DNA of 64,000 nucleotides from an uncultured Alphaproteobacteria bacterium (GTDB lineage: Bacteria > Pseudomonadota > Alphaproteobacteria > HIMB59), in NCBI GenBank assembly GCA_902529795.1, contig CABZXY010000002.1, positions 1-64,000 of the forward strand, in the 5' to 3' direction. A program made the translations under genes and the position numbers. The notes under the pieces are model-generated. The model saw only the letters and a program-made list of their open reading frames with translations, did not search any database and was not told where the DNA came from. Of this stretch, positions 1 through 64,000 are shown piece by piece. How positions within the stretch are numbered: position 1 is the first letter of the stretch; each line of letters begins with the position of its first letter.

Positions 1-307
1 TTAAAAGAAGAGCTAAGCCCAAACCAATCAATGCCTGTAATATAAGAGTCCAACAGACAAAGTGGGCTGTGATTTGCATTTTTTCCCATATCTCTTCTTT
101 ACCAAGAATTTTTTTGTAATTTTTTAAACCTACAAACTTAGGCTCTCTTCCAATTTTATTAGCATAAAAATTGGTAAACGACATTCTGATCGCGTAGACC
201 AGAGGATAAATATTAATTGCAAGTAATAAAATTAGAGTAGGAGTAATGAATATCCAAGCGATTGCCTTATCCGATAATCCTTTAAATTTTTTTACTGCAG
301 TTTTCAT
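1..307 (-). CDS. Carbohydrate ABC transporter permease, MalF/UgpA family (N-terminal part; gene runs off the left edge)
   Basis: Reverse-strand translation MKTAVKKFKGLSDKAIAWIFITPTLILLLAINIYPLVYAIRMSFTNFYANKIGREPKFVGLKNYKKIL..., typical of MalF-type permeases. Not in ORF track because it has no stop in the window. Directly downstream of a family-1 SBP gene. Confidence 0.88.
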   Translation of the reverse strand, partial: MKTAVKKFKGLSDKAIAWIFITPTLILLLAINIYPLVYAIRMSFTNFYANKIGREPKFVGLKNYKKILGKEEIWEKMQITAHFVCWTLILQALIGLGLALLL

Positions 308-321
308 TAAAGAAAATATAG

Positions 322-347
322 ATGGGTGGGAATTGAGCCCCACCCAT
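322..347 (-). promoter_or_regulatory. Intercistronic stem-loop between SBP and permease genes
   Basis: ATGGGTGGG (322-330) / CCCACCCAT (339-347), 9-bp perfect stem, 8-nt loop; lies between SBP stop (360) and permease start (307). Confidence 0.7.
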
Positions 348-359
348 AGGTTTTATATT

Positions 360-1670
360 TTATATTTTTCCGTCAGCTTCGAAGACTTCTTCCCAATCCT
401 CGATGATTTTATCGAGAGCATCTTGAGCAGAACCTTTGCCGTTAACTACATAGTCATGAATTCGCTCCTGCATTGGAAGCATTAATTCAACGAAAGTAGG
501 CTCCTGCCAGAAGTCTTTAACGATGCCCATTGAGTCTAAGAAACCTTGAGCATAGACAGCGGAGTCAACAAAATCTGGAGATCCAAGCACGTCCATATGA
601 CATGAATAACCACCTAAATCCCACCATTTTTGTTGAATATCAGGTCTTGCAAACCATTTCATGTACTCAAGTGCTAGGTCTTGTTTATCAGAATAGCTCA
701 CAACAGAGATACCTTGACCACCAAGAGTAGCAGCACATACATTTTGACAAGGGTTAGCAAAGAATCCTGACTCACGACCGTCACTATCTTCTTTAGCAAC
801 ACCAGGCCAGAATGCATACCAGTTCATTTGGAAAGCAACCTGTCCAGACTTATAAGCGTCTAGGTTAGCTACCATGTAAGCGTCTGAGTGTCCTGGAGGT
901 GCACAATCATCGTACATCTTTTTGTAGAACTCAACTGCTTCAGCTGCTGCTGCAGAGTTAAAGTAACCGTCCATTGAGTAAGGGTTATTTGGATCTTCGT
1001 ATTCCATACCCCAAGCATACATTGCTGCTGTTACACCCATGGTAATACCTTCAGAACCACGCTCAGTATTAATCGCAGCACCGTATCTTACAACGCCGTC
1101 AATTTCTCTTCCTTGGAAGAAAGTACACATGTCATATAGCTCGTCCCAAGTCTTTGGTACGCCTAAGTCATAACCATGTTTTGATTTAAATTCAGACTGA
1201 AGTTCTGGTCTATCAAACCAGTCTTTTCTATATGCCCAAGCTAAAGCATCACCCATCGCTGGAAGCGCATAGTAGTTTGGGGTACCTTTTGGCCAAGTAG
1301 AATAAGCATACACAGTAGCAGGATTAAAGTCGTCCATTGAAATACCGTTAGCATCAAAAAAGTCATTAAGTTTTACATAGTGACCGTATGTTGCTCCAGC
1401 ACCAATCCACTGTGAGTCTCCAATTAATAAGTCAAATGTCTTACCTTGGTTGTTAAGTTCATTTAACATTCTGTCAGCAAAGTTTGGCCATGGCACAAAC
1501 TCAAAGTTCATTTCAACCCCAGTTTCAGCTGTGAACTCTTTACTTAATTCTTGTAAAGCGTTAGCTGGATCCCAAGCGGCCCAACCAAGAGTCAAAGACT
1601 CAGCTTTAGCATTAAATGTAAAAAGTAAGGTGAAAACAGGGACTAAAAATACAGATAGTATTTTTCTCAT
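360..1670 (-). CDS. Extracellular solute-binding protein family 1 (sugar ABC transporter SBP)
   Basis: MRKILSVFLVPVFTLLFTFNAKA signal peptide. SBP_bac_1-type motifs (DLLIGDSQWIGAGA, YALPAMGDALAWAYRKDWFDRPE). Start set at 1670, with GGAGGA upstream, rather than the ORF-track start at 1718. Confidence 0.9.
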   Translation of the reverse strand: MRKILSVFLVPVFTLLFTFNAKAESLTLGWAAWDPANALQELSKEFTAETGVEMNFEFVPWPNFADRMLNELNNQGKTFDLLIGDSQWIGAGATYGHYVKLNDFFDANGISMDDFNPATVYAYSTWPKGTPNYYALPAMGDALAWAYRKDWFDRPELQSEFKSKHGYDLGVPKTWDELYDMCTFFQGREIDGVVRYGAAINTERGSEGITMGVTAAMYAWGMEYEDPNNPYSMDGYFNSAAAAEAVEFYKKMYDDCAPPGHSDAYMVANLDAYKSGQVAFQMNWYAFWPGVAKEDSDGRESGFFANPCQNVCAATLGGQGISVVSYSDKQDLALEYMKWFARPDIQQKWWDLGGYSCHMDVLGSPDFVDSAVYAQGFLDSMGIVKDFWQEPTFVELMLPMQERIHDYVVNGKGSAQDALDKIIEDWEEVFEADGKI

Positions 1671-1826
1671 CAATTCCTCCTTATAGATGATTAACTTTGA
1701 TACATTATACAATTTCAAAAAAAAATCGCCAATAAATAGCTTTAAATATGAAAAAAATACATGATTAAAAATGTTTTCATTTTTTAAAAACTCTATAATA
1801 AGATAGCTTTTTGGGGGAAAATTAAG

Positions 1827-2876
1827 ATGTCTATAAAAGGACCTGCTATATTTTTAGCACAGTTTGCTGGTGATGAGGCACCATTTAACAATCTAGAAAA
1901 TATTTCAAAATGGGCAAGTGAACTTGGATATATTGGTGTTCAAATTCCAAGCTGGGATGCCCGACTTTTTGATTTAAAAAAAGCATCAGAGAGCAAAGAC
2001 TATTGTGATGAGGTCAAAGGAACTTTGTCCTCTTATGGATTATCTTTAACAGAATTATCAACTCATCTTCAAGGGCAATTAGTTGCTGTGCATCCTGCTT
2101 ATGATGTAGCTTTTGATGGTTTTGCTGCACCAGAAGTAAGAGGAAATGCTAAAGCAAGACAAGAATGGGCTGTAAATCAATTAATGATGGCTGCCGACGC
2201 CTCTCAGAATTTGGGTCTGACTGAACATGTAACTTTCTCTGGAGCATTGGCATGGCCTTATGTTTACCCATGGCCTCAAAGACCAGCTGGATTAGTTGAA
2301 ACTGCTTTTGACGAACTAGCGAATAGATGGAAACCAATTCTAAATAAATTTGATCAGTGTGGGATAAACTTATGTTATGAAATTCATCCAGGCGAAGATC
2401 TTCATGATGGCATCACCTTTGAGATGTTTTTAGATAGAGTTGGTAATCATACGAGATGTAATATGCTCTATGATCCAAGTCATTATGTGCTTCAACATTT
2501 AGATTATCTACAGAACATCGATATCTATCACGAAAAAATAAAAATGTTTCACGTTAAAGATGCAGAGTTAAACCCTTCTGGAAAACAAGGTGTTTATGGT
2601 GGTTTCCAATCTTGGAAAGAACGTGCTGGAAGATTTAGATCTCTTGGTGATGGGCAAGTAGATTTTAAATCTATTTTTTCTAAGCTTACTACTTACGGCT
2701 TTGAAGGATGGGCTGTTTTAGAGTGGGAGTGTGCTTTAAAACATCCTGAAGATGGTGCTCGCGAGGGATCAGAATTTATTAAAAGACACATTATTAGAGA
2801 AACTGAAAAAGCTTTTGATGATTTTGCAGACTCTGGTGCAGATGATGCGGCTAATAAAAAGATGTTAGGAATTTAG
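1827..2876 (+). CDS. Sugar phosphate isomerase/epimerase (AP endonuclease-2/XylA-like TIM barrel)
   Basis: TIM-barrel motifs (CYEIHPGEDLHDG, MLYDPSHYVLQ, FHVKDAE, WAVLEWE); RBS gggggaaaa upstream. Confidence 0.85.
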   Translation: MSIKGPAIFLAQFAGDEAPFNNLENISKWASELGYIGVQIPSWDARLFDLKKASESKDYCDEVKGTLSSYGLSLTELSTHLQGQLVAVHPAYDVAFDGFAAPEVRGNAKARQEWAVNQLMMAADASQNLGLTEHVTFSGALAWPYVYPWPQRPAGLVETAFDELANRWKPILNKFDQCGINLCYEIHPGEDLHDGITFEMFLDRVGNHTRCNMLYDPSHYVLQHLDYLQNIDIYHEKIKMFHVKDAELNPSGKQGVYGGFQSWKERAGRFRSLGDGQVDFKSIFSKLTTYGFEGWAVLEWECALKHPEDGAREGSEFIKRHIIRETEKAFDDFADSGADDAANKKMLGI

Positions 2877-2880
2877 TTCA

Positions 2881-4035
2881 ATGGGTCAAAAAATTAAATT
2901 AGGTATGGTCGGCGGAGGCCAAGGCGCTTTTATTGGAGCAGTTCATCGTATTGCATCACGAATTGACGATCGATATGAATTAGTTGCAGGTGCTTTTTCT
3001 TCTAATCCTGAAAGTGCCCTCGCCTCAGGTAAAGGGCTTGGTATAACTGATAATCGTAATTACCAAAATTTTCAAGAAATGGCTGAAAAAGAAAGTCAAC
3101 GAGAAGATAAAATTGATGCAGTCGCTATTGTAACACCCAATCATATGCATCACCCTATTGCCATGGAATTTATGAATAAAGGTTTTCATATTATTTGTGA
3201 TAAACCGCTAGCTATGAATTTGAAACAATGCGAGGAATTAGTTCAAGCATCCCAAAGTAATAATATTCTTTTTGCTTTAACACATAATTACACAGGTTAT
3301 CCGATGGTCAGAAACGCAAAAGCCATGTGCGAAAATGGTGACATTGGTAACATAAGGGTTATTCAGGCAGAATATGCACAAGATTGGCTTACAGAAGATC
3401 TTGAAAACAAAAATGATAGCGGAGGTAACAAGCAAGCCTCATGGCGAACTGATCCTGCACAATCAGGAGGTGGGGGTTGCATTGGTGATATTGGAACCCA
3501 TGCTTTTAATCTTATTCGTTTTATCACAGGATTAGAACCTCATGAGATCAATGCCGAATTAACAAGCTTTGTTTCTGGAAGACAGTTAGATGACAATGCT
3601 CAAATTTCAATTCGCTTCCAAGGGGGTGCTAAAGGAACGATTTGGTCTTCTCAAGTAGCGCCAGGAAATGAAAATCATTTAATGATTAGAATATATGGAG
3701 ACAAAGGGGGCCTAGAGTGGTGTCAAGAGGACCCAAACTATCTTTATTACACCCCCTTTGGTGAGGCAAAAAGAAAAATTACTCGTGGAGGGGCTGGCTC
3801 ATTACAATTAGCTAACGATGTATCAAGAATTCCGCCTGGACACCCTGAAGGATACTTAGAGGGATTTGCAAATATCTATACAGAAGTTGCAGATGCTATC
3901 ATTGATTTCAATAATGGGAATTATGATCCTAAAAAATACCTATTTCCTAAAGTTGAAGATGGATTAGAGGGTATAAGATTTATTGAAAGATCAATTGCTT
4001 CGAATGCATCTAATTCCTCTTGGGTAAATTTTTAA
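2881..4035 (+). CDS. Gfo/Idh/MocA family oxidoreductase
   Basis: N-terminal Rossmann GMVGGGQGAFIGAVHR; VTPNHMHHPIAMEFMNKGFHIICDKPLA; GGGGCIGDIGTHAFNL. Confidence 0.9.
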   Translation: MGQKIKLGMVGGGQGAFIGAVHRIASRIDDRYELVAGAFSSNPESALASGKGLGITDNRNYQNFQEMAEKESQREDKIDAVAIVTPNHMHHPIAMEFMNKGFHIICDKPLAMNLKQCEELVQASQSNNILFALTHNYTGYPMVRNAKAMCENGDIGNIRVIQAEYAQDWLTEDLENKNDSGGNKQASWRTDPAQSGGGGCIGDIGTHAFNLIRFITGLEPHEINAELTSFVSGRQLDDNAQISIRFQGGAKGTIWSSQVAPGNENHLMIRIYGDKGGLEWCQEDPNYLYYTPFGEAKRKITRGGAGSLQLANDVSRIPPGHPEGYLEGFANIYTEVADAIIDFNNGNYDPKKYLFPKVEDGLEGIRFIERSIASNASNSSWVNF

Positions 4036-4989
4036 TTAATTCCAAGATAAGGTCTTTCTAGTATTCCAATAATCTACTTGGGATAATCTATAATTATTAA
4101 GAGAAGGAAGTTCAATATCAATTAGATTGAGAGAATTTAAATTTCTATCTAATTGATCAATCGTCGAAGCTCCCGTCAAAACTATTTTGACGAATGGTAA
4201 TTGATAAACCCAAATCAAAGCTAGATCTTCAATTGTTATATTTAGATTTGAGGCTACTTTGGTTATTTTAATAAAATTTTCCTGATGAAGATTATTATTT
4301 AAATTTGTCAATCTACCGTTCGCAAATATTTCTTTAGCAATCACATTTATTCCTTGTTCTGATGCCTTCTTTAAAATTTCAATGCACGATTGTTCAAAAA
4401 TATTGATTGTACATTGAATAAAAGTAAATAATTTTTCAGACTTATTAATATCTAATAAGTCTGTAATTGTTTCTTTTTGTTGAGGCCCACTGGTGGAAAT
4501 ACCTATATCCACCCCACCTTTTTTAATGGTGTGAAGTTCTTGAATTACATCTTTATCAGTTAAAACACTACTTTCAGGAGTTACCGAGTGTATTTGATAT
4601 AGATCAATGCTTTTTCCAAGATTCATTCTTGTCTCTACCCATTGTTTTTTCAAAAAAGAATGCGAGTGATCTTTGCGTTCATGCTGGTCAGTCTCCACAT
4701 TCCACTCTGCTAAATACTCATAGCCCCATTTAGAGCCAACAAACCCAGCAAATTGATTTTGTTTTCTAATCCAAGATGATAAGAATTCCTCTGACTCACC
4801 ATAAACCCTTGCTACATCAAAATAACGAATATCTTTTTTATAAGCAAAATCGAGGACTTCATGACATTTATTTCTCATATTGTCCTTCGATTTGTCATCT
4901 CCAATACTTTGATGATGACCAAGGTTGATATAGCCTGGTCTACCTAATGCTGCCAGACCTAGTCCAAGTTTATTTTCTAATTTAAACAC
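4036..4989 (-). CDS. Aldo/keto reductase family protein
   Basis: AKR-like: KLGLGLAALGRPGYIN, FDVARVYGESEEFLSSWI, IDLYQIHSV, IWVYQLPFVKIVLTGASTIDQLDRNL. Confidence 0.8.
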   Translation of the reverse strand: MFKLENKLGLGLAALGRPGYINLGHHQSIGDDKSKDNMRNKCHEVLDFAYKKDIRYFDVARVYGESEEFLSSWIRKQNQFAGFVGSKWGYEYLAEWNVETDQHERKDHSHSFLKKQWVETRMNLGKSIDLYQIHSVTPESSVLTDKDVIQELHTIKKGGVDIGISTSGPQQKETITDLLDINKSEKLFTFIQCTINIFEQSCIEILKKASEQGINVIAKEIFANGRLTNLNNNLHQENFIKITKVASNLNITIEDLALIWVYQLPFVKIVLTGASTIDQLDRNLNSLNLIDIELPSLNNYRLSQVDYWNTRKTLSWN

Positions 4990-5591
4990 TAACGAATGTA
5001 AGGATCAATTAACTCTTTAATTAAAGAAGGGTTTGTTAGATGAATAGTTTGGAAATTTAATTTTTGTGCAGCTTCAATATTATCAAGTCGGTCATCAATA
5101 AATAAGGTCTCTTGAGGTATTAAATCAAAACGACTGATAGCTAATTCATAAATTGCTGGATCAGGCTTAATCAAAAAATCTCTTCCTGAAATTATTTTGC
5201 CATCAAAATCTTTTAAAAATGGGTATGTTTCTTCCATTCCTTCATATGTCTCAGCTGACCAATTAGATAAAACATAACAGGGATGGTTAAGTTCTTTGAT
5301 TTTATAAAAAACATCTACTGTTTTTTGAAAGAAGCCACCAACCATATTTCCATGGTTTGGGTAATAAAGTTTAATTTCTTTTTCAAATTCAGGAAATTTT
5401 TTGATTGCATCATTTACGGCAACTTCGATAGTTATACCAGCATCACATCGAGTATCTAATAAAGGGAAAGAAATATTATTGATGAAAAAATTCATTCTTT
5501 CATCGTTGTTAAATATTGGTTTTAGTATTCTCTCTGGATTCCAATCAAAAAAAACATTACCTAGGTCAAATAAAAATTTTTTTACTGTCAT
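4989..5591 (-). CDS. HAD-family hydrolase (subfamily IA)
   Basis: FDLGNVFFDWNPERI (motif I), VLSNWSAE, KPDPAIYELA, FIDDRLDNIEAA. Confidence 0.88.
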   Translation of the reverse strand: MTVKKFLFDLGNVFFDWNPERILKPIFNNDERMNFFINNISFPLLDTRCDAGITIEVAVNDAIKKFPEFEKEIKLYYPNHGNMVGGFFQKTVDVFYKIKELNHPCYVLSNWSAETYEGMEETYPFLKDFDGKIISGRDFLIKPDPAIYELAISRFDLIPQETLFIDDRLDNIEAAQKLNFQTIHLTNPSLIKELIDPYIR

Positions 5592-5594
5592 TTA

Positions 5595-6902
5595 TTATTC
5601 GATAAAAGAATTTAATAAATTTTCAAGGTACTCTTGTCTCCCAGACTGTGGTTGGGGATTTATATTCTCTGATTTAACTTTTTCATAAATACCTTCTAAA
5701 GAAGTAGAGCTCATTAACTCTTTATCATGGGTCCAATTTTCATATCTTTTTTGCAAAAAATCCTCATAAGAACCATCATTGATCATTCTCTCTACTGCAA
5801 GGAGTGTTCTAGCACATGTATCCATCGCGCCTATATGGGCATAAAACAAATCCTCTGGATCTATTGATTGACGCCTTATTTTAGCGTCCATATTTAAACC
5901 ACCACTCCCTAATCCCTGATTTTTGAAAAGATAGTAAAAAGGTAACAAAAGCTCTTCAGTATTATTCGGAAATTGATCAGTATCCCAACCAACTAAATAA
6001 TCTCCTCTATTGATATCTATACTTCCAAAAATATCATTAGCTAAGGCGTATGCGATCTCATGCTCAAAGGAATGTTTTGCCAAAATGGCATGATTGACTT
6101 CGATGTTAAGTTTGAATTCTTTTTCTAATCCATATTTTTGAAGAAAAGCAAAAACATTAGCAGAGTCAAAATCGTATTGATGCTTAGTTGGTTCGTGAGG
6201 TTTAGGTTCAATTAGAAGATTGCCTTTAAATCCAATTTTATGTTTATGTTCTGCTACCAGACTCAAAAAACGACCTAATTGATCAAACTCCTGTTTCATG
6301 TTGGTATTTAAAATAGTCTCATAACCCTCGCGGCCTCCCCATAGAACATAATTTTGGCCACCTAAGTAATGCGTATTTTCGATACACATTTTTACTTGAG
6401 CTGCTGCGTATTGAAAAATTTCTGGATTAGGGTTTGTAGCGGCACCAGCCATATATCTTCTGTGACTAAATAAATTAGCTGTCCCCCATAGCAACTTAAC
6501 TTTTGATGTTTCAAGTTTTTTTGAAATTAAATCTACTATTTTTTTTTGTATCAATTCAGTCTCATTAAAATTATTCCCTTCTGGAGCAATATCGACATCA
6601 TGAAAACAAAAATAGGGGATATCCAGTTTATCAAAAAAAGAAAAAGCGTTTTCCATTTTGTCAGTAGCTTGATGAATTGCATCTTGGTGGTCCATCCAAG
6701 GTCTTAGAAATGTTTGACCTCCAAAGGGATCATTGCCAGGCCAATTAAAAGTATGCCAATAGCATACTGCCATTCTGAGATGATCCTCGATAGTTTTTTC
6801 CAATACCTTTTGCTTGGGATTGTAATACTTAAAAGCAAGAGGATTTCGGGTATCTTTTCCCTCAAATTCTACTTTTGCAATTGATTGAAAATAATCTGAC
6901 AT
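5595..6902 (-). CDS. xylA: Xylose isomerase
   Basis: Full-length XylA-like: [93 protein letters not shown]. Confidence 0.95.
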
Positions 6903-7031
6903 TTTGAAAATTGATTATAGATATGTGGATTTATTAAAACAATGATTATAAAACTTCAAATTAGGTCCATTTGACTAATGTTATTTATATAAATTATTGA
7001 AAAAATCTTTTCATAAACTACATATATTGAA

Positions 7032-7733
7032 ATGCTAAGAGTTGAGGAAATAAGTAAAAAATTTGGCGATTTCCAAGTCATAAATAATCTTTCATTTGAA
7101 GTAAAGGTGGGAGATGTTATGGGTTTTTTAGGTCCAAATGGTGCGGGCAAAACTACCTCTATGAGAGTAATTACTGGTTATCTCAAATCAGACAGGGGAA
7201 GAGTATTCATTGATAACAAAGATATTGATGAAGATCCAATTGTTGCCAAATCTAAAATTGGCTATTTGCCAGAAGGCGTTCCTCTATATTTGGATTTCTC
7301 ACCTGCCCTTTATCTTGATTATGTTTGCAGTGTTCGAGAAGTCAAAAATGCTAAAAGTAAAATCCAAAAAGTAATTAAAGATTTACAACTTGAAGATGTA
7401 AAAGATGTTCCTATTGAGACTCTTTCAAAAGGTTTCAAAAGAAGAGTGGGAATAGCTCAATCACTTGTTCATAATCCTAAACTTTTAATTTTAGATGAGC
7501 CAACAGATGGGTTAGATCCTCTTCAAAAATTTGAAGTAAGAAAGCTAATTAAAAAATTATCAAAAACAAAAGCAATAATTATTTCTACACATATTCTCGA
7601 TGAGGTTCCCGAAGTATGCAATAAATGTTTAATAATAGATCAGGGTGGAAAAAAGTTTGAAGGAACTCCAAATAAACTAAAAAAGAAAATTGGTAAGTCT
7701 CTTGATGAAAAATTTAGAAAGATAATCAGCTAA
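7032..7733 (+). CDS. ABC transporter ATP-binding protein (GldA/CcmA-like)
   Basis: Walker A GPNGAGKTT, signature LSKGFKRRVGIAQ, Walker B LLILDEPTDGLDP. Confidence 0.9.
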   Translation: MLRVEEISKKFGDFQVINNLSFEVKVGDVMGFLGPNGAGKTTSMRVITGYLKSDRGRVFIDNKDIDEDPIVAKSKIGYLPEGVPLYLDFSPALYLDYVCSVREVKNAKSKIQKVIKDLQLEDVKDVPIETLSKGFKRRVGIAQSLVHNPKLLILDEPTDGLDPLQKFEVRKLIKKLSKTKAIIISTHILDEVPEVCNKCLIIDQGGKKFEGTPNKLKKKIGKSLDEKFRKIIS

Positions 7734-8452
7734 TGCTCTCTTTAATAAAAAGAGAACTCAAATTATTTTTTATTACTCCGGTGGCTTATATCTTTACAGC
7801 TATTTTTATAATGACATCCATGTCTTTGACTTTTTATTTTGGAAGTTTTTTTAATTCTGGTGTTGCTGATTTAACCACTTTTTTTAGTTTTATACCATGG
7901 GTTTTTATTTTTTTTATACCAGCAGTTACCATGAAGAGCTGGTCAGAAGAAAAACGTCTAGGAACTATTGAACTGTTAATGACTTTACCAGTTGCTTTAT
8001 GGAAAATTGTGTTAAGCAAGTTTATTGCTACTTGGCTTTTTGTAATTTTTTCAATAATTCTTACTTTTCCTATTTGGATTACTGTAAATTACTTAGGAAA
8101 TCCAGATAATCTCGTTATTTTTGGTCAATATTTAGGTATTATCGTAATGGCAGGTTCGTATGTATCTTTGGGTGTCTTTTTCTCTTCTTTAACTAATAAT
8201 CAAATCATTTCTTTCATTCTTTCAATTGTGGTTTCTTTTGTTTTTACTATCAGCGGTTTTCCTTTAATGATTAATTTTATATCTCAAGTTTTCCCCCTAG
8301 AGTTAGTTGAATTAATCTCAAGCTTTAGTTTTCTGACTCATTTTTCATCTATTCAAACTGGGTTCTTTTCTTTGAAAGGATTAATGTTCTTTATTTCTTT
8401 TATGGCCCTATGGAACTATTTAACTCTTATTAAATTTGCGAACAAAGAATAA
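7733..8452 (+). CDS. ABC transporter permease (GldF-like)
   Basis: Six hydrophobic segments; MKSWSEEKRLGTIELLMTLPV motif typical of ABC-2 permeases; translationally coupled to neighbours. Confidence 0.82.
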   Translation: MLSLIKRELKLFFITPVAYIFTAIFIMTSMSLTFYFGSFFNSGVADLTTFFSFIPWVFIFFIPAVTMKSWSEEKRLGTIELLMTLPVALWKIVLSKFIATWLFVIFSIILTFPIWITVNYLGNPDNLVIFGQYLGIIVMAGSYVSLGVFFSSLTNNQIISFILSIVVSFVFTISGFPLMINFISQVFPLELVELISSFSFLTHFSSIQTGFFSLKGLMFFISFMALWNYLTLIKFANKE

Positions 8453-10278
8453 TGAATAATTTTATAATTAAAAAATACTTCTTAATCTCTTTAGTATGTA
8501 CAATTTTAATATTCTTATCTTTTAATTTCATTATCAATAAGATTAATTTCAATATTGGAATTGATTTTACCTCAACAAAAACCTTTACTTTATCGAAAGG
8601 TACAAAAAATGTTTTATCCAACATTGAGGAACCATTAAAGATAGAATTTATTTATAGTAGAAGTCTTTCTAAAAATATTCCCATTATACAAAATTACGCA
8701 AATCAAATAGAAGGTCTTATTAGTAGGTATGTTGGACTTGCAAAAGGTAAAATTGAATTTCAAATTATAGAGCCAGAGCCCTATTCTGATGAAGAAGATT
8801 ATGTCGAACGCTTTGGTGTGCAAGGCTTTCCCGTAGATCAAGAAGGATCTAATGTTTATTTTGGCCTTATCGCCACAAATACAACTGATGATACAGAAAT
8901 TATTCCTTTTTTTGATCCATCAAAAGCAGGTAGCTTAGAAAAACAACTAACAGATATTGTTTATAAGTTAAATCGAGTAGAAAAACCAAAAATTGGCATT
9001 CTCACCCAAGTAGAAACTCAATCACCTAATCCTAACATCCCATTACAAGGAGAGTACATACTATTTGAACAGTTAGGAAACTATTACGAAATTGAATATT
9101 TAAGTCCAACAGCAGAAATTTTTGAAAATATAGACTTATTAGTTGTTTATCATCCAGCAGAAATTTCAGATATTACGGAGTATGCTATTGAACAATTTAT
9201 TCTACGAGGTGGCAAAACACTTATCTTCGTTGACCCATACTTTGAAAAGGATGATTATACTGATAAATCTTCAACCTTAGATAATGTTCTCAAAACATTA
9301 AATATCAACTATATCGATCGAGTAATTTTAGACGGAGCTCAAGCCACACGACTTCAGACTCAACAAAATATTTCCGACAATACCTCTCTTCAAACACTAT
9401 TAAAACTTAATTGGCCAGAGGTGCGAACAGATTTCATCAATCAACAAGAGGATATCAGTAACGGGCTATCTTTGATTAGACTCATTTCACCTGGTGGTCT
9501 AATGAAATTGGAGGACGAAAGCAAGACCACTTACACCAGTGTTCTTTCTTCTAGTGAGTTAACAATGGATTTATCAATCCAAGAAGTCCAAGATCCGATC
9601 GAAATCATTAACAACTTTAATCCCACAGGTATTATTTATGACTTTGCTGTTAAAGTTGGGGGCACGGCTTTAAGTAATTTTGAAAATTTTGAGAATAAAT
9701 ACTCTAATCATATTAGTCAGTCACAAGACGATTTAAATGTAATTGTTTTTTCTGATGCTGATTTTATTAGAAGTCCATATTGGGCTAGAGTGCAAAAATT
9801 TTTAGGCTCCACTGTAATTGAAGAATCATCGGATAATGGAACTATTGTATCAAATATTATGGATGTGATGACAGGTTTTGATGATTTTATTGATCTTAGA
9901 AATAAAGAAACGCCTTTCAGACCATTTACAGTTGTACAAAAACTTCAAGCTGAAGCTGAAAAACAATACCTTGGTCAAGAGCAAGAGCTGCAAGAAAAAC
10001 TCGATTTAACCTTGCAAGAAATTAAAAATTTATCAGGTGGACGCGTTAATGAAAATGTTCAGTTATCAGAAAGTCAAATGGAAGAATTGGCTGCTTTTCA
10101 ATTTGAAGTGGAAAGAACTCGAAAAGAACTAAGAGAAGTAAGAAGAAATCTTAACAAAGATATTGATGCCCTATCAAATAAGATCAATGTTTTAAATACG
10201 TTCTTAATACCAATTCTACTAATTATTCTGATGTTTTTTGTGCCATATCAGTTAGGAATTCGAAAGAGAAAGAGTTGA
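8452..10278 (+). CDS. Gld-type auxiliary ABC transport protein (GldG-like)
   Basis: N- and C-terminal TM segments with large extracytoplasmic domain (LIFVDPYFEKDD, VIVFSDADFIRSPYW); follows GldA/GldF-like genes. Confidence 0.8.
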   Translation: MNNFIIKKYFLISLVCTILIFLSFNFIINKINFNIGIDFTSTKTFTLSKGTKNVLSNIEEPLKIEFIYSRSLSKNIPIIQNYANQIEGLISRYVGLAKGKIEFQIIEPEPYSDEEDYVERFGVQGFPVDQEGSNVYFGLIATNTTDDTEIIPFFDPSKAGSLEKQLTDIVYKLNRVEKPKIGILTQVETQSPNPNIPLQGEYILFEQLGNYYEIEYLSPTAEIFENIDLLVVYHPAEISDITEYAIEQFILRGGKTLIFVDPYFEKDDYTDKSSTLDNVLKTLNINYIDRVILDGAQATRLQTQQNISDNTSLQTLLKLNWPEVRTDFINQQEDISNGLSLIRLISPGGLMKLEDESKTTYTSVLSSSELTMDLSIQEVQDPIEIINNFNPTGIIYDFAVKVGGTALSNFENFENKYSNHISQSQDDLNVIVFSDADFIRSPYWARVQKFLGSTVIEESSDNGTIVSNIMDVMTGFDDFIDLRNKETPFRPFTVVQKLQAEAEKQYLGQEQELQEKLDLTLQEIKNLSGGRVNENVQLSESQMEELAAFQFEVERTRKELREVRRNLNKDIDALSNKINVLNTFLIPILLIILMFFVPYQLGIRKRKS

Positions 10279-11285
10279 TGATACTAGTCAAGAATATTAA
10301 AATTTTATTAGCTCTTACAGCTGGTCTTCTTATCATATCTTTTGGTCTATATTTCGATGGAAAATCAAATAACTCAAATATTGAACAAGAGGCTTTGATG
10401 CCTAATTTTGATGAAATCCTCTCCCAAATAAATTCAATAGAATTTAAAAACTCAGAAGAATCAACGATTATTAAAGATATTAATGATCAATGGCTAGTTA
10501 CTACGGCCATGAACTTACCTGCAAATACAGAGCTCTTGAGTAGATTTTTTGTCCAAATCAAAGAGGCAAAAGTTATCGGCACGAAAACAGATAAACCAGA
10601 ACTTTTTTTTAAGCTCGGGCTAGACAAAGAAAGTGTGCAAACTTTAATACTTAAATCTAAATCAAATGAAATTCTCTATTCTCTCGATATCGGAAATTTT
10701 AATTATAAAATCCCAGGAACTTATATCAAAGAGTCTTCCTCAGACCAGTCCTATTTAATTTCAGCTAATTTAACTACAGATGTTTCTAACTTTTACTGGA
10801 TACCCAATGATTTAATAAATATTGGTGTAGAAGCTATAAAGTCTGTTCAAATTTATAGTAATCAGTTAGTTAATTTATCTAAGCAAGATGATTTAATTTC
10901 TCATCAAAACCTCCCTATAGGCTATAAGGAAATTAGTGAGAATAGACTTCCTGATGTATTTACCTCTCTTACCGACTTACAACATAATGGTTACTTAAGT
11001 ACAGAAGAATTACCTTCTACTGCAGACCTAGAAGTTCGTTATACATTTACTAATGGTACAGTTTTATATCTTTCTTTATACGATATTCCTGACAAAGGTA
11101 TTCATGTTACTTTTGATTGGAATTATTTGAATGAAGAATTAGAAATTTCAAAATTTATTAACTTAGACTTAAGTGGAAATCAATTACAAGTTAGCACTAT
11201 GGCTCTTTTAGATACCGTTGCTTATAATATACCTCAATTAGTTTACGATAATCTAAATTTAAAGCTTAAAGAAAAAACAGACTAG
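10275..11285 (+). CDS. DUF4340-like membrane-anchored protein
   Basis: Single N-terminal TM, repeated WLVTTAMNLPAN.../LYSLDIGN modules and position after GldG-like gene; assigned by context and pattern. Confidence 0.65.
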   Translation: MMILVKNIKILLALTAGLLIISFGLYFDGKSNNSNIEQEALMPNFDEILSQINSIEFKNSEESTIIKDINDQWLVTTAMNLPANTELLSRFFVQIKEAKVIGTKTDKPELFFKLGLDKESVQTLILKSKSNEILYSLDIGNFNYKIPGTYIKESSSDQSYLISANLTTDVSNFYWIPNDLINIGVEAIKSVQIYSNQLVNLSKQDDLISHQNLPIGYKEISENRLPDVFTSLTDLQHNGYLSTEELPSTADLEVRYTFTNGTVLYLSLYDIPDKGIHVTFDWNYLNEELEISKFINLDLSGNQLQVSTMALLDTVAYNIPQLVYDNLNLKLKEKTD

Positions 11286-12241
11286 ATTATTTTTTGGTGA
11301 GTAATCAAAAAACTTACTTCATGAAAATATTTTTTTCTCGGCGTGATTAGTGTAGAAGGAAAATTTTTATTATTTGGACTATTTGGAAAAGCTTGGGTTT
11401 CTAAACATAAACCTTGAAAAGGACTTAGCATTTTATTTGAGGACTTAAATCTGAGATGTTGCCCAGTATAAAACTGTATACCAGGTTGATTAGTTTTGAT
11501 TGATAATAAAATGTTGCTATGGGGAGACCATAAACATGCAGCATATTTTTGTCTTTTATTTAAAACAAAGTTTTCGTCAAAAGCCTTTTTATTCAATTCG
11601 ATTTGATGACCAATATGACGAAATTGTTTAAAGTCATATGGGGTTTTATCAACTTCTTTGTATTCTCCTGTAGGAATATTTAAAGAGTCATTCTTTAAAT
11701 ATGAATTAGCATTTATTAAGAGGAAATGATCAAATATACTATTTTTTGATTTATTTAAATTCCAATATGCATGATTCACTAAATTAACATGAGATTTATG
11801 ATCAGTTTTTGCTAAAAAAATAATTTTAAAAGAATTTTTATTAATTTGATATTTACACAGAACTTTTATATTTCCTGGAAAACCCTCCTGTAAGTGAGGA
11901 GATAAATATTCATAGGTAATACTATTTGAGGATTGAGTTTTGATATCCCATATTTTTGCGTCAAAACCTTTGTGCCCCCCATGTAGTATATTTTGACCTT
12001 CATTCTTAGAGAGACGATAAGTTTTTTTATCAATTTTAAACTGTGCATTTTTAATTCGATTTGCATATCTTCCACAAGTAGCCCCTAGATAAGGTTTATT
12101 TTTTAAATAGTTTTTATAATTACCTAAGTTTAAAATTAAATTTATCTTTTTTCTTTTATCAATAACTTCATAGAGGCTAGCTCCAATATTTATAGTTTTA
12201 ATTTTAAGAAATTGATTTTCTAAAGTATGAGATTTAATCAA
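11282..12241 (-). CDS. galM: Aldose 1-epimerase
   Basis: GATCGRYANRIKNAQFKID, ILHGGHKGFDAKIW, LVNHAYWNLN, TPYDF, GIQFYTGQHL, GLCLETQAFPNSPN. Confidence 0.9.
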   Translation of the reverse strand: MIKSHTLENQFLKIKTINIGASLYEVIDKRKKINLILNLGNYKNYLKNKPYLGATCGRYANRIKNAQFKIDKKTYRLSKNEGQNILHGGHKGFDAKIWDIKTQSSNSITYEYLSPHLQEGFPGNIKVLCKYQINKNSFKIIFLAKTDHKSHVNLVNHAYWNLNKSKNSIFDHFLLINANSYLKNDSLNIPTGEYKEVDKTPYDFKQFRHIGHQIELNKKAFDENFVLNKRQKYAACLWSPHSNILLSIKTNQPGIQFYTGQHLRFKSSNKMLSPFQGLCLETQAFPNSPNNKNFPSTLITPRKKYFHEVSFLITHQKII

Positions 12242-12246
12242 AAGAT

Positions 12247-13077
12247 TTAAAATTTAGTAATATTTTCGATTACAGTTTTCGTTACTGTCTTTAATTCTTG
12301 TAATGGAAGATTGATTAGTTGAATGCGATCATAAATATTTGGGTTTTGATCCATTTTTTTTCTTAAATTATCGCCAAAAGTTTTTCTTAGCTCTGTACCT
12401 ATGTTAAATTTACAAACATTTGTTGTAGAAGCCAATTTTCTTCTAAGAGTATGGTCAATTCCGCTACTTCCATGTAGAACTAAAGGAATAGAAGTTAATG
12501 ACTGAATTTTTTCGATAGCATCAGTATCAATAGAAGATGAGGTATTAGTTTGAAGATGGACATTACCTGCACTAATAGCCATGGCATCGCAGTTAGATTT
12601 ATCAGCAAATTCTTTTGCTTCAATAGGATCTGTGCTTTGTGAAGCGGCGCCTTCATTATATCCAACAAATCCGATCTCTCCCTCGACTGAAATATTATTT
12701 TTATGAGCTAATTCTGCGATTTCATGTGTTTTTTCAATATTTTCACTCAGGGAAAGCTTAGAGCCATCAAACATCACTGAGGTAAAACCACTTTCCATCC
12801 CTTCGATGCATTCCTCTTTGCTATAGCCATGATCTAAATGACAGACTATTGGCTGTGAAGACTTTTCCGCTAAATAACGAAACATTTTACCTAAAATAGG
12901 CACAGGAGTATTAGCTCTGCATCCTGGGCCTGCTTGTAGAATAATCGGAAGCCCTAAATCTTCAGCCGTCTCAGCATAACATCTTGCATCCTCCCAACCT
13001 AGAACAACTAAACCGGCAACTGCATATTTATTTTCTTTTGCTTTACTTAAAACGTCTGAGAGAGTGGCTACAGTCAT
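12247..13077 (-). CDS. Class II fructose-bisphosphate-type aldolase (possible IolJ role)
   Basis: Class II aldolase motifs: PIVCHLDHGYSKEECIEGMESGFTSVMFDGS, EGEIGFVGY, LVLHGSSGI, KFNIGTELR. Next to iolB and iolC. Confidence 0.88.
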   Translation of the reverse strand: MTVATLSDVLSKAKENKYAVAGLVVLGWEDARCYAETAEDLGLPIILQAGPGCRANTPVPILGKMFRYLAEKSSQPIVCHLDHGYSKEECIEGMESGFTSVMFDGSKLSLSENIEKTHEIAELAHKNNISVEGEIGFVGYNEGAASQSTDPIEAKEFADKSNCDAMAISAGNVHLQTNTSSSIDTDAIEKIQSLTSIPLVLHGSSGIDHTLRRKLASTTNVCKFNIGTELRKTFGDNLRKKMDQNPNIYDRIQLINLPLQELKTVTKTVIENITKF

Positions 13078-13920
13078 TTATTTATATTTAGCAATCATAT
13101 CCTTTATGCCTGGTATTGTTGCAATTTGATAAGCATGAGTTTTTTGAAAATATTGAACAAGTGATCTTTGGCTTAAGCCTACTAAAATTGTAAAGTAATA
13201 CATTTCATATCCAGGAGCAACTACACACGGATGATATCCTTTATTAATTGCGATCGTTGAACCATCAAACAATTGATAACCGAAACCCTCTTTGTCATCT
13301 TCATATTGCATGACTTGAACACCAAAACCATGACCAGGTTTAAAACGATAATTATAAACTTCATCATGACGAGTCTCATCTGGTAGATTATCTGTATCAT
13401 GTTTATGTGGTGGAAAGCCTGACCATCCTCCAGCGCCAACGGTATACAATTCATTCACTAGTAGTCTGCCTACCTGCTCATGTTGTTTTGCACCAAGGAT
13501 ATGCTTAATTTTTCTATGAGTTTTAGTATCATCTGAACCATACTGCACAACATCAATTTCATTTTTATGAACTAAAAAAGGTTCAAGTTTTTTTTCATAA
13601 ATACCTCCTGCAATAAAAATCTCTGTGTTGTCTGAAAGGCATTTAATAATGCACTCAGCGTTGGTAGGAATATAACTACCCTCTGGTTCCCCATCCCATA
13701 CGTCAGATTTTCTCGTTCCAATTTGGCCTAGGATTTTACCATCTACAGAAAGTTCAATCATACCAGTGGCGGGCACAACGCTACTCTCATGTTTTGGAAG
13801 TTGATAGCTATAGCTTTCGCCCTTGTTTAATCTGACAATATTAAAATATACTAAGGGTACTGTCTTATTATTTTCTTCAAATAAAGCTTGATTTTTATTA
13901 TCTGAATACGGTATGTGCAT
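13078..13920 (-). CDS. iolB: 5-deoxy-glucuronate isomerase
   Basis: IolB motifs: GGWSGFPPHKHDTDNLPDETRHDEVYNYRFKPGHGFGVQVMQY, GYHPCVVAPGYEMYYFTILVG. Confidence 0.93.
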   Translation of the reverse strand: MHIPYSDNKNQALFEENNKTVPLVYFNIVRLNKGESYSYQLPKHESSVVPATGMIELSVDGKILGQIGTRKSDVWDGEPEGSYIPTNAECIIKCLSDNTEIFIAGGIYEKKLEPFLVHKNEIDVVQYGSDDTKTHRKIKHILGAKQHEQVGRLLVNELYTVGAGGWSGFPPHKHDTDNLPDETRHDEVYNYRFKPGHGFGVQVMQYEDDKEGFGYQLFDGSTIAINKGYHPCVVAPGYEMYYFTILVGLSQRSLVQYFQKTHAYQIATIPGIKDMIAKYK

Positions 13921-14883
13921 TTACATTTCCTCCTTATTTTTTATAAATTGATTTAATTCTTCTAAATTTGGCATGGCAGATGAACATCCAACTTTAGTAA
14001 CTACAATGGCAGCATTAGCGGAACCCCGTTTGACAGAGTCCTCTAAAGAAAATCCTTGATACATTGAGCTTAAAAAACCACCATTAAAAGCATCGCCCGC
14101 ACCAGTAGGTTTGATTGCTTGAACGCTATATATGCCAAAATCTTGTTCGCCTTCTTTTGTATAAACTTTTGATCCCTGTTCTCCCATTTTATAGATGATG
14201 ATAGACGGTTTTTTTTGTATTAAAGTTTGAGCTAGGTTTAAACCATCGCTGGAATTATCAGCAATATTAAACTCTAGGTCGTTGCCAATAATAATATCCA
14301 TCTGGTTCATTATTTTCTTATAAACTTCAGATTTTTTTTCATCAGACTCCCAATTATAAGGTCGATAATCTAAATCAATAATCAAAGGAATCTTCAAAGC
14401 TGATGCTTTTTCGACAGCTGAAAATACTGCGTCTCTTGAAGGGTTAGAAGATAAAGCTACTCCAGATAAAAATACAGATGAATACTCTTGAAAATTAATT
14501 TTATCTATATCACTACGATCTAATTGTAGATCGCAAGAGTTGTTTCTATAAAGAATAGATTGATTATTCTCTAAGATAGTTTCTACCATAGCTATCTGAG
14601 TTTGAAATTTTTTATCAATCATTCTACAGAATTTATTTCCAATATTAAAATCATCAAGCTTTTTGAAAATATAATTACCAATAGCATCATCAGAAACGCA
14701 TGTAACCAAATCAGAAGCTACATTTAATTTAGATAATGCGACAGAAGTATTGGCAGCCGACCCACCAAGATGTGTTGAAAAATTTTGAACATCATCAATT
14801 TTGGTTCCCGGAGGTTCAGGATAGATATCCATCCCAGCTCGGCCAATCACTAAAACTTTTTTAGATGTATCAAATTTCATCAA
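13921..14883 (-). CDS. iolC: 5-dehydro-2-deoxygluconokinase (PfkB family)
   Basis: VIGRAGMDIYPEPPGTKIDDVQNFSTHLGGSAANTSVALSKL, DLDYRPYNW, KPTGAGDAFNGGFL; adjacent to iolB. Confidence 0.9.
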   Translation of the reverse strand: MMKFDTSKKVLVIGRAGMDIYPEPPGTKIDDVQNFSTHLGGSAANTSVALSKLNVASDLVTCVSDDAIGNYIFKKLDDFNIGNKFCRMIDKKFQTQIAMVETILENNQSILYRNNSCDLQLDRSDIDKINFQEYSSVFLSGVALSSNPSRDAVFSAVEKASALKIPLIIDLDYRPYNWESDEKKSEVYKKIMNQMDIIIGNDLEFNIADNSSDGLNLAQTLIQKKPSIIIYKMGEQGSKVYTKEGEQDFGIYSVQAIKPTGAGDAFNGGFLSSMYQGFSLEDSVKRGSANAAIVVTKVGCSSAMPNLEELNQFIKNKEEM

Positions 14884-14912
14884 AAAAATTTACCTCATAT
14901 AAATTGGCAATA

Positions 14913-16073
14913 CTACTGTTTAAGAATTTTTTGAATTTCTTCTAAAGTGAAAAAATCAGCTTTTTGACAAGTAGTATTTATATCTTGAGGGGTTTGTGTG
15001 TCAGCAGCTTTCATCGTTGATTTAATGATATCTAATACATGAAGAGACAGTTCACCACTGCAGCGATGTTTTAATCCATGTTCAATACCGTAAGCCATTT
15101 CAGCTAAACCCACACCTCGATAGTTTGCATTTGTTGGAGACTCATTCGCTCTACCACTATGAGAGGTAATGTTTATTTTACCAAGAGGAAGCTCATCTGT
15201 CTTATGCTCTTCCCATAAACCATTATCATCTGTGCATGTCATTACGGATCCGCCAAACATATTTGGATCAGGTACAATCATCGATCCTTTGTCTCCGTAA
15301 AGCTCTATATGATTTCTTTGGTGAGCTACTACATCAAAAGAAAGTGTAATCTGTATTAATGCTTGGTTATGAAACTCTAAATTTACGAGATAACTTGTCG
15401 GACATTCAACAGTAAATTCTTGATCTTTTTTGGGACCGATGCCAATTATTCTTTTTTCAAAAACCTTTGTAGAAATACCATGAACTCTTTTGGCTGGGCC
15501 AAGTAAATTAACTAATGCAGTCAAATAATATGGACCCATATCCATAACAGGCCCACCTTCATTGTTAGCAAACCATGGCTCTGGATTGGGATGATAAGAT
15601 TGAACGCCGGGATAAGCAAAAATTGCGCTCCCCAATCTCACATTACCAATTTTGCCTTGATTAATTAAATCAATAGATTTTTGAATACCGCCGCCAAGAA
15701 AAGTATCGGGTGCATTACCTATCCTAAGGTCTTTTGAATTTGCTAAATTAAGAAGCTCTTCTCCTTCAACAAAATTAACAGCCATGGGTTTTTCACTATA
15801 AACATGTTTTCCATGGTCTAGGGATTTTTTGGCTACCTCATAGTGAGCCCTAGGAATAGTTAAGTTTAAGATAATTTCTATTTCACTATCATTTAATAGT
15901 TCATCAACAGAACAGGCTTCAATTCCATAAGTCTCAGTACATTTTTTTGCATTTTCTAAATTAATGTCTGCACACTTAATGATTTGAAAATTATTAAAAT
16001 ACTCGTGGCCTCGAAAATAGGTTTCAGAAATATGTCCGCAACCAATTAAACCAACTTTAAAAATTTTATTCAT
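14913..16073 (-). CDS. Gfo/Idh/MocA family oxidoreductase
   Basis: KVGLIGCGHISETYFRG, HYEVAKKSLDHGKHVYSEKPMAV, GGPVMDMGPYYLTALVNLLGPA. Confidence 0.9.
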   Translation of the reverse strand: MNKIFKVGLIGCGHISETYFRGHEYFNNFQIIKCADINLENAKKCTETYGIEACSVDELLNDSEIEIILNLTIPRAHYEVAKKSLDHGKHVYSEKPMAVNFVEGEELLNLANSKDLRIGNAPDTFLGGGIQKSIDLINQGKIGNVRLGSAIFAYPGVQSYHPNPEPWFANNEGGPVMDMGPYYLTALVNLLGPAKRVHGISTKVFEKRIIGIGPKKDQEFTVECPTSYLVNLEFHNQALIQITLSFDVVAHQRNHIELYGDKGSMIVPDPNMFGGSVMTCTDDNGLWEEHKTDELPLGKINITSHSGRANESPTNANYRGVGLAEMAYGIEHGLKHRCSGELSLHVLDIIKSTMKAADTQTPQDINTTCQKADFFTLEEIQKILKQ

Positions 16074-16085
16074 AAAATTTTGGGG

Positions 16086-17543
16086 TTATTTGTCTAAACC
16101 GCACATATTGACATACTTAATCTCTATAAAATCGTCAATACCGTATTTTGATCCTTCACGTCCTAGACCGGACTCTTTGATACCACCAAATGGTGCTTCG
16201 GCTTTCGAGGTTAAACCTGTATTCACCCCTACCATACCGTATTCTAATGCTTCAGCTACTCTCCATATTCTTCCAATATCTCTCGAATAAAAATAAGAGG
16301 CCAATCCGTATGGGGAGTTGTTGGCAAGCTCGATCACTTCCTGCTCATCTTTAAACTTATATACAGGAGCTACTGGGCCAAATGTTTCCTCAGATGTGAT
16401 CTTAGCTTGAGGTGTAACATCAGTTAAGATTGTGGGCTGGTAAAAATTCATACCAAGCTCATGGCGAGAACCCCCAATAGCAACTTTAGCTCCCATTTGC
16501 ACTGCATCTTGAACGTGTTCTTCCACTTTACTTAAAGAATGCTCATCAATTAATGGTCCAGATGCTACAGCTTCGTCCAGTCCATCGCCTACTTTTACCT
16601 TAGACACTGCCTCAACAAATTTTTGACAAAACTCATCATATACTTTTTCTTGCACATAAACTCTATTTGCACAGACACAGGTTTGACCCGTATTACGGAA
16701 TTTACTTTGCATAGCTCCAGCAACAGCATCATCAATATTTGCATCATCAAATACAATGAAAGGAGCATGGCCTCCGAGTTCCATGGATACTTTTTTTACA
16801 GTTCCAGAACATTTTTCTAATAAAATTTTTCCAATTTCGGTGGATCCAGTGAATGATAATTTTCTAACAATAGGGTTTGTGGCTAATTCATCACCAATTT
16901 CTGAAGCTTTTCCCGTTATTACATTCAGAATTCCTTTTGGAAAACCAGCCTCTTCTGCTAGTACGGCTAAAGCAAGTGCAGAAAAAGGAGTTTGACTTGC
17001 TGGTTTGATAACCACTGGACAACCAACTGCTAGAGCTGGTGCACATTTACGTGTGATCATAGCATTAGGAAAATTCCAAGGGGTAATAGAGGCAACAACG
17101 CCTACTGGTTGTTTTAAAACTACAATCCTACGATCGGTCATTGGATCAGGAATTGTATCTCCATAAACTCTTTTTGCCTCTTCAGAAAACCACTCAACAA
17201 ATGATGCACCATATCCAATTTCACCACGTGACTCATTGATAGGCTTGCCTTGTTCGACTGTCATCATTTGAGCTAATTCTTCTTTATTTTCAATCATCAG
17301 ATCAAACCATTTACGAAGAATGTCAGATCTTTGACGAGCAGACTTGGCTCTCCACTCAGGCCAAGCGGCATTTGCTACTTCTATTGCTCGCTTTGTTTCA
17401 TTAGTGCCACATTTAGGAACTGTTCCAATTTCGTTCAAAGTAGCAGGATTATTAACACTGATAGTTTCACCAGAGTCTGCTTTGACCCACTCACCGTTTA
17501 TATAACATTTATCACGATAAAATTTCGACTCAGATATTTTCAT
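16086..17543 (-). CDS. gabD: NAD(P)-dependent aldehyde dehydrogenase, succinate-semialdehyde dehydrogenase family
   Basis: TPWNFPNAMITRKCAPALAVGC, ELGGHAPFIVFDDANIDDAV, GQTCVCANRVYV, EETFGPVAPVYKF, EAPFGGIKESGLGREG. GabD-like, though true substrate is unknown. Confidence 0.85.
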   Translation of the reverse strand: MKISESKFYRDKCYINGEWVKADSGETISVNNPATLNEIGTVPKCGTNETKRAIEVANAAWPEWRAKSARQRSDILRKWFDLMIENKEELAQMMTVEQGKPINESRGEIGYGASFVEWFSEEAKRVYGDTIPDPMTDRRIVVLKQPVGVVASITPWNFPNAMITRKCAPALAVGCPVVIKPASQTPFSALALAVLAEEAGFPKGILNVITGKASEIGDELATNPIVRKLSFTGSTEIGKILLEKCSGTVKKVSMELGGHAPFIVFDDANIDDAVAGAMQSKFRNTGQTCVCANRVYVQEKVYDEFCQKFVEAVSKVKVGDGLDEAVASGPLIDEHSLSKVEEHVQDAVQMGAKVAIGGSRHELGMNFYQPTILTDVTPQAKITSEETFGPVAPVYKFKDEQEVIELANNSPYGLASYFYSRDIGRIWRVAEALEYGMVGVNTGLTSKAEAPFGGIKESGLGREGSKYGIDDFIEIKYVNMCGLDK

Positions 17544-17571
17544 AATTTATTTTATAACAATTTTATGAGAA

Positions 17572-17799
17572 CTATTCTACTGTGGCTATTTTACCTCCAA
17601 CCGGGACAGTCTGACCCTCAGGCGCTGTGATTTCTGTGAGTGTGCCATTTACAGTAGATGGTATTTCAGCGGCTGTCTTATCAGTCTCGACCTCACATAA
17701 GATATCACCCTCTTTAATTTCGTCCCCAACGTTTTTTAACCATTTAATCACTTTTCCTTCATCAACAGTTTCTCCTAATGTTGGCATTATTATTTCCAT
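17572..17799 (-). CDS. Stand-alone lipoyl-domain protein (75 aa)
   Basis: MEIIMPTLGETVDEGKVIKWLKNVGDEIKEGDILCEVETDKTAAEIPSTVNGTLTEI... Lipoyl-lysine motif ETDKTAAE; no acyltransferase catalytic domain. Confidence 0.9.
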   Translation of the reverse strand: MEIIMPTLGETVDEGKVIKWLKNVGDEIKEGDILCEVETDKTAAEIPSTVNGTLTEITAPEGQTVPVGGKIATVE

Positions 17800-17800
17800 A

Positions 17801-18784
17801 CTATTCTCCTTTAACTTTTTTTATAACTTCTTGAACTATCACATCAACTGATGGAATTGTATTGTCTTCTAATATATCAGCGCTTGGTAGCGGTACATGT
17901 GGTGTAGTTAATCTAGTAACTGGTCCTTTTAAGTTATTAAAGCAATGTTCAGTAATTAAAGATGAAATTTCCGCACCCCATCCACATAATCGTGGATTTT
18001 CCTCTACAGTCATGGCAAGACCAGTTTCATTAATTGCGCTTTTAATTGATTGAAGATCTAATGGCACCAAAGTTCTCAAATCAATAACTTTAGCGTTAAT
18101 ATTGTGTTTTTCTTTTAATTCTATTGCTGCCTTTTTTGCTCTTTGAGCCATCAAAGCAAGACCAATTATAGTGATATCACTACCTTCATGAAGAATATTA
18201 GATTGTCCTAATGGGATTGATAATTCTGTAGACTCTAATTCCTCTTTGGACGCATAAAGAGATTTATGCTCATAAAAAATTACAGGATCAGGATCATTTA
18301 CTGCGCTGTTCATTAATCCTAACACATCTCCGGGTGAACTTGGAGCAACAACTTTTAATCCTGGAATCATCATCGACCAGTTTTCTAAGCTTTGAGAATG
18401 TTGGGCTCCAAACTTAGAACCACCTCCATTTGCTGTTCGAATAACTAAAGGAATGTTTATTTGCCCATCAGACATGTATCGAGTTTTAGCAATTTGATTA
18501 GCAACAATATCCCAACATACGGCCAAAAAATCTGAAAACATAATTTCTGCAATAGGTCTAAGACCAGCCATAGCTGCTCCCATAGCTGCTCCTAAAATAG
18601 CTTGTTCAGATATAGGAGTATCCATCACTCGATCTTTTCCAAATTCATCGAGAAGTCCCACTGTAGCTTTAAATACTCCCCCTGCAGCACCTACATCTTC
18701 ACCAATGAAAAATACCTTAGGATCTTTTCTCATAGCTTGTGCAATGGCTAGCGAAACACTCTCTCGATATGTTAATTGTGCCAT
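17801..18784 (-). CDS. TPP-dependent 2-oxoacid/acetoin dehydrogenase E1 beta subunit
   Basis: FFIGEDVGAAGGVFKATVGLLDEFGKDRVMDTPISEQAILGAAMGAAM; PDPVIFYEHKSLY. Confidence 0.92.
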   Translation of the reverse strand: MAQLTYRESVSLAIAQAMRKDPKVFFIGEDVGAAGGVFKATVGLLDEFGKDRVMDTPISEQAILGAAMGAAMAGLRPIAEIMFSDFLAVCWDIVANQIAKTRYMSDGQINIPLVIRTANGGGSKFGAQHSQSLENWSMMIPGLKVVAPSSPGDVLGLMNSAVNDPDPVIFYEHKSLYASKEELESTELSIPLGQSNILHEGSDITIIGLALMAQRAKKAAIELKEKHNINAKVIDLRTLVPLDLQSIKSAINETGLAMTVEENPRLCGWGAEISSLITEHCFNNLKGPVTRLTTPHVPLPSADILEDNTIPSVDVIVQEVIKKVKGE

Positions 18785-19776
18785 TTGTAGCCTCCATCAG
18801 CCCAAACATCTGTAAAAATTTCTTTAACATCTGGTATAGCCGATGCTTTAGAAATTTCAGTAGCTTCTTCCACTTGTTCCTTAACTTTATTTTCAATCTC
18901 GGAGATAATCTCTTCATCAATATTAAATTCTAAAAGTCTTTTTCTATAATTAGTAATAGGGTCTTTGTTCTCCATCCAATCTTTGACTTCTTCATCAGGT
19001 CGGTACTTTCCTGGATCTGCGCGTGAGTGACCACTATGTCTATATGTTTTAGCCTCAATTAAACTAGGTCCGTCACCATCTCTTGCTTTTTTGATAGCAG
19101 CTTGAGCAGTTCGATACATCTCATCTGCATCATTCCCATCAACGATGATTTTCTCCATATTGTAGGCAGAGGCTCTGTCAGCAGCAGGGTTTTCAACCGC
19201 GGTGACTTCTCCAATAGGCGTATACTCCATATAAAGATTATTCTCACAAACAAAAACGATAGGTAGTTTCCATATTTGAGCCATATTTAAGGCTTCATGA
19301 AAAGCGCCTATATTTGTAGTACCATCTCCAAAAAAACACACACTAACTTCTTTAGTATTATTATATTTCGATGCTAGAGCAGTTCCATTTGCTATAGTTA
19401 AATGTGCGCCAATGATTGCGTAAGAACCCATGACACCTTTATCAACATCAGTTAAATGCATAGAACCACCCTTACCCTTCATAAGGCCACATTGTCTGCC
19501 CATTAATTCGCCTAAAACTCCTTCAATAGAAGAGCCTCTTGCTAAAGTGTGAGCATGGCCACGATAAGTGCAAAAAGTATAATCACCCTCTTGAAGAGAC
19601 ACTCCAAAAGCTCCAGCAATAGCCTCTTGACCAAGAGCTAGGTGACTAGTTCCTTTAATGAGATTTTGAAGAAATAAATCATAAGCTTTTTTCTCGACGA
19701 GTCTCAATTTGAGCATCATCTCCCAAAGTGCTAACCGATTACTCTCTCCAATATCATCATTAGTAATATCAACCAT
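18772..19776 (-). CDS. TPP-dependent 2-oxoacid/acetoin dehydrogenase E1 alpha subunit
   Basis: GTSHLALGQEAIAGAFG, GKGGSMHL, CFFGDGTTNIGAFHEALNMA..LPIVFVCENN (TPP motif), TYRHSGHSRADPGKYR. Confidence 0.93.
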   Translation of the reverse strand: MVDITNDDIGESNRLALWEMMLKLRLVEKKAYDLFLQNLIKGTSHLALGQEAIAGAFGVSLQEGDYTFCTYRGHAHTLARGSSIEGVLGELMGRQCGLMKGKGGSMHLTDVDKGVMGSYAIIGAHLTIANGTALASKYNNTKEVSVCFFGDGTTNIGAFHEALNMAQIWKLPIVFVCENNLYMEYTPIGEVTAVENPAADRASAYNMEKIIVDGNDADEMYRTAQAAIKKARDGDGPSLIEAKTYRHSGHSRADPGKYRPDEEVKDWMENKDPITNYRKRLLEFNIDEEIISEIENKVKEQVEEATEISKASAIPDVKEIFTDVWADGGYKWHN

Positions 19777-21065
19777 TAATATTTGTTTGCGATTGGAAGT
19801 TCTTCAGCGGGGAATAAAGAGATGACTTGACATCCCTTATCAGTCACAATTAGCTCCTCTTCAATTCTTGCAGCAGAATAACCATCCTTTGCAGGACAGT
19901 AAGTCTCTAAAGCAAAAACCATACCCTCTTTAATTTCTGTTGGAGAGTCCATTGAAACTAATCGACTAATAATAGGTCTTTCATGAATTGCTAAACCCAA
20001 ACCGTGCCCAAACTGAAGTGCGAATGCATCCATCTCATTAGCAAAACCAAACTCCTCTGCTTTGGGCCATACCGATGCAATTTTATCTGTTGATGCACCT
20101 GGCTTTACAAGTTCAATTGCCTTGTCTAGCCACTCTCGACATTGTTTGTATGCATCATTTTGAACATCCGAGGCTCGGCCTATATTAAATGTTCTATAAT
20201 AACATGTACGGTATCCCATATAAGATTGTAAAATATCAAAGAAAGCTTGGTCTCCGGGTCTGAAAGTTCGATCAGTGAAATTATGAGGATGAGGGTTACA
20301 TCGCTCACCAGAAATTGCATTTATAGCTTCCACATCATCTGATCCAAGTTCATAGAGAAGCTTATTTGCATTAGCTACAATTTGAGCCTCACTCACACCA
20401 GGCTTCATTGTTTCATAAATTTGGTGATAAGTAGCATCGACCATAGAAGCTGCTTGATTTAATAACATTAATTCATCTTGAGATTTGATTTCTCTAGCTT
20501 CTAATAAAATTTGTTGTCCATCGATAATCTTTAAACCCTCAGCCTGAAGAGCAAACATCATTGAAGGTTCAACCAAATCTACTCCAACGGGTTCATTTGC
20601 AAGGCCTTTTTCTTCCAACATTGACTTGATTTCTCGGGCAGCACGCTTCATAAGACCTGCATCAGGATGGACTGTACCTCTCAAACCTACCATTCCAGCT
20701 TTCCAATTTTCTTCAGGTAGCCAAGGTGAAAAGATTTGATGATGTTTTGCTGCAGATCCAAAATCCCACAAGACAGGGTCATGACCTTGGGGTAATAGTG
20801 AGTATCGAGCGATTTTATCTCTAGACCACTCGCCAATTACTGTGCTTGTGAGATATCGGATATTGTTATTATCAAAACAAAGGAGGGAACCTGCTTGAGA
20901 ATTATTTAGGGCTTGTTTAGCTCTACCCAGTCTGTATTTATGGAGCCTCTGGAAATTAATTCTTTCCTCGTAATCAACATTCATCGTTCCATGCGAGGGA
21001 ACTCGACGATGCCATTGATAATTAGGATTAATGTCCTCTGGTTTTATAATTTTAGGTTCAGACAT
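19776..21065 (-). CDS. M24 (pita-bread fold) family protein, Xaa-Pro aminopeptidase-like, with an altered metal site
   Basis: DQAFFDILQSYMGYRTCYYRTFNIG, FGHGLGLAIHERPI, EGMVFALETY, ARIEEELIVTDKGCQVIS. The usual second metal Asp (D-x10-D) is Cys. Confidence 0.85.
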   Translation of the reverse strand: MSEPKIIKPEDINPNYQWHRRVPSHGTMNVDYEERINFQRLHKYRLGRAKQALNNSQAGSLLCFDNNNIRYLTSTVIGEWSRDKIARYSLLPQGHDPVLWDFGSAAKHHQIFSPWLPEENWKAGMVGLRGTVHPDAGLMKRAAREIKSMLEEKGLANEPVGVDLVEPSMMFALQAEGLKIIDGQQILLEAREIKSQDELMLLNQAASMVDATYHQIYETMKPGVSEAQIVANANKLLYELGSDDVEAINAISGERCNPHPHNFTDRTFRPGDQAFFDILQSYMGYRTCYYRTFNIGRASDVQNDAYKQCREWLDKAIELVKPGASTDKIASVWPKAEEFGFANEMDAFALQFGHGLGLAIHERPIISRLVSMDSPTEIKEGMVFALETYCPAKDGYSAARIEEELIVTDKGCQVISLFPAEELPIANKY

Positions 21066-21869
21066 TTATTGAATGACCATTCCTCCATCAATCATTAAAA
21101 TTTGCCCAGTCATATAATCAGACTCGCCAGAGGCTAAAAATGATGCTGTACCAACGATATCCTCTGGATAAGAGTATCTTTTCATTAAAATCATATTCTC
21201 AGCAATCGAGTCCATGGACTCACCGTGATTTTTAAATTTACCCATAGCAACCAGTTCTTTGTCTAGCTGTTCCCACATTTCAGTTCGAACAACTCCTGGA
21301 CCATATCCATTTACATTAATTCCATATTCAGCTAAACCTTTAGCACCACCTTTTATCAATCCAGCTACCGCATGTTTGCTCGCACCATAAATGACAACAT
21401 CATCAAAAGTTTCACGAGATAAAATTGAAGCAACATGAAGTATTTTATAAGGTTCTTTTTGTTTTCCTTGTTTAATCATTTGACGAGCTTGCTCTTGCAT
21501 ACCAAGCCAAGCACCTCGAACATTAATATCAAAAATAAAATCATAATTTTCTTCAGTGACATCCATAAACCATAGAGGTTTATTCACGCCTGCGTTATTC
21601 AGAGAAACATTTAAGCTACCAAAGGCTTCTACGGTAGCATGAACAGCAGCAACATGATCTTCTCTTTTTCTAACGTCTAATTTGCAAGAAATAGCCTCTC
21701 CACCGGCAGAGCGAATTCTCTCCTCTACCTCTTTGCATCCATCTAAATTAACGTCTGTAATACAAACTTTTGCACCTTGGGCACAATAATGTTCAGCGAT
21801 TGCTGCTCCCATTCCTTGGGCAGCTCCAGTAATTAAAACGTTTTTTCCCTTAAGTCTTTCCTTATCCAT
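21066..21869 (-). CDS. Short-chain dehydrogenase/reductase
   Basis: VLITGAAQGMGAAIAEHY, NNAG, YGASKHAVAGL, DGGMV. Confidence 0.93.
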   Translation of the reverse strand: MDKERLKGKNVLITGAAQGMGAAIAEHYCAQGAKVCITDVNLDGCKEVEERIRSAGGEAISCKLDVRKREDHVAAVHATVEAFGSLNVSLNNAGVNKPLWFMDVTEENYDFIFDINVRGAWLGMQEQARQMIKQGKQKEPYKILHVASILSRETFDDVVIYGASKHAVAGLIKGGAKGLAEYGINVNGYGPGVVRTEMWEQLDKELVAMGKFKNHGESMDSIAENMILMKRYSYPEDIVGTASFLASGESDYMTGQILMIDGGMVIQ

Positions 21870-21929
21870 GAGTATCCTCCAAATACATACTTATTATAAT
21901 AATATAGTTAAAAAAGGTAGATATTGAAT

Positions 21930-21946
21930 ATATTCAAAATGAATAT
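21930..21946. promoter_or_regulatory. Putative operator ATATTCA-AAA-TGAATAT (site 2)
   Basis: 7-bp perfect inverted repeat with 3-nt spacer, in the gap upstream of the SDR gene. Same arms and spacer as the site at 26731-26747. Confidence 0.55.
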
Positions 21947-22980
21947 TATTTACCTAAGACAGTTCTCTTCTTTTCAAGCAATGCTGTTTTTCGTTCATCA
22001 ATAGTTTCTAGCAGACTTTTCCTAGCTTGCCGTGAGTCAAATATTCGAGACATTGTTTGGAAGACAATGACAATAACTAATAGTACTGAAGTGAATAATT
22101 GAACGAAATGGACCTGAAGCGCATAGAAAACGAGCCCTGTATTTAAAAAGTTTACAGTCAAAGCTCCAATTGCAGCTCCTAAAACACCACCTTTACCTCC
22201 CAAGATACTAACACCGCCTACAAAAGCTGCTACAGTTCCAGCCAAAAGTAAATACTGTAAACCCAAGCCTTGAGCTGTGCCAGATTTCAAACCGATAACA
22301 GTACCAGCAAAACCTGCACAGAAGCCAGAAAGTGCAAAAGCTATAATCATTGGACGTCTTAATGGAATACCGGCTGTTAAAGCTTCTTTACGGGCTCCGC
22401 CAATGGCATAAATCTCTCTACCATATTTTGTATAACGCATAAAGATACCCACACATATAAAAATGAAAATAACAGTAAGACTTGCTGGAGAAAAATACAT
22501 TAAAACTTTTGTTGTAATAAAGTCAGGAACTCTGAAATCAGTAAGCATTACTGTTTTCTCCTCTGCTATCAAAAGAGCGACACCTCTCAAAAGCATTAAT
22601 GTTCCTACAGTAATAACGATTGCTCTTATTCTTATAAAAGCTATGACGAAACCTTGAGTTGCACCAATAAGAGTTGATACAGATAATCCAATTAACATAG
22701 CCAAGGGAGCTCCTAAAGGGTCAGTTAGCTTTACAACAATAACGGCACAAAGCGCTGCATTGGATCCAATTGATAGATCAATTTCTCCAGCAATGATGCA
22801 AATAGTTAAAGCCAATCCAACTAGGCCCAAAACAGCAAATCTCTCTAAAATTGCAAATGAAATGTTATGGCTAAAGAAAACTTCAATGTTCATGGCAAAG
22901 AAGACATATACACAAAAAGATAATAAAATAGCAAAAGATAAGTCAACGTCTTTGGTAATTCTTTTCATTAAATTGTCCAT
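21946..22980 (-). CDS. Sugar ABC transporter permease (RbsC/AraH family)
   Basis: ICIIAGEIDLSIGSNAALCAV, VTVGTLMLLRGVALL, FVGGVSILGGKGGVLGAAIGALTVNFLNTGL. Confidence 0.92.
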   Translation of the reverse strand: MDNLMKRITKDVDLSFAILLSFCVYVFFAMNIEVFFSHNISFAILERFAVLGLVGLALTICIIAGEIDLSIGSNAALCAVIVVKLTDPLGAPLAMLIGLSVSTLIGATQGFVIAFIRIRAIVITVGTLMLLRGVALLIAEEKTVMLTDFRVPDFITTKVLMYFSPASLTVIFIFICVGIFMRYTKYGREIYAIGGARKEALTAGIPLRRPMIIAFALSGFCAGFAGTVIGLKSGTAQGLGLQYLLLAGTVAAFVGGVSILGGKGGVLGAAIGALTVNFLNTGLVFYALQVHFVQLFTSVLLVIVIVFQTMSRIFDSRQARKSLLETIDERKTALLEKKRTVLGK

Positions 22981-24020
22981 TATTCCTGTGCCCTACTTCC
23001 TTTTGCAAACAATCCAAATACAATAATACTAAATACAATCATTAAACCTACTCCTACAATTCTAGGACCACTATTAAAACCCTGTAAAACCATCATATTA
23101 TCTACCATAGCGATAAATATGGCGCCCAAGCTTGTTCTCAAAGTAGATCCATAACCTCCCATGATTGAGTTTCCACCTACCATGACTGTTGCAATAACCA
23201 AAATTGTCATATCACCAGAAGAACCAAATTCAGCAGAAAAATAGTTTGATTGTGCGCTATCCATTTGGGCAACAAATGCTACAGCTACAAATGCACAGCA
23301 AACAGAACAAATAGTGAATACAATTATTGCCATTGAGAAATTTTCATGACCGGTAGCTTTTCCTGCTGCCTTATTAGCACCGACTAAATAAACTTTTCTT
23401 CCAAAATTAGTGTGTCTCAATACAATTTCTGCTGCTATAGCAATAAGAATAAAAGACCAGGTAATACTTGGCAGACCCAAGAATGAGCCCGTTCCTAGCC
23501 ACTCAGCATCATGAGGTCTTGTAAAATTTATAACAAGATTATCACTCCACCATGCGCCTATACCATATAGTATTCCAGCACCACCAAGAGTAACAACAAT
23601 GGGGTTACCTCCCATTCCAACAAAATATCCTTGGATAACTCCACTCACAACTCCCACAGCTAGAGCTGCTAGAAGTGAGACCATAAAATTTCCTGCTAGG
23701 TCTGGTGAACCAAATCCAGTAGCCATTCCCATTGCAAAGGTAACACCACAAATGGAAGCTGTTTCTTTGAGTGACAGTAAAAAGAAATTTCCCGATAAAG
23801 TCACAAATGTTAAGCCAATTGCCATAATGCCATATAAAGCAGCATCTCTTATTATTGCCTTAAAGTTAGTAATAGTTAGGTAATTATCTGTGAAAAAGAT
23901 TCCATAAACAAACATCACGGCAAAAAGAGATAATAAGATAGCTAAAAGCGTTCGATCTTTATAAAATTGTAAAAATTTGGCAGAAATTGGTTGCTGGCTT
24001 TCTTGGATAACTGTGCTCAT
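22980..24020 (-). CDS. Sugar ABC transporter permease (RbsC/AraH family)
   Basis: FVTLSGNFFLLSLKETASICG, VVTLGGAGILYGIGAWW, VMVGGNSIMGGYGSTLRTSLGAIFIAMVDNMM. Confidence 0.9.
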   Translation of the reverse strand: MSTVIQESQQPISAKFLQFYKDRTLLAILLSLFAVMFVYGIFFTDNYLTITNFKAIIRDAALYGIMAIGLTFVTLSGNFFLLSLKETASICGVTFAMGMATGFGSPDLAGNFMVSLLAALAVGVVSGVIQGYFVGMGGNPIVVTLGGAGILYGIGAWWSDNLVINFTRPHDAEWLGTGSFLGLPSITWSFILIAIAAEIVLRHTNFGRKVYLVGANKAAGKATGHENFSMAIIVFTICSVCCAFVAVAFVAQMDSAQSNYFSAEFGSSGDMTILVIATVMVGGNSIMGGYGSTLRTSLGAIFIAMVDNMMVLQGFNSGPRIVGVGLMIVFSIIVFGLFAKGSRAQE

Positions 24021-25525
24021 AAATTTGTCTCGTTAAATGGATCAGTAATTTCTTTTAGGATAGTCGGTGTCTGAATATTTTCTAAACGATGTTCATCAAT
24101 CATCATGCCTCTGTAGAAAGTGATTACTCGGTCTGGTAAATAAGTAATTTCTTGTATGTCAGTAGATGCGAAAATTATCGTAATTCCTCTTGCAGCAAGG
24201 TCTCTCATTCTTTGATAAATTTCTGATTTTGCTCCTACATCTACCCCTCGGGTGGGTTCATTTACCAATAAAACATCTGGTTTGATTGAAAGCCATTTAC
24301 CAAGTGCTACTTTTTGTTGATTTCCTCCACTTAAGAGACCCGATTCATCAAACATTCTTCTAACATCGATTAGAAATTCTTTTGCTAAGTTCTTGGAGAA
24401 GTCTTGTTCTGTAGCTCCAAAATTAAAACCATAATTAGAAATAGCGCTTAATGCCGGAGAAGTTAAATTTTCAAATATGGGCCTACCCAAAAATAAGCCA
24501 TCTTTTTTTCTATCAGAAGAACAATATGCAATTTTTTTCTTAATAGCCTGACTGGGAGATTTAGGCAAAAAAGTTTCACCATTTAAAGTTAACGAACCAG
24601 AGCGTGATTTAAGAGCACCAGCAATTGAAGCTAAGATTTCACCAGCCCCACTTCCAAGCTGACCAGATAGTCCTAGTATTTCTCCTTTATAAGCTGAAAA
24701 GCTAACAGGTTCCAAAACTCCATCTGGCCATAAATCTTTAATTTCTATTTTAGGATCATTGCTAATATGATCTGCCTTGGCAGGAAACATATTTGCTAAT
24801 TCTCTACCGAGCATAATCTCTACTAATTTATTAACATCAATATCTTTAGTCTGCTGAACACCTTGACTGACTCCATCTCTTAAAATTGTAATTCTTTTTG
24901 TAATTTTAAAAATTTCATCAAGTCTATGGCTAACATAAATAATAGATTTGCCATTTGCAGCTAAGCGCTCAACCATTTCTAAAATTCTTCGACTCTCGGC
25001 TTCACCTAAAGCTGCGGTAGGCTCGTCTAAAATTAAAATTTTTGCTTCTCTTGAAATTAGTCTTGCTACTTCCACTAAATGCTGCTCACCGACAGAAAGT
25101 AAATTTATTCTTGTAGTAGGATCAACATCTGTTAAACCGACCTCATTAAGATAAGGACGAGCCATTTTGGCCAATGTATTTAAAGTAGCAAACTTTTTGA
25201 CTTTAGCGCCCGTAAGAAAAATATTTTCAGCCACCGACATGTTAGGTATCAAACTTAATTCTTGTTGTGCTATAGCAATACCGGACTCCTCCGCTTGAGA
25301 TGGAGTTTCAAATTTTACTTCTTGCCCATTAATTTGATAACTGCCTTTAAAGCCAGGATCAAAACCGCTTATAATTTTAACTAAAGTAGATTTTCCAGCT
25401 CCGTTCTCCCCAACAAGACCCATAATCTCGCCCTCATTGATTTCAAAATTTGCTTCTTTTAGGGCTTGAATAGCGCCAAAGGTGCGAGAAACTTTTGATA
25501 TTTTGAGGATTGGATTTGAAGCCAT
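24017..25525 (-). CDS. Sugar ABC transporter ATP-binding protein (RbsA/AraG-like, two NBDs)
   Basis: Two ABC cassettes: GENGAGKSTLVKII, LSVGEQHLVEVARLI, LILDEPTAAL; second LSGGNQQKVALGKWLSIKPDVLLVNEPTRGVDVGAK. Confidence 0.94.
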   Translation of the reverse strand: MASNPILKISKVSRTFGAIQALKEANFEINEGEIMGLVGENGAGKSTLVKIISGFDPGFKGSYQINGQEVKFETPSQAEESGIAIAQQELSLIPNMSVAENIFLTGAKVKKFATLNTLAKMARPYLNEVGLTDVDPTTRINLLSVGEQHLVEVARLISREAKILILDEPTAALGEAESRRILEMVERLAANGKSIIYVSHRLDEIFKITKRITILRDGVSQGVQQTKDIDVNKLVEIMLGRELANMFPAKADHISNDPKIEIKDLWPDGVLEPVSFSAYKGEILGLSGQLGSGAGEILASIAGALKSRSGSLTLNGETFLPKSPSQAIKKKIAYCSSDRKKDGLFLGRPIFENLTSPALSAISNYGFNFGATEQDFSKNLAKEFLIDVRRMFDESGLLSGGNQQKVALGKWLSIKPDVLLVNEPTRGVDVGAKSEIYQRMRDLAARGITIIFASTDIQEITYLPDRVITFYRGMMIDEHRLENIQTPTILKEITDPFNETNL

Positions 25526-25563
25526 ATTCCTTTTAATTTTATACCTTTTTTGAGATCTTAACT

Positions 25564-25591
25564 ACACACAGGGATAAATTTCCCTGTGTGT
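25564..25591 (-). promoter_or_regulatory. Intercistronic stem-loop between SBP and ATPase genes
   Basis: ACACACAGGGA (25564-25574) / TCCCTGTGTGT (25581-25591): 11-bp perfect stem, 6-nt loop, no U-tract on the transcribed strand. Confidence 0.75.
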
Positions 25592-25621
25592 AAAAAATAT
25601 GAATTTGTCAGCTTTTAGGAA

Positions 25622-26665
25622 TTAATCCCAAGCACCTGAGCAAAGCTCATTGATACCGTATAACTTACCGTCAAATCCTCTTAATGCAGTGAAGTCCATA
25701 GTGGCGCCTGTCACTGAAGGGTTTGGAGTAAAGTTAATGTACTGAGCTAACTCACCATTTTCCATGTACTCTTTAACAAGAGCGATAGCTAACTGACCTT
25801 CATGAAGAGGTGATTGAAGAGTTGTGCCGAATTGCTTACCATCAGTAATCATCTGTTTATCACCATTACATACAGTACCTACAGTTATAACAGCATCGCT
25901 ATCTACGCTACCGCTTTTACCAGTACCTGCATACCAATCAACATTATAACCAGCTTCTTCAAGAGCTTTAATACCACCAGTTAGGATCGCATCATCCATT
26001 CCGTACACGAAATGAATACCCTGATCTTTAACCTTTGCAATTAATTTTGCTGCACCCTTATAGCCATTAGCTTGACCAAAACCTTCACCGATATCTCCGA
26101 TTAAATTTAGATCTGTACCAGCAATAGCTTGTTTGAATGCATTAATTGAAAGACCATATCCACCATAAGAGTGTGGGTATGATAGTGCGATTACGTTAAA
26201 TCCATCACCGCCCGCAGCTTGTTTCATCTTCATAGCTTTAACCATCATTTCACCTGCGTTGTAAGCACGAAGGCTATCGTCTGGTCCAGCATATCCAAAG
26301 ATAAATGCCTTATCCTGTTCGTTAGGTAATTGATTAATCTTTAAAACCGGAACTCCAGTTTTTGCTAATTTTCTAAGTGAACCTAAGCCCGCTACTGCAT
26401 CAGGTGGCCACCAAATAAATACATCTGGAAGTGCACCACTTGATAGGTATTGTTCAACTTGTTGGTTTTGCTCAGCTTGGTTATAGTTGTTTTCAAAAAC
26501 AGTAATGTCATAACCATATTGCTCAGCTGTTGCTTTAATTCCTTTTACGAACGCTCCCACATAAGCCTCAGAAGACGCCGCGTTAAAGGAAACGATTTCC
26601 ACTGCCTTAGCAGAACCGAAAGAAAAGCACATCAAAACAGCTAATACTTTGATTAGTTTGTTCAT
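25622..26665 (-). CDS. Sugar ABC transporter substrate-binding protein (RbsB-like, Peripla_BP_4 type)
   Basis: Signal peptide MNKLIKVLAVLMCFSFGSAKA; AFVKGIKATAEQYGYDITVFENNYNQAEQNQQVEQYLSSGALPDVFIWWPPDAVAG; GMDDAILTGGIKALEEAG. Confidence 0.88.
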   Translation of the reverse strand: MNKLIKVLAVLMCFSFGSAKAVEIVSFNAASSEAYVGAFVKGIKATAEQYGYDITVFENNYNQAEQNQQVEQYLSSGALPDVFIWWPPDAVAGLGSLRKLAKTGVPVLKINQLPNEQDKAFIFGYAGPDDSLRAYNAGEMMVKAMKMKQAAGGDGFNVIALSYPHSYGGYGLSINAFKQAIAGTDLNLIGDIGEGFGQANGYKGAAKLIAKVKDQGIHFVYGMDDAILTGGIKALEEAGYNVDWYAGTGKSGSVDSDAVITVGTVCNGDKQMITDGKQFGTTLQSPLHEGQLAIALVKEYMENGELAQYINFTPNPSVTGATMDFTALRGFDGKLYGINELCSGAWD

Positions 26666-26730
26666 CTATATCCTCCTTATATCCTTATAACTAAATTATC
26701 TATCATTTCAAAAGAGATATAATGACTAAT

Positions 26731-26747
26731 ATATTCAATTTGAATAT
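26731..26747. promoter_or_regulatory. Putative operator ATATTCA-ATT-TGAATAT (site 1)
   Basis: Inverted repeat (8+1+8) in the divergent intergenic region between SBP operon (starts 26665, -) and wHTH-SBP regulator (starts 26781, +). Confidence 0.6.
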
Positions 26748-26780
26748 TTTAGATAATTACTATTAACTTAGACAGTAACC

Positions 26781-28466
26781 ATGAATAGAAACGAAATTTC
26801 AACTCTTTTAAAGTTTGTAAGTAAAACAAGAATTTTATTCAATAAAACTGTCTCTAATCAAACTATTGATGCGGATTGGAGAATATTTTCCTATGTCATT
26901 TCAAATCATCTTGAAAACAAATTATGTACCACAACCAGCATCATACAGGTATCAGGCTTACCTTTTGCAACAGGTTTAAGAAAAGTAAATAAATTAATCA
27001 AAGAAAAAAAACTAATTAAAAGATCTAAGACAAAATCTGGAAAATCTTTTTCAATACATCCGAGTGGTGATTTGATTAAAGAATTTACAGAATACCTTTT
27101 ACTCATCAAAAATGAATTTGCATCCCAACTTGGATTTGGTGGTATCGATAATAATTTTTATTTTGGAACTTCTTTATCTCTAGGAAATATAATTCCTGCA
27201 CCAACTGTAATTACAAATCAAAGTAAAAAATTTAAAAGAATTCGATTTTTATCAAATGACAATCCTACCTTTAAAGTAATAAATAAAAATTTAGATTTCT
27301 TTGAATACATTTTTGATTGTAAAATTGAACTAACGATTGAAAGTGATTTAAAAAAACTTTTAAATAAAATTATTACGAACTCTCAATCAAATCTAAAATC
27401 TAAATTTGATATTGTTGCATTTAACATTCCCTGGATAGGTCAACTAGTAAATTTAAATTGTTTAACCCCCCTAGATCAGCATGTTGAGAAAATAGGCTTA
27501 AATTTAAATGACTTTCATTACTCAGGTATTCGATCAAGTTCATTCAAAAAACAACTTTTTGGAATTCCGATAGAGGCCATTCCTGATTTATTGTTTTATA
27601 GGAAAGATTTATTCCAAAAGTATGGAATAAAGCCTCCAGTAAATTATGAAGAACTATTTTCTGCTTGTAAAATTCTCAAAGGTGCTAATGAAATTGAGAG
27701 TCCCATTTCTTGGCCTGCTAGAAAAGGTCAACCTCTAGCTACTAGTTTTATTTTAGCGATGGCTAACTTTGGTAAACCCTATATCAACTTAAGATATATT
27801 GGAGATAACATTTATGATCTTGACTTAGAAAAGATATCTTTAAAAGCAAATTTTCTATCTGAAGCAGCATTTCATGCCGCTGAAATGCTTAAGGAATTGA
27901 CTTCATATTCACCTAAAAATATTTCCGCTCATTCTAATGATGAGTGTGTTGAATATTACAGCCATGGTAAATCTGCAATGGTTTTGAATTGGAGTAGTCG
28001 AGCTCATCTTTTTGAATTAAATAAAAATTCCCCTGCATATAATCAGACTAGTTACTTACCCAGACCCGCTGGGCATCCCTCATTTCAAGTTTCGCCTATA
28101 GGCGGATTTTCTTTGGGTATTCCTTCTAATATTTCCTATGAAAAGATACCTTTTATAATGGCAAATATTAGAAAGTTTGTGTCACCAGAAATAATTAAGT
28201 ATTACATTGAGCACGGAAGTTTATCCTCACCTTTATTTAGTGTAGTGAACGATCCTGAAGTAAGAGCTCTGAGTCCAATCTTTAATGAGCTCGATAAGAT
28301 GGAAAAAGATGAAAAATTTGTCGAATGGGCAAGATATCCCTTGCCCACTTATTCAAATATTATTGAAGAAGTTGGTAATAAAATTTTCAATTACCTTTTT
28401 CTAAATGAAGATCTTAGTTCAACTTTAGAAAGTTGTCAGGCGACCGCACAAAAATATTTAAAATAA
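26781..28466 (+). CDS. Predicted one-component regulator: MarR-like winged-HTH fused to a family-1 solute-binding-protein domain
   Basis: N-terminal wHTH (TTTSIIQVSGLPFATGLRKVNKLIKEKKLIKRSKTKSGKSFSIHPSGDLIKEF), no signal peptide. C-terminal ~400 aa has SBP_bac_1 pattern (FDIVAFNIPWIGQLVNLNCLTPLDQHV, GIPIEAIPDLLFYRKDLFQKYGIKPPVNYEELFSACKIL, GKSAMVLNWSSRAHLFEL, PIGGFSLGIP). Confidence 0.8.
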   Translation: MNRNEISTLLKFVSKTRILFNKTVSNQTIDADWRIFSYVISNHLENKLCTTTSIIQVSGLPFATGLRKVNKLIKEKKLIKRSKTKSGKSFSIHPSGDLIKEFTEYLLLIKNEFASQLGFGGIDNNFYFGTSLSLGNIIPAPTVITNQSKKFKRIRFLSNDNPTFKVINKNLDFFEYIFDCKIELTIESDLKKLLNKIITNSQSNLKSKFDIVAFNIPWIGQLVNLNCLTPLDQHVEKIGLNLNDFHYSGIRSSSFKKQLFGIPIEAIPDLLFYRKDLFQKYGIKPPVNYEELFSACKILKGANEIESPISWPARKGQPLATSFILAMANFGKPYINLRYIGDNIYDLDLEKISLKANFLSEAAFHAAEMLKELTSYSPKNISAHSNDECVEYYSHGKSAMVLNWSSRAHLFELNKNSPAYNQTSYLPRPAGHPSFQVSPIGGFSLGIPSNISYEKIPFIMANIRKFVSPEIIKYYIEHGSLSSPLFSVVNDPEVRALSPIFNELDKMEKDEKFVEWARYPLPTYSNIIEEVGNKIFNYLFLNEDLSSTLESCQATAQKYLK

Positions 28467-29288
28467 TTATTTGATTTCCATTTTTTCAGCTGGCTGAGGT
28501 GGTGCAAATGGATAACCTCCCCAAACTGACTGATCAAAGTTTACAACTGATCCTGTCATCATCCCTGAGTCATCAGATGCAAGAAAGGCTACAGCTTTAG
28601 CAACCTCTTTTGGATCAAGCAACCTCTCAAATGGCTGAGCTTTTGCAGCATCTTCTAACCAATTTTCAGGAGCGTTGTGATATTTTGTTTGAATTTCGTG
28701 CTCACCATCTGAAGCCATCCATCCAATATTAAGTTGGTTGACGCGTATTTTGTTTTTAAGCAGAGCAAAGGCGGTGTTTCTGGTTAAAGTGGCTAATGCC
28801 CCTTTTGAAACACAATAAGTTGAAATAAATGGCTGTCCCGTCATCGCAGCTACTGAACCTATATTAATAATAGAACCTTGAATATTTTGTTCGATCATAA
28901 TTTTGACAGTATCTTGAATCAAAAAATATGGGCCCTTTAAGTTGACACCAATCATCTTATCGAAAAGTTCCTCTGAGGTGTCAACGATATTTCCTCTATC
29001 AGTAATGCCGGCAGCATTAACTAGGACATCTATCTTTCCAAATTCTTGTTTAGCAACTTTAACTGCATTTCTACATTGATCTACTTCAGGAAGGTCTGTC
29101 TTTACGAATAAAACTTTACACCCTGTATCCTCAGTAATTTTTTTTGCAACCACTTTTCCTTTTTCCTCTGATCTTCCAACAGTAATTATTCCAGCTGCAC
29201 CATTTTCTGCCAAACGATGAGCTATAGCAGCTCCCAAACCTTGTGTTCCTCCTGTGATTAAAGCAAATTTTCCATCAATTCTATTCAT
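28467..29288 (-). CDS. Short-chain dehydrogenase/reductase
   Basis: ALITGGTQGLGAAIAHRL, VNAAGITD, YCVSKGALATLTRN. Confidence 0.92.
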   Translation of the reverse strand: MNRIDGKFALITGGTQGLGAAIAHRLAENGAAGIITVGRSEEKGKVVAKKITEDTGCKVLFVKTDLPEVDQCRNAVKVAKQEFGKIDVLVNAAGITDRGNIVDTSEELFDKMIGVNLKGPYFLIQDTVKIMIEQNIQGSIINIGSVAAMTGQPFISTYCVSKGALATLTRNTAFALLKNKIRVNQLNIGWMASDGEHEIQTKYHNAPENWLEDAAKAQPFERLLDPKEVAKAVAFLASDDSGMMTGSVVNFDQSVWGGYPFAPPQPAEKMEIK

Positions 29289-30193
29289 AACTTATACCCT
29301 TCAATTTCATATCCATGCATATTTAAGCACTCGACTAATTCTTTGTTTCCAATTTTTGCATACTCTAAGGGGTTAGCTTTAGCTGGGTCTTGTTCAGCTT
29401 CCACAATAAACCACCCTTCATATTCATTTTCAGCCAAAGTTTTAATAACCTCTTTAAAATCAATGCTGCCATCCCCAGGTACCGTAAAGGCACCCTTTAA
29501 TACAGCATCAAGAAAACTCTCTTTTCTGCGGTCTAGACTATTTACCACTTCTGATCTTATATCTTTAGCATGGAAGTGGTTCATTCTTTTAGCATACTTA
29601 TTAATTACATTAATAGAGTTACCACCAGCAAAAGTCATGTGTCCCGTATCAAAAAGTAAATAAACAGCTTCTCCTGTATGACTCATTAATAAGTCCAGTT
29701 CCTCTTCTGTTTCAATTGCTGTGCCCATGTGATGATGAAATGAAATTGGCATTCCAAAATCAGCGCAGTATTCAGCAAATGCAGTTAATTTTTTGCCATA
29801 TTCTTTAAAGTCCTCTGGATGAATTTTTCTTTTGGTGTTCAAGGGAGCATTTCGAACATTTTGAATTGTTCCAGCAGTCTCTCCATAAACTAAACAGGGT
29901 GCATTCAAATCTCTAAACAAGGTAAGCTGCTCATGTGCTTTATCTTTTTCTTTTTCAAGATCATTATCTAAGATGGTTCCTGAATACCATCCAGATGCCA
30001 GATAAAGTTCATGTTTTTGTAAAATAGGACCAAGCTCATCAGAAGTTTTAGGAAATTTGCCTCCTGTCTCAACTCCTGAAAATCCAGCAAGTTTTGACTC
30101 ACTTAAGCAAGTTTCTAGTGTGGTCTCCCCTCCAAGTTCTGGGAGATCGTCGTTAGACCATGCGATTGGTGCTATTCCAAGTTTAGCTTTCAT
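29285..30193 (-). CDS. iolE: Inosose dehydratase-like TIM-barrel protein
   Basis: GIAPIAWSNDDLPELGGETTLE N-terminus typical of IolE; FHHHMGTAIETEEE; LFDTGHMTFAGG; FHAKDIR. Confidence 0.88.
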   Translation of the reverse strand: MKAKLGIAPIAWSNDDLPELGGETTLETCLSESKLAGFSGVETGGKFPKTSDELGPILQKHELYLASGWYSGTILDNDLEKEKDKAHEQLTLFRDLNAPCLVYGETAGTIQNVRNAPLNTKRKIHPEDFKEYGKKLTAFAEYCADFGMPISFHHHMGTAIETEEELDLLMSHTGEAVYLLFDTGHMTFAGGNSINVINKYAKRMNHFHAKDIRSEVVNSLDRRKESFLDAVLKGAFTVPGDGSIDFKEVIKTLAENEYEGWFIVEAEQDPAKANPLEYAKIGNKELVECLNMHGYEIEGYKL

Positions 30194-30292
30194 ATTTTAA
30201 TTCCATTATGAAGAGATGATCATACTTAAAAATAAATCTTTGTGAAAACTTTTTTATTTTTTTGTCTTATAACTAGTTTATAAAATTTCTTT

Positions 30293-31297
30293 ATGAAAAA
30301 AATTAATATAGCAGTTCTTGGTTGTGGCAGGATCGGCCAAATGCATGCAAGAAATATAGCCCTGCATGAAATGACTTCTTTGGCATGTGTGTACGATATC
30401 AATAAAGAATTTGCCAATAAAGTATCATTTGATTTGGGCGTATCTGCTGTAACGAATGACCAAGAGGTATTTTCTGATGAAAACATTGATGCCATACTAA
30501 TTGCTTCTCCTACAGATACCCATATTGAATTTATTGAAAAATCGGTGGCAGCAAATAAACCTGTTTTATGTGAAAAACCAATTGATCTCGATATTAATAA
30601 AGTCAATGAATGTGCTGAAAGATTAAAAGGTAATTCCGTTCCCATTCAATTAGGCTTTAATCGTCGATTTGATCCAGGTCATCTTTCGGCAAAAAATTCT
30701 TTAATAGCTGGTGAAATCGGTGATCTTCATCAATGTATTATCACTTCAAGAGATCCAGGTCTTCCAAGCTGGGATTATTTAAAGGTTTCAGGTGGTCAAT
30801 TTCGTGATATGACAATCCACGATTTCGACTTAGCTCGATTTATGTTGGGAGAAGAGCCTATTCGAGTCTTTGCTATATCCAATGCCTTAGTTGAGCCTAA
30901 AATTAAATCAGAATTAAATGATAGTGATACATTGATGGTAATCATGGAGACCGCTTCTGGCAAACAATGTAACATCATTAATTCACGATCCGCTGCTTAT
31001 GGTTATGACCAGAGAGTAGAACTCTTTGGGTCTAAAGGAATGGTAATCAGTGATAATCGTAAAGCTCATGAAGTTAAAAAATTCTCATCTAATTTTGTTG
31101 AACAAAAAGATCCCTACTTAAATTTCTTCATTGAGAGGTATCAAGAGGCATACATGAATGAAATTACTGCTTTTGTTGAGGCAATTGTAAATAAAACCCC
31201 ACCTACTGTAGATTTTGAAGATGGACGTAAAGCACTAATTTTAGCCGAGACTGCTTTCAAATCTATTGCGAGTGGGAAAATGGAAACTATTGATTAA
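30293..31297 (+). CDS. iolG: Inositol 2-dehydrogenase-like Gfo/Idh/MocA oxidoreductase
   Basis: NIAVLGCGRIGQMHARNIA, CEKPIDLD, QLGFNRRFDPG, SRDPGLPSWDYLKVSGGQFRDMTIHDFDLARFMLGEE. Confidence 0.9.
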   Translation: MKKINIAVLGCGRIGQMHARNIALHEMTSLACVYDINKEFANKVSFDLGVSAVTNDQEVFSDENIDAILIASPTDTHIEFIEKSVAANKPVLCEKPIDLDINKVNECAERLKGNSVPIQLGFNRRFDPGHLSAKNSLIAGEIGDLHQCIITSRDPGLPSWDYLKVSGGQFRDMTIHDFDLARFMLGEEPIRVFAISNALVEPKIKSELNDSDTLMVIMETASGKQCNIINSRSAAYGYDQRVELFGSKGMVISDNRKAHEVKKFSSNFVEQKDPYLNFFIERYQEAYMNEITAFVEAIVNKTPPTVDFEDGRKALILAETAFKSIASGKMETID

Positions 31298-31364
31298 CTC
31301 TTCGCATAAATAGATTATTTATTACGAATTATTATTACTATAATATATTCTATTCTGACAAACC

Positions 31365-32186
31365 ATGATTAGTAATAACGTTAAAACAAAATGGGAAAAA
31401 AAAGAAACTGTCCTAAACAGTTTTCTTTCTATAGCTAACCCTTTTACAGCAGAAATTATGTCTGAACAGGGCTATGATGCTCTCACAATTGACCATCAAC
31501 ATGGCATGATTGCATTCAATGATGTTTTGGCCATGCTTCAAAGTATAAGAAGTAGTGGTGTTACTCCAATATGTAGAGTTTCTGGACTAGACCATTCCGT
31601 AATATCAAAAGTAATGGATGCGGGCGCTTTAGGGGTAATATGTCCAATGATTAATAACCGAGCTCAAGCAGATCAATTAGTTCAAGATTGCAAATATCCT
31701 CCAATTGGAATAAGGAGCTTTGGACCAACTCGAGCAAATTTTACGGTAAGTTCAAATTATTTTTATGAGGCAAATGAAAGTACCTTTTGCTTAGCAATGA
31801 TAGAAACCCAAGAGGCTTTTGATAATTTGGAGGAAATAGCCTCGACCCCAAATTTAGATGGTTTATATATTGGTACTGCAGATCTAACCATTGGCCTTAA
31901 TAAAGGAAAGCTCGTTCCAGGATTTGATAGACAAGAGCCTGAGATGATTGAAGCCAAAAAAAAGATTTTAGAGGTTGCTCATAAGCATGGAAAGGTAGCA
32001 TGTCTTCATTGTGGTACTCCAGAGTACGCAGCTCAGGCTTCAGAATGGGGCTTTGATTTAGTTACAATTACAAATGATGTTAGATTACTAGCTGGTGCTG
32101 CTGGTGCTCATGTAAAAAAGTTTAAAGAGTTAACAAATCAAGATTTTGATGACTCTAATAAAGATAGGAGTCCTAGCTCTTACTAA
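31365..32186 (+). CDS. HpcH/HpaI aldolase family protein
   Basis: SEQGYDALTIDHQHGMIAF, DAGALGVICPMINNRAQADQLVQDCKYPPIGIRSFGP, MIETQEAFDNLEEIASTPNLDGLYIGTADL. Confidence 0.92.
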   Translation: MISNNVKTKWEKKETVLNSFLSIANPFTAEIMSEQGYDALTIDHQHGMIAFNDVLAMLQSIRSSGVTPICRVSGLDHSVISKVMDAGALGVICPMINNRAQADQLVQDCKYPPIGIRSFGPTRANFTVSSNYFYEANESTFCLAMIETQEAFDNLEEIASTPNLDGLYIGTADLTIGLNKGKLVPGFDRQEPEMIEAKKKILEVAHKHGKVACLHCGTPEYAAQASEWGFDLVTITNDVRLLAGAAGAHVKKFKELTNQDFDDSNKDRSPSSY

Positions 32187-32189
32187 AAA

Positions 32190-32978
32190 CTAAACTGCTT
32201 CAAGTTCTTTTGCTAGATCGCCGATCTGCGCACCACCTGCCATTAAACGTTTTACATCATCGCCGCCTAGCTCTGATGATAAACCTGCACCAATAACTTC
32301 TCCAAGACTTAGGAAGGTAAACCGATCCGCAATTAATCTTGCATGAATCTCGTTATGGGTAATTAAGATAATTGCAATGTTTCCAAGTTGTTGAACTTTT
32401 TTGATTGTTTTTAAAACTTCCATTTGCTGTTTTTGACCAAGAGCAGAAGTTGGCTCATCCAGAATAAGAACTTTTGCACCAAAATAGATCGCTCGAGCAA
32501 TCGCTAAAGTTTGTCTTTGTCCACCTGACATTGTACCCACTAATTGAGTGGGATCTGAAATATTAATTCCAATTTTTCCCATCTCTGCGATAGCTATTTC
32601 ATTCATGGCATCGAAATCTAAAATACCTAAAGGACCAGGTCCTTTTTTTAATTCATTTCCCAAAAAGAAATTTCTTGTAACTGAGGTTAGTGCATTTAGC
32701 GCTAGATCCTGATAAACAGTACCAATACCTGCTGCAGTCGCTTCTCTTGGAGATCCAAACTTCACTTCATTACCTGCAACTTTAATAGTTCCAGATGTAG
32801 GTTGGTGAACCCCAGATAGAACTTTAATTAAAGTAGACTTTCCAGCTCCATTATCACCTAGTAAGGCGTGAACCTCTCCTGGTAAAACGTTCAAAGAAAC
32901 TCCGTTTAATGCAGTGAATGTCCCAAATTTCTTTACTAAATCAGTAATTTCAATAAAAGGTGTTTTGCTATCAGCCAT
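32190..32978 (-). CDS. Sugar ABC transporter ATP-binding protein (single NBD)
   Basis: LLGDNGAGKSTLIKVLSGVHQP, MSGGQRQTLAIARAI, VLILDEPTSALG. Confidence 0.94.
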   Translation of the reverse strand: MADSKTPFIEITDLVKKFGTFTALNGVSLNVLPGEVHALLGDNGAGKSTLIKVLSGVHQPTSGTIKVAGNEVKFGSPREATAAGIGTVYQDLALNALTSVTRNFFLGNELKKGPGPLGILDFDAMNEIAIAEMGKIGINISDPTQLVGTMSGGQRQTLAIARAIYFGAKVLILDEPTSALGQKQQMEVLKTIKKVQQLGNIAIILITHNEIHARLIADRFTFLSLGEVIGAGLSSELGGDDVKRLMAGGAQIGDLAKELEAV

Positions 32979-32979
32979 T

Positions 32980-34569
32980 TTATATACTACCTATAATACG
33001 TTTTCTAATATTTTCGTTAGTTAAGGCTGATGCAATAATAACCAGGCCTAAGAAGACACGATAGAAAGAACCATCAATACCTGGAATATAAAAGAATGCT
33101 TCTTTGGCTATTCCAAAAATAAAAGCACCCACACATATACCTAGTATGGTTCCAAAACCCCCTGTCAATACAACTCCACCGATCACCGCAGCAGCAATTG
33201 CTTCTAATTCTTTTAGATTTCCCTTTGCAGCATCTGCGGTATTAACCTCAAATACTTGGCAAGTAGCAAAAACAGTTGCACAAAATGCAGAGAACATAAA
33301 TAAAGAAACTTTCACTTTGTCTGTAGGCACACCGTTTGCTTTGGCTGCGCTTAAGTTTCCACCAGTTGAATAAATCCAGTTACCTGCTTGAGTACGACTT
33401 AAAACGATATAACAAACAATAGCAATAATTAGCCAAATCATTACACAAGAATAAAGACCTGGCGCAAATTGATTTCCAAAATTATTTGTATTCCAATCAA
33501 TTGGGAAGTATAACCAATCAAACATCGGCTCTAATATATCTCCACCAAAAAAGTTTGCGACAGGTTGGGCTGAATATAAAGAGTCAATGTAAACTCTTGC
33601 TATATCAACATCAGTAACAGTTTTAGGAACTACTGGGTCAATTTGAAAATTAGCAATTTTTTCTTGTATCATACCTACCATGTATTCATTTCCAGTAGAC
33701 TGAGCATTAGCTAGGGCTTCTTGTAATGGTTTTGTTCCTTTATCAACTAAGATTTGAGTCTTTGCGTCTGCTACTCTTTGATAAGTGTATTCTAATCTTT
33801 CTGTAATCTTTGCGATTGTATCTGCAGGCAAAGATTGTGCCATTGATACTAGATCTGCTTCTGGCAGAGCTTTTGCTTTTTCTCTTACCATCTCGCCGTG
33901 GCCAGGAACATCTACGATATTTTTAATATCAGGTATTTCAGTAACTGTTGTTGCTCCTTTGGCTTGATCGGGTCGGTGGTTAAAGGAACGAAGAGAGACT
34001 TCAGTTAATCCTCTGAGAAAGAATAATCCTCCCAAAGTGACGATGAAAGAAGGTAATCCAGATCTTACAACAATCGTTCCCTGGATCCACCCAAAGAAAA
34101 GAGTGAAAATTAAAGTAATGAAAATTGCTAGAATTGGAGAGACGTCAGATATGTGAAATAAAGTATAAAACTCAATATGAAAACCGCCTTCAAATGAGAA
34201 ATAAGGAATAATAAAAGAAAAACCCCATCTTAATATCATCGCCATGCAGGCGCCAGCAAAGCCGATCATTGAACCAATGGAGAGATCAAACTCTCCAGCA
34301 ATGATTAACATACCAGCTCCAATAGCAATTATTCCTAGCTGAGAGATAACTCGAAGAAAGTTTCTAATGCCTAAGGCATTAAAACCCTCTCCGGTAAATG
34401 GGTTCCAGGACATTTCTCCTGCAGGAATAGAAAAGTAACCAAGCATACCAAAGAGTAAAAGCATAACACCAATAGGACCTATTTCTGGTCTGGAAATAAG
34501 TGCTGTTAGCCAAGTTTTCTTTTGATGTCTGTCTGACTCTTGTCTTTGAGGGGTTGATGTTGCGGACAT
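32980..34569 (-). CDS. Sugar ABC transporter permease (RbsC family) with a ~170-aa internal insertion
   Basis: RbsC-like core (LIIAGEFDLSIGSMIGFAG, SFIVTLGGLFFLRGLTEV, AAVIGGVVLTGGFGTILGICVGAFIFGIAKEAFFY) interrupted by a hydrophilic helical segment (about aa 195-365). Confidence 0.9.
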   Translation of the reverse strand: MSATSTPQRQESDRHQKKTWLTALISRPEIGPIGVMLLLFGMLGYFSIPAGEMSWNPFTGEGFNALGIRNFLRVISQLGIIAIGAGMLIIAGEFDLSIGSMIGFAGACMAMILRWGFSFIIPYFSFEGGFHIEFYTLFHISDVSPILAIFITLIFTLFFGWIQGTIVVRSGLPSFIVTLGGLFFLRGLTEVSLRSFNHRPDQAKGATTVTEIPDIKNIVDVPGHGEMVREKAKALPEADLVSMAQSLPADTIAKITERLEYTYQRVADAKTQILVDKGTKPLQEALANAQSTGNEYMVGMIQEKIANFQIDPVVPKTVTDVDIARVYIDSLYSAQPVANFFGGDILEPMFDWLYFPIDWNTNNFGNQFAPGLYSCVMIWLIIAIVCYIVLSRTQAGNWIYSTGGNLSAAKANGVPTDKVKVSLFMFSAFCATVFATCQVFEVNTADAAKGNLKELEAIAAAVIGGVVLTGGFGTILGICVGAFIFGIAKEAFFYIPGIDGSFYRVFLGLVIIASALTNENIRKRIIGSI

Positions 34570-34629
34570 ATATATTTTTAATTAATAATTTTTAAATTTA
34601 AGTTCAAGTAGTTGTTAATTTTTTTAAAA

Positions 34630-34660
34630 AAAAAGTGGGTAGTTTAACTACCCACTTTTT
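34630..34660 (-). terminator. Stem-loop/attenuator between SBP and permease genes
   Basis: AAAAAGTGGGTAGTT-T-AACTACCCACTTTTT, near-perfect palindrome. On the minus strand it is followed by a T-run (TTTTTTTTT), so it fits a partial intrinsic terminator. Confidence 0.75.
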
Positions 34661-34678
34661 ATAATTTATAGATTAATA

Positions 34679-35581
34679 CTATCTGTCAATACCTGCTAAA
34701 GCAGCCACTGATGAAGCATTTGACTTGTCAACAAATCCAGGTCCTGATGGAATGTTTGCACCAGGTAGAAGGCCAGCACCATTGTTGTATAAGTGTAATA
34801 CTACAACAGGCATATAACCTTGTAGACGTTGTTGTTGGTCGATAGTGAAAGCAACTTTACCCTCATTAATTAAGTCCATCACAGGTGGGCTTAAGTCGAA
34901 ACAAGAGTGGTGTACAGACATACCTAACTCGTCAATAGCTTGTTGAACACCTACACAAACGTGTGGTCCAACAGATAATACAGCGTCAACATCTGGGTTA
35001 GCTTGTAAACCAGCAGCCGCTCTTGTTGGGATAGTAGCTGGGTCATTTGAGCTATCTACTAAAGTAGTAGGAATAGCTTCACCATAACCACCACATCTAT
35101 CAGTTAGAGCAGTGTTGTAAGCTTCTTGAATCATACATAGAGCTTTAGTAGCACCTTCTGCTTTAGCTCTTGCACCAGCTGACTGACCAGCTAAAAATTC
35201 TGGCTGACCAACGTGCATTAACGCACCTAAAGAAGCTGAAGACTCAAGACCTGAGTTCATTGTGATAACTGGAATACCAGCAGCAACAGCATCTTTAATA
35301 GCTTGACCTAGAGCTTCAGGATCAGGTAGAGAAACTACCATACCGTCAGGCTGAGTAGCTGCAGCAGCAGCAATTGACTTAGCCATATCGCCCATATCAC
35401 CTGATGGGTTGAAAATGTATTCAAAATCTGCACCTACGTGTCTAGCAGCATCTTCACCACCTTTTTGCACAACAGGCCAGAAAGGGTCTTTACCCTCACC
35501 GTGTGTAACCATTACATATCTTTCAGCAAAAGCTGATAAAGATAGGAATGATACCAATATTGTAAGAATTATTTTTTTCAT
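34679..35581 (-). CDS. Sugar ABC transporter substrate-binding protein (RbsB-like)
   Basis: Signal peptide MKKIILTILVSFLSLSAFA; GEGKDPFWPVVQKGGEDAARHVGADFEYIFNPSGDMGDMAKSIAAAAATQPDGMVVSLPDPEAL. Confidence 0.9.
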   Translation of the reverse strand: MKKIILTILVSFLSLSAFAERYVMVTHGEGKDPFWPVVQKGGEDAARHVGADFEYIFNPSGDMGDMAKSIAAAAATQPDGMVVSLPDPEALGQAIKDAVAAGIPVITMNSGLESSASLGALMHVGQPEFLAGQSAGARAKAEGATKALCMIQEAYNTALTDRCGGYGEAIPTTLVDSSNDPATIPTRAAAGLQANPDVDAVLSVGPHVCVGVQQAIDELGMSVHHSCFDLSPPVMDLINEGKVAFTIDQQQRLQGYMPVVVLHLYNNGAGLLPGANIPSGPGFVDKSNASSVAALAGIDR

Positions 35582-35716
35582 AAATTCCTCCTATTTTAAT
35601 AACGAAAGTACAATACTAAAAATTCACTGACATATCAAAAAATAACTGACATTATTTAATGCAAAATACGCAAGTGTGCCAATTTTGCCTAATGTTTATG
35701 AAAAATCTTCTTAGTG

Positions 35717-35734
35717 CCTGTTAAATTTAACAGG
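35717..35734. promoter_or_regulatory. Perfect 18-bp palindrome CCTGTTAAATTTAACAGG, putative operator
   Basis: Exact self-complementary 18-mer in the gap upstream of the SBP gene (start 35581). Confidence 0.45.
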
Positions 35735-35760
35735 ATTCATGTTAATTATCTTTAAAGTTT

Positions 35761-37164
35761 CTAATTATGTATATGTACTTCCCAGCCTAAGTAATTAAAA
35801 CATGACTCATATAATATGTCTGAGGTTTTAGAAGCATTCATCACGACATGATGCTCATAACCATTATTACAAACATATCTCATTAGTTCTTGCAGGTTAG
35901 GAACTTTAGCAACTGCCCTAGTACCAAAGGTATTCAAGGGATCATCTGTCAAATCTCCCTCACCAAAGTAACATTTAATTTTTCCCAAATTATCATCTGT
36001 AGATATTCGACCATAGGTCAAAGGACTAGCTGGTGTTCTGCCATCAAGAGCACCATGGGTTTTCTCTTCACCAAAGACACTGCCTAAAATTGGAGCAGTG
36101 CTAATTTTTAAGTCTGGAAGGAAGCTTTTGGCCCAGTTACCACAATGAAATAAAACACATTTCTCTTCATCTTCTTCATAATTATTATTCCAATCGACAA
36201 GAGCGCTTGGACTGTTTGATGCTAATTGCATTGCGTACATCGTAAGAGTACCTGTTACATCTACTTCACAAGCACTCGGTAACATGTTTTCACTCATCAT
36301 GCTCATTGAAGTACAAACATTACATCCATAGTTTTCTTGGATACTTGTCCAACATTGTATAGCTGTTGCATCTAATTTATTTTTCTCAACAAATTCATTT
36401 AGAACTGCATCGAGTCTTGATAGTTGTAATAATTTTTCAGAAGGTGTTGATGTTGTATCTCCATAACCTGTAATTTTTGCAAGAGACTCTTTGACTGGTT
36501 TGCTATCATCTTTTAATTCCTTTGCTCTTCCTAATACTTCTGATAAATCCATTGTCGTCACACTAATACCATGACGCTCTAAAATTTTTTCACTGTATCG
36601 GACTGTGTTAAAGGCTTGAGGTCTAGCACCGACAGCACCAATACGAACTCGACGCATTCCTTTAACAACCTTACAAACAGAAATAAAATGATTTAACTCC
36701 TGATCAAAATCACTGCTTGATAGGCTTAAAACATGGCTTTGGGTAAGTGAGAATTTGATACCGTATTGATATAAATTATTACAAACTGAGATCTTTCCAC
36801 AGTAGGCATCTCTTCGATTTGAGGGTTGCATTTTATCTAAATCATCAGGTGTGGCTTGAACTAAAACTGGAACATCAAGACCTGATAAACGGATAGCATC
36901 AGCCACTCCCTTCTCATCTCCAAAATTAGGTAGAATAACTAAAATTCCTTCTATTTCCTCTTGATGCGCTTTAAAAAGATTGGCGCATTTTTGGGCCTCA
37001 AGAAATGTCTCAACGCCCCCTAGTTTGGTATCATTGTCTCCTAATAAAATTGGATTAATTTTTTTATTTTTAAAAATACTTAAGATCTCATTTCGAGCTT
37101 CAGTAATTAAATGATCGGGAAAAAAATCTCTATTACCTATGATTATACCTAATGTTGTTGACAT
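35761..37164 (-). CDS. L-fucose/L-arabinose isomerase-family sugar isomerase
   Basis: FucI/AraA-type: ILVILPNFGDEKGVADAIRLSGLDVPVLVQA, CGKISVCNNLYQYG, IQCWTSIQENYGCNVCTSMSMMSENMLPSACEVDVTG, FHCGNWAKSFL. Confidence 0.82.
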   Translation of the reverse strand: MSTTLGIIIGNRDFFPDHLITEARNEILSIFKNKKINPILLGDNDTKLGGVETFLEAQKCANLFKAHQEEIEGILVILPNFGDEKGVADAIRLSGLDVPVLVQATPDDLDKMQPSNRRDAYCGKISVCNNLYQYGIKFSLTQSHVLSLSSSDFDQELNHFISVCKVVKGMRRVRIGAVGARPQAFNTVRYSEKILERHGISVTTMDLSEVLGRAKELKDDSKPVKESLAKITGYGDTTSTPSEKLLQLSRLDAVLNEFVEKNKLDATAIQCWTSIQENYGCNVCTSMSMMSENMLPSACEVDVTGTLTMYAMQLASNSPSALVDWNNNYEEDEEKCVLFHCGNWAKSFLPDLKISTAPILGSVFGEEKTHGALDGRTPASPLTYGRISTDDNLGKIKCYFGEGDLTDDPLNTFGTRAVAKVPNLQELMRYVCNNGYEHHVVMNASKTSDILYESCFNYLGWEVHIHN

Positions 37165-37241
37165 CTTCGCCCTCCTCCAAGTGTCTTATTATATAATAAT
37201 TGAACTACCCTAAAAAGGGCATATTCTTGTTTTTTTTAAAC

Positions 37242-38066
37242 ATGAAACATAAAGAACTTGAACGTAAATCAATTGAGTATCGAAAGACAATTTTAGAAAT
37301 AATTTACCAATCAGGTGCAGGACATACTGGAGGAAGTCTGTCCTGTATTGATATTTTAAATGTTCTCTACAATGGTGTCATGAATATTACCCCTGAAAAT
37401 TTTTCTTCTTTTGATCGAGATCACTTTATTCAAAGCAAAGGTCATTCAGTTGAAGCCCTCTACACTGTCTTGCAAGATTGTGGTTTTTATAGTCAAAAAG
37501 ATCTAAAAAGTTTAAATCAATTTCAATCTCATTTTATAGGGCATCCAACTAGAAAAGTTCCTGGTATCGAACATAATACAGGAGCCCTCGGTCATGGTTT
37601 GTCAGTTGCTGTTGGTATGGCTTTAGGATTAAAAATGGATAAAAAAGAATTTCGCGTTTTTACTTTATTAGGTGATGGTGAATTATCAGAGGGATCCATA
37701 TGGGAAGCAGCAACTACAGCTTCAAAATATCAGTTAGATAATTTGATCGTTATTATAGACCGAAATAAATTACAAATAACAGGCAATACCGAAGAAGTTA
37801 ATCCAATCGAGCCTCTCGCTGATAAGTTTACTTCTTTTGGTTTTAGTATTTCAGAAACCCTTGGCAATGATATCTCCTCCTTAATTGAAATTTTACAAAA
37901 AACCCCAACTGAAAAAAATAAACCTAATCTTATAATTGCTAATACAGTTAAAGGTGCGGGTGTAAGTTTTATAGAAAATCAAATTGCTTGGCATCATAAA
38001 GTACCAAGTGAAGCAGAGTATAATATGGCCATGAAAGAGCTAGATGAGGCATTGTTAAATGTCTGA
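37242..38066 (+). CDS. Transketolase, N-terminal (TPP-binding) subunit
   Basis: YQSGAGHTGGSLSCIDILNVLYNGVM, SKGHSVEALYTVL, TGALGHGLSVAVGMALG, LLGDGELSEGSIWEAATTASKYQLDNLIVIIDRN. Start placed at the ATG at 37242 (MKHKELERKS). Confidence 0.92.
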   Translation: MKHKELERKSIEYRKTILEIIYQSGAGHTGGSLSCIDILNVLYNGVMNITPENFSSFDRDHFIQSKGHSVEALYTVLQDCGFYSQKDLKSLNQFQSHFIGHPTRKVPGIEHNTGALGHGLSVAVGMALGLKMDKKEFRVFTLLGDGELSEGSIWEAATTASKYQLDNLIVIIDRNKLQITGNTEEVNPIEPLADKFTSFGFSISETLGNDISSLIEILQKTPTEKNKPNLIIANTVKGAGVSFIENQIAWHHKVPSEAEYNMAMKELDEALLNV

Positions 38067-39009
38067 TATAAAAATAGGCAAGCCTAATCTTGAAGTTTTT
38101 GCAGAAACACTTCTTTTAGAAGCTAAAAAAAACTCTTCGATAACAGTGGTCACTAGCGACTCTCGCGGATCTGGGAAACTCGTTCCCTTTGGAAAAGAGC
38201 TCCCTAAACAAATAGTCGAAGTTGGTATAGCAGAACAAAACTTAGTTGGAATTAGCGCTGGACTTGCCGCCTCTAGAAAAAAAGTATTTGCCGTATCTCC
38301 TGCTAGTTTTTTGACTGCTCGCTCTCTTGAGCAAATAAAAGCAGATATTGCTTACTCTAATCATCCTGTTTGCTTAGTAGGCATTAGCGCTGGAATTAGT
38401 TATGGGCAATTGGGTTCAACGCATCACTCTATTCATGATTTTGCTGTCCTTCGTTGTATTAACAATCTCTCCATCGTGGCACCTTCAGATAATTTTGAAA
38501 CGACAGAAGCTATTAAACAAGCGGTTGATTATCAAAACCCTCTTTACATAAGATTTGGAAAAAAGCCTATGATGGATATCCACTCCCATAATGCATCTTT
38601 TAAAATAGGAAAGGCGATAATTGCAAAAAAAGGTGAAGATGTTCTTTTAATTGCTACAGGAGAAACTGTACAACGAGCTTATCTAGCTGCTCAAATTCTT
38701 GAGCAAAACGAAATTCATGCAACAGTAATTAGCATGCATACTATCAAACCCTTTGATGAAGAAACTTTTTTAAATGAGGCCAGAAAAGCAAAAGTGATTG
38801 TGAGCGTAGAAGAGCATAGCATTTATGGAGGGCTAGGTGAACAGTGTGCAAGCCTACTAGCTCAAAATAAAATCAATACCTGTTTTAAAATTTTAGGAAT
38901 TCCTGATGAATATATGATTAATGGATCTCAGTCTGATGTATTAGATCACTATAATATGAGTCCTGAAAAAATATCAAAAACTGTTTCCGACTTATTAATA
39001 AATAAGTGA
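38059..39009 (+). CDS. Transketolase, C-terminal subunit
   Basis: VTSDSRGSGKL, IVEVGIAEQNLVGISAGLAA, HHSIHDFAVLRCINNLSIVAPSDNFETTEAI, SVEEHSIYGGLGEQCASLL. Confidence 0.92.
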   Translation: MSDIKIGKPNLEVFAETLLLEAKKNSSITVVTSDSRGSGKLVPFGKELPKQIVEVGIAEQNLVGISAGLAASRKKVFAVSPASFLTARSLEQIKADIAYSNHPVCLVGISAGISYGQLGSTHHSIHDFAVLRCINNLSIVAPSDNFETTEAIKQAVDYQNPLYIRFGKKPMMDIHSHNASFKIGKAIIAKKGEDVLLIATGETVQRAYLAAQILEQNEIHATVISMHTIKPFDEETFLNEARKAKVIVSVEEHSIYGGLGEQCASLLAQNKINTCFKILGIPDEYMINGSQSDVLDHYNMSPEKISKTVSDLLINK

Positions 39010-40488
39010 GTTATATCTCTTTAGACTCAAGTACTTCTTCAACAACAGTTGTTGTTTTTAATGAAGATTTATCTATTCAAAAAAAATTTCAAAAAGAACA
39101 TCAACAAATTTATACCTCTGAGGGATTTGTTGAACATGATCTTGAGGAAATTTATAACAATTTAATAGAGCTTATCAAAGCAGCTGCTGAGATAGCACCC
39201 GACCCTCAGCTAATTAGTATCACTAATCAAAGAGAGACGTTCACTCTTTTTTGACAAATTTACAGGTAAGCCTGTAAGAAATGCAGTTGTATGGCAATGC
39301 ACTCGTGGTGAAGAAATTTGTGAAAAAATATTGAATAACAAAGACCATTCAGAACTTATTACTCAAAAAACAGGTTTAAAGGCGAATACTTTTTTCTCAG
39401 CTAGTAAGCTTAAATGGGTAATAGAAAATGAACCACACATCAAAGAAGGTCTAATAAAAGGGAATATATTATTTGGAACCATAGACACTTACCTTCTTTA
39501 TCGCCTCACCAAGTGTAAAGAGTATGTGACAGACACAACGAATGCTTCTCGAACTTTATTATTTAATTGCATTGATAATCGTTGGGATAATGAACTATTT
39601 TCAATTTTTGAAATCGAACAATTTAAACTTGCTGATGTGAAGTCTAGTTCAAGTAATTTTGGTCTTAGCAATTTTGAGAATAGTTTTTTAAAAGAAATCC
39701 CGATTACGGGTGTTGCTGGCGATGCACAAGCGTCTTTCTTTGCCAATTTATGTTTTAGCCCCGGAGACAGTAAGATTACTACAGGCACAGGCTTTAACAT
39801 ACAAACAAATATTGGAACTTCATTTAAAATTGATCCTAATGCTTTTACTACTCTTGCATTTAGTCATAATAAAAAAAATTATTACTCTTTTGAGTGTCTG
39901 GGCTCAGTTGCTGGCGCTACAATTTCTTGGTTAAAAAATAATTTAAAATTGATTGATAAAGTAAGCGAAAGCGAAAGCCTCTCTCAAGAGATTGAAGACT
40001 CTGGGGGTGTCGCTTTGATACCAGCTTTTACGGGACTAGGTCCTCCTTTTTGGAAGGCAAACGCTCGTGCTGCTTTTATTGGTATCAGTGCATCAACAAC
40101 TAAAAAACAAATTGTAAGAGCTGCTCTCGAGTCAGTTGCATTTCAAATGGTCGTATATCTAGAATTTCTGCAGAGAGATAACAAATTTGAATTAAAAAAT
40201 CTCATAGTGGATGGAGGGATGATTAAAAATAAATTATTCCTTCAAATGATTGCAGATCTTTTAAAGATTGAAATTATGGTACCCGAAATAGAAGAGATGT
40301 CTTTGTATGGGGCGTTGCTATTTGGAATACAGCAACAAAAAAATATTTCTGAGTTGAAAGATTTAAATAAATTTGCGGTAAAACGAAAAGCTATAAAATA
40401 CCAAGAAAATCAGGGTCTTCAGAGATCTTTTCATCATTGGAAAAAATTAATTGATATATATTTCATATCAAATCAAGAGAAAAATTAA
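39006..40488 (+). pseudogene. FGGY carbohydrate kinase (GlpK-like) interrupted by a frameshift at a T6 run
   Basis: Two ORFs (39006-39254 and the frame ending 40488) join into one kinase if one T is removed from 39247-39252: ...ITNQRETFTLF|DKFTGKPVRNAVVWQCTRGEE.... Both halves are FGGY-like. Could be a true pseudogene, a sequence error or slippage. Confidence 0.8.
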
Positions 40489-40553
40489 GAATTATTATTA
40501 CAACAATTCCTAAATTTAAGTTAATCTTAAAATGATATAGAAGGAGAAATGCT

Positions 40554-41588
40554 ATGAGAAAATTATCTCTTGTACTAGCTTCATTATTGGCTGTTGCTTT
40601 TTCTTTTGCAACTATGCCTGCAAAAGCAGGAAGTCATGCTATTGAAGCTTGCTTAATTACTAAAACTGATATCAACCCGTTCTTTGTAAAAATGAAAGAA
40701 GGTGCAGAAGCACGTGCACAAGAACTTGGTGTCAAATTATCATTCTTTGCGGGTAAAATTGATGGTGACCACGAAACTCAAGTGAGAGCTGTTGAAACTT
40801 GTATCGCTTCTGGAGCGAAAGGTATTTTAATTGCCGCTTCAGATACAAAAGCGATCGTACCTGTTCTTAAAAATGCACAAGATAACGGTCTTCTAGTTAT
40901 TGCACTAGATACTCCGCTTGAGCCTATTACTGCTGCTGACTCTACTTTTGCAACAGATAACTTTAAAGCCGGTGAATTAGGCGGTGCTTGGGTTGCTGCA
41001 AAATTAGGAGCTGATGCTGCTAATGCTAAAATTGCAATGTTAGATCTTAATGAAAGTCAACCATCTGTTGGTGTTCTTAGAGACCAAGGTTTCTTAACTG
41101 GTTTTGGTATTGACGTAAAAGACGTATCAAAATGGGGTGATGAAGATGACCCACGTATCATTTGTAACGAAGTTACTAATGGTAATGAAGAAGGTGGAAG
41201 AACCGCAATGGAAAAATGTCTACAAAGAGATCAAGACATTAATGTTGTTTACACAATCAATGAGCCAGCTGCTGTAGGTGCTTATGAAGCGCTTAAGGCG
41301 ATTGGTAAAGATGATGGTAGTGTTCTTATTGCTTCAGTTGACGGTGGTTGCCCTGGTGTAGCTGACGTTGAAAGAGGTATTATTGGAGCAACATCTCAAC
41401 AGTACCCACTATTAATGGCTTCACTAGGTGTTGAGGCTATTAAAGCATGGGCTGAAGATGGAACCAAACCTGAAAATACTCCAGGACTTGATTTCTATAA
41501 CACAGGTGTGAACCTAGTTACTGATAATGCAGCTGCGGGTGTAGAGTCTATTAGTGTCAAAGAAGGCATGGATAGATGTTGGGGCTAA
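40554..41588 (+). CDS. Sugar ABC transporter substrate-binding protein (FrcB-like)
   Basis: Signal peptide; [64 protein letters not shown] agaaggagaaatgct. Confidence 0.9.
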
Positions 41589-41609
41589 TCCAATAATAAA
41601 TCAATTTTT

Positions 41610-41633
41610 CAGGGCAGATTAAACTCTGCCCTG
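41610..41633 (+). promoter_or_regulatory. Intercistronic stem-loop between SBP and permease genes
   Basis: CAGGGCAGA (41610-41618) / TCTGCCCTG (41625-41633): 9-bp perfect stem, 6-nt loop, no downstream U-tract. Confidence 0.75.
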
Positions 41634-41649
41634 ATATCTAAAAGAATAT

Positions 41650-42747
41650 TTGATGAATAAAATATCTGATGACATCTCTAAGGATCTTAAAGACCAACCT
41701 AAATTTTCTAGTGATATTGGTTCAAAAGATCAAGATCACCATTCATTTGAATTAGGTGAACAAACAACATTAAAAAAAATTCAACATTTCCTTCATGGAA
41801 ATCCTACCATTGTTCCAGTAATTATTTTAATTCTCAGCGTTATAGGTTTTGGTTTTATAGCCGGTGGGAAATTTTTCTCTGCATTTAATTTATCTTTAAT
41901 TGTTCAACAAGTGACAATCGTTGGAATTTTAGCTGCAGCTCAAACTTTAATTATTTTAACAGCAGGTATTGATTTAAGTGTTGCAGCCATGATGGTGCTT
42001 GCATCAGTGTTCATGGGAAAACTTTCTGTCGAAATGGGGATCCCTACTTTGCCTGCTATCATGGTTGGAATGATTTCAGGGGTTGCTACTGGTGCCTTTA
42101 ATGGGTTGTTGGTTACAAGACTTCGACTTCCTCCCTTTATTGTTACTTTAGGGACATGGAATATATTTTTTGCTTTAGTAATTTTCTTCACTGGATCTCA
42201 ATCAATTAGAAGTTCAGATATTGAAATTAATGCCCCCCTTCTTCATTTTTGGGGTGAAAGAATAAATCTGGGTGGTTTTGTATTTACTTATGGTGCATTT
42301 CTTATGATTGGTATATTTGTCTTTTTGTGGTTTTTACTGAACAAGACAGCATGGGGTCGCCATGTTTATGCTATAGGAGATGATAAAGATGCAGCAGAAC
42401 TATCTGGGATAAGAACAGATCGAATGTTGGTGTCTATCTATGCCGTAGCAGGTTTAGTTGTTGCAATAGGTGCTTGGGTCTCTATTGGTCGAGTGGGGTC
42501 TGTTTCTCCAACAAGCTTTTATGAAGGAAACCTTGACTCAATAACAGCAGTTGTGATTGGTGGTACATCCTTATTTGGAGGTCGAGGAACAATTATAGGT
42601 TCTCTTTTTGGAGCGTTAATCGTTGGTGTTTTCAGCTCAGGTTTGTCTATCGCGGGTTTAGATGTTTTATGGCAAAGATTTGCCTTAGGTTGTCTAATAA
42701 TTATTGCTGTTGGTATAGATCAGTGGATTAGAAAGGTGTCAAATTAA
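41650..42747 (+). CDS. Sugar ABC transporter permease (FrcC-like)
   Basis: LIILTAGIDLSVAAMMVLASVFMGKL, PPFIVTLGTWNIFFAL, AVVIGGTSLFGGRGTIIGSLFGALIVGVF. Confidence 0.92.
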   Translation: MMNKISDDISKDLKDQPKFSSDIGSKDQDHHSFELGEQTTLKKIQHFLHGNPTIVPVIILILSVIGFGFIAGGKFFSAFNLSLIVQQVTIVGILAAAQTLIILTAGIDLSVAAMMVLASVFMGKLSVEMGIPTLPAIMVGMISGVATGAFNGLLVTRLRLPPFIVTLGTWNIFFALVIFFTGSQSIRSSDIEINAPLLHFWGERINLGGFVFTYGAFLMIGIFVFLWFLLNKTAWGRHVYAIGDDKDAAELSGIRTDRMLVSIYAVAGLVVAIGAWVSIGRVGSVSPTSFYEGNLDSITAVVIGGTSLFGGRGTIIGSLFGALIVGVFSSGLSIAGLDVLWQRFALGCLIIIAVGIDQWIRKVSN

Positions 42748-43511
42748 TGGAACCTATCCTTGTAGCTAAAAATTTATCTAAGAAGTATGGTAAGGTTGTG
42801 GCATTAGACGATGCTAACTTAGAGCTCTATCCTGGGGAAGTTCTAGGAGTAATCGGAGATAACGGAGCAGGAAAATCAACGCTTATTAAGGTACTTTGTG
42901 GTGCTGTCATTCCGGACAGCGGTGAAATTTTATTGGATGGTAAACAGGTTAGTTTTACATCTCCAATAGAGGCCAGAACACTTGGAATTGAAACAGTTTA
43001 TCAAAACTTAGCTCTCTCTCCTGCTTTATCAATAACCGATAATATGTTTTTGGGTCGAGAAATCAGACAAAAAGGTTTTATGGGTAAATTTTTAAAATTT
43101 CTGGATAAAAAAGCTATGGCTGAAGAAGCTAGAAAAAGACTTTCAGAATTAGGACTTCTAACTATACAAAATATAAATCAGCTTGTAGAAACTCTATCAG
43201 GTGGTCAACGTCAGGGTGTCGCTGTAGCACGCGCCACTTCCTTTGGTACTAAGGTTGTAATCATGGACGAACCTACTGCTGCTTTAGGCGTAAAGGAAAG
43301 TCGAAGAGTTTTAGAGTTAATTGGTGAGGTGAGAGCAAGAGGGATACCTATTATATTGATCTCTCATAATATGCCTCACGTTTTTGAAGTAGCTGACAGA
43401 ATTCATATCCATCGTCTTGGCACAAGATTATGTGTTATTGATCCCAAAAAATATGAAATGTCTGATGCTGTTGCTTTCATGACTGGCGCAAAAGAAGCGC
43501 CTGCAAATTAA
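42747..43511 (+). CDS. Sugar ABC transporter ATP-binding protein (FrcA-like)
   Basis: VIGDNGAGKSTLIKVLCGAV, LSGGQRQGVAVARATSFGTKVVIMDEPTAALG. Confidence 0.93.
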   Translation: MEPILVAKNLSKKYGKVVALDDANLELYPGEVLGVIGDNGAGKSTLIKVLCGAVIPDSGEILLDGKQVSFTSPIEARTLGIETVYQNLALSPALSITDNMFLGREIRQKGFMGKFLKFLDKKAMAEEARKRLSELGLLTIQNINQLVETLSGGQRQGVAVARATSFGTKVVIMDEPTAALGVKESRRVLELIGEVRARGIPIILISHNMPHVFEVADRIHIHRLGTRLCVIDPKKYEMSDAVAFMTGAKEAPAN

Positions 43512-44140
43512 TTCTCCAAATAGTAATCTGCTTTAATACTATTTTTAATTACAATAACTCCATTGGGTAAATCATTTTCATAAACTTTTTGATTTATTTG
43601 GTCCTGATTTAAATCAAAACCTTTCCATCTTTCAATTAATCTATTTTCAAGAATTGATTCTTCGCAATGAATCATGATGCTTGAGTCAAAATAATCTTTA
43701 AGAGCGTTCCATGGATGTGAATTTAATAAAAGATAATTCCCTTCAACAATGATGGTTTTTTTATTTTCCGTAATGGTGACTGCTGACGATCTTGATAACT
43801 CTAAAGAGCGATCAAAAATGGGGATAACAACCTCTGGTTCATTAGCTAACCTGATCAGAAAATTTTTTAGACCCATGACATCAAATGTTTCTGGTGAACC
43901 TTTACGAGGAAGAAGATTTTTAGAATTTAAAATTGCATCATCAAAGTGAAAACCATCCATTTGCAATATTTCTGAAGGAAAGCCTTTAGCATTAAGATCC
44001 TCGTTTAATTTATTAGATATTGTACTTTTCCCAGATGCCGGGGGCCCGGCTAGAGCAATAAAATAACGATTTTGAGAATTATTTTGGTCTAGATTATAAG
44101 TCAAGATTGACAACAACTCGTAGTAATCAAGAGTTTTCAT
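43508..44140 (-). CDS. P-loop kinase, uridine/panthothenate-kinase-like fold (FrcK-like)
   Basis: ALAGPPASGKSTISNKL (Walker A), LQMDGFHFDDAIL, KGSPETFDVMGL, IVEGNYLLL. Convergent with FrcBCA-like genes. Confidence 0.78.
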   Translation of the reverse strand: MKTLDYYELLSILTYNLDQNNSQNRYFIALAGPPASGKSTISNKLNEDLNAKGFPSEILQMDGFHFDDAILNSKNLLPRKGSPETFDVMGLKNFLIRLANEPEVVIPIFDRSLELSRSSAVTITENKKTIIVEGNYLLLNSHPWNALKDYFDSSIMIHCEESILENRLIERWKGFDLNQDQINQKVYENDLPNGVIVIKNSIKADYYLEN

Positions 44141-44149
44141 AAGTTCCTT

Positions 44150-45619
44150 TTACTCCTCTTTGATGTAAAAATTTTTCCAGTTTTGAAATCTTTCATTTAA
44201 TAAATCAGAAAGCTTAGGATCTCTCTCGATTGTTTTGATAACTTTTGGAGCAGAAAGGGATTCTTTAGGTTTTAGATTATTAAATCCCATAAATGCAATA
44301 CGAGCCGCACCATAAGCAGCCATCGCCTCTGATGCATCAGTAAGAGATAAATTTCGATTTAAAATTGAAGCAAGTAATTTTAGCCATGAATCATTTTTGG
44401 AACCACCGCCGATTGCATAAATATTTTCTAATTTTATTCCAGTTTTTGATAAGGCTTGATAGTTGTCATTGAGGCCAAAAGAAATTCCTTCAATTAAAGC
44501 ATAAATAAGAGAAGTCCTATCACTGTCAATTCCCATTTGATGAAAGCTTGCCCTTGCATGAGGATCATTAATTGGAGTCCGTTCACCAGTTAAATAAGGG
44601 AGAAAATAAGGAGCATTATTTATTTCCTCTTTAGAGCTTAAAACTTTTGATAATTTTTCTGTAATTTCATTAATAGAAGAGTCGAAAGTATTTATAAACC
44701 AATTAACATTGGAGGTGCACGAAAGCATCACGGACATTAAATGCCAAGTATCAGGTAAGCAATGACAAAAAGAATGTATAGCATCATCATAATTATTTAA
44801 AAAACTTTTTGTTGAACCAAAAATTACACCCGATGTTCCTAAAGAAAGGGAGGCATCGCCTTCTTCGTATAATCCAAGTCCAACAGCGGCAGCAGCATTA
44901 TCTCCTGCCCCACCATAAACTTTACAGCTTGCATCAAAACCATATTGTTCGGCTATCTCTTTTTTTAAAATTCCAGTTTGTTCAGTTCCCTCACATAATG
45001 CAGGCATTTGGTCTAATCTCATTGAACTAGCCTCTAATAAAACAGATGACCATTTGCGATGACCAACATCTAACCAATATGTTCCAGATGCATCAGATAA
45101 ATCGCTAAAGTATTCTCCAGTGAGATAAAGTCTTAGATAATCTTTTGGTAACAAGACTTTATGTATTTGATCAAATATTTTTTGTTCATTGGACTTAAGC
45201 CATAATACTTTGGGGGCAGTAAATCCAGCCATTGCAATGTTTCCAGAGATATCCAAAACTGAACTATCTGACATAATTTCCTTACAAGCTTGATGGCTTC
45301 GGGTGTCATTCCACATCATACAAGGTCTTAAAACTTCGTTATTTTTATCAATACAGGTCGCACCATGCATATGACCAGAAAAGGAAATAGATTTAATTTG
45401 ATTTAATTTAATATCTTTTTTTAATTTAAGAAGGCATTGATCGAGGGCCTTAATCCATTGTCTTGGATCTTGCTCAGACCATCCAGTATGAAGGTTTGTT
45501 AATGGAATTTCTTCACTGGATACTGATTTGATAAGTTCTTGTTCTTCACCGATAAGCAGACACTTCATAGAGGAAGTTCCTAAATCGATACCTAAATACA
45601 TTGTAGATATTATATACAA
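44150..45619 (-). CDS. xylB: Xylulokinase (FGGY family)
   Basis: YLGIDLGTSSMKCLLI, SGHMHGATCIDKNNEVLRPCMMWNDTRS, KDYLRLYLTGEYFSDLSDASGTYWLDVG, GAGDNAAAAVGLG, ERTPINDPHARASFHQM. Confidence 0.92.
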   Translation of the reverse strand: MYIISTMYLGIDLGTSSMKCLLIGEEQELIKSVSSEEIPLTNLHTGWSEQDPRQWIKALDQCLLKLKKDIKLNQIKSISFSGHMHGATCIDKNNEVLRPCMMWNDTRSHQACKEIMSDSSVLDISGNIAMAGFTAPKVLWLKSNEQKIFDQIHKVLLPKDYLRLYLTGEYFSDLSDASGTYWLDVGHRKWSSVLLEASSMRLDQMPALCEGTEQTGILKKEIAEQYGFDASCKVYGGAGDNAAAAVGLGLYEEGDASLSLGTSGVIFGSTKSFLNNYDDAIHSFCHCLPDTWHLMSVMLSCTSNVNWFINTFDSSINEITEKLSKVLSSKEEINNAPYFLPYLTGERTPINDPHARASFHQMGIDSDRTSLIYALIEGISFGLNDNYQALSKTGIKLENIYAIGGGSKNDSWLKLLASILNRNLSLTDASEAMAAYGAARIAFMGFNNLKPKESLSAPKVIKTIERDPKLSDLLNERFQNWKNFYIKEE

Positions 45620-45670
45620 GTCATAGGGTTTTTCTATTTATACAATTAAAGAAAGTGATAAATTATATTA

Positions 45671-46663
45671 ATGCCAAAATCACTTAAATTAAAGTTAGAA
45701 AAAATTAGAAATCAAAAATACAAATCAAAGGATTTTATCATAGCGGATGCTAAAGATGGAGATCTAGCTATGGGAATAACTACCCCTGGGCCTCTAAGAG
45801 ATAATCAAGGAAAAATTATTCAAGGCTTTAAAAAACTTAAAGATTATAAAAAGGCAATGGAGGTTATGACGAAATCTAATTTAGTTGACATTATGTTAAT
45901 GTCAGCTTCTGTGGGAGAGTATTTGGTAGAAAAAAAAATATTTAAAAGCTCTCCAGTTACCCCAGCTATAAGAATGAATGATACAAGTGATATTTGGTTA
46001 ATGAGAAATAGTAATTATCGCTCCACCAATCCTCGTCCCTTTCGATCTGCAAGAATTGATAGAGTTAGTAAATTAGTTAATCTTGGATTGTTTTCTGTGA
46101 CATTTTCTAAAAATGTAGATTTTGATTTAGCAATGCTTAATTCTTATAGAAATTTTAGGATGGAGTCCTTGAAATATAAATTTTCCCATTTTTTAGAAGT
46201 ATTTAACCCCCCTATAGATATAGGAATGAATAATGAGGAATTAGGTGACTATGTTAATGATTGTATTATCAAAGCTATTGCAGGACAAACAAAAGAGGAA
46301 AGACCACTTTTTTTAAAGATTGCATACAATGGCCCAAAAGCCATGGAGGATTTAGCAAGTTACGATCCAGAAAATTTAATAGTTGGGATTTTGGGAGGCA
46401 GTAAAGGAACAACGAGAGATTGTTTTGAATTAATTCATAAGGCTAGTAAATATGGTGCAAAAGTTGCTCTATTTGGAAGGAAAATTAACCTATCAGAGGA
46501 TCCGATCGGCTTAGTTAAATTAATGAGAAAAGTTGTCGAAGAAAATACGACCCCGAAAGAAGCTGTAAAAATTTACCATGATCAACTTAACAAGAAAAAA
46601 TTAATCCCTGATCGAAGCCTTAAAAAAGATCTTGAAATTACTGACTCAATTTTAAAATTATAA
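45671..46663 (+). CDS. DhnA/LacD-like class I aldolase-fold protein of unknown specificity
   Basis: FIIADAKDGDLAMG, LFLKIAYNGPKAMEDLASYDPENLIVGILGGSKGTTRDCFELIHKASKYGAKVALFGRKINLSEDP. The (beta/alpha)8 pattern resembles DhnA aldolases (K before beta-strand, GG.K, GRKI/GRN). Confidence 0.6.
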   Translation: MPKSLKLKLEKIRNQKYKSKDFIIADAKDGDLAMGITTPGPLRDNQGKIIQGFKKLKDYKKAMEVMTKSNLVDIMLMSASVGEYLVEKKIFKSSPVTPAIRMNDTSDIWLMRNSNYRSTNPRPFRSARIDRVSKLVNLGLFSVTFSKNVDFDLAMLNSYRNFRMESLKYKFSHFLEVFNPPIDIGMNNEELGDYVNDCIIKAIAGQTKEERPLFLKIAYNGPKAMEDLASYDPENLIVGILGGSKGTTRDCFELIHKASKYGAKVALFGRKINLSEDPIGLVKLMRKVVEENTTPKEAVKIYHDQLNKKKLIPDRSLKKDLEITDSILKL

Positions 46664-47632
46664 TTTCTTTATATTAGGAAGGTTTCCTGATGATGAGTCT
46701 ATTTTCATCATAGCGCTACCCGCAGCATGTGCTTTTTTTAATATTTTTTTCATATCCCAAGACTCATGCACTCCATAAATAAACGCTGCGCAGAATGCAT
46801 CGCCCGCACCTACAGAATTAATTATTTTTTTTCTATTTATTGACTTAGAACTAGTGTGAATAACTTCTTCTCGAGAAATATACAATGATTCTTTTGAATG
46901 ATGTATAATCAAAGCTTTACTAATTCCTTTTGAAAATAATTTTTTTGATATATTGATAAGTAATTTTTTGTTTAATCTTTTTTTTGAGTTAATTACTGTT
47001 TTTTTAAATAATAATTCTGCTTCGATTTCATTTAAAAGCAAATAATCAGTAAAAGGTAGTGCGCTTAATACTATTCTTTGAAAAGAAGGATCATTATTAG
47101 AAACTAAATCTAAAACTGTGGTAATATCTTTTTTTTTTGCTTGTGATAAAACTCTAGAAAGGCGAGTGTTTTTTCCAGAAAATTTATCTAAATTTCCTAA
47201 AAGAGTAATATAACCAATGTATAGAATTTTAAGATCAGATTTTAATTTTTGGATTTGAAAATGATTTATATCTAATAAGTTATTTGCTCCAGCATGATAC
47301 AAAAATGTTCTTTCATTTTGTTTTTCAAACATACATACCGTATGGGAAGTAGGAGCTTTTTGAGTCGGTTTTAAGAATTTTGTGTCAATTTTATTTTTGC
47401 GACAATGTTTTTTTATATAACTCGCATTTTCATCTACTCCAATCGAACCCATGGCAATCATAGGATATTTAAATCCAAGGGAGTATAAATCCGAGAGTAC
47501 ATTTGAAGGCCCACCTCCCACACACTGGAAGCTCTCAATTATAGGTTCTAATTTACCCCGCTGTGGTAAAGTGTTGATTTTGTATGTCGTATCTACACAC
47601 CACATACCAAGTCCAATAATTCCTTTGGGCAT
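46658..47632 (-). CDS. PfkB-family sugar kinase
   Basis: GLGMWCVDTTYKINTLPQRGKLEPIIESFQCVGGGPSNVLSDLYSLGF; INSVGAGDAFCAAFIYGV. Confidence 0.88.
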   Translation of the reverse strand: MPKGIIGLGMWCVDTTYKINTLPQRGKLEPIIESFQCVGGGPSNVLSDLYSLGFKYPMIAMGSIGVDENASYIKKHCRKNKIDTKFLKPTQKAPTSHTVCMFEKQNERTFLYHAGANNLLDINHFQIQKLKSDLKILYIGYITLLGNLDKFSGKNTRLSRVLSQAKKKDITTVLDLVSNNDPSFQRIVLSALPFTDYLLLNEIEAELLFKKTVINSKKRLNKKLLINISKKLFSKGISKALIIHHSKESLYISREEVIHTSSKSINRKKIINSVGAGDAFCAAFIYGVHESWDMKKILKKAHAAGSAMMKIDSSSGNLPNIKKL

Positions 47633-48297
47633 TAAATTTCATTCCACAAAGGATGAACGGGTTCCTCATCTTCTTCTATTTTTGTAAAACGACCCACTGG
47701 CTCTAAGAAATAATTATCATTATTATCATCATTTACTTGTGAAACTTCACCAGCCATTACCATTCCAGTGCCCTTAGCTGCATAAAATTTATGATAAATA
47801 TTTCTTTCAACAGTTACACTTTGGCCTCTTTTTAAAATTAAAGGCTCATGAGGTAAGACTTCAACTTCAAAACCATCGACTAAAATATTAATTTTTTCAT
47901 CTTTCTCTTTGAGCTCTTCGTCAACCTTTACAAATTCAATAGCTAAATCTCCACCACCACGATTAATGATGTCTTCTAATTTTACTTTATGACTATGATA
48001 AGGAATTTCTTGACCTTCTTGCATGAACAAGAGTTTTTCGGCGTAAGGCTTATCTTGTGTATTTCCTTGAATGCCATTTCTTATACAAAATAAAGTTATT
48101 CCTTGTTGCTTGAATAACCCTTTGCCAAAATCAGTAACATCCCAACCCATTTGGTGCTCTTTTAAATATTTAGATGTAATGGGTTGATCTAAATATTCAG
48201 CTTTAGACCAATATCCCCATTGAGGCAAAACCCAAAGATATTCCTCCATCATCTTTTTTGCATTAACAATAGCTTTGTTAATTTCAGATCTTTTCAT
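47632..48297 (-). CDS. D-lyxose/D-mannose ketol-isomerase-like cupin
   Basis: MKRSEINKAIVNAKKMMEEYLWVLPQWGYWSKAEY, WDVTDFGKGLFKQQGITLFCIRNG, YAEKLLFMQEGQEIPYHSHKVKLEDIINRGGGDL. TAATG overlap with PfkB kinase. Confidence 0.85.
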   Translation of the reverse strand: MKRSEINKAIVNAKKMMEEYLWVLPQWGYWSKAEYLDQPITSKYLKEHQMGWDVTDFGKGLFKQQGITLFCIRNGIQGNTQDKPYAEKLLFMQEGQEIPYHSHKVKLEDIINRGGGDLAIEFVKVDEELKEKDEKINILVDGFEVEVLPHEPLILKRGQSVTVERNIYHKFYAAKGTGMVMAGEVSQVNDDNNDNYFLEPVGRFTKIEEDEEPVHPLWNEI

Positions 48298-48330
48298 CAA
48301 AGATAGATTATCAAAAAAATAAATAATTGG

Positions 48331-48336
48331 TATAAT
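48331..48336 (+). promoter_or_regulatory. Candidate -10 box TATAAT for a leaderless transcript of the 48343 gene
   Basis: TATAAT ends 6 nt before the ATG at 48343; no Shine-Dalgarno fits in the gap. Confidence 0.35.
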
Positions 48337-48342
48337 CGTTTG

Positions 48343-49359
48343 ATGCAAACAATTCTTGTAGATCCTTACCCAAGAGAGATGAAGTTAATTTTTACTCCAA
48401 AAAAATTACAACTTTTAAAAAAAAAATATCAATTAATTAACGCACCCAATAAGAATAAACAAAACTTTTATGAAAAGAATATAGCTAAAGCAGACTTTAT
48501 TATTGGACAACCTAACTTGCCCTCCTCTCTTTTAATGAAAGCAAAAAAATTAAAAGCAATATTTAATGTTGAAAGCAATTTTATGGACAATATGGACTAT
48601 GAATATTGTTTTTCTAATAATATCTATGTTTTATCGACAGCCCCTGTATTCGCACAAACAGTAGCCGAGATAGCGGTAGGTTTCACATTTTCTTTAAAAA
48701 GAGATATTCACCAATCGCACTTGGACTTTATTAAAGGACAAGAAAAATATGGCCTTGAAGGAAATAAAGGCAGTAGTTTATTAAAAAATAATCAAATTGG
48801 ATTTATTGGCTATGGGGATCTTGCTAAAAACCTTCATCCATTATTAAAACCTTATACTGATAATTTTTTTGTATATGACCCTTGGCTTTCTGAAAAACAA
48901 TTAAGAGATTGGGGCACAACTCCTTGCTCCCTAAATAAAATTTTCAAAGATTGTGATGTTATTTATATTTTAGCTACAATTACTAACAAAAATCAAAATA
49001 TGATTGATCACAAACTTTTAAATTTGATGAAAGAAAATGCTTGCTTGCTTATTTTAAGTAGAGCAAGTGTTATCAATTTTAATGATTTAATTAAAACAAT
49101 TAAAAAGAAAAAAATTAAAGTAGCTACTGATGTCTTTCCTGAAGAGCCAGTTAAAAAAAATGACCCGATAAGAAAAGAAAAAAATATTTTGTTTTCTGCC
49201 CATCGCGCTGGTGCTTTAACTGAGGTTTTTTATGAAATGGGAGAGATTGTTTTTGAAGATTTACTACTACTGAGCAAAGGATTACCACCAAGACTATGCA
49301 GAAAAGCAGAATTGGAAACTGTGAAAAGTCTTCGTTCTAAACCTGTGGATGTTAATTAA
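48343..49359 (+). CDS. D-2-hydroxyacid dehydrogenase family protein
   Basis: IGFIGYGDLAKNLHPLLKPY (Rossmann), ACLLILSRASVINFNDLIK, VATDVFPEEPV, FSAHRAGALTE. Confidence 0.87.
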   Translation: MQTILVDPYPREMKLIFTPKKLQLLKKKYQLINAPNKNKQNFYEKNIAKADFIIGQPNLPSSLLMKAKKLKAIFNVESNFMDNMDYEYCFSNNIYVLSTAPVFAQTVAEIAVGFTFSLKRDIHQSHLDFIKGQEKYGLEGNKGSSLLKNNQIGFIGYGDLAKNLHPLLKPYTDNFFVYDPWLSEKQLRDWGTTPCSLNKIFKDCDVIYILATITNKNQNMIDHKLLNLMKENACLLILSRASVINFNDLIKTIKKKKIKVATDVFPEEPVKKNDPIRKEKNILFSAHRAGALTEVFYEMGEIVFEDLLLLSKGLPPRLCRKAELETVKSLRSKPVDVN

Positions 49360-49399
49360 TTTTATTGAATTGATGCAATTTATTTAGTTCTATCATTAT

Positions 49400-49858
49400 A
49401 TGTTAATTAATATCGACCCAATTTTGAGTCCCGAAATCCTTCATACTCTTCGATCTATGGGTCATGGTGATAAATTAATTTTAAGTGACTCTAATTTTCC
49501 AGCTTACTCAATGAATTCAAGAGTGCACCGCTTAGATGGCGTGGATGCCGCCAGAGCTGCAAAAGCAATTTTATCTATATTTCCTCTTGATAGTTTTATT
49601 GAGTCCCCAATCCAAAGAATGGAAATTGATGGAAAACCTGAAGAACTCAATGAAGTTCATAAAGAAATGATGCAAATAACAGCTGAAGTTGCTGGTGATC
49701 ATTGGAAGATTTCATCAATACAGCGATTTAAATTTTACGAAGAAGCCAAAAAGGCTTACGCCATTATTACCACCAATGAAACAAGACCATTTGGTTGTTT
49801 CATTTTTACCAAAGGGGTCGTCAAACCCGATGGCTCTGTTTGGTTATTAGATCAGTGA
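49400..49858 (+). CDS. RbsD/FucU family sugar mutarotase/pyranase
   Basis: LINIDPILSPEILHTLRSMGHGDKLILSDSNFPAYS, FYEEAKKAYAIITTNETRPFGCFIFTKGVV. Confidence 0.92.
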   Translation: MLINIDPILSPEILHTLRSMGHGDKLILSDSNFPAYSMNSRVHRLDGVDAARAAKAILSIFPLDSFIESPIQRMEIDGKPEELNEVHKEMMQITAEVAGDHWKISSIQRFKFYEEAKKAYAIITTNETRPFGCFIFTKGVVKPDGSVWLLDQ

Positions 49859-50769
49859 GTATTTCAATACTAGGAATTTTTGTTGCAGATTTATGTTTTT
49901 TTGGTGATGAAATCCCTGTACCAGGAAAAACAGTTCTTGGGAAAAAATATATTATTGGACCTGGTGGGAAAGGTTCTAACCAAGCAATAGCAGCCTCTCG
50001 AGCAGGAGGTGATGTCTCATTTATTACTAAGCTAGGTCAAGATAATTATTCTGACATGGCCCTAAAACTGTATCAAGAAGTAGGGGTGAATACTCAAGCT
50101 GTTGTACTTGACTCTAATTTAAGTACTGGTGCTGCTGGAATTTTAATTAATCAACAGACTGGAGAGAATGCAATAAATGTAGTTCCAGGTGCCGCTGCAA
50201 CAATCGATCGTAACTTCATTGATGATAATTTATCCATTATCAATAATTCTAAAATTTTTTTAGCTCAATTAGAGACTTCCATTGATGCTACGATGTATGC
50301 TCTTAAATTGGCAAAAAAAAATGGATGCACTACTATTTTAAATCCTGCACCAGCCACAAATCTTCCTGAAGACTGTTTTGAGAATGTTGATTTTTTTACA
50401 CCTAATGAAACTGAGGCAGGTTTTTTTATCAATCAATCAATTGAAAGTGAAAAGGACTGCCAATCTGCCGCTAAAGTATTTTTAGACAAGGGAATAAAAA
50501 ACATTTTGATAACTTTAGGAGAAAAAGGATGTTTCTTTAAAAATAATGAAGAAGAGTTCTTAATTCCTGCAAAGAAACTCGTAGTCCCCGTTGTAGATAC
50601 AACAGGCGCAGGCGATGCTTTTAATGGTGCTTTAAGTGTCGCTTTATCAAAGAATAAAAACTACAAAGAAGCAATTGAGTTTGCTAGTTTAGTAGCAGGA
50701 ATTTCGGTTACTCGTGAGGGTGCTGCAAATTCAATGCCCACAATTGAAGAAATAGAGGAGAATTTATAA
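49855..50769 (+). CDS. rbsK: Ribokinase (PfkB family)
   Basis: GTG start overlapping TGA of the FucU-like gene. DEIPVPGKTVLGKKYIIGPGGKGSNQAIAASRAGGDVSFITKLG; NPAPAT; VVDTTGAGDAFNGAL. Confidence 0.88.
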   Translation: MSISILGIFVADLCFFGDEIPVPGKTVLGKKYIIGPGGKGSNQAIAASRAGGDVSFITKLGQDNYSDMALKLYQEVGVNTQAVVLDSNLSTGAAGILINQQTGENAINVVPGAAATIDRNFIDDNLSIINNSKIFLAQLETSIDATMYALKLAKKNGCTTILNPAPATNLPEDCFENVDFFTPNETEAGFFINQSIESEKDCQSAAKVFLDKGIKNILITLGEKGCFFKNNEEEFLIPAKKLVVPVVDTTGAGDAFNGALSVALSKNKNYKEAIEFASLVAGISVTREGAANSMPTIEEIEENL

Positions 50770-51797
50770 TGAGTTATTCAGCTAATAAAAATCGATATCA
50801 AAATATGCGGTATAGAAATTGTGGTAGTAGCGGATTAAAACTTCCCCTTATATCGGTTGGTCTTTGGCATAACTTTGGTGGAAGCAGAGGTATGTCTCCT
50901 GAGTCCAAAAAAATTCTTTTTACCTCTTTTGATGCTGGTATCACGCATTTTGATTTAGCCAATAATTACGGTCCTCCTTATGGTAGTGCAGAGGCTAATT
51001 TTGGAAAAGTAATGCAAAGTGATTTTAAAAAATATCGTGATGAAATGATCATTTCCTCCAAAGCTGGATATGATATGTGGGATGGTCCTTATGGAGAATG
51101 GGGATCTAAAAAACATGTGATTGCAAGTTGTGATCAAAGTTTAAAGAGAATGAAAGTAGATTATGTAGATATTTTCTATTCTCATAGATTTGACCCGAAT
51201 ACGCCATTAGAAGAAACTGCTGATGCTCTTGAGAGCATATATCGATCTGGTAAAGCTTTGTACATAGGTATTTCTTCTTATTCAGCGAATAAAACTAGAG
51301 AAATGATAAAAATATTAAATAGCCGTGGCATCAAACTATTCATTCATCAGCCCTCTTACTCTATGATTAATCGATGGATTGAAAAGGACTTAACTAAAAC
51401 ATTAACTAAAAATGGAGTTGGATGTATTGCTTTTTCTCCACTCGCTCAGGGCTTTCTATCAAATAAATATTTAAAAGGAATTCCGAGAGGAACAAGGGTA
51501 AGTGAAAATAGTTCTTTTAGTAAAGATTTAATTACAAAAAATAATTTAAAAATAATTAATAACCTTAATTCCATTGCTAAGAAACGTAATCAATCACTCT
51601 CTCAATTAGCGTTGGCTTGGGTTTTAAATAATAAGGCAGTAACATCAGCTTTAATTGGAGTTCGCACTGTGGCCCAACTTAAAGATAATTTAGCTGCACT
51701 AAATAATTTAAAATTTACCAAAGATGAAATCAAAAAAATTGATAAAAATGCCAAAGAAGGAAATATTAATCTTTGGGCTCCCTCTAGTTCATATTGA
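50769..51797 (+). CDS. Aldo/keto reductase (YghZ-like)
   Basis: YRNCGSSGLKLPLISVGLWHNFGG, HFDLANNYGPPYGSAEANFGKVM, ISSKAGYDMWDGPYGEWGSKKHVIASCDQSLKRMKVDYVDIFYSHRFD. Confidence 0.93.
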   Translation: MSYSANKNRYQNMRYRNCGSSGLKLPLISVGLWHNFGGSRGMSPESKKILFTSFDAGITHFDLANNYGPPYGSAEANFGKVMQSDFKKYRDEMIISSKAGYDMWDGPYGEWGSKKHVIASCDQSLKRMKVDYVDIFYSHRFDPNTPLEETADALESIYRSGKALYIGISSYSANKTREMIKILNSRGIKLFIHQPSYSMINRWIEKDLTKTLTKNGVGCIAFSPLAQGFLSNKYLKGIPRGTRVSENSSFSKDLITKNNLKIINNLNSIAKKRNQSLSQLALAWVLNNKAVTSALIGVRTVAQLKDNLAALNNLKFTKDEIKKIDKNAKEGNINLWAPSSSY

Positions 51798-52459
51798 AAA
51801 GAATTTTAGTTTTTGGTGACTCCAATAGTTGGGGTTACACAGATGAAGATAATGGTCAAAGATATGAAAAAAGATGGCCAGTATTATTGAGTCATGAGTT
51901 AATTCAAAAGGGTGTTAATACTGAAATTATTGAGGATTGCCTTCCAGGAAGAACAACAAATATTGACGATCCTCAAGATGGCATTCATCTAAACAGTGCT
52001 AAAGTATTAAAATCATCGTTACTCTCACACTCCCCTATCGATTTAGTAATATTGATGTTAGGAACTAATGACCTCAAATTCAGATTTCAAAGAACTGCTG
52101 AAAATATTGCCGATGGAATAAAAGAATTAATTCAAATTGTTTTAGATACAAACTCCGGATCGGGAGGCTGGCATGATGTTAATAAATCAAATTTGGTAGT
52201 CATTTGCCCACCTACTTTAGGAGAAAAGTCTTACGATCCTAATTGGATTAATTTTAAAGAGTGGGAAGGTGGTCTAGAAAAGTCTACAGAACTTCATTTT
52301 TCATTTGAAAAAGTATGTAGCCAAATGGGTGTGCATTTAATTGATGCTAATGAATTTTGCCAATCATCAAGTATAGACCCTATTCATTGGTCAAAAAAAA
52401 TGCATCTAAAATTTAGTGAAAATCTAGCAAAAATTATAGATCAAAAAATTAAACTTTAA
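51794..52459 (+). CDS. SGNH/GDSL hydrolase (arylesterase-like)
   Basis: TTG start. ILVFGDSNSWGYTDEDNGQRYEKRWPVLL, DLVILMLGTNDLK, DPIHWSKKMHLKFSENLA. Confidence 0.9.
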   Translation: MKRILVFGDSNSWGYTDEDNGQRYEKRWPVLLSHELIQKGVNTEIIEDCLPGRTTNIDDPQDGIHLNSAKVLKSSLLSHSPIDLVILMLGTNDLKFRFQRTAENIADGIKELIQIVLDTNSGSGGWHDVNKSNLVVICPPTLGEKSYDPNWINFKEWEGGLEKSTELHFSFEKVCSQMGVHLIDANEFCQSSSIDPIHWSKKMHLKFSENLAKIIDQKIKL

Positions 52460-53456
52460 CCCAAGAGCCTTTTTTGATTGATTTGAAAGTAGCATCTAAA
52501 ACTTTCATATTCTTTTTCGCATCTTTTAAATTGTAATCAACTTTAGTTTTTTTAATCAAGTGATCAGAAAAAGCTGTAGCCTGTTGTTCATATTGATCTG
52601 CTGCTGTAAAGACTTTTACTGTATTTTCTTTTCGATAAATTGATTGTCCATTATAAATCACCACAGTTGTAGGTTTAGAAGCAACAGCATTAAAAGGGTT
52701 TTCTACAACTATAGTTTTTTTGGTTCCTAAAATAATTACTTGTTGAGATACATTGCTTTGAGTAGCAACTGTATAAGAAGAAAAAATACCACCAAAATCT
52801 AGCATTACAGATGATAAGATATCTGTCTTAAATTTTTTATCCTTTATTGCAGTAGCCACAACTCTTTTAGGTTCCTTATCAGTAAGAAATCTAGAAATGA
52901 TTGTAGGGTAACAACCAATATCGTAAATAGCACCACCGCCATATTGTAAGATATTTCTGATATTCTTCGGGTCTTTATTTGAATAAGAAAAGACAGTAGA
53001 GATATTACTAATGCTTCCAATATTTCCATTTTTAATAAATTTTTTTATCCATTTCCATTGAGGGTGATGGCGCACCATAAAAGCCTCTTTAATGATAACT
53101 TTATTTTTTTTGGCTGATTTTATTAAGGGATCGATATCTTTTGCTTTAAGCGAAAGTGGTTTCTCTAAAAGAATATGTTTTCCATATGACGCTGCCTTTA
53201 AACTAGTTTTAATATGTAAATGATTTGGAAGAGGATTATAAACAATATCAATATCTGGGTCCTGATAAAGCTCTTCATAGGAGCCATAGCTCTTTGAGAT
53301 TTTTAATTTCTTACAAAGCGACTTTGCTTTTTTTAAATCTCTACTTGCAAGACCTAAAACTTTACTATTTGTAGATTTTTGGATAGCTGGAATGACATGC
53401 TCCCATCCAATTTTAGCAGTGCTAATGATACCCCAATTCACAATATTTTTTTTCAT
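52449..53456 (-). CDS. Gfo/Idh/MocA family oxidoreductase
   Basis: NWGIISTAKIGWEHVIPAIQKS, YNPLPNHLHIKTSLKAASYGKHILLEKPLSL, GGAIYDIGCYPTIISRFL. Confidence 0.92.
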   Translation of the reverse strand: MKKNIVNWGIISTAKIGWEHVIPAIQKSTNSKVLGLASRDLKKAKSLCKKLKISKSYGSYEELYQDPDIDIVYNPLPNHLHIKTSLKAASYGKHILLEKPLSLKAKDIDPLIKSAKKNKVIIKEAFMVRHHPQWKWIKKFIKNGNIGSISNISTVFSYSNKDPKNIRNILQYGGGAIYDIGCYPTIISRFLTDKEPKRVVATAIKDKKFKTDILSSVMLDFGGIFSSYTVATQSNVSQQVIILGTKKTIVVENPFNAVASKPTTVVIYNGQSIYRKENTVKVFTAADQYEQQATAFSDHLIKKTKVDYNLKDAKKNMKVLDATFKSIKKGSWVKV

Positions 53457-53552
53457 AGTTAAATTTTATCCTAATTTAAAAAAATTTGAAAAAAATTTGA
53501 CTGGACAATAAGAAACTTGAGAAAAGTTTAAATTGATATAAATGTTCATTAA

Positions 53553-54479
53553 ATGAGTGAAAAATTCAAAATTGGAATTGATTATGGTGGTACCAAAATT
53601 GAGGGTATCTTAATGGACCAATCAGGAAAAGAGGTTCTAAGAAAAAGATCTACATATGATAAAAATTATCAAAGTGGTCTAGACACCGTTAATTCACTTG
53701 TTGAGGAATTTGATCAATACAGCGGGTCAAAAAATACAGTTGGTATTTGCATCCCAGGTTTTTCGTCTTTGGAAACAGGGTTGGTAAATAATGCAAACTG
53801 TGTTTGGATTAATGACCAACCTTTTCAAAAAGATTTAGAGAAAACATTAAACAGAGAAGTAAGAATGATGAATGATGCTAATTGTTTTGCTTTATCTGAA
53901 GCTATTGATGGGTCTGGTTCCAATTATCGTTCTGTTTGGGGAATTATTATTGGATCTGGTTTTGGAGGCTCATTTGTATACAACAAAGAGGTTGTCGAGG
54001 GAGTGAATCAAGTAGCAGGAGATTGGGGGCATCAACCTTTGCCTTACCCTACCAAGGAAGAATATGATCTAAATGTTCAATGTAATGTTGGTAATTGTCA
54101 AAGACCTCTTTGTGCTGAACAATTCATTTCTGGAATTGGTTTTACTAAAATTTTTAATCAAAAATATGGAACAGATTTAAGAACACGTGAGATTGTTGCT
54201 CTTGAGGCTAACGGAGATGAACGAGCAAAAAAAGAATTTGAATTATATGAAGATAGGTTTGCACGTCTAATCGCAGTCATGATTGGCATAGTGGATCCAG
54301 ACGTAATAGTTTTAGGTGGAGGTATGTCAAATGTTGGAAGAATTTATGATAATATTCCAAAACTTCTTCCAAAATATACATTTAGTGATAAAGTGCGAAA
54401 CAAAGTTCTTCGAAATACTCATGGCGACTCTAGCGGCGTGCGTGGGGCAGCTTGGTTATGGGACTCAGATAAGTTTTAA
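53553..54479 (+). CDS. ROK-family sugar kinase
   Basis: KIGIDYGGTKIEGILMD, NDANCFALSEA, IIIGSGFGGSFVYNKEVVEG, GDWGHQPLP, CQRPLCAEQFISG, IVDPDVIVLGGGMSN. Confidence 0.93.
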   Translation: MSEKFKIGIDYGGTKIEGILMDQSGKEVLRKRSTYDKNYQSGLDTVNSLVEEFDQYSGSKNTVGICIPGFSSLETGLVNNANCVWINDQPFQKDLEKTLNREVRMMNDANCFALSEAIDGSGSNYRSVWGIIIGSGFGGSFVYNKEVVEGVNQVAGDWGHQPLPYPTKEEYDLNVQCNVGNCQRPLCAEQFISGIGFTKIFNQKYGTDLRTREIVALEANGDERAKKEFELYEDRFARLIAVMIGIVDPDVIVLGGGMSNVGRIYDNIPKLLPKYTFSDKVRNKVLRNTHGDSSGVRGAAWLWDSDKF

Positions 54480-55561
54480 TGAAAAAAATAGGAATTTTAA
54501 CAAGTGGTGGTGATTGCGGCGGATTAAATGCAGCGGTTCGTTCTATTTTTTTTCGTGCTAAAAATACCTACGGCATGGAAGTTCTCGGAATTCGAGATGG
54601 TACTGTAGGCTTAATGCAACGACCAGTTGCATTTCTTCCTTTAGATTATCAAACATTCAGCGGCGCTCTATTAAGACAGGGTGGGACTTTTTTAGGAACA
54701 ACTAATAAAGGTAATCCATTTAAGTTCCCTATGGCCGATGGTTCTTTTAAAGATCGCTCTCAAGAAATTATAGATGGTTACCACGAACTAGGACTTGAGG
54801 GTTTAATTGTTATTGGTGGTGACGGAAGTATGGCAATTTTAACTGAAATTGCTAAGCGAGGTGATTTGAAGATAGTCGCTATTCCTAAAACTATTGATAA
54901 TGATGTCGGAGCCACAGAAAGTTCAATTGGCTTTAATACTGCGGTAAATGTCGCTACTCAAGCACTTGATAACCTTCAATCTACTGCAGCCAGTCATCAT
55001 AGAACAATGATTTTAGAAGTAATGGGAAGAGATGCTGGTCATATAGCTATTAATGCAGGTATTGCCGGTGGGGCTGATGTAATTTTAATTCCCGAGCTTA
55101 ATTACTCAATTAAAGGTGTGGTAAATAAGTTAACTGAAATAAAAAACAGAGGAGTTGTTCACTCTTTAATTATAGTTGCAGAAGCTGTCAAAACTGAAGA
55201 TGGAAAAACATATGAGTTTGAATTTGCTGATGGCCAAAAAAGACTTGGTGGCATTGGTGCTTATTTATCTGAAGCTATAATGAAAAATACGGATATAGAA
55301 TGCCGTGTAACTTCATTAGGTCACGTCCAGAGAGGTGCGCCTCCGACACCTAGAGATAGAATTTTAGCAAGTGCATTTGGTGTTTACGCTGTTGATTTAC
55401 TCGCTGAAGGTAAATTTGATCGTATGGTAGCATGGAGAGATCGAAAGGTAATTGATGTTCCAATCTCTGAAGGTATTTCTACCTATAAAGTTGTTGATCG
55501 TACCGACCCTCTCATTGAAACTGCATTAGCACTCGGCGTGTACGTCGGTGATATTTCTTAA
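54479..55561 (+). CDS. pfkA: 6-phosphofructokinase (PfkA superfamily)
   Basis: ILTSGGDCGGLNAAVRSI, LIVIGGDGSMAILTEIA, AIPKTIDNDVGATESSIGFNTA, LGHVQRGAPPTPRDRILAS. Confidence 0.92.
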   Translation: MKKIGILTSGGDCGGLNAAVRSIFFRAKNTYGMEVLGIRDGTVGLMQRPVAFLPLDYQTFSGALLRQGGTFLGTTNKGNPFKFPMADGSFKDRSQEIIDGYHELGLEGLIVIGGDGSMAILTEIAKRGDLKIVAIPKTIDNDVGATESSIGFNTAVNVATQALDNLQSTAASHHRTMILEVMGRDAGHIAINAGIAGGADVILIPELNYSIKGVVNKLTEIKNRGVVHSLIIVAEAVKTEDGKTYEFEFADGQKRLGGIGAYLSEAIMKNTDIECRVTSLGHVQRGAPPTPRDRILASAFGVYAVDLLAEGKFDRMVAWRDRKVIDVPISEGISTYKVVDRTDPLIETALALGVYVGDIS

Positions 55562-56392
55562 TTGTTTGTACCTATATCACAGATAGAAAATTTAAACCAA
55601 TTTAAAAAAGAAATTTTTAATGGCAAAATTTATGTTTTTGAAAAATCTAAAATTACAAGTCAATTAGTAGATCAAATTAAAAAAAAAATTGGGATTGATT
55701 ACTCTGGGGAATTAGAAAAGTTACATCATCTTTCTAATTGTGAGGAAATAAGCACCCATTTAGTTGCTAAACTAAAAAATACAGAAATTTTTAAAAACTT
55801 ATTTTATGAATTCCTACACTCTATAAATTTTTTACAAGGAGAGAGTTATTGGGATAAGTTTGTTGTTCGTGTTGCGCCAGCTAAAAATAAATTTAAATAT
55901 CGAGAAGCATCAAGAATAGGAGTGCATCGAGATACTTGGGGCACCAACATTCACCAACAAATAAATTGGTGGGCACCAATCAGCTCAATTGAGGAGACGA
56001 ACACCATGGTTTTTTTTCCTGATTATTTTGATCGACCTGTTAAAAACTCTACTGGCTCTTGGGATTTAAATATCTATTTAGAGAATCGAAAAAAAGGAGA
56101 TTTTTCCTATCCCTCAGCCCCAGAATTACTAGATAAACTACCAGAAAATGTAAGAATTTTGCCCGTTACTATTAAACCTGGGGAAATCTTGTGCTTTTCT
56201 GGAAGTCATCTTCATAGCTCCTCAAAACACAAATCTGAAAATACTAGATTTAGCTATGAAATTAGGACAGTTTGTCAAGACGACCTGGACTCCAAAAATG
56301 AGGCGCCCAACATCGATTGTGAATTAAAATGGCAATTTCCCAAAATTTTTCGAAATATGAAAGACAATTCGCCAATGAAAATAACTAGCTGA
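55562..56392 (+). CDS. Putative Fe(II)/2-oxoglutarate oxygenase-like (phytanoyl-CoA hydroxylase-type) protein
   Basis: TTG start. IGVHRDTWGTNIHQQINWWAPI (HxD), IKPGEILCFSGSHLHSSSKHKSENTRFSYEIRTV (distal His and Arg). Domain call from motif only. Confidence 0.55.
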   Translation: MFVPISQIENLNQFKKEIFNGKIYVFEKSKITSQLVDQIKKKIGIDYSGELEKLHHLSNCEEISTHLVAKLKNTEIFKNLFYEFLHSINFLQGESYWDKFVVRVAPAKNKFKYREASRIGVHRDTWGTNIHQQINWWAPISSIEETNTMVFFPDYFDRPVKNSTGSWDLNIYLENRKKGDFSYPSAPELLDKLPENVRILPVTIKPGEILCFSGSHLHSSSKHKSENTRFSYEIRTVCQDDLDSKNEAPNIDCELKWQFPKIFRNMKDNSPMKITS

Positions 56393-56420
56393 ATAAATAT
56401 TTTTTTGTTAATTTTCATTC

Positions 56421-57671
56421 GTGAAGAAAAATTATTCTATCTTTAGTATTGCAAGAAACGCTCTTTCAGGACACAAAAACTGGCCTAAAATGTGGCGTAG
56501 TCCTGAGCCTAGAGAATTTTATGATGCTATTATAATAGGTGGAGGAGGTCACGGATTAGGAACCGCTTACTATTTAGCAAAAGAACATGGATTAAAAAAT
56601 ATTGCTTTAATAGAAAAAGGCTGGCTTGGTGGAGGCAACACAGGTCGTAATACTACTATTATCCGTTCAAATTATTTATGGGATGATAGTGCTCACTTAT
56701 ATGAGCATTCTCTGAAGCTTTGGGAAAATCTTTCCCAAGAACTCAATTACAATGTGATGTTTAGCCAAAGAGGTGTGATGAATTTAGCTCACAATGAACA
56801 TGATATTAAAGAAATTAAAAGACGTGTAAGCGCTAATAATTTAAACGGTATCGACTCTGAATGGTTGTCTAAAGAAGAAATTCAAAAAATGGTACCTATT
56901 ATGAATACAGATAATCTTAGATATCCAGTTCTTGGTGCTTCATTTCAACCTCGAGGAGGTGTGGCTCGTCATGATGCTATTGCCTGGGGTTTTGCGATGC
57001 GTGCAGATGAAATGGGTGTTGACATCATTCAAAATTGTGAGGCAAAACAAATTAGAACTAAAAATGGGAAAATTGAAGGAGTTGAAACTTCAAAAGGATT
57101 TATTAGAGCTAACAAAATTGGTGTTGTGGCTTCGGGTCATACGGGTGTTCTGGCGGAGACTGCTGGAGTAAGACTTCCACTTCAAAGCAAACCTCTTCAA
57201 GCCCTTGTCTCTGAACCTATTAAACCAATTATTAATACTGTTGTCATGTCATCAGCAGTTCATGCTTATGTTAGTCAATCAGATAAAGGGGAGCTAGTGA
57301 TTGGAGCAGGAACAGATAGTTACAATTCTTTTACCCAAAGAGGAGGGTTTAATATTATTGAAGAAACAATTCGAGCGATGGTAGAGCTCTACCCTGTTTT
57401 TGGTAAGATGAAAATGCTTAGACAATGGGGTGGAATTGTTGATATTTGTCCTGATGCAAGTCCCATAATAAGTAAATGCGATGTTGAGGGATTATTTTTT
57501 AATTGTGGTTGGGGGACAGGTGGTTTTAAAGCAACACCAGGCAGTGCAAATGTATTTGCTCATACAATTGCCAAAAATGAGCCTCATCAAATTAATGCCG
57601 CATTTAATTTAGACCGTTTTGCAAGTGGTAAATTAGTTGATGAACATGGGGCTGCAGCAGTAGCTCATTAA
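56421..57671 (+). CDS. soxB: Sarcosine oxidase beta subunit
   Basis: GTG start. [79 protein letters not shown]. Confidence 0.95.
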
Positions 57672-57677
57672 AATTCA

Positions 57678-58028
57678 ATGTTAGTGATAGACTGCCCTTA
57701 TTGCGGACCAAGAGACCAATCCGAATTTTCCAACGGCGGTGAGGCGCACGTTAAACGCCCAGATGGGTCACAAGATATAAGTGATCGAGAATGGGGAGAA
57801 TATGTTTTCATTCGATCCAATCCAAAAGGTCTATTTTATGAGAGATGGGTCCATTCTCATGGATGTCGTAAATGGTTTAACTGTGTTCGTGATACCTCAA
57901 CTGATGAAATTTTAGAAATTTATAAATTAGATGACCCACAACCGCCTTTGAAAAAATTTGAAAATAAAATTAAAACTCCATCTGGAGAGCCAGATGTGGG
58001 TTCAGGTAATTTTACTGTAAAGAAATGA
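57678..58028 (+). CDS. soxD: Sarcosine oxidase delta subunit
   Basis: IDCPYCGPRDQSEFSNGGEAHVKRP, WGEYVFIRSNPKGLFYERWVHSHGCRKWFNCVRDT. Confidence 0.95.
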   Translation: MLVIDCPYCGPRDQSEFSNGGEAHVKRPDGSQDISDREWGEYVFIRSNPKGLFYERWVHSHGCRKWFNCVRDTSTDEILEIYKLDDPQPPLKKFENKIKTPSGEPDVGSGNFTVKK

Positions 58029-61003
58029 TCGAACTTAATAATCAAAATAGTCCGTTCATTCATTTTCATCAGAAGATTAGCTTCAAATTTGATGGAATAA
58101 AATATTTTGGATATAAAGGAGATACGATTGCAAGTGCCCTATTTCGAAATGGAATAAAATTAATTGGAAGAAGTTTTAAATATCACCGACCCCGAGGAAT
58201 TTATACTTGTGGCATTGAGGAGCCTAACGCTCTTGTTCAAATTATAAGTGAGTATTCAGAACCAAACGTACGAGCAACTGTAAAAAAAATTTACGAAGGG
58301 ATGGAAGTAGAGAGTCAAAATCGATGGCCATCACTCGATTTTGATATTGGCAGTATCAATAATGTATTTTCGCCTCTTTTCTCTGCTGGGTTTTACTACA
58401 AAACTTTTATGGGACCACATAAAAGTTTTTGGAAAAAAATTTACGAACCTGTTATCAGAAAAGCTGCGGGTCTTGGAAAGCCCCCTAAAGAGTTTAAAGC
58501 GATTAGCTCTCATCTCCACCATAACGTTGACATTGTCATTGTAGGCGGTGGTCTCAATGGTTTGCTAGCAGCAGTCTCACTTCTTAATACAAACTATGAC
58601 GTTTTATTGATTGAAAGTGACAATCAATTAGGTGGGATATTAAATAATTCATCAAAGATAAATGAAATTAATGGCAAACCATCTCAAGAATGGATTAAAG
58701 AAACTATTGAAAACATTGAGAATTCTAAGAATATTAAAATTTTAAAAAATACTCTTGTAACTACATATAATTATATCAATCACCTTATTGCGGTTGAAGA
58801 TAAATATGTAGGAGCCAAGCCTACTGAGGATAAAGTCAATAGCACTCTTCATAAAATTAGAACTGAACATGTGATTCTTAGTAACGGTCACATTGAGCGT
58901 TTTTTATCTTTTCAAAATAATGATCTTCCTGGAATTATGCTGGGTGCTTCATTTGAAAAATATATTTGTCGATATGGAGTAATACCGTCAAAAGAGCCAG
59001 TAATTTTTAGTAACAACTCAAACTCCAACAGCTTAGTGCAAACACTTCTAGAATTAAATATTAAGCCAAAAGCCTATATTGACTCTAGGTCAGGTGAACA
59101 AATAGAAGGACAATTGTTTGATTTAATCAGAAAGAACGACATACCTTTATATACTAATGCACAAGTTAAGGCTGCATATGGTAATAAAAAATTAGAGAAA
59201 ATAATTGTTGAGGATAGTTCTGGTGGAACAAGCGAAATTGCTACAGATTTTTTATGTGTTTCTGGAGGAATAAATCCGGATGTGCATCTTTTCACACAAT
59301 CAAAAGGTTTGCTTGACTGGGATGAAAAAGATCTTACTTATAAACCCTCTACTCCTTTCCAAAATACTATCACTTTAGGTTCGGCTAGTGGTCAATTTAA
59401 TCTAGAAGAAGTTGAAAATGAGATAAATAAAAAGTTAAAAATTTTTAGCCCAAATAAAATAAAAATAAAAATTAAATCAAGCACAGCAAATGAATATCAA
59501 ATACAAAAGCTTTGGGAAGTAGCTGCCCATAAATCATCAATGTGGTCTAAATCATTTATTGATTTACAAAATGATGTTACCACAAAAGATATCAGACAGG
59601 CAATTTCAGAGGGTTTTGATCGTATCGAGCATCTTAAAAGATTTACAACTAATAGCATGGGAACTGACCAAGGAAAAATTAGTAGTATTAATGCCCTAGG
59701 CATTGTTTCTGATCTTTTAGACAAAAAAGTAAACGAGGTTGGGACAACGATTTATCGACCACCATATGCGCCTCTTAGTTTTGCAGCTATCGCTGGTAGA
59801 AATTCATATGAATTTTATGACCCTGAGAGAAAGTCACCCATTCATCAATGGCATATTAAAAATGGTGCGGTTTTTGAAGATGTAGGTCAATGGAAAAGAC
59901 CATGGTATTTTCCAAATTCAAAATCAGAGTCAATGCATGATGCTGTTCAAAGGGAAAGTAAAAACGTTCGTGAAAATGCTGGTGTTTTAGATGGAAGCAC
60001 TCTGGGAAAGATTGAGATTAAAGGAAAAGATGCCCTTAATTTTATGAATTTAATTTACACAAATAGCTTTACAAAAATGAAGCCTGGGTCTGCCCGCTAC
60101 GCTTTGATGTTAGGCGAAGATGGAATGGTTAAAGATGATGGGATTATATGTAAAATTTCTGATGAACACTTCATTGCTACTACTACAACTGGTGGAGCCG
60201 CAAATGTCTTAGCATGCATGGAAGAATATGCTCAAACAGAATGGCCAAATTTAAAAGTTTACATGAATTCGATCACTGAACAGTTTGCTACATTTAATAT
60301 TAGCGGACCAAAAACTCGTGAAATCATGAGTAAAGTTTTTTCCGAGATTGATTTTTCTAATGAAGCTTTTCCTTTTATGACTTTTCAATTCCATGAGTTT
60401 GAGAAGACCCAAATAAGAATTATGCGTGCCAGTTTTACAGGAGAAATGGGTTATGAAATCTATGTGCCTGCTAGTTCCGCTCTTAAAATTTGGGAGAGAA
60501 TTCATGAATATGGAAAAGAGTTTGGTTTAATACCATATGGAACCGAAACAATGCACCTTCTTAGAGCGGAAAAAGGATATATCATAGTAGGTCAAGATAC
60601 AGATGGCTCTATTACTCCAATAGACTTAGGGTTAAATTGGATGATTGGAAAAAACAAAATTGATTTTCTTGGAAAAAGGTCTCTTACTCGTTCTGATACT
60701 GTTCGTTCAGATCGTAAACAACTTGTGGGCATCATGCCTACAAATAAAGAAGATCAAATTCAAGAAGGACAACATATTCTATTACAAGAAACCATAGAGA
60801 CTCCAGTCCCAATGCTAGGGCATATAACTTCAAGTTATCACAGTCCTACAATGGGCCATACTTTTGGACTAGCAGTAATCAAAGATGGTCATAGCCTAAT
60901 TGGCACCAAAGCTTTTGCTTCTACTTCTGATCAAAAAACAATTCCTATCGATATCGTTAAACCAATTTTCTATGATGAAAAAAACGAAAGGCTTGTTTCG
61001 TGA
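58025..61003 (+). CDS. soxA: Sarcosine oxidase alpha subunit
   Basis: 992 aa; FKFDGIKYFGYKGDTIASALFRNGIKLIGRSFKYHRPRGIYTCGIEEPNALVQI N-terminus; GcvT-like C-terminal half. Confidence 0.95.
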   Translation: MIELNNQNSPFIHFHQKISFKFDGIKYFGYKGDTIASALFRNGIKLIGRSFKYHRPRGIYTCGIEEPNALVQIISEYSEPNVRATVKKIYEGMEVESQNRWPSLDFDIGSINNVFSPLFSAGFYYKTFMGPHKSFWKKIYEPVIRKAAGLGKPPKEFKAISSHLHHNVDIVIVGGGLNGLLAAVSLLNTNYDVLLIESDNQLGGILNNSSKINEINGKPSQEWIKETIENIENSKNIKILKNTLVTTYNYINHLIAVEDKYVGAKPTEDKVNSTLHKIRTEHVILSNGHIERFLSFQNNDLPGIMLGASFEKYICRYGVIPSKEPVIFSNNSNSNSLVQTLLELNIKPKAYIDSRSGEQIEGQLFDLIRKNDIPLYTNAQVKAAYGNKKLEKIIVEDSSGGTSEIATDFLCVSGGINPDVHLFTQSKGLLDWDEKDLTYKPSTPFQNTITLGSASGQFNLEEVENEINKKLKIFSPNKIKIKIKSSTANEYQIQKLWEVAAHKSSMWSKSFIDLQNDVTTKDIRQAISEGFDRIEHLKRFTTNSMGTDQGKISSINALGIVSDLLDKKVNEVGTTIYRPPYAPLSFAAIAGRNSYEFYDPERKSPIHQWHIKNGAVFEDVGQWKRPWYFPNSKSESMHDAVQRESKNVRENAGVLDGSTLGKIEIKGKDALNFMNLIYTNSFTKMKPGSARYALMLGEDGMVKDDGIICKISDEHFIATTTTGGAANVLACMEEYAQTEWPNLKVYMNSITEQFATFNISGPKTREIMSKVFSEIDFSNEAFPFMTFQFHEFEKTQIRIMRASFTGEMGYEIYVPASSALKIWERIHEYGKEFGLIPYGTETMHLLRAEKGYIIVGQDTDGSITPIDLGLNWMIGKNKIDFLGKRSLTRSDTVRSDRKQLVGIMPTNKEDQIQEGQHILLQETIETPVPMLGHITSSYHSPTMGHTFGLAVIKDGHSLIGTKAFASTSDQKTIPIDIVKPIFYDEKNERLVS

Positions 61004-61521
61004 GAGAAGTTATTCGTTCTAACGATGTTGAGATTAAAACTTTTTCAACCCACCAAATAATTATTAGAGGATCGGGCAATTCCGAGTTTAACAATATATT
61101 AAACAAAAAACTGAAGTTACTACCGCCTTCGGACAATCTAAGGATAGTATCTGATGATAATCATATTTTAGCAAAAATGTCCTTTGACCAATGGAATTTG
61201 ATTTTCCTCAATGACAATAAGAATTTTAAAGTTCAGAAAATTTGTGAGGATTTCAATGAAAAAGCATCTATTTTGGCAACTAATTTCTCTGATGCTCAGG
61301 TTTTTTTTCAAATCGGTGGGAACAACACCTTTTATACGTTGAATAAATTGACTCATTTCGATTTTAGAGAAAAGAATTTCAAAGCTATGACTGCAGCTCA
61401 AACACTAGTCGCTAGAATAGACTGTAATATTTATAGATTAGAAAATCATATGCTAATTAGTTGTAATCGATCTTTTGCTGATTATTTTGAAGATCGATTA
61501 ATTGACGCAGTAAATTTCTAG
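61000..61521 (+). CDS. soxG: Sarcosine oxidase gamma subunit
   Basis: GTG start, 173 aa, position after soxA; DVEIKTFSTHQIIIRGSG... SoxG-like. Confidence 0.82.
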   Translation: MREVIRSNDVEIKTFSTHQIIIRGSGNSEFNNILNKKLKLLPPSDNLRIVSDDNHILAKMSFDQWNLIFLNDNKNFKVQKICEDFNEKASILATNFSDAQVFFQIGGNNTFYTLNKLTHFDFREKNFKAMTAAQTLVARIDCNIYRLENHMLISCNRSFADYFEDRLIDAVNF

Positions 61522-61592
61522 TTTTTTTTTCGTATTGACATCAAAATTTTGAACTGATTAGCTATTTCTAACATCTAATATGTGGAGGGGAA

Positions 61593-64000
61593 ATGTCTCG
61601 TAAGTCTCGTATCATTATCGTTGGAAGTGGTATTGTTGGAGCAAGTACTGCTTATCACTTAGCTCAACTAGGCTGGAAAGATATGCTTATTTTAGATCAA
61701 GGTCCCCTATTTGAAACTGGAGGATCTACAAGCCACGCGCCAGGAGGTGTATTCCAAACAAATCCCTCTCGTATGATGTGTAAGTTTGCTCAATACACTG
61801 TTGATTTACTTCGATCTCTAACTTATGAAGGAAAACCATGCTTTCATACCGTCGGTGGTATCGAGGTCTCAAAAACTAAAGAACGTCACGAAGATTTATA
61901 TCGAAAACTAGGCATAGCTCATAGCTATGGTCTCACTGATGCAAAAATAATTTCACCAGATGAAGTGCTTAAAATGAGTCCTTTTATCGATCCAGAAAAA
62001 ATACATGGGGGGTATTATGTTCCTACAGATGGACTTGCCGCGCCAGTTCGGGCTGTGCGAGCAATGGCAAAATACGTAACTGATTTAAATGCAGGGGAAT
62101 TTATTGGAGACACTCCAGTAACAGGTTTTAAAATTTCTAATAATCAAATTCGTGGAGTGGAAACACCTCACGGCGAATATGAAGCAGATATTGTTTTGGT
62201 ATCTACAGGAATTTGGGCACCTAAAATGGGCAGGCTTGCAAATATCTCTTTGCCGCTTGTGCCTTGTGAGCATCAAATGGCATGGTTAGAACCTTTTGAT
62301 GAATTAAAAGAATTTCAAGCAGAGCACAAAGAAGCTCAAGTAGAACATGCGCTAATGAGACATCAAGATTACAGTCTCTATTTCAGACAGTGGAATGACA
62401 CTTATGTTATTGGTAACTATAGACATGAGCCTCGTATATTAGAGTCGGAGGAATTAAAAAAACCCGAAGATGCTGAAGAAATGCCCTCTTTAGTTGATTT
62501 TCGACCAGATGATTTTGCAGGCGCTCATCAAGAGTCTAATTGGCTATTTCCTAAATTTGCTGAAAAAAAATTAACAAGAAAAATCAATGGTCTTTTTTCT
62601 TTTACTACTGATGGGAATCCTCTGATGGGAGAAACATCAATTAAAGGACTCTGGACAGCAAATGCTGTCTGGATCACTCATGCAGGTGGAGTTGGAAAAG
62701 CTATGGCAGAATGGATTGTAAATGGCGAGCCTGAGCTTGATGTTCGACAAGGGGACATAAATCGTTTTCACCCTCATCATCATGTAAGAAAATATTTACG
62801 CGCACGAGGTAAACAAAATTATCGTGAGGTCTATGATATTATTCATCCTCTTCAACAGATGGAACAACCTCGACCGCTGCGTCGAAGTCCTTTTTATAGT
62901 CGCCTAGAAGGACAGAAGGCGCATTTCTTTGAAACTATGGGATGGGAAAGACCACAATGGTATGAGTCTAATGTAGAATTAATTAAAGGAAAAAATTTTC
63001 CCAATAGAACCGGTTGGGCTTCTAAGTATTGGTCACCCATTCAAGCAGCTGAGCATTTAGTTACTCGTCAAACAGGTGCGCTTTTTGATATTACCGGTTT
63101 TGTGAAAATTGAGGTAAATGGAAAAGGTGCTTTAAATCTTTTACAAAAAGTTTGTACAAATAACATAGACGTTCCTGTTGGAAAAGTAGTCTACAGTGTC
63201 ATTTCTAATATTTATGGTGGAATAAAAAGTGATTTAACAATTAGCAGATTAGAAGAAAATAAATTTTGGGTATTAGCTGGAGCAGGTAATGGAATGATTG
63301 ATATTAATTGGCTACGTGTTAATGCGCCCAATGATGGAAGTGTTCAAATAATTGACTGGACGTCTGCTTTAGCTGGGATTGGCCTATGGGGACCGAATTC
63401 CAGAAGTGTTCTTGAAAAATTATGTGATGATGATGATATTTCCAATGAAGCATTCCCATTCTTTTCTATTAAAAGAATATCCATTAGCAATATTCCCTGT
63501 GTTGCTGTTCGAATTTCTTATATAGGTGAGTTAGGTTGGGAAATTTACACTCCAACAGAATATGGTTTAACTCTATGGGATGAACTTCGAAATACTTCCA
63601 GAGAATTTAACATGATTTGTTCAGGCGCAGGTGCTTTTGAGTCTCTTCGTTTAGAAAAAGGCTATCGCTCACTTGGCTCAGACATACACACTAATACCAA
63701 CCCCTATGAGTCTGGATTAGGTTTTACAGTAAAATTAAAAAAAGATACTGATTTTATTGGTAAGGAGGCACTTTCTAAAATCAAAGAGGCACCTATTCAG
63801 AAAAAATTGGCCTGTATGGTAATGGACGACTCTGAGGGAATGGCCTTAGGAACAGAGCCAATTTATAGTGATGGAAAAGCAGTAGGCTATGTCACTAGTA
63901 CAAATTATGGGTACTTTGTAGATAAACATATTGTTTATGGATACCTACCCTCAGAGCTTTCCTCTACAGGTACAAAATTGGAATTAGAATACTTTGGAAA
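61593..64000 (+). CDS. FAD-dependent dimethylglycine/sarcosine dehydrogenase-like protein with GcvT-like C-terminus (partial; runs off right edge)
   Basis: ORF open to the window end, hence absent from ORF track. MSRKSRIIIVGSGIVGASTAYHLAQLGWKDMLILDQGPLFETGGSTSHAPGGVFQTNPS...GLFSFTTDGNPLMGE... then GcvT-type ...AFESLRLEKGYRSLGSDIHTNTNPYESGLGFTV. RBS tggagggga. Confidence 0.93.
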   Translation, partial: MSRKSRIIIVGSGIVGASTAYHLAQLGWKDMLILDQGPLFETGGSTSHAPGGVFQTNPSRMMCKFAQYTVDLLRSLTYEGKPCFHTVGGIEVSKTKERHEDLYRKLGIAHSYGLTDAKIISPDEVLKMSPFIDPEKIHGGYYVPTDGLAAPVRAVRAMAKYVTDLNAGEFIGDTPVTGFKISNNQIRGVETPHGEYEADIVLVSTGIWAPKMGRLANISLPLVPCEHQMAWLEPFDELKEFQAEHKEAQVEHALMRHQDYSLYFRQWNDTYVIGNYRHEPRILESEELKKPEDAEEMPSLVDFRPDDFAGAHQESNWLFPKFAEKKLTRKINGLFSFTTDGNPLMGETSIKGLWTANAVWITHAGGVGKAMAEWIVNGEPELDVRQGDINRFHPHHHVRKYLRARGKQNYREVYDIIHPLQQMEQPRPLRRSPFYSRLEGQKAHFFETMGWERPQWYESNVELIKGKNFPNRTGWASKYWSPIQAAEHLVTRQTGALFDITGFVKIEVNGKGALNLLQKVCTNNIDVPVGKVVYSVISNIYGGIKSDLTISRLEENKFWVLAGAGNGMIDINWLRVNAPNDGSVQIIDWTSALAGIGLWGPNSRSVLEKLCDDDDISNEAFPFFSIKRISISNIPCVAVRISYIGELGWEIYTPTEYGLTLWDELRNTSREFNMICSGAGAFESLRLEKGYRSLGSDIHTNTNPYESGLGFTVKLKKDTDFIGKEALSKIKEAPIQKKLACMVMDDSEGMALGTEPIYSDGKAVGYVTSTNYGYFVDKHIVYGYLPSELSSTGTKLELEYFG

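Follow-up and report, generated by a model that had tools for sequence, protein, structure and literature searches.

A predicted cytoplasmic regulator of the HIMB59 clade that joins a MarR-like winged helix to a complete family-1 solute-binding domain

The 64,000-nucleotide stretch of DNA analysed here (the window) carries a gene whose product is best read as a cytoplasmic one-component regulator, a reading to which we assign a probability of about 0.8. The N-terminal winged helix-turn-helix (wHTH) of this protein would act on the motif TATYCAWNWTGRATA and its C-terminal solute-binding protein (SBP) domain would serve as the sensor, with the regulator controlling its own gene, a CUT2 transporter and the SDR1-M24-E1 genes. 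The regulator gene and its two domains were located as follows.

26781..28466, plus strand: regulator gene, MarR-like wHTH and complete family-1 SBP (open reading frame; Pfam; homologue alignments)
26871..27128, plus strand: modelled wHTH core, aa ~31-116 (AlphaFold2 model; Foldseek to the MarR family; HTH_IclR match of a homologue; charge)
27249..28463, plus strand: complete SBP domain, aa ~157-561 (SBP_bac_1/8; profile alignment to 5iai and 1eu8)

The open reading frame encodes 561 aa from an ATG start, and the assignment of this start is right, given that all 23 aligned homologues of the HIMB59 clade begin with MNRNEI. Its close relatives include a protein of 99% identity from a Pelagibacteraceae MAG and another of 91% identity from alpha proteobacterium HIMB59 MED-G104. 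A scan against NCBIfam returned nothing usable. Kyte-Doolittle hydropathy analysis detected neither a signal peptide nor a membrane segment: the maximum 15-residue mean at the N-terminus was 0.99, versus 2.0-2.5 in two secreted SBPs from the same window that served as positive controls. With the same controls, the secretion signal or lipobox typical of a working transporter SBP was not found in the regulator, and hydropathy revealed no export signal in any family member tested. These values agree with a preliminary description of this DNA, in which the protein was taken to be cytoplasmic and to lack a signal peptide, and on sequence grounds we predict that location.

The same description had read the first ~115 aa as a MarR-like wHTH, and structural modelling supports this. 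In the AlphaFold2 model of aa 1-146, in which the core mostly exceeds a pLDDT of 90, a helix (aa 3-19) precedes a wHTH core composed of three helices (31-44, 51-58 and 62-74), two strands (78-82 and 90-94) and a final helix (96-116). The wing (aa 76-95) is basic, with seven K/R and no D/E residues. A Foldseek search of this model against the PDB gave MarR-family regulators as all but a few of the 50 best matches, with probabilities of 0.96-1.00 and a best E-value of 2.9e-3, none passing 1e-3. By sequence, the window regulator alone matched no HTH family significantly in Pfam, MarR included, and a Paraburkholderia homologue passed the HTH_IclR cut-off (31 versus 22 bits, 2.2e-7). Based on the model, its Foldseek matches and this homologue, we assign the N-terminus to the MarR-type winged-helix fold. 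A full-length AlphaFold2 model, built from 23 close homologues, had a pLDDT of 45 and was set aside.

The wHTH was also observed without the SBP. Stand-alone proteins of 144-146 aa, 42-45% identical to the regulator N-terminus, occur in other HIMB59 genomes (none above cut-off in a Pfam scan), and a related wHTH forms the output domain of receiver-domain (REC-wHTH) response regulators (L061-L066, L090), which match MarR_2 weakly, below the Pfam cut-off. Two of the stand-alone paralogues (L047:6400-6840 and L048:6313-6747) end in a conserved "ISLSSRYVLYPRIH" tail and adjoin a PotD-like SBP and transporter; they represent a further regulator of common descent that has no sensor. For some other relatives (L086, L088, L089), Pfam recognised no family in the N-terminal part. 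The presence of the wHTH alone and in response regulators argues against the protein being a non-regulatory, secreted SBP that was mis-started or carries an N-terminal extension, as do the missing export signal, an N-terminus conserved from residue 1 and the matching operators described below. Public annotation does favour such a protein, with nearly all annotated homologues labelled "extracellular solute-binding protein", and we nevertheless consider it very improbable.

The claim that an entire family-1 SBP follows the wHTH was borne out. Pfam matched SBP_bac_1 at 2.9e-15 (57.5 bits, cut-off 26) and SBP_bac_8 at 5.3e-14, the best stretches beginning at aa 183-201. A profile of 12 diverse homologues aligned aa ~158-561 to residues 31-421 of the 422 in the solved SBP 5iai (E 2.3e-41), a near-full alignment which shows that the SBP in the regulator is complete. 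The same profile aligned the region to most of 1eu8, and its closest relatives of solved structure included 4rya, an SBP labelled sorbitol-binding. A domain of this kind could still have lost solute binding and act in the DNA-binding regulator as a dimerisation or protein-interaction module, for example one that, like MalT or Mlc, monitors at the membrane how active a transporter is. The HIMB59 branch is indeed long in the SBP tree (1.03), and at some positions that the family conserves HIMB59 has another residue (D in "VDLPW" versus N215 in "FNIPW"). However, the domain is full length, selection has preserved the whole fold throughout the family, and in the whole-family alignment no variation is seen among 12 divergent members at GG441-442, W516, R518 or the G261/P263 motif, as a working cleft predicts. 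We therefore regard the loss of solute binding as unlikely and retain the SBP as the probable sensor.

The genes on the other side of the regulator promoter region are listed below; the divergent transporter had been described as using an RbsB-type SBP, and the Peripla_BP_4 match of its first gene confirms it.

25622..26665, minus strand: RbsB-type SBP of the divergent CUT2 transporter, with signal peptide (Peripla_BP_4 8.5e-25; signal-like N-terminus)
24017..25525, minus strand: CUT2 transporter ATPase (open reading frame and synteny)
22980..24020, minus strand: CUT2 permease (open reading frame and synteny)
21946..22980, minus strand: CUT2 permease (open reading frame and synteny)
21066..21869, minus strand: SDR1, acetoin-reductase/butanediol-dehydrogenase-like
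19776..21065, minus strand: M24-family protein, distant DddP relative
18772..19776, minus strand: TPP-dependent 2-oxoacid/acetoin-dehydrogenase-type E1 alpha
17801..18784, minus strand: E1 beta
16086..17543, minus strand: succinate-semialdehyde-dehydrogenase-like aldehyde dehydrogenase (SSADH)

Across HIMB59 genomes, the regulator and the SBP-ATPase-permease-permease genes point away from each other, and the latter are followed by SDR1 and M24; in the window, E1 alpha and E1 beta come after M24. The M24 protein scored 107.9 bits against the model of DddP, a DMSP lyase, for which the cut-off is 600. Roseobacters have SDR1 (54-59% identical), M24 (64-66%), E1 alpha, E1 beta, a lipoyl protein and SSADH after the regulator, and the divergent transporter is a CUT2 system other than that of HIMB59. 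One further genome (G401) carries the same genes, including the same transporter (59-71%), in a changed order. The transporter swap and this rearrangement demonstrate that the regulator travels with the SDR1-M24 pair regardless. Linkage of the regulator to a CUT2 transporter was seen in HIMB59, Roseobacters, Skermanella, Agrobacterium, Paraburkholderia and others, and the Paraburkholderia transporter includes an RbsB-type SBP gene.

Several other genes were noted nearby. Inositol-catabolism-like genes flank the module on both sides (window 12247-16073 and 28467-31297); against curated cut-offs, IolE reached 403 bits (290) and IolG 394 (355), and an IolC-like kinase reached 296 bits, below its cut-off of 300. 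A second CUT2 transporter (32190-35581, minus strand) has an SBP resembling rhizopine-binding proteins at 235 bits, below the cut-off of 420. The window also encodes a fucose/sulfoquinovose-isomerase-like protein (35761-37164, minus strand; 95 bits against a cut-off of 700), the gene for which is present at that place in only some HIMB59 relatives.

Two candidate operators were identified.

26731..26747, in the spacer that separates the regulator from the transporter SBP gene: proposed operator 1, ATATTCAATTTGAATAT (conserved block; inverted repeat)
21930..21946, directly behind the permease gene and ~60 bp ahead of SDR1: proposed operator 2, ATATTCAAAATGAATAT (conserved in six lineages)

Between regulator and transporter, conservation is poor except in the ATATTCAANTTGAATAT block, the most strongly conserved part of this spacer. 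This block, an inverted repeat, was found in 14 of 14 aligned HIMB59 spacers with at most one mismatch, in the central bases, and it is kept even where the regulator protein is only 60% identical. Both operators are conserved in six HIMB59 lineages, operator 2 within diverged flanks, and in the genomes checked the two lie ~4.79 kb apart. The window contains two perfect copies of TATYCAWNWTGRATA, one in each operator (26732-26746 and 21931-21945), versus 0.03 expected, odds which are optimistic because the final motif was partly tuned on these data and refined while they were in view.

Two observations provide cleaner tests of the motif. In Rhodobacterales and relatives, related sites (ATYCAANTTGRAT) were paired exactly 21 bp apart in eight homologues, three of them (L124-L126; genomes of L078, L080, L081) outside the set from which the motif was derived, and no such pair arose in 300 shuffles. 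In G401, exactly two perfect TATYCAWNWTGRATA matches occur genome-wide, one in the spacer between SDR1 and the transporter and one ~80 bp before M24, and the regulator gene is not at a promoter; the sites follow the target genes and not the regulator gene. From these sequence patterns, TATYCAWNWTGRATA is the likely operator of the regulator and transporter genes and of SDR1 and M24. Upstream regions of rhizobial and other distant homologues (L057, L071-L075, L082) contained no HIMB59 motif, so that these must use another operator, and the rhizobial spacers showed no inverted repeat within the limits set. Homologues of rhizobia, Aminobacter and Loktanella (L072, L073, L074, L120) adjoin genes such as those for maleylacetate reductase, an intradiol dioxygenase, YciI and Gfo/Idh, neighbours which suggest a pathway ending in ring cleavage and a different operator.

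We propose that the MarR-like wHTH binds the palindrome TATYCAWNWTGRATA, probably as a dimer, and that the family-1 SBP would close in Venus-flytrap fashion on an intracellular small molecule, altering the affinity for DNA. Through operator 1 the protein would control itself and the divergent RbsB-type CUT2 transporter, and through operator 2 the SDR1-M24-E1 alpha/beta genes. In Rhodobacterales, two dimers may bind cooperatively on one face of the DNA. Most likely, the protein would be an autoregulated repressor that the imported solute, or else an early catabolite, releases. Alternatively, the regulator could activate transcription, the role that SgrR has at sgrS, and we treat this as a genuine if less favoured possibility: SgrR activates and yet represses itself (PMC13060122), and paired sites two helical turns apart suit cooperative activation equally well as repression. 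MarR-type wHTH proteins, however, are usually repressors. The promoter scan of the spacer was at chance level, and its single plus-strand promoter-like match overlaps operator 1, which is not decisive. Repression is accordingly held to be somewhat likelier than activation.

As for the inducer, a small polyol, cyclitol or vicinal diol is our weak guess, drawn from the acetoin-reductase-like SDR, the acetoin/pyruvate-dehydrogenase-type E1, SSADH, the nearby IolE and IolG, and the sorbitol-binding 4rya. Broad sugar transport is reported for the clade in passages of the AEGEAN-169 genome paper (PMC10308909), and those passages mention neither inositol nor the wHTH-SBP regulator.

The architecture is not limited to the window genome. 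When 385 sampled Alphaproteobacteria were searched with a wHTH profile, four genomes from outside the HIMB59 genus proved to encode full-length wHTH-SBP proteins, and a search over 399 sampled Pseudomonadota detected such proteins in seven genomes, one of which lies outside Alphaproteobacteria; each full-length match scanned with Pfam contained SBP_bac_1. The regulator is conserved across the HIMB59/AEGEAN-169 clade and also occurs in Rhodobacterales, Rhizobiales, Azospirillaceae and Paraburkholderia. Plasmids bear homologues in Phaeobacter, Tritonibacter, Marinovum, Skermanella, Agrobacterium, Rhizobium, Shinella, Aminobacter and Paraburkholderia. One genome (G727) holds three full-length regulator paralogues, two of them within 9 kb (L122, L123). 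In an SBP-domain tree that included 18 regulators and nine transporter SBPs, several of the comparison branches being long, all 18 regulators fell on one side of a branch with a support of 96/97, recovered in 95% of bootstrap trees. This single clade is consistent with one fusion. Of three SBP matches with ~530-aa frames that had been suspected as second fusions, one (L050) proved to be a Tat-like secreted SBP. On balance, we find it probable that these proteins form an undescribed proteobacterial regulator family that arose when a MarR-like wHTH was fused, once, to a complete MalE/UgpB-type SBP, that would sense solutes in the cytoplasm and would use TATYCAWNWTGRATA operators two helical turns apart.

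Annotation pipelines file wHTH-SBP proteins as secreted, so the regulator family and the regulons that it marks go uncounted, and this inflates the counts of SBPs in ocean genomes from which diet is inferred. Owing to the SBP fold, the ligand of the regulator is directly testable by thermal shift, and knowing it could show what substrate is handled by an uncharacterised marine CUT2/SDR/M24 pathway common to HIMB59 and Roseobacters. The protein further offers a natural example of a full family-1 SBP grafted onto a wHTH, which is useful for biosensor design.

Among known systems, LysR-type regulators such as CysB combine a wHTH with an effector domain of the type-II periplasmic-binding-protein fold. 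Their effector domains measure ~200 aa and have diverged from SBPs, whereas the regulator carries a ~400-aa family-1 SBP that Pfam recognises, and no Pfam match to HTH_1 or LysR_substrate was found in it. SgrR of E. coli and DsvR of Vibrio cholerae pair an HTH with SBP_bac_5 (PMC13060122) and resemble the regulator as cytoplasmic one-component proteins with an N-terminal HTH, a C-terminal type-II solute-binding domain and a link to sugar metabolism. SgrR differs in its SBP_bac_5 domain, where the window regulator has SBP_bac_1 and a MarR-like wHTH, and in operator and regulon. Pfam gave only SBP_bac_1 and SBP_bac_8 for the regulator, not SBP_bac_5, and no match to the SgrR-type N-terminal domain at E<=1. 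SgrR/DsvR and the LysR type already use type-II folds intracellularly, so the sensor principle is known and has more precedent than the preliminary description allowed. The literature searched yielded no paper on GntR-type wHTH/SBP fusions of Firmicutes, which would embody the same principle, and no description of wHTH-SBP_bac_1 regulators was found in open-access literature, where absence is weak evidence; the combination of a MarR-like wHTH, a complete SBP_bac_1, this operator and this regulon was likewise not found there. LacI/GalR proteins similarly reuse an SBP fold as a cytoplasmic sugar sensor, but theirs are type-I RbsB-like domains with a LacI HTH, whereas the regulator joins a MarR-like wHTH to a type-II MalE/UgpB-like domain, and Pfam matched neither the LacI HTH nor a type-I Peripla_BP domain in it. 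With MarR proteins, the regulator shares the wHTH topology and a palindromic AT-rich operator in a divergent spacer; those proteins, however, are ~140 aa long and their sensing takes place in the dimer interface, whereas in the 561-aa regulator a separate SBP would do the sensing.
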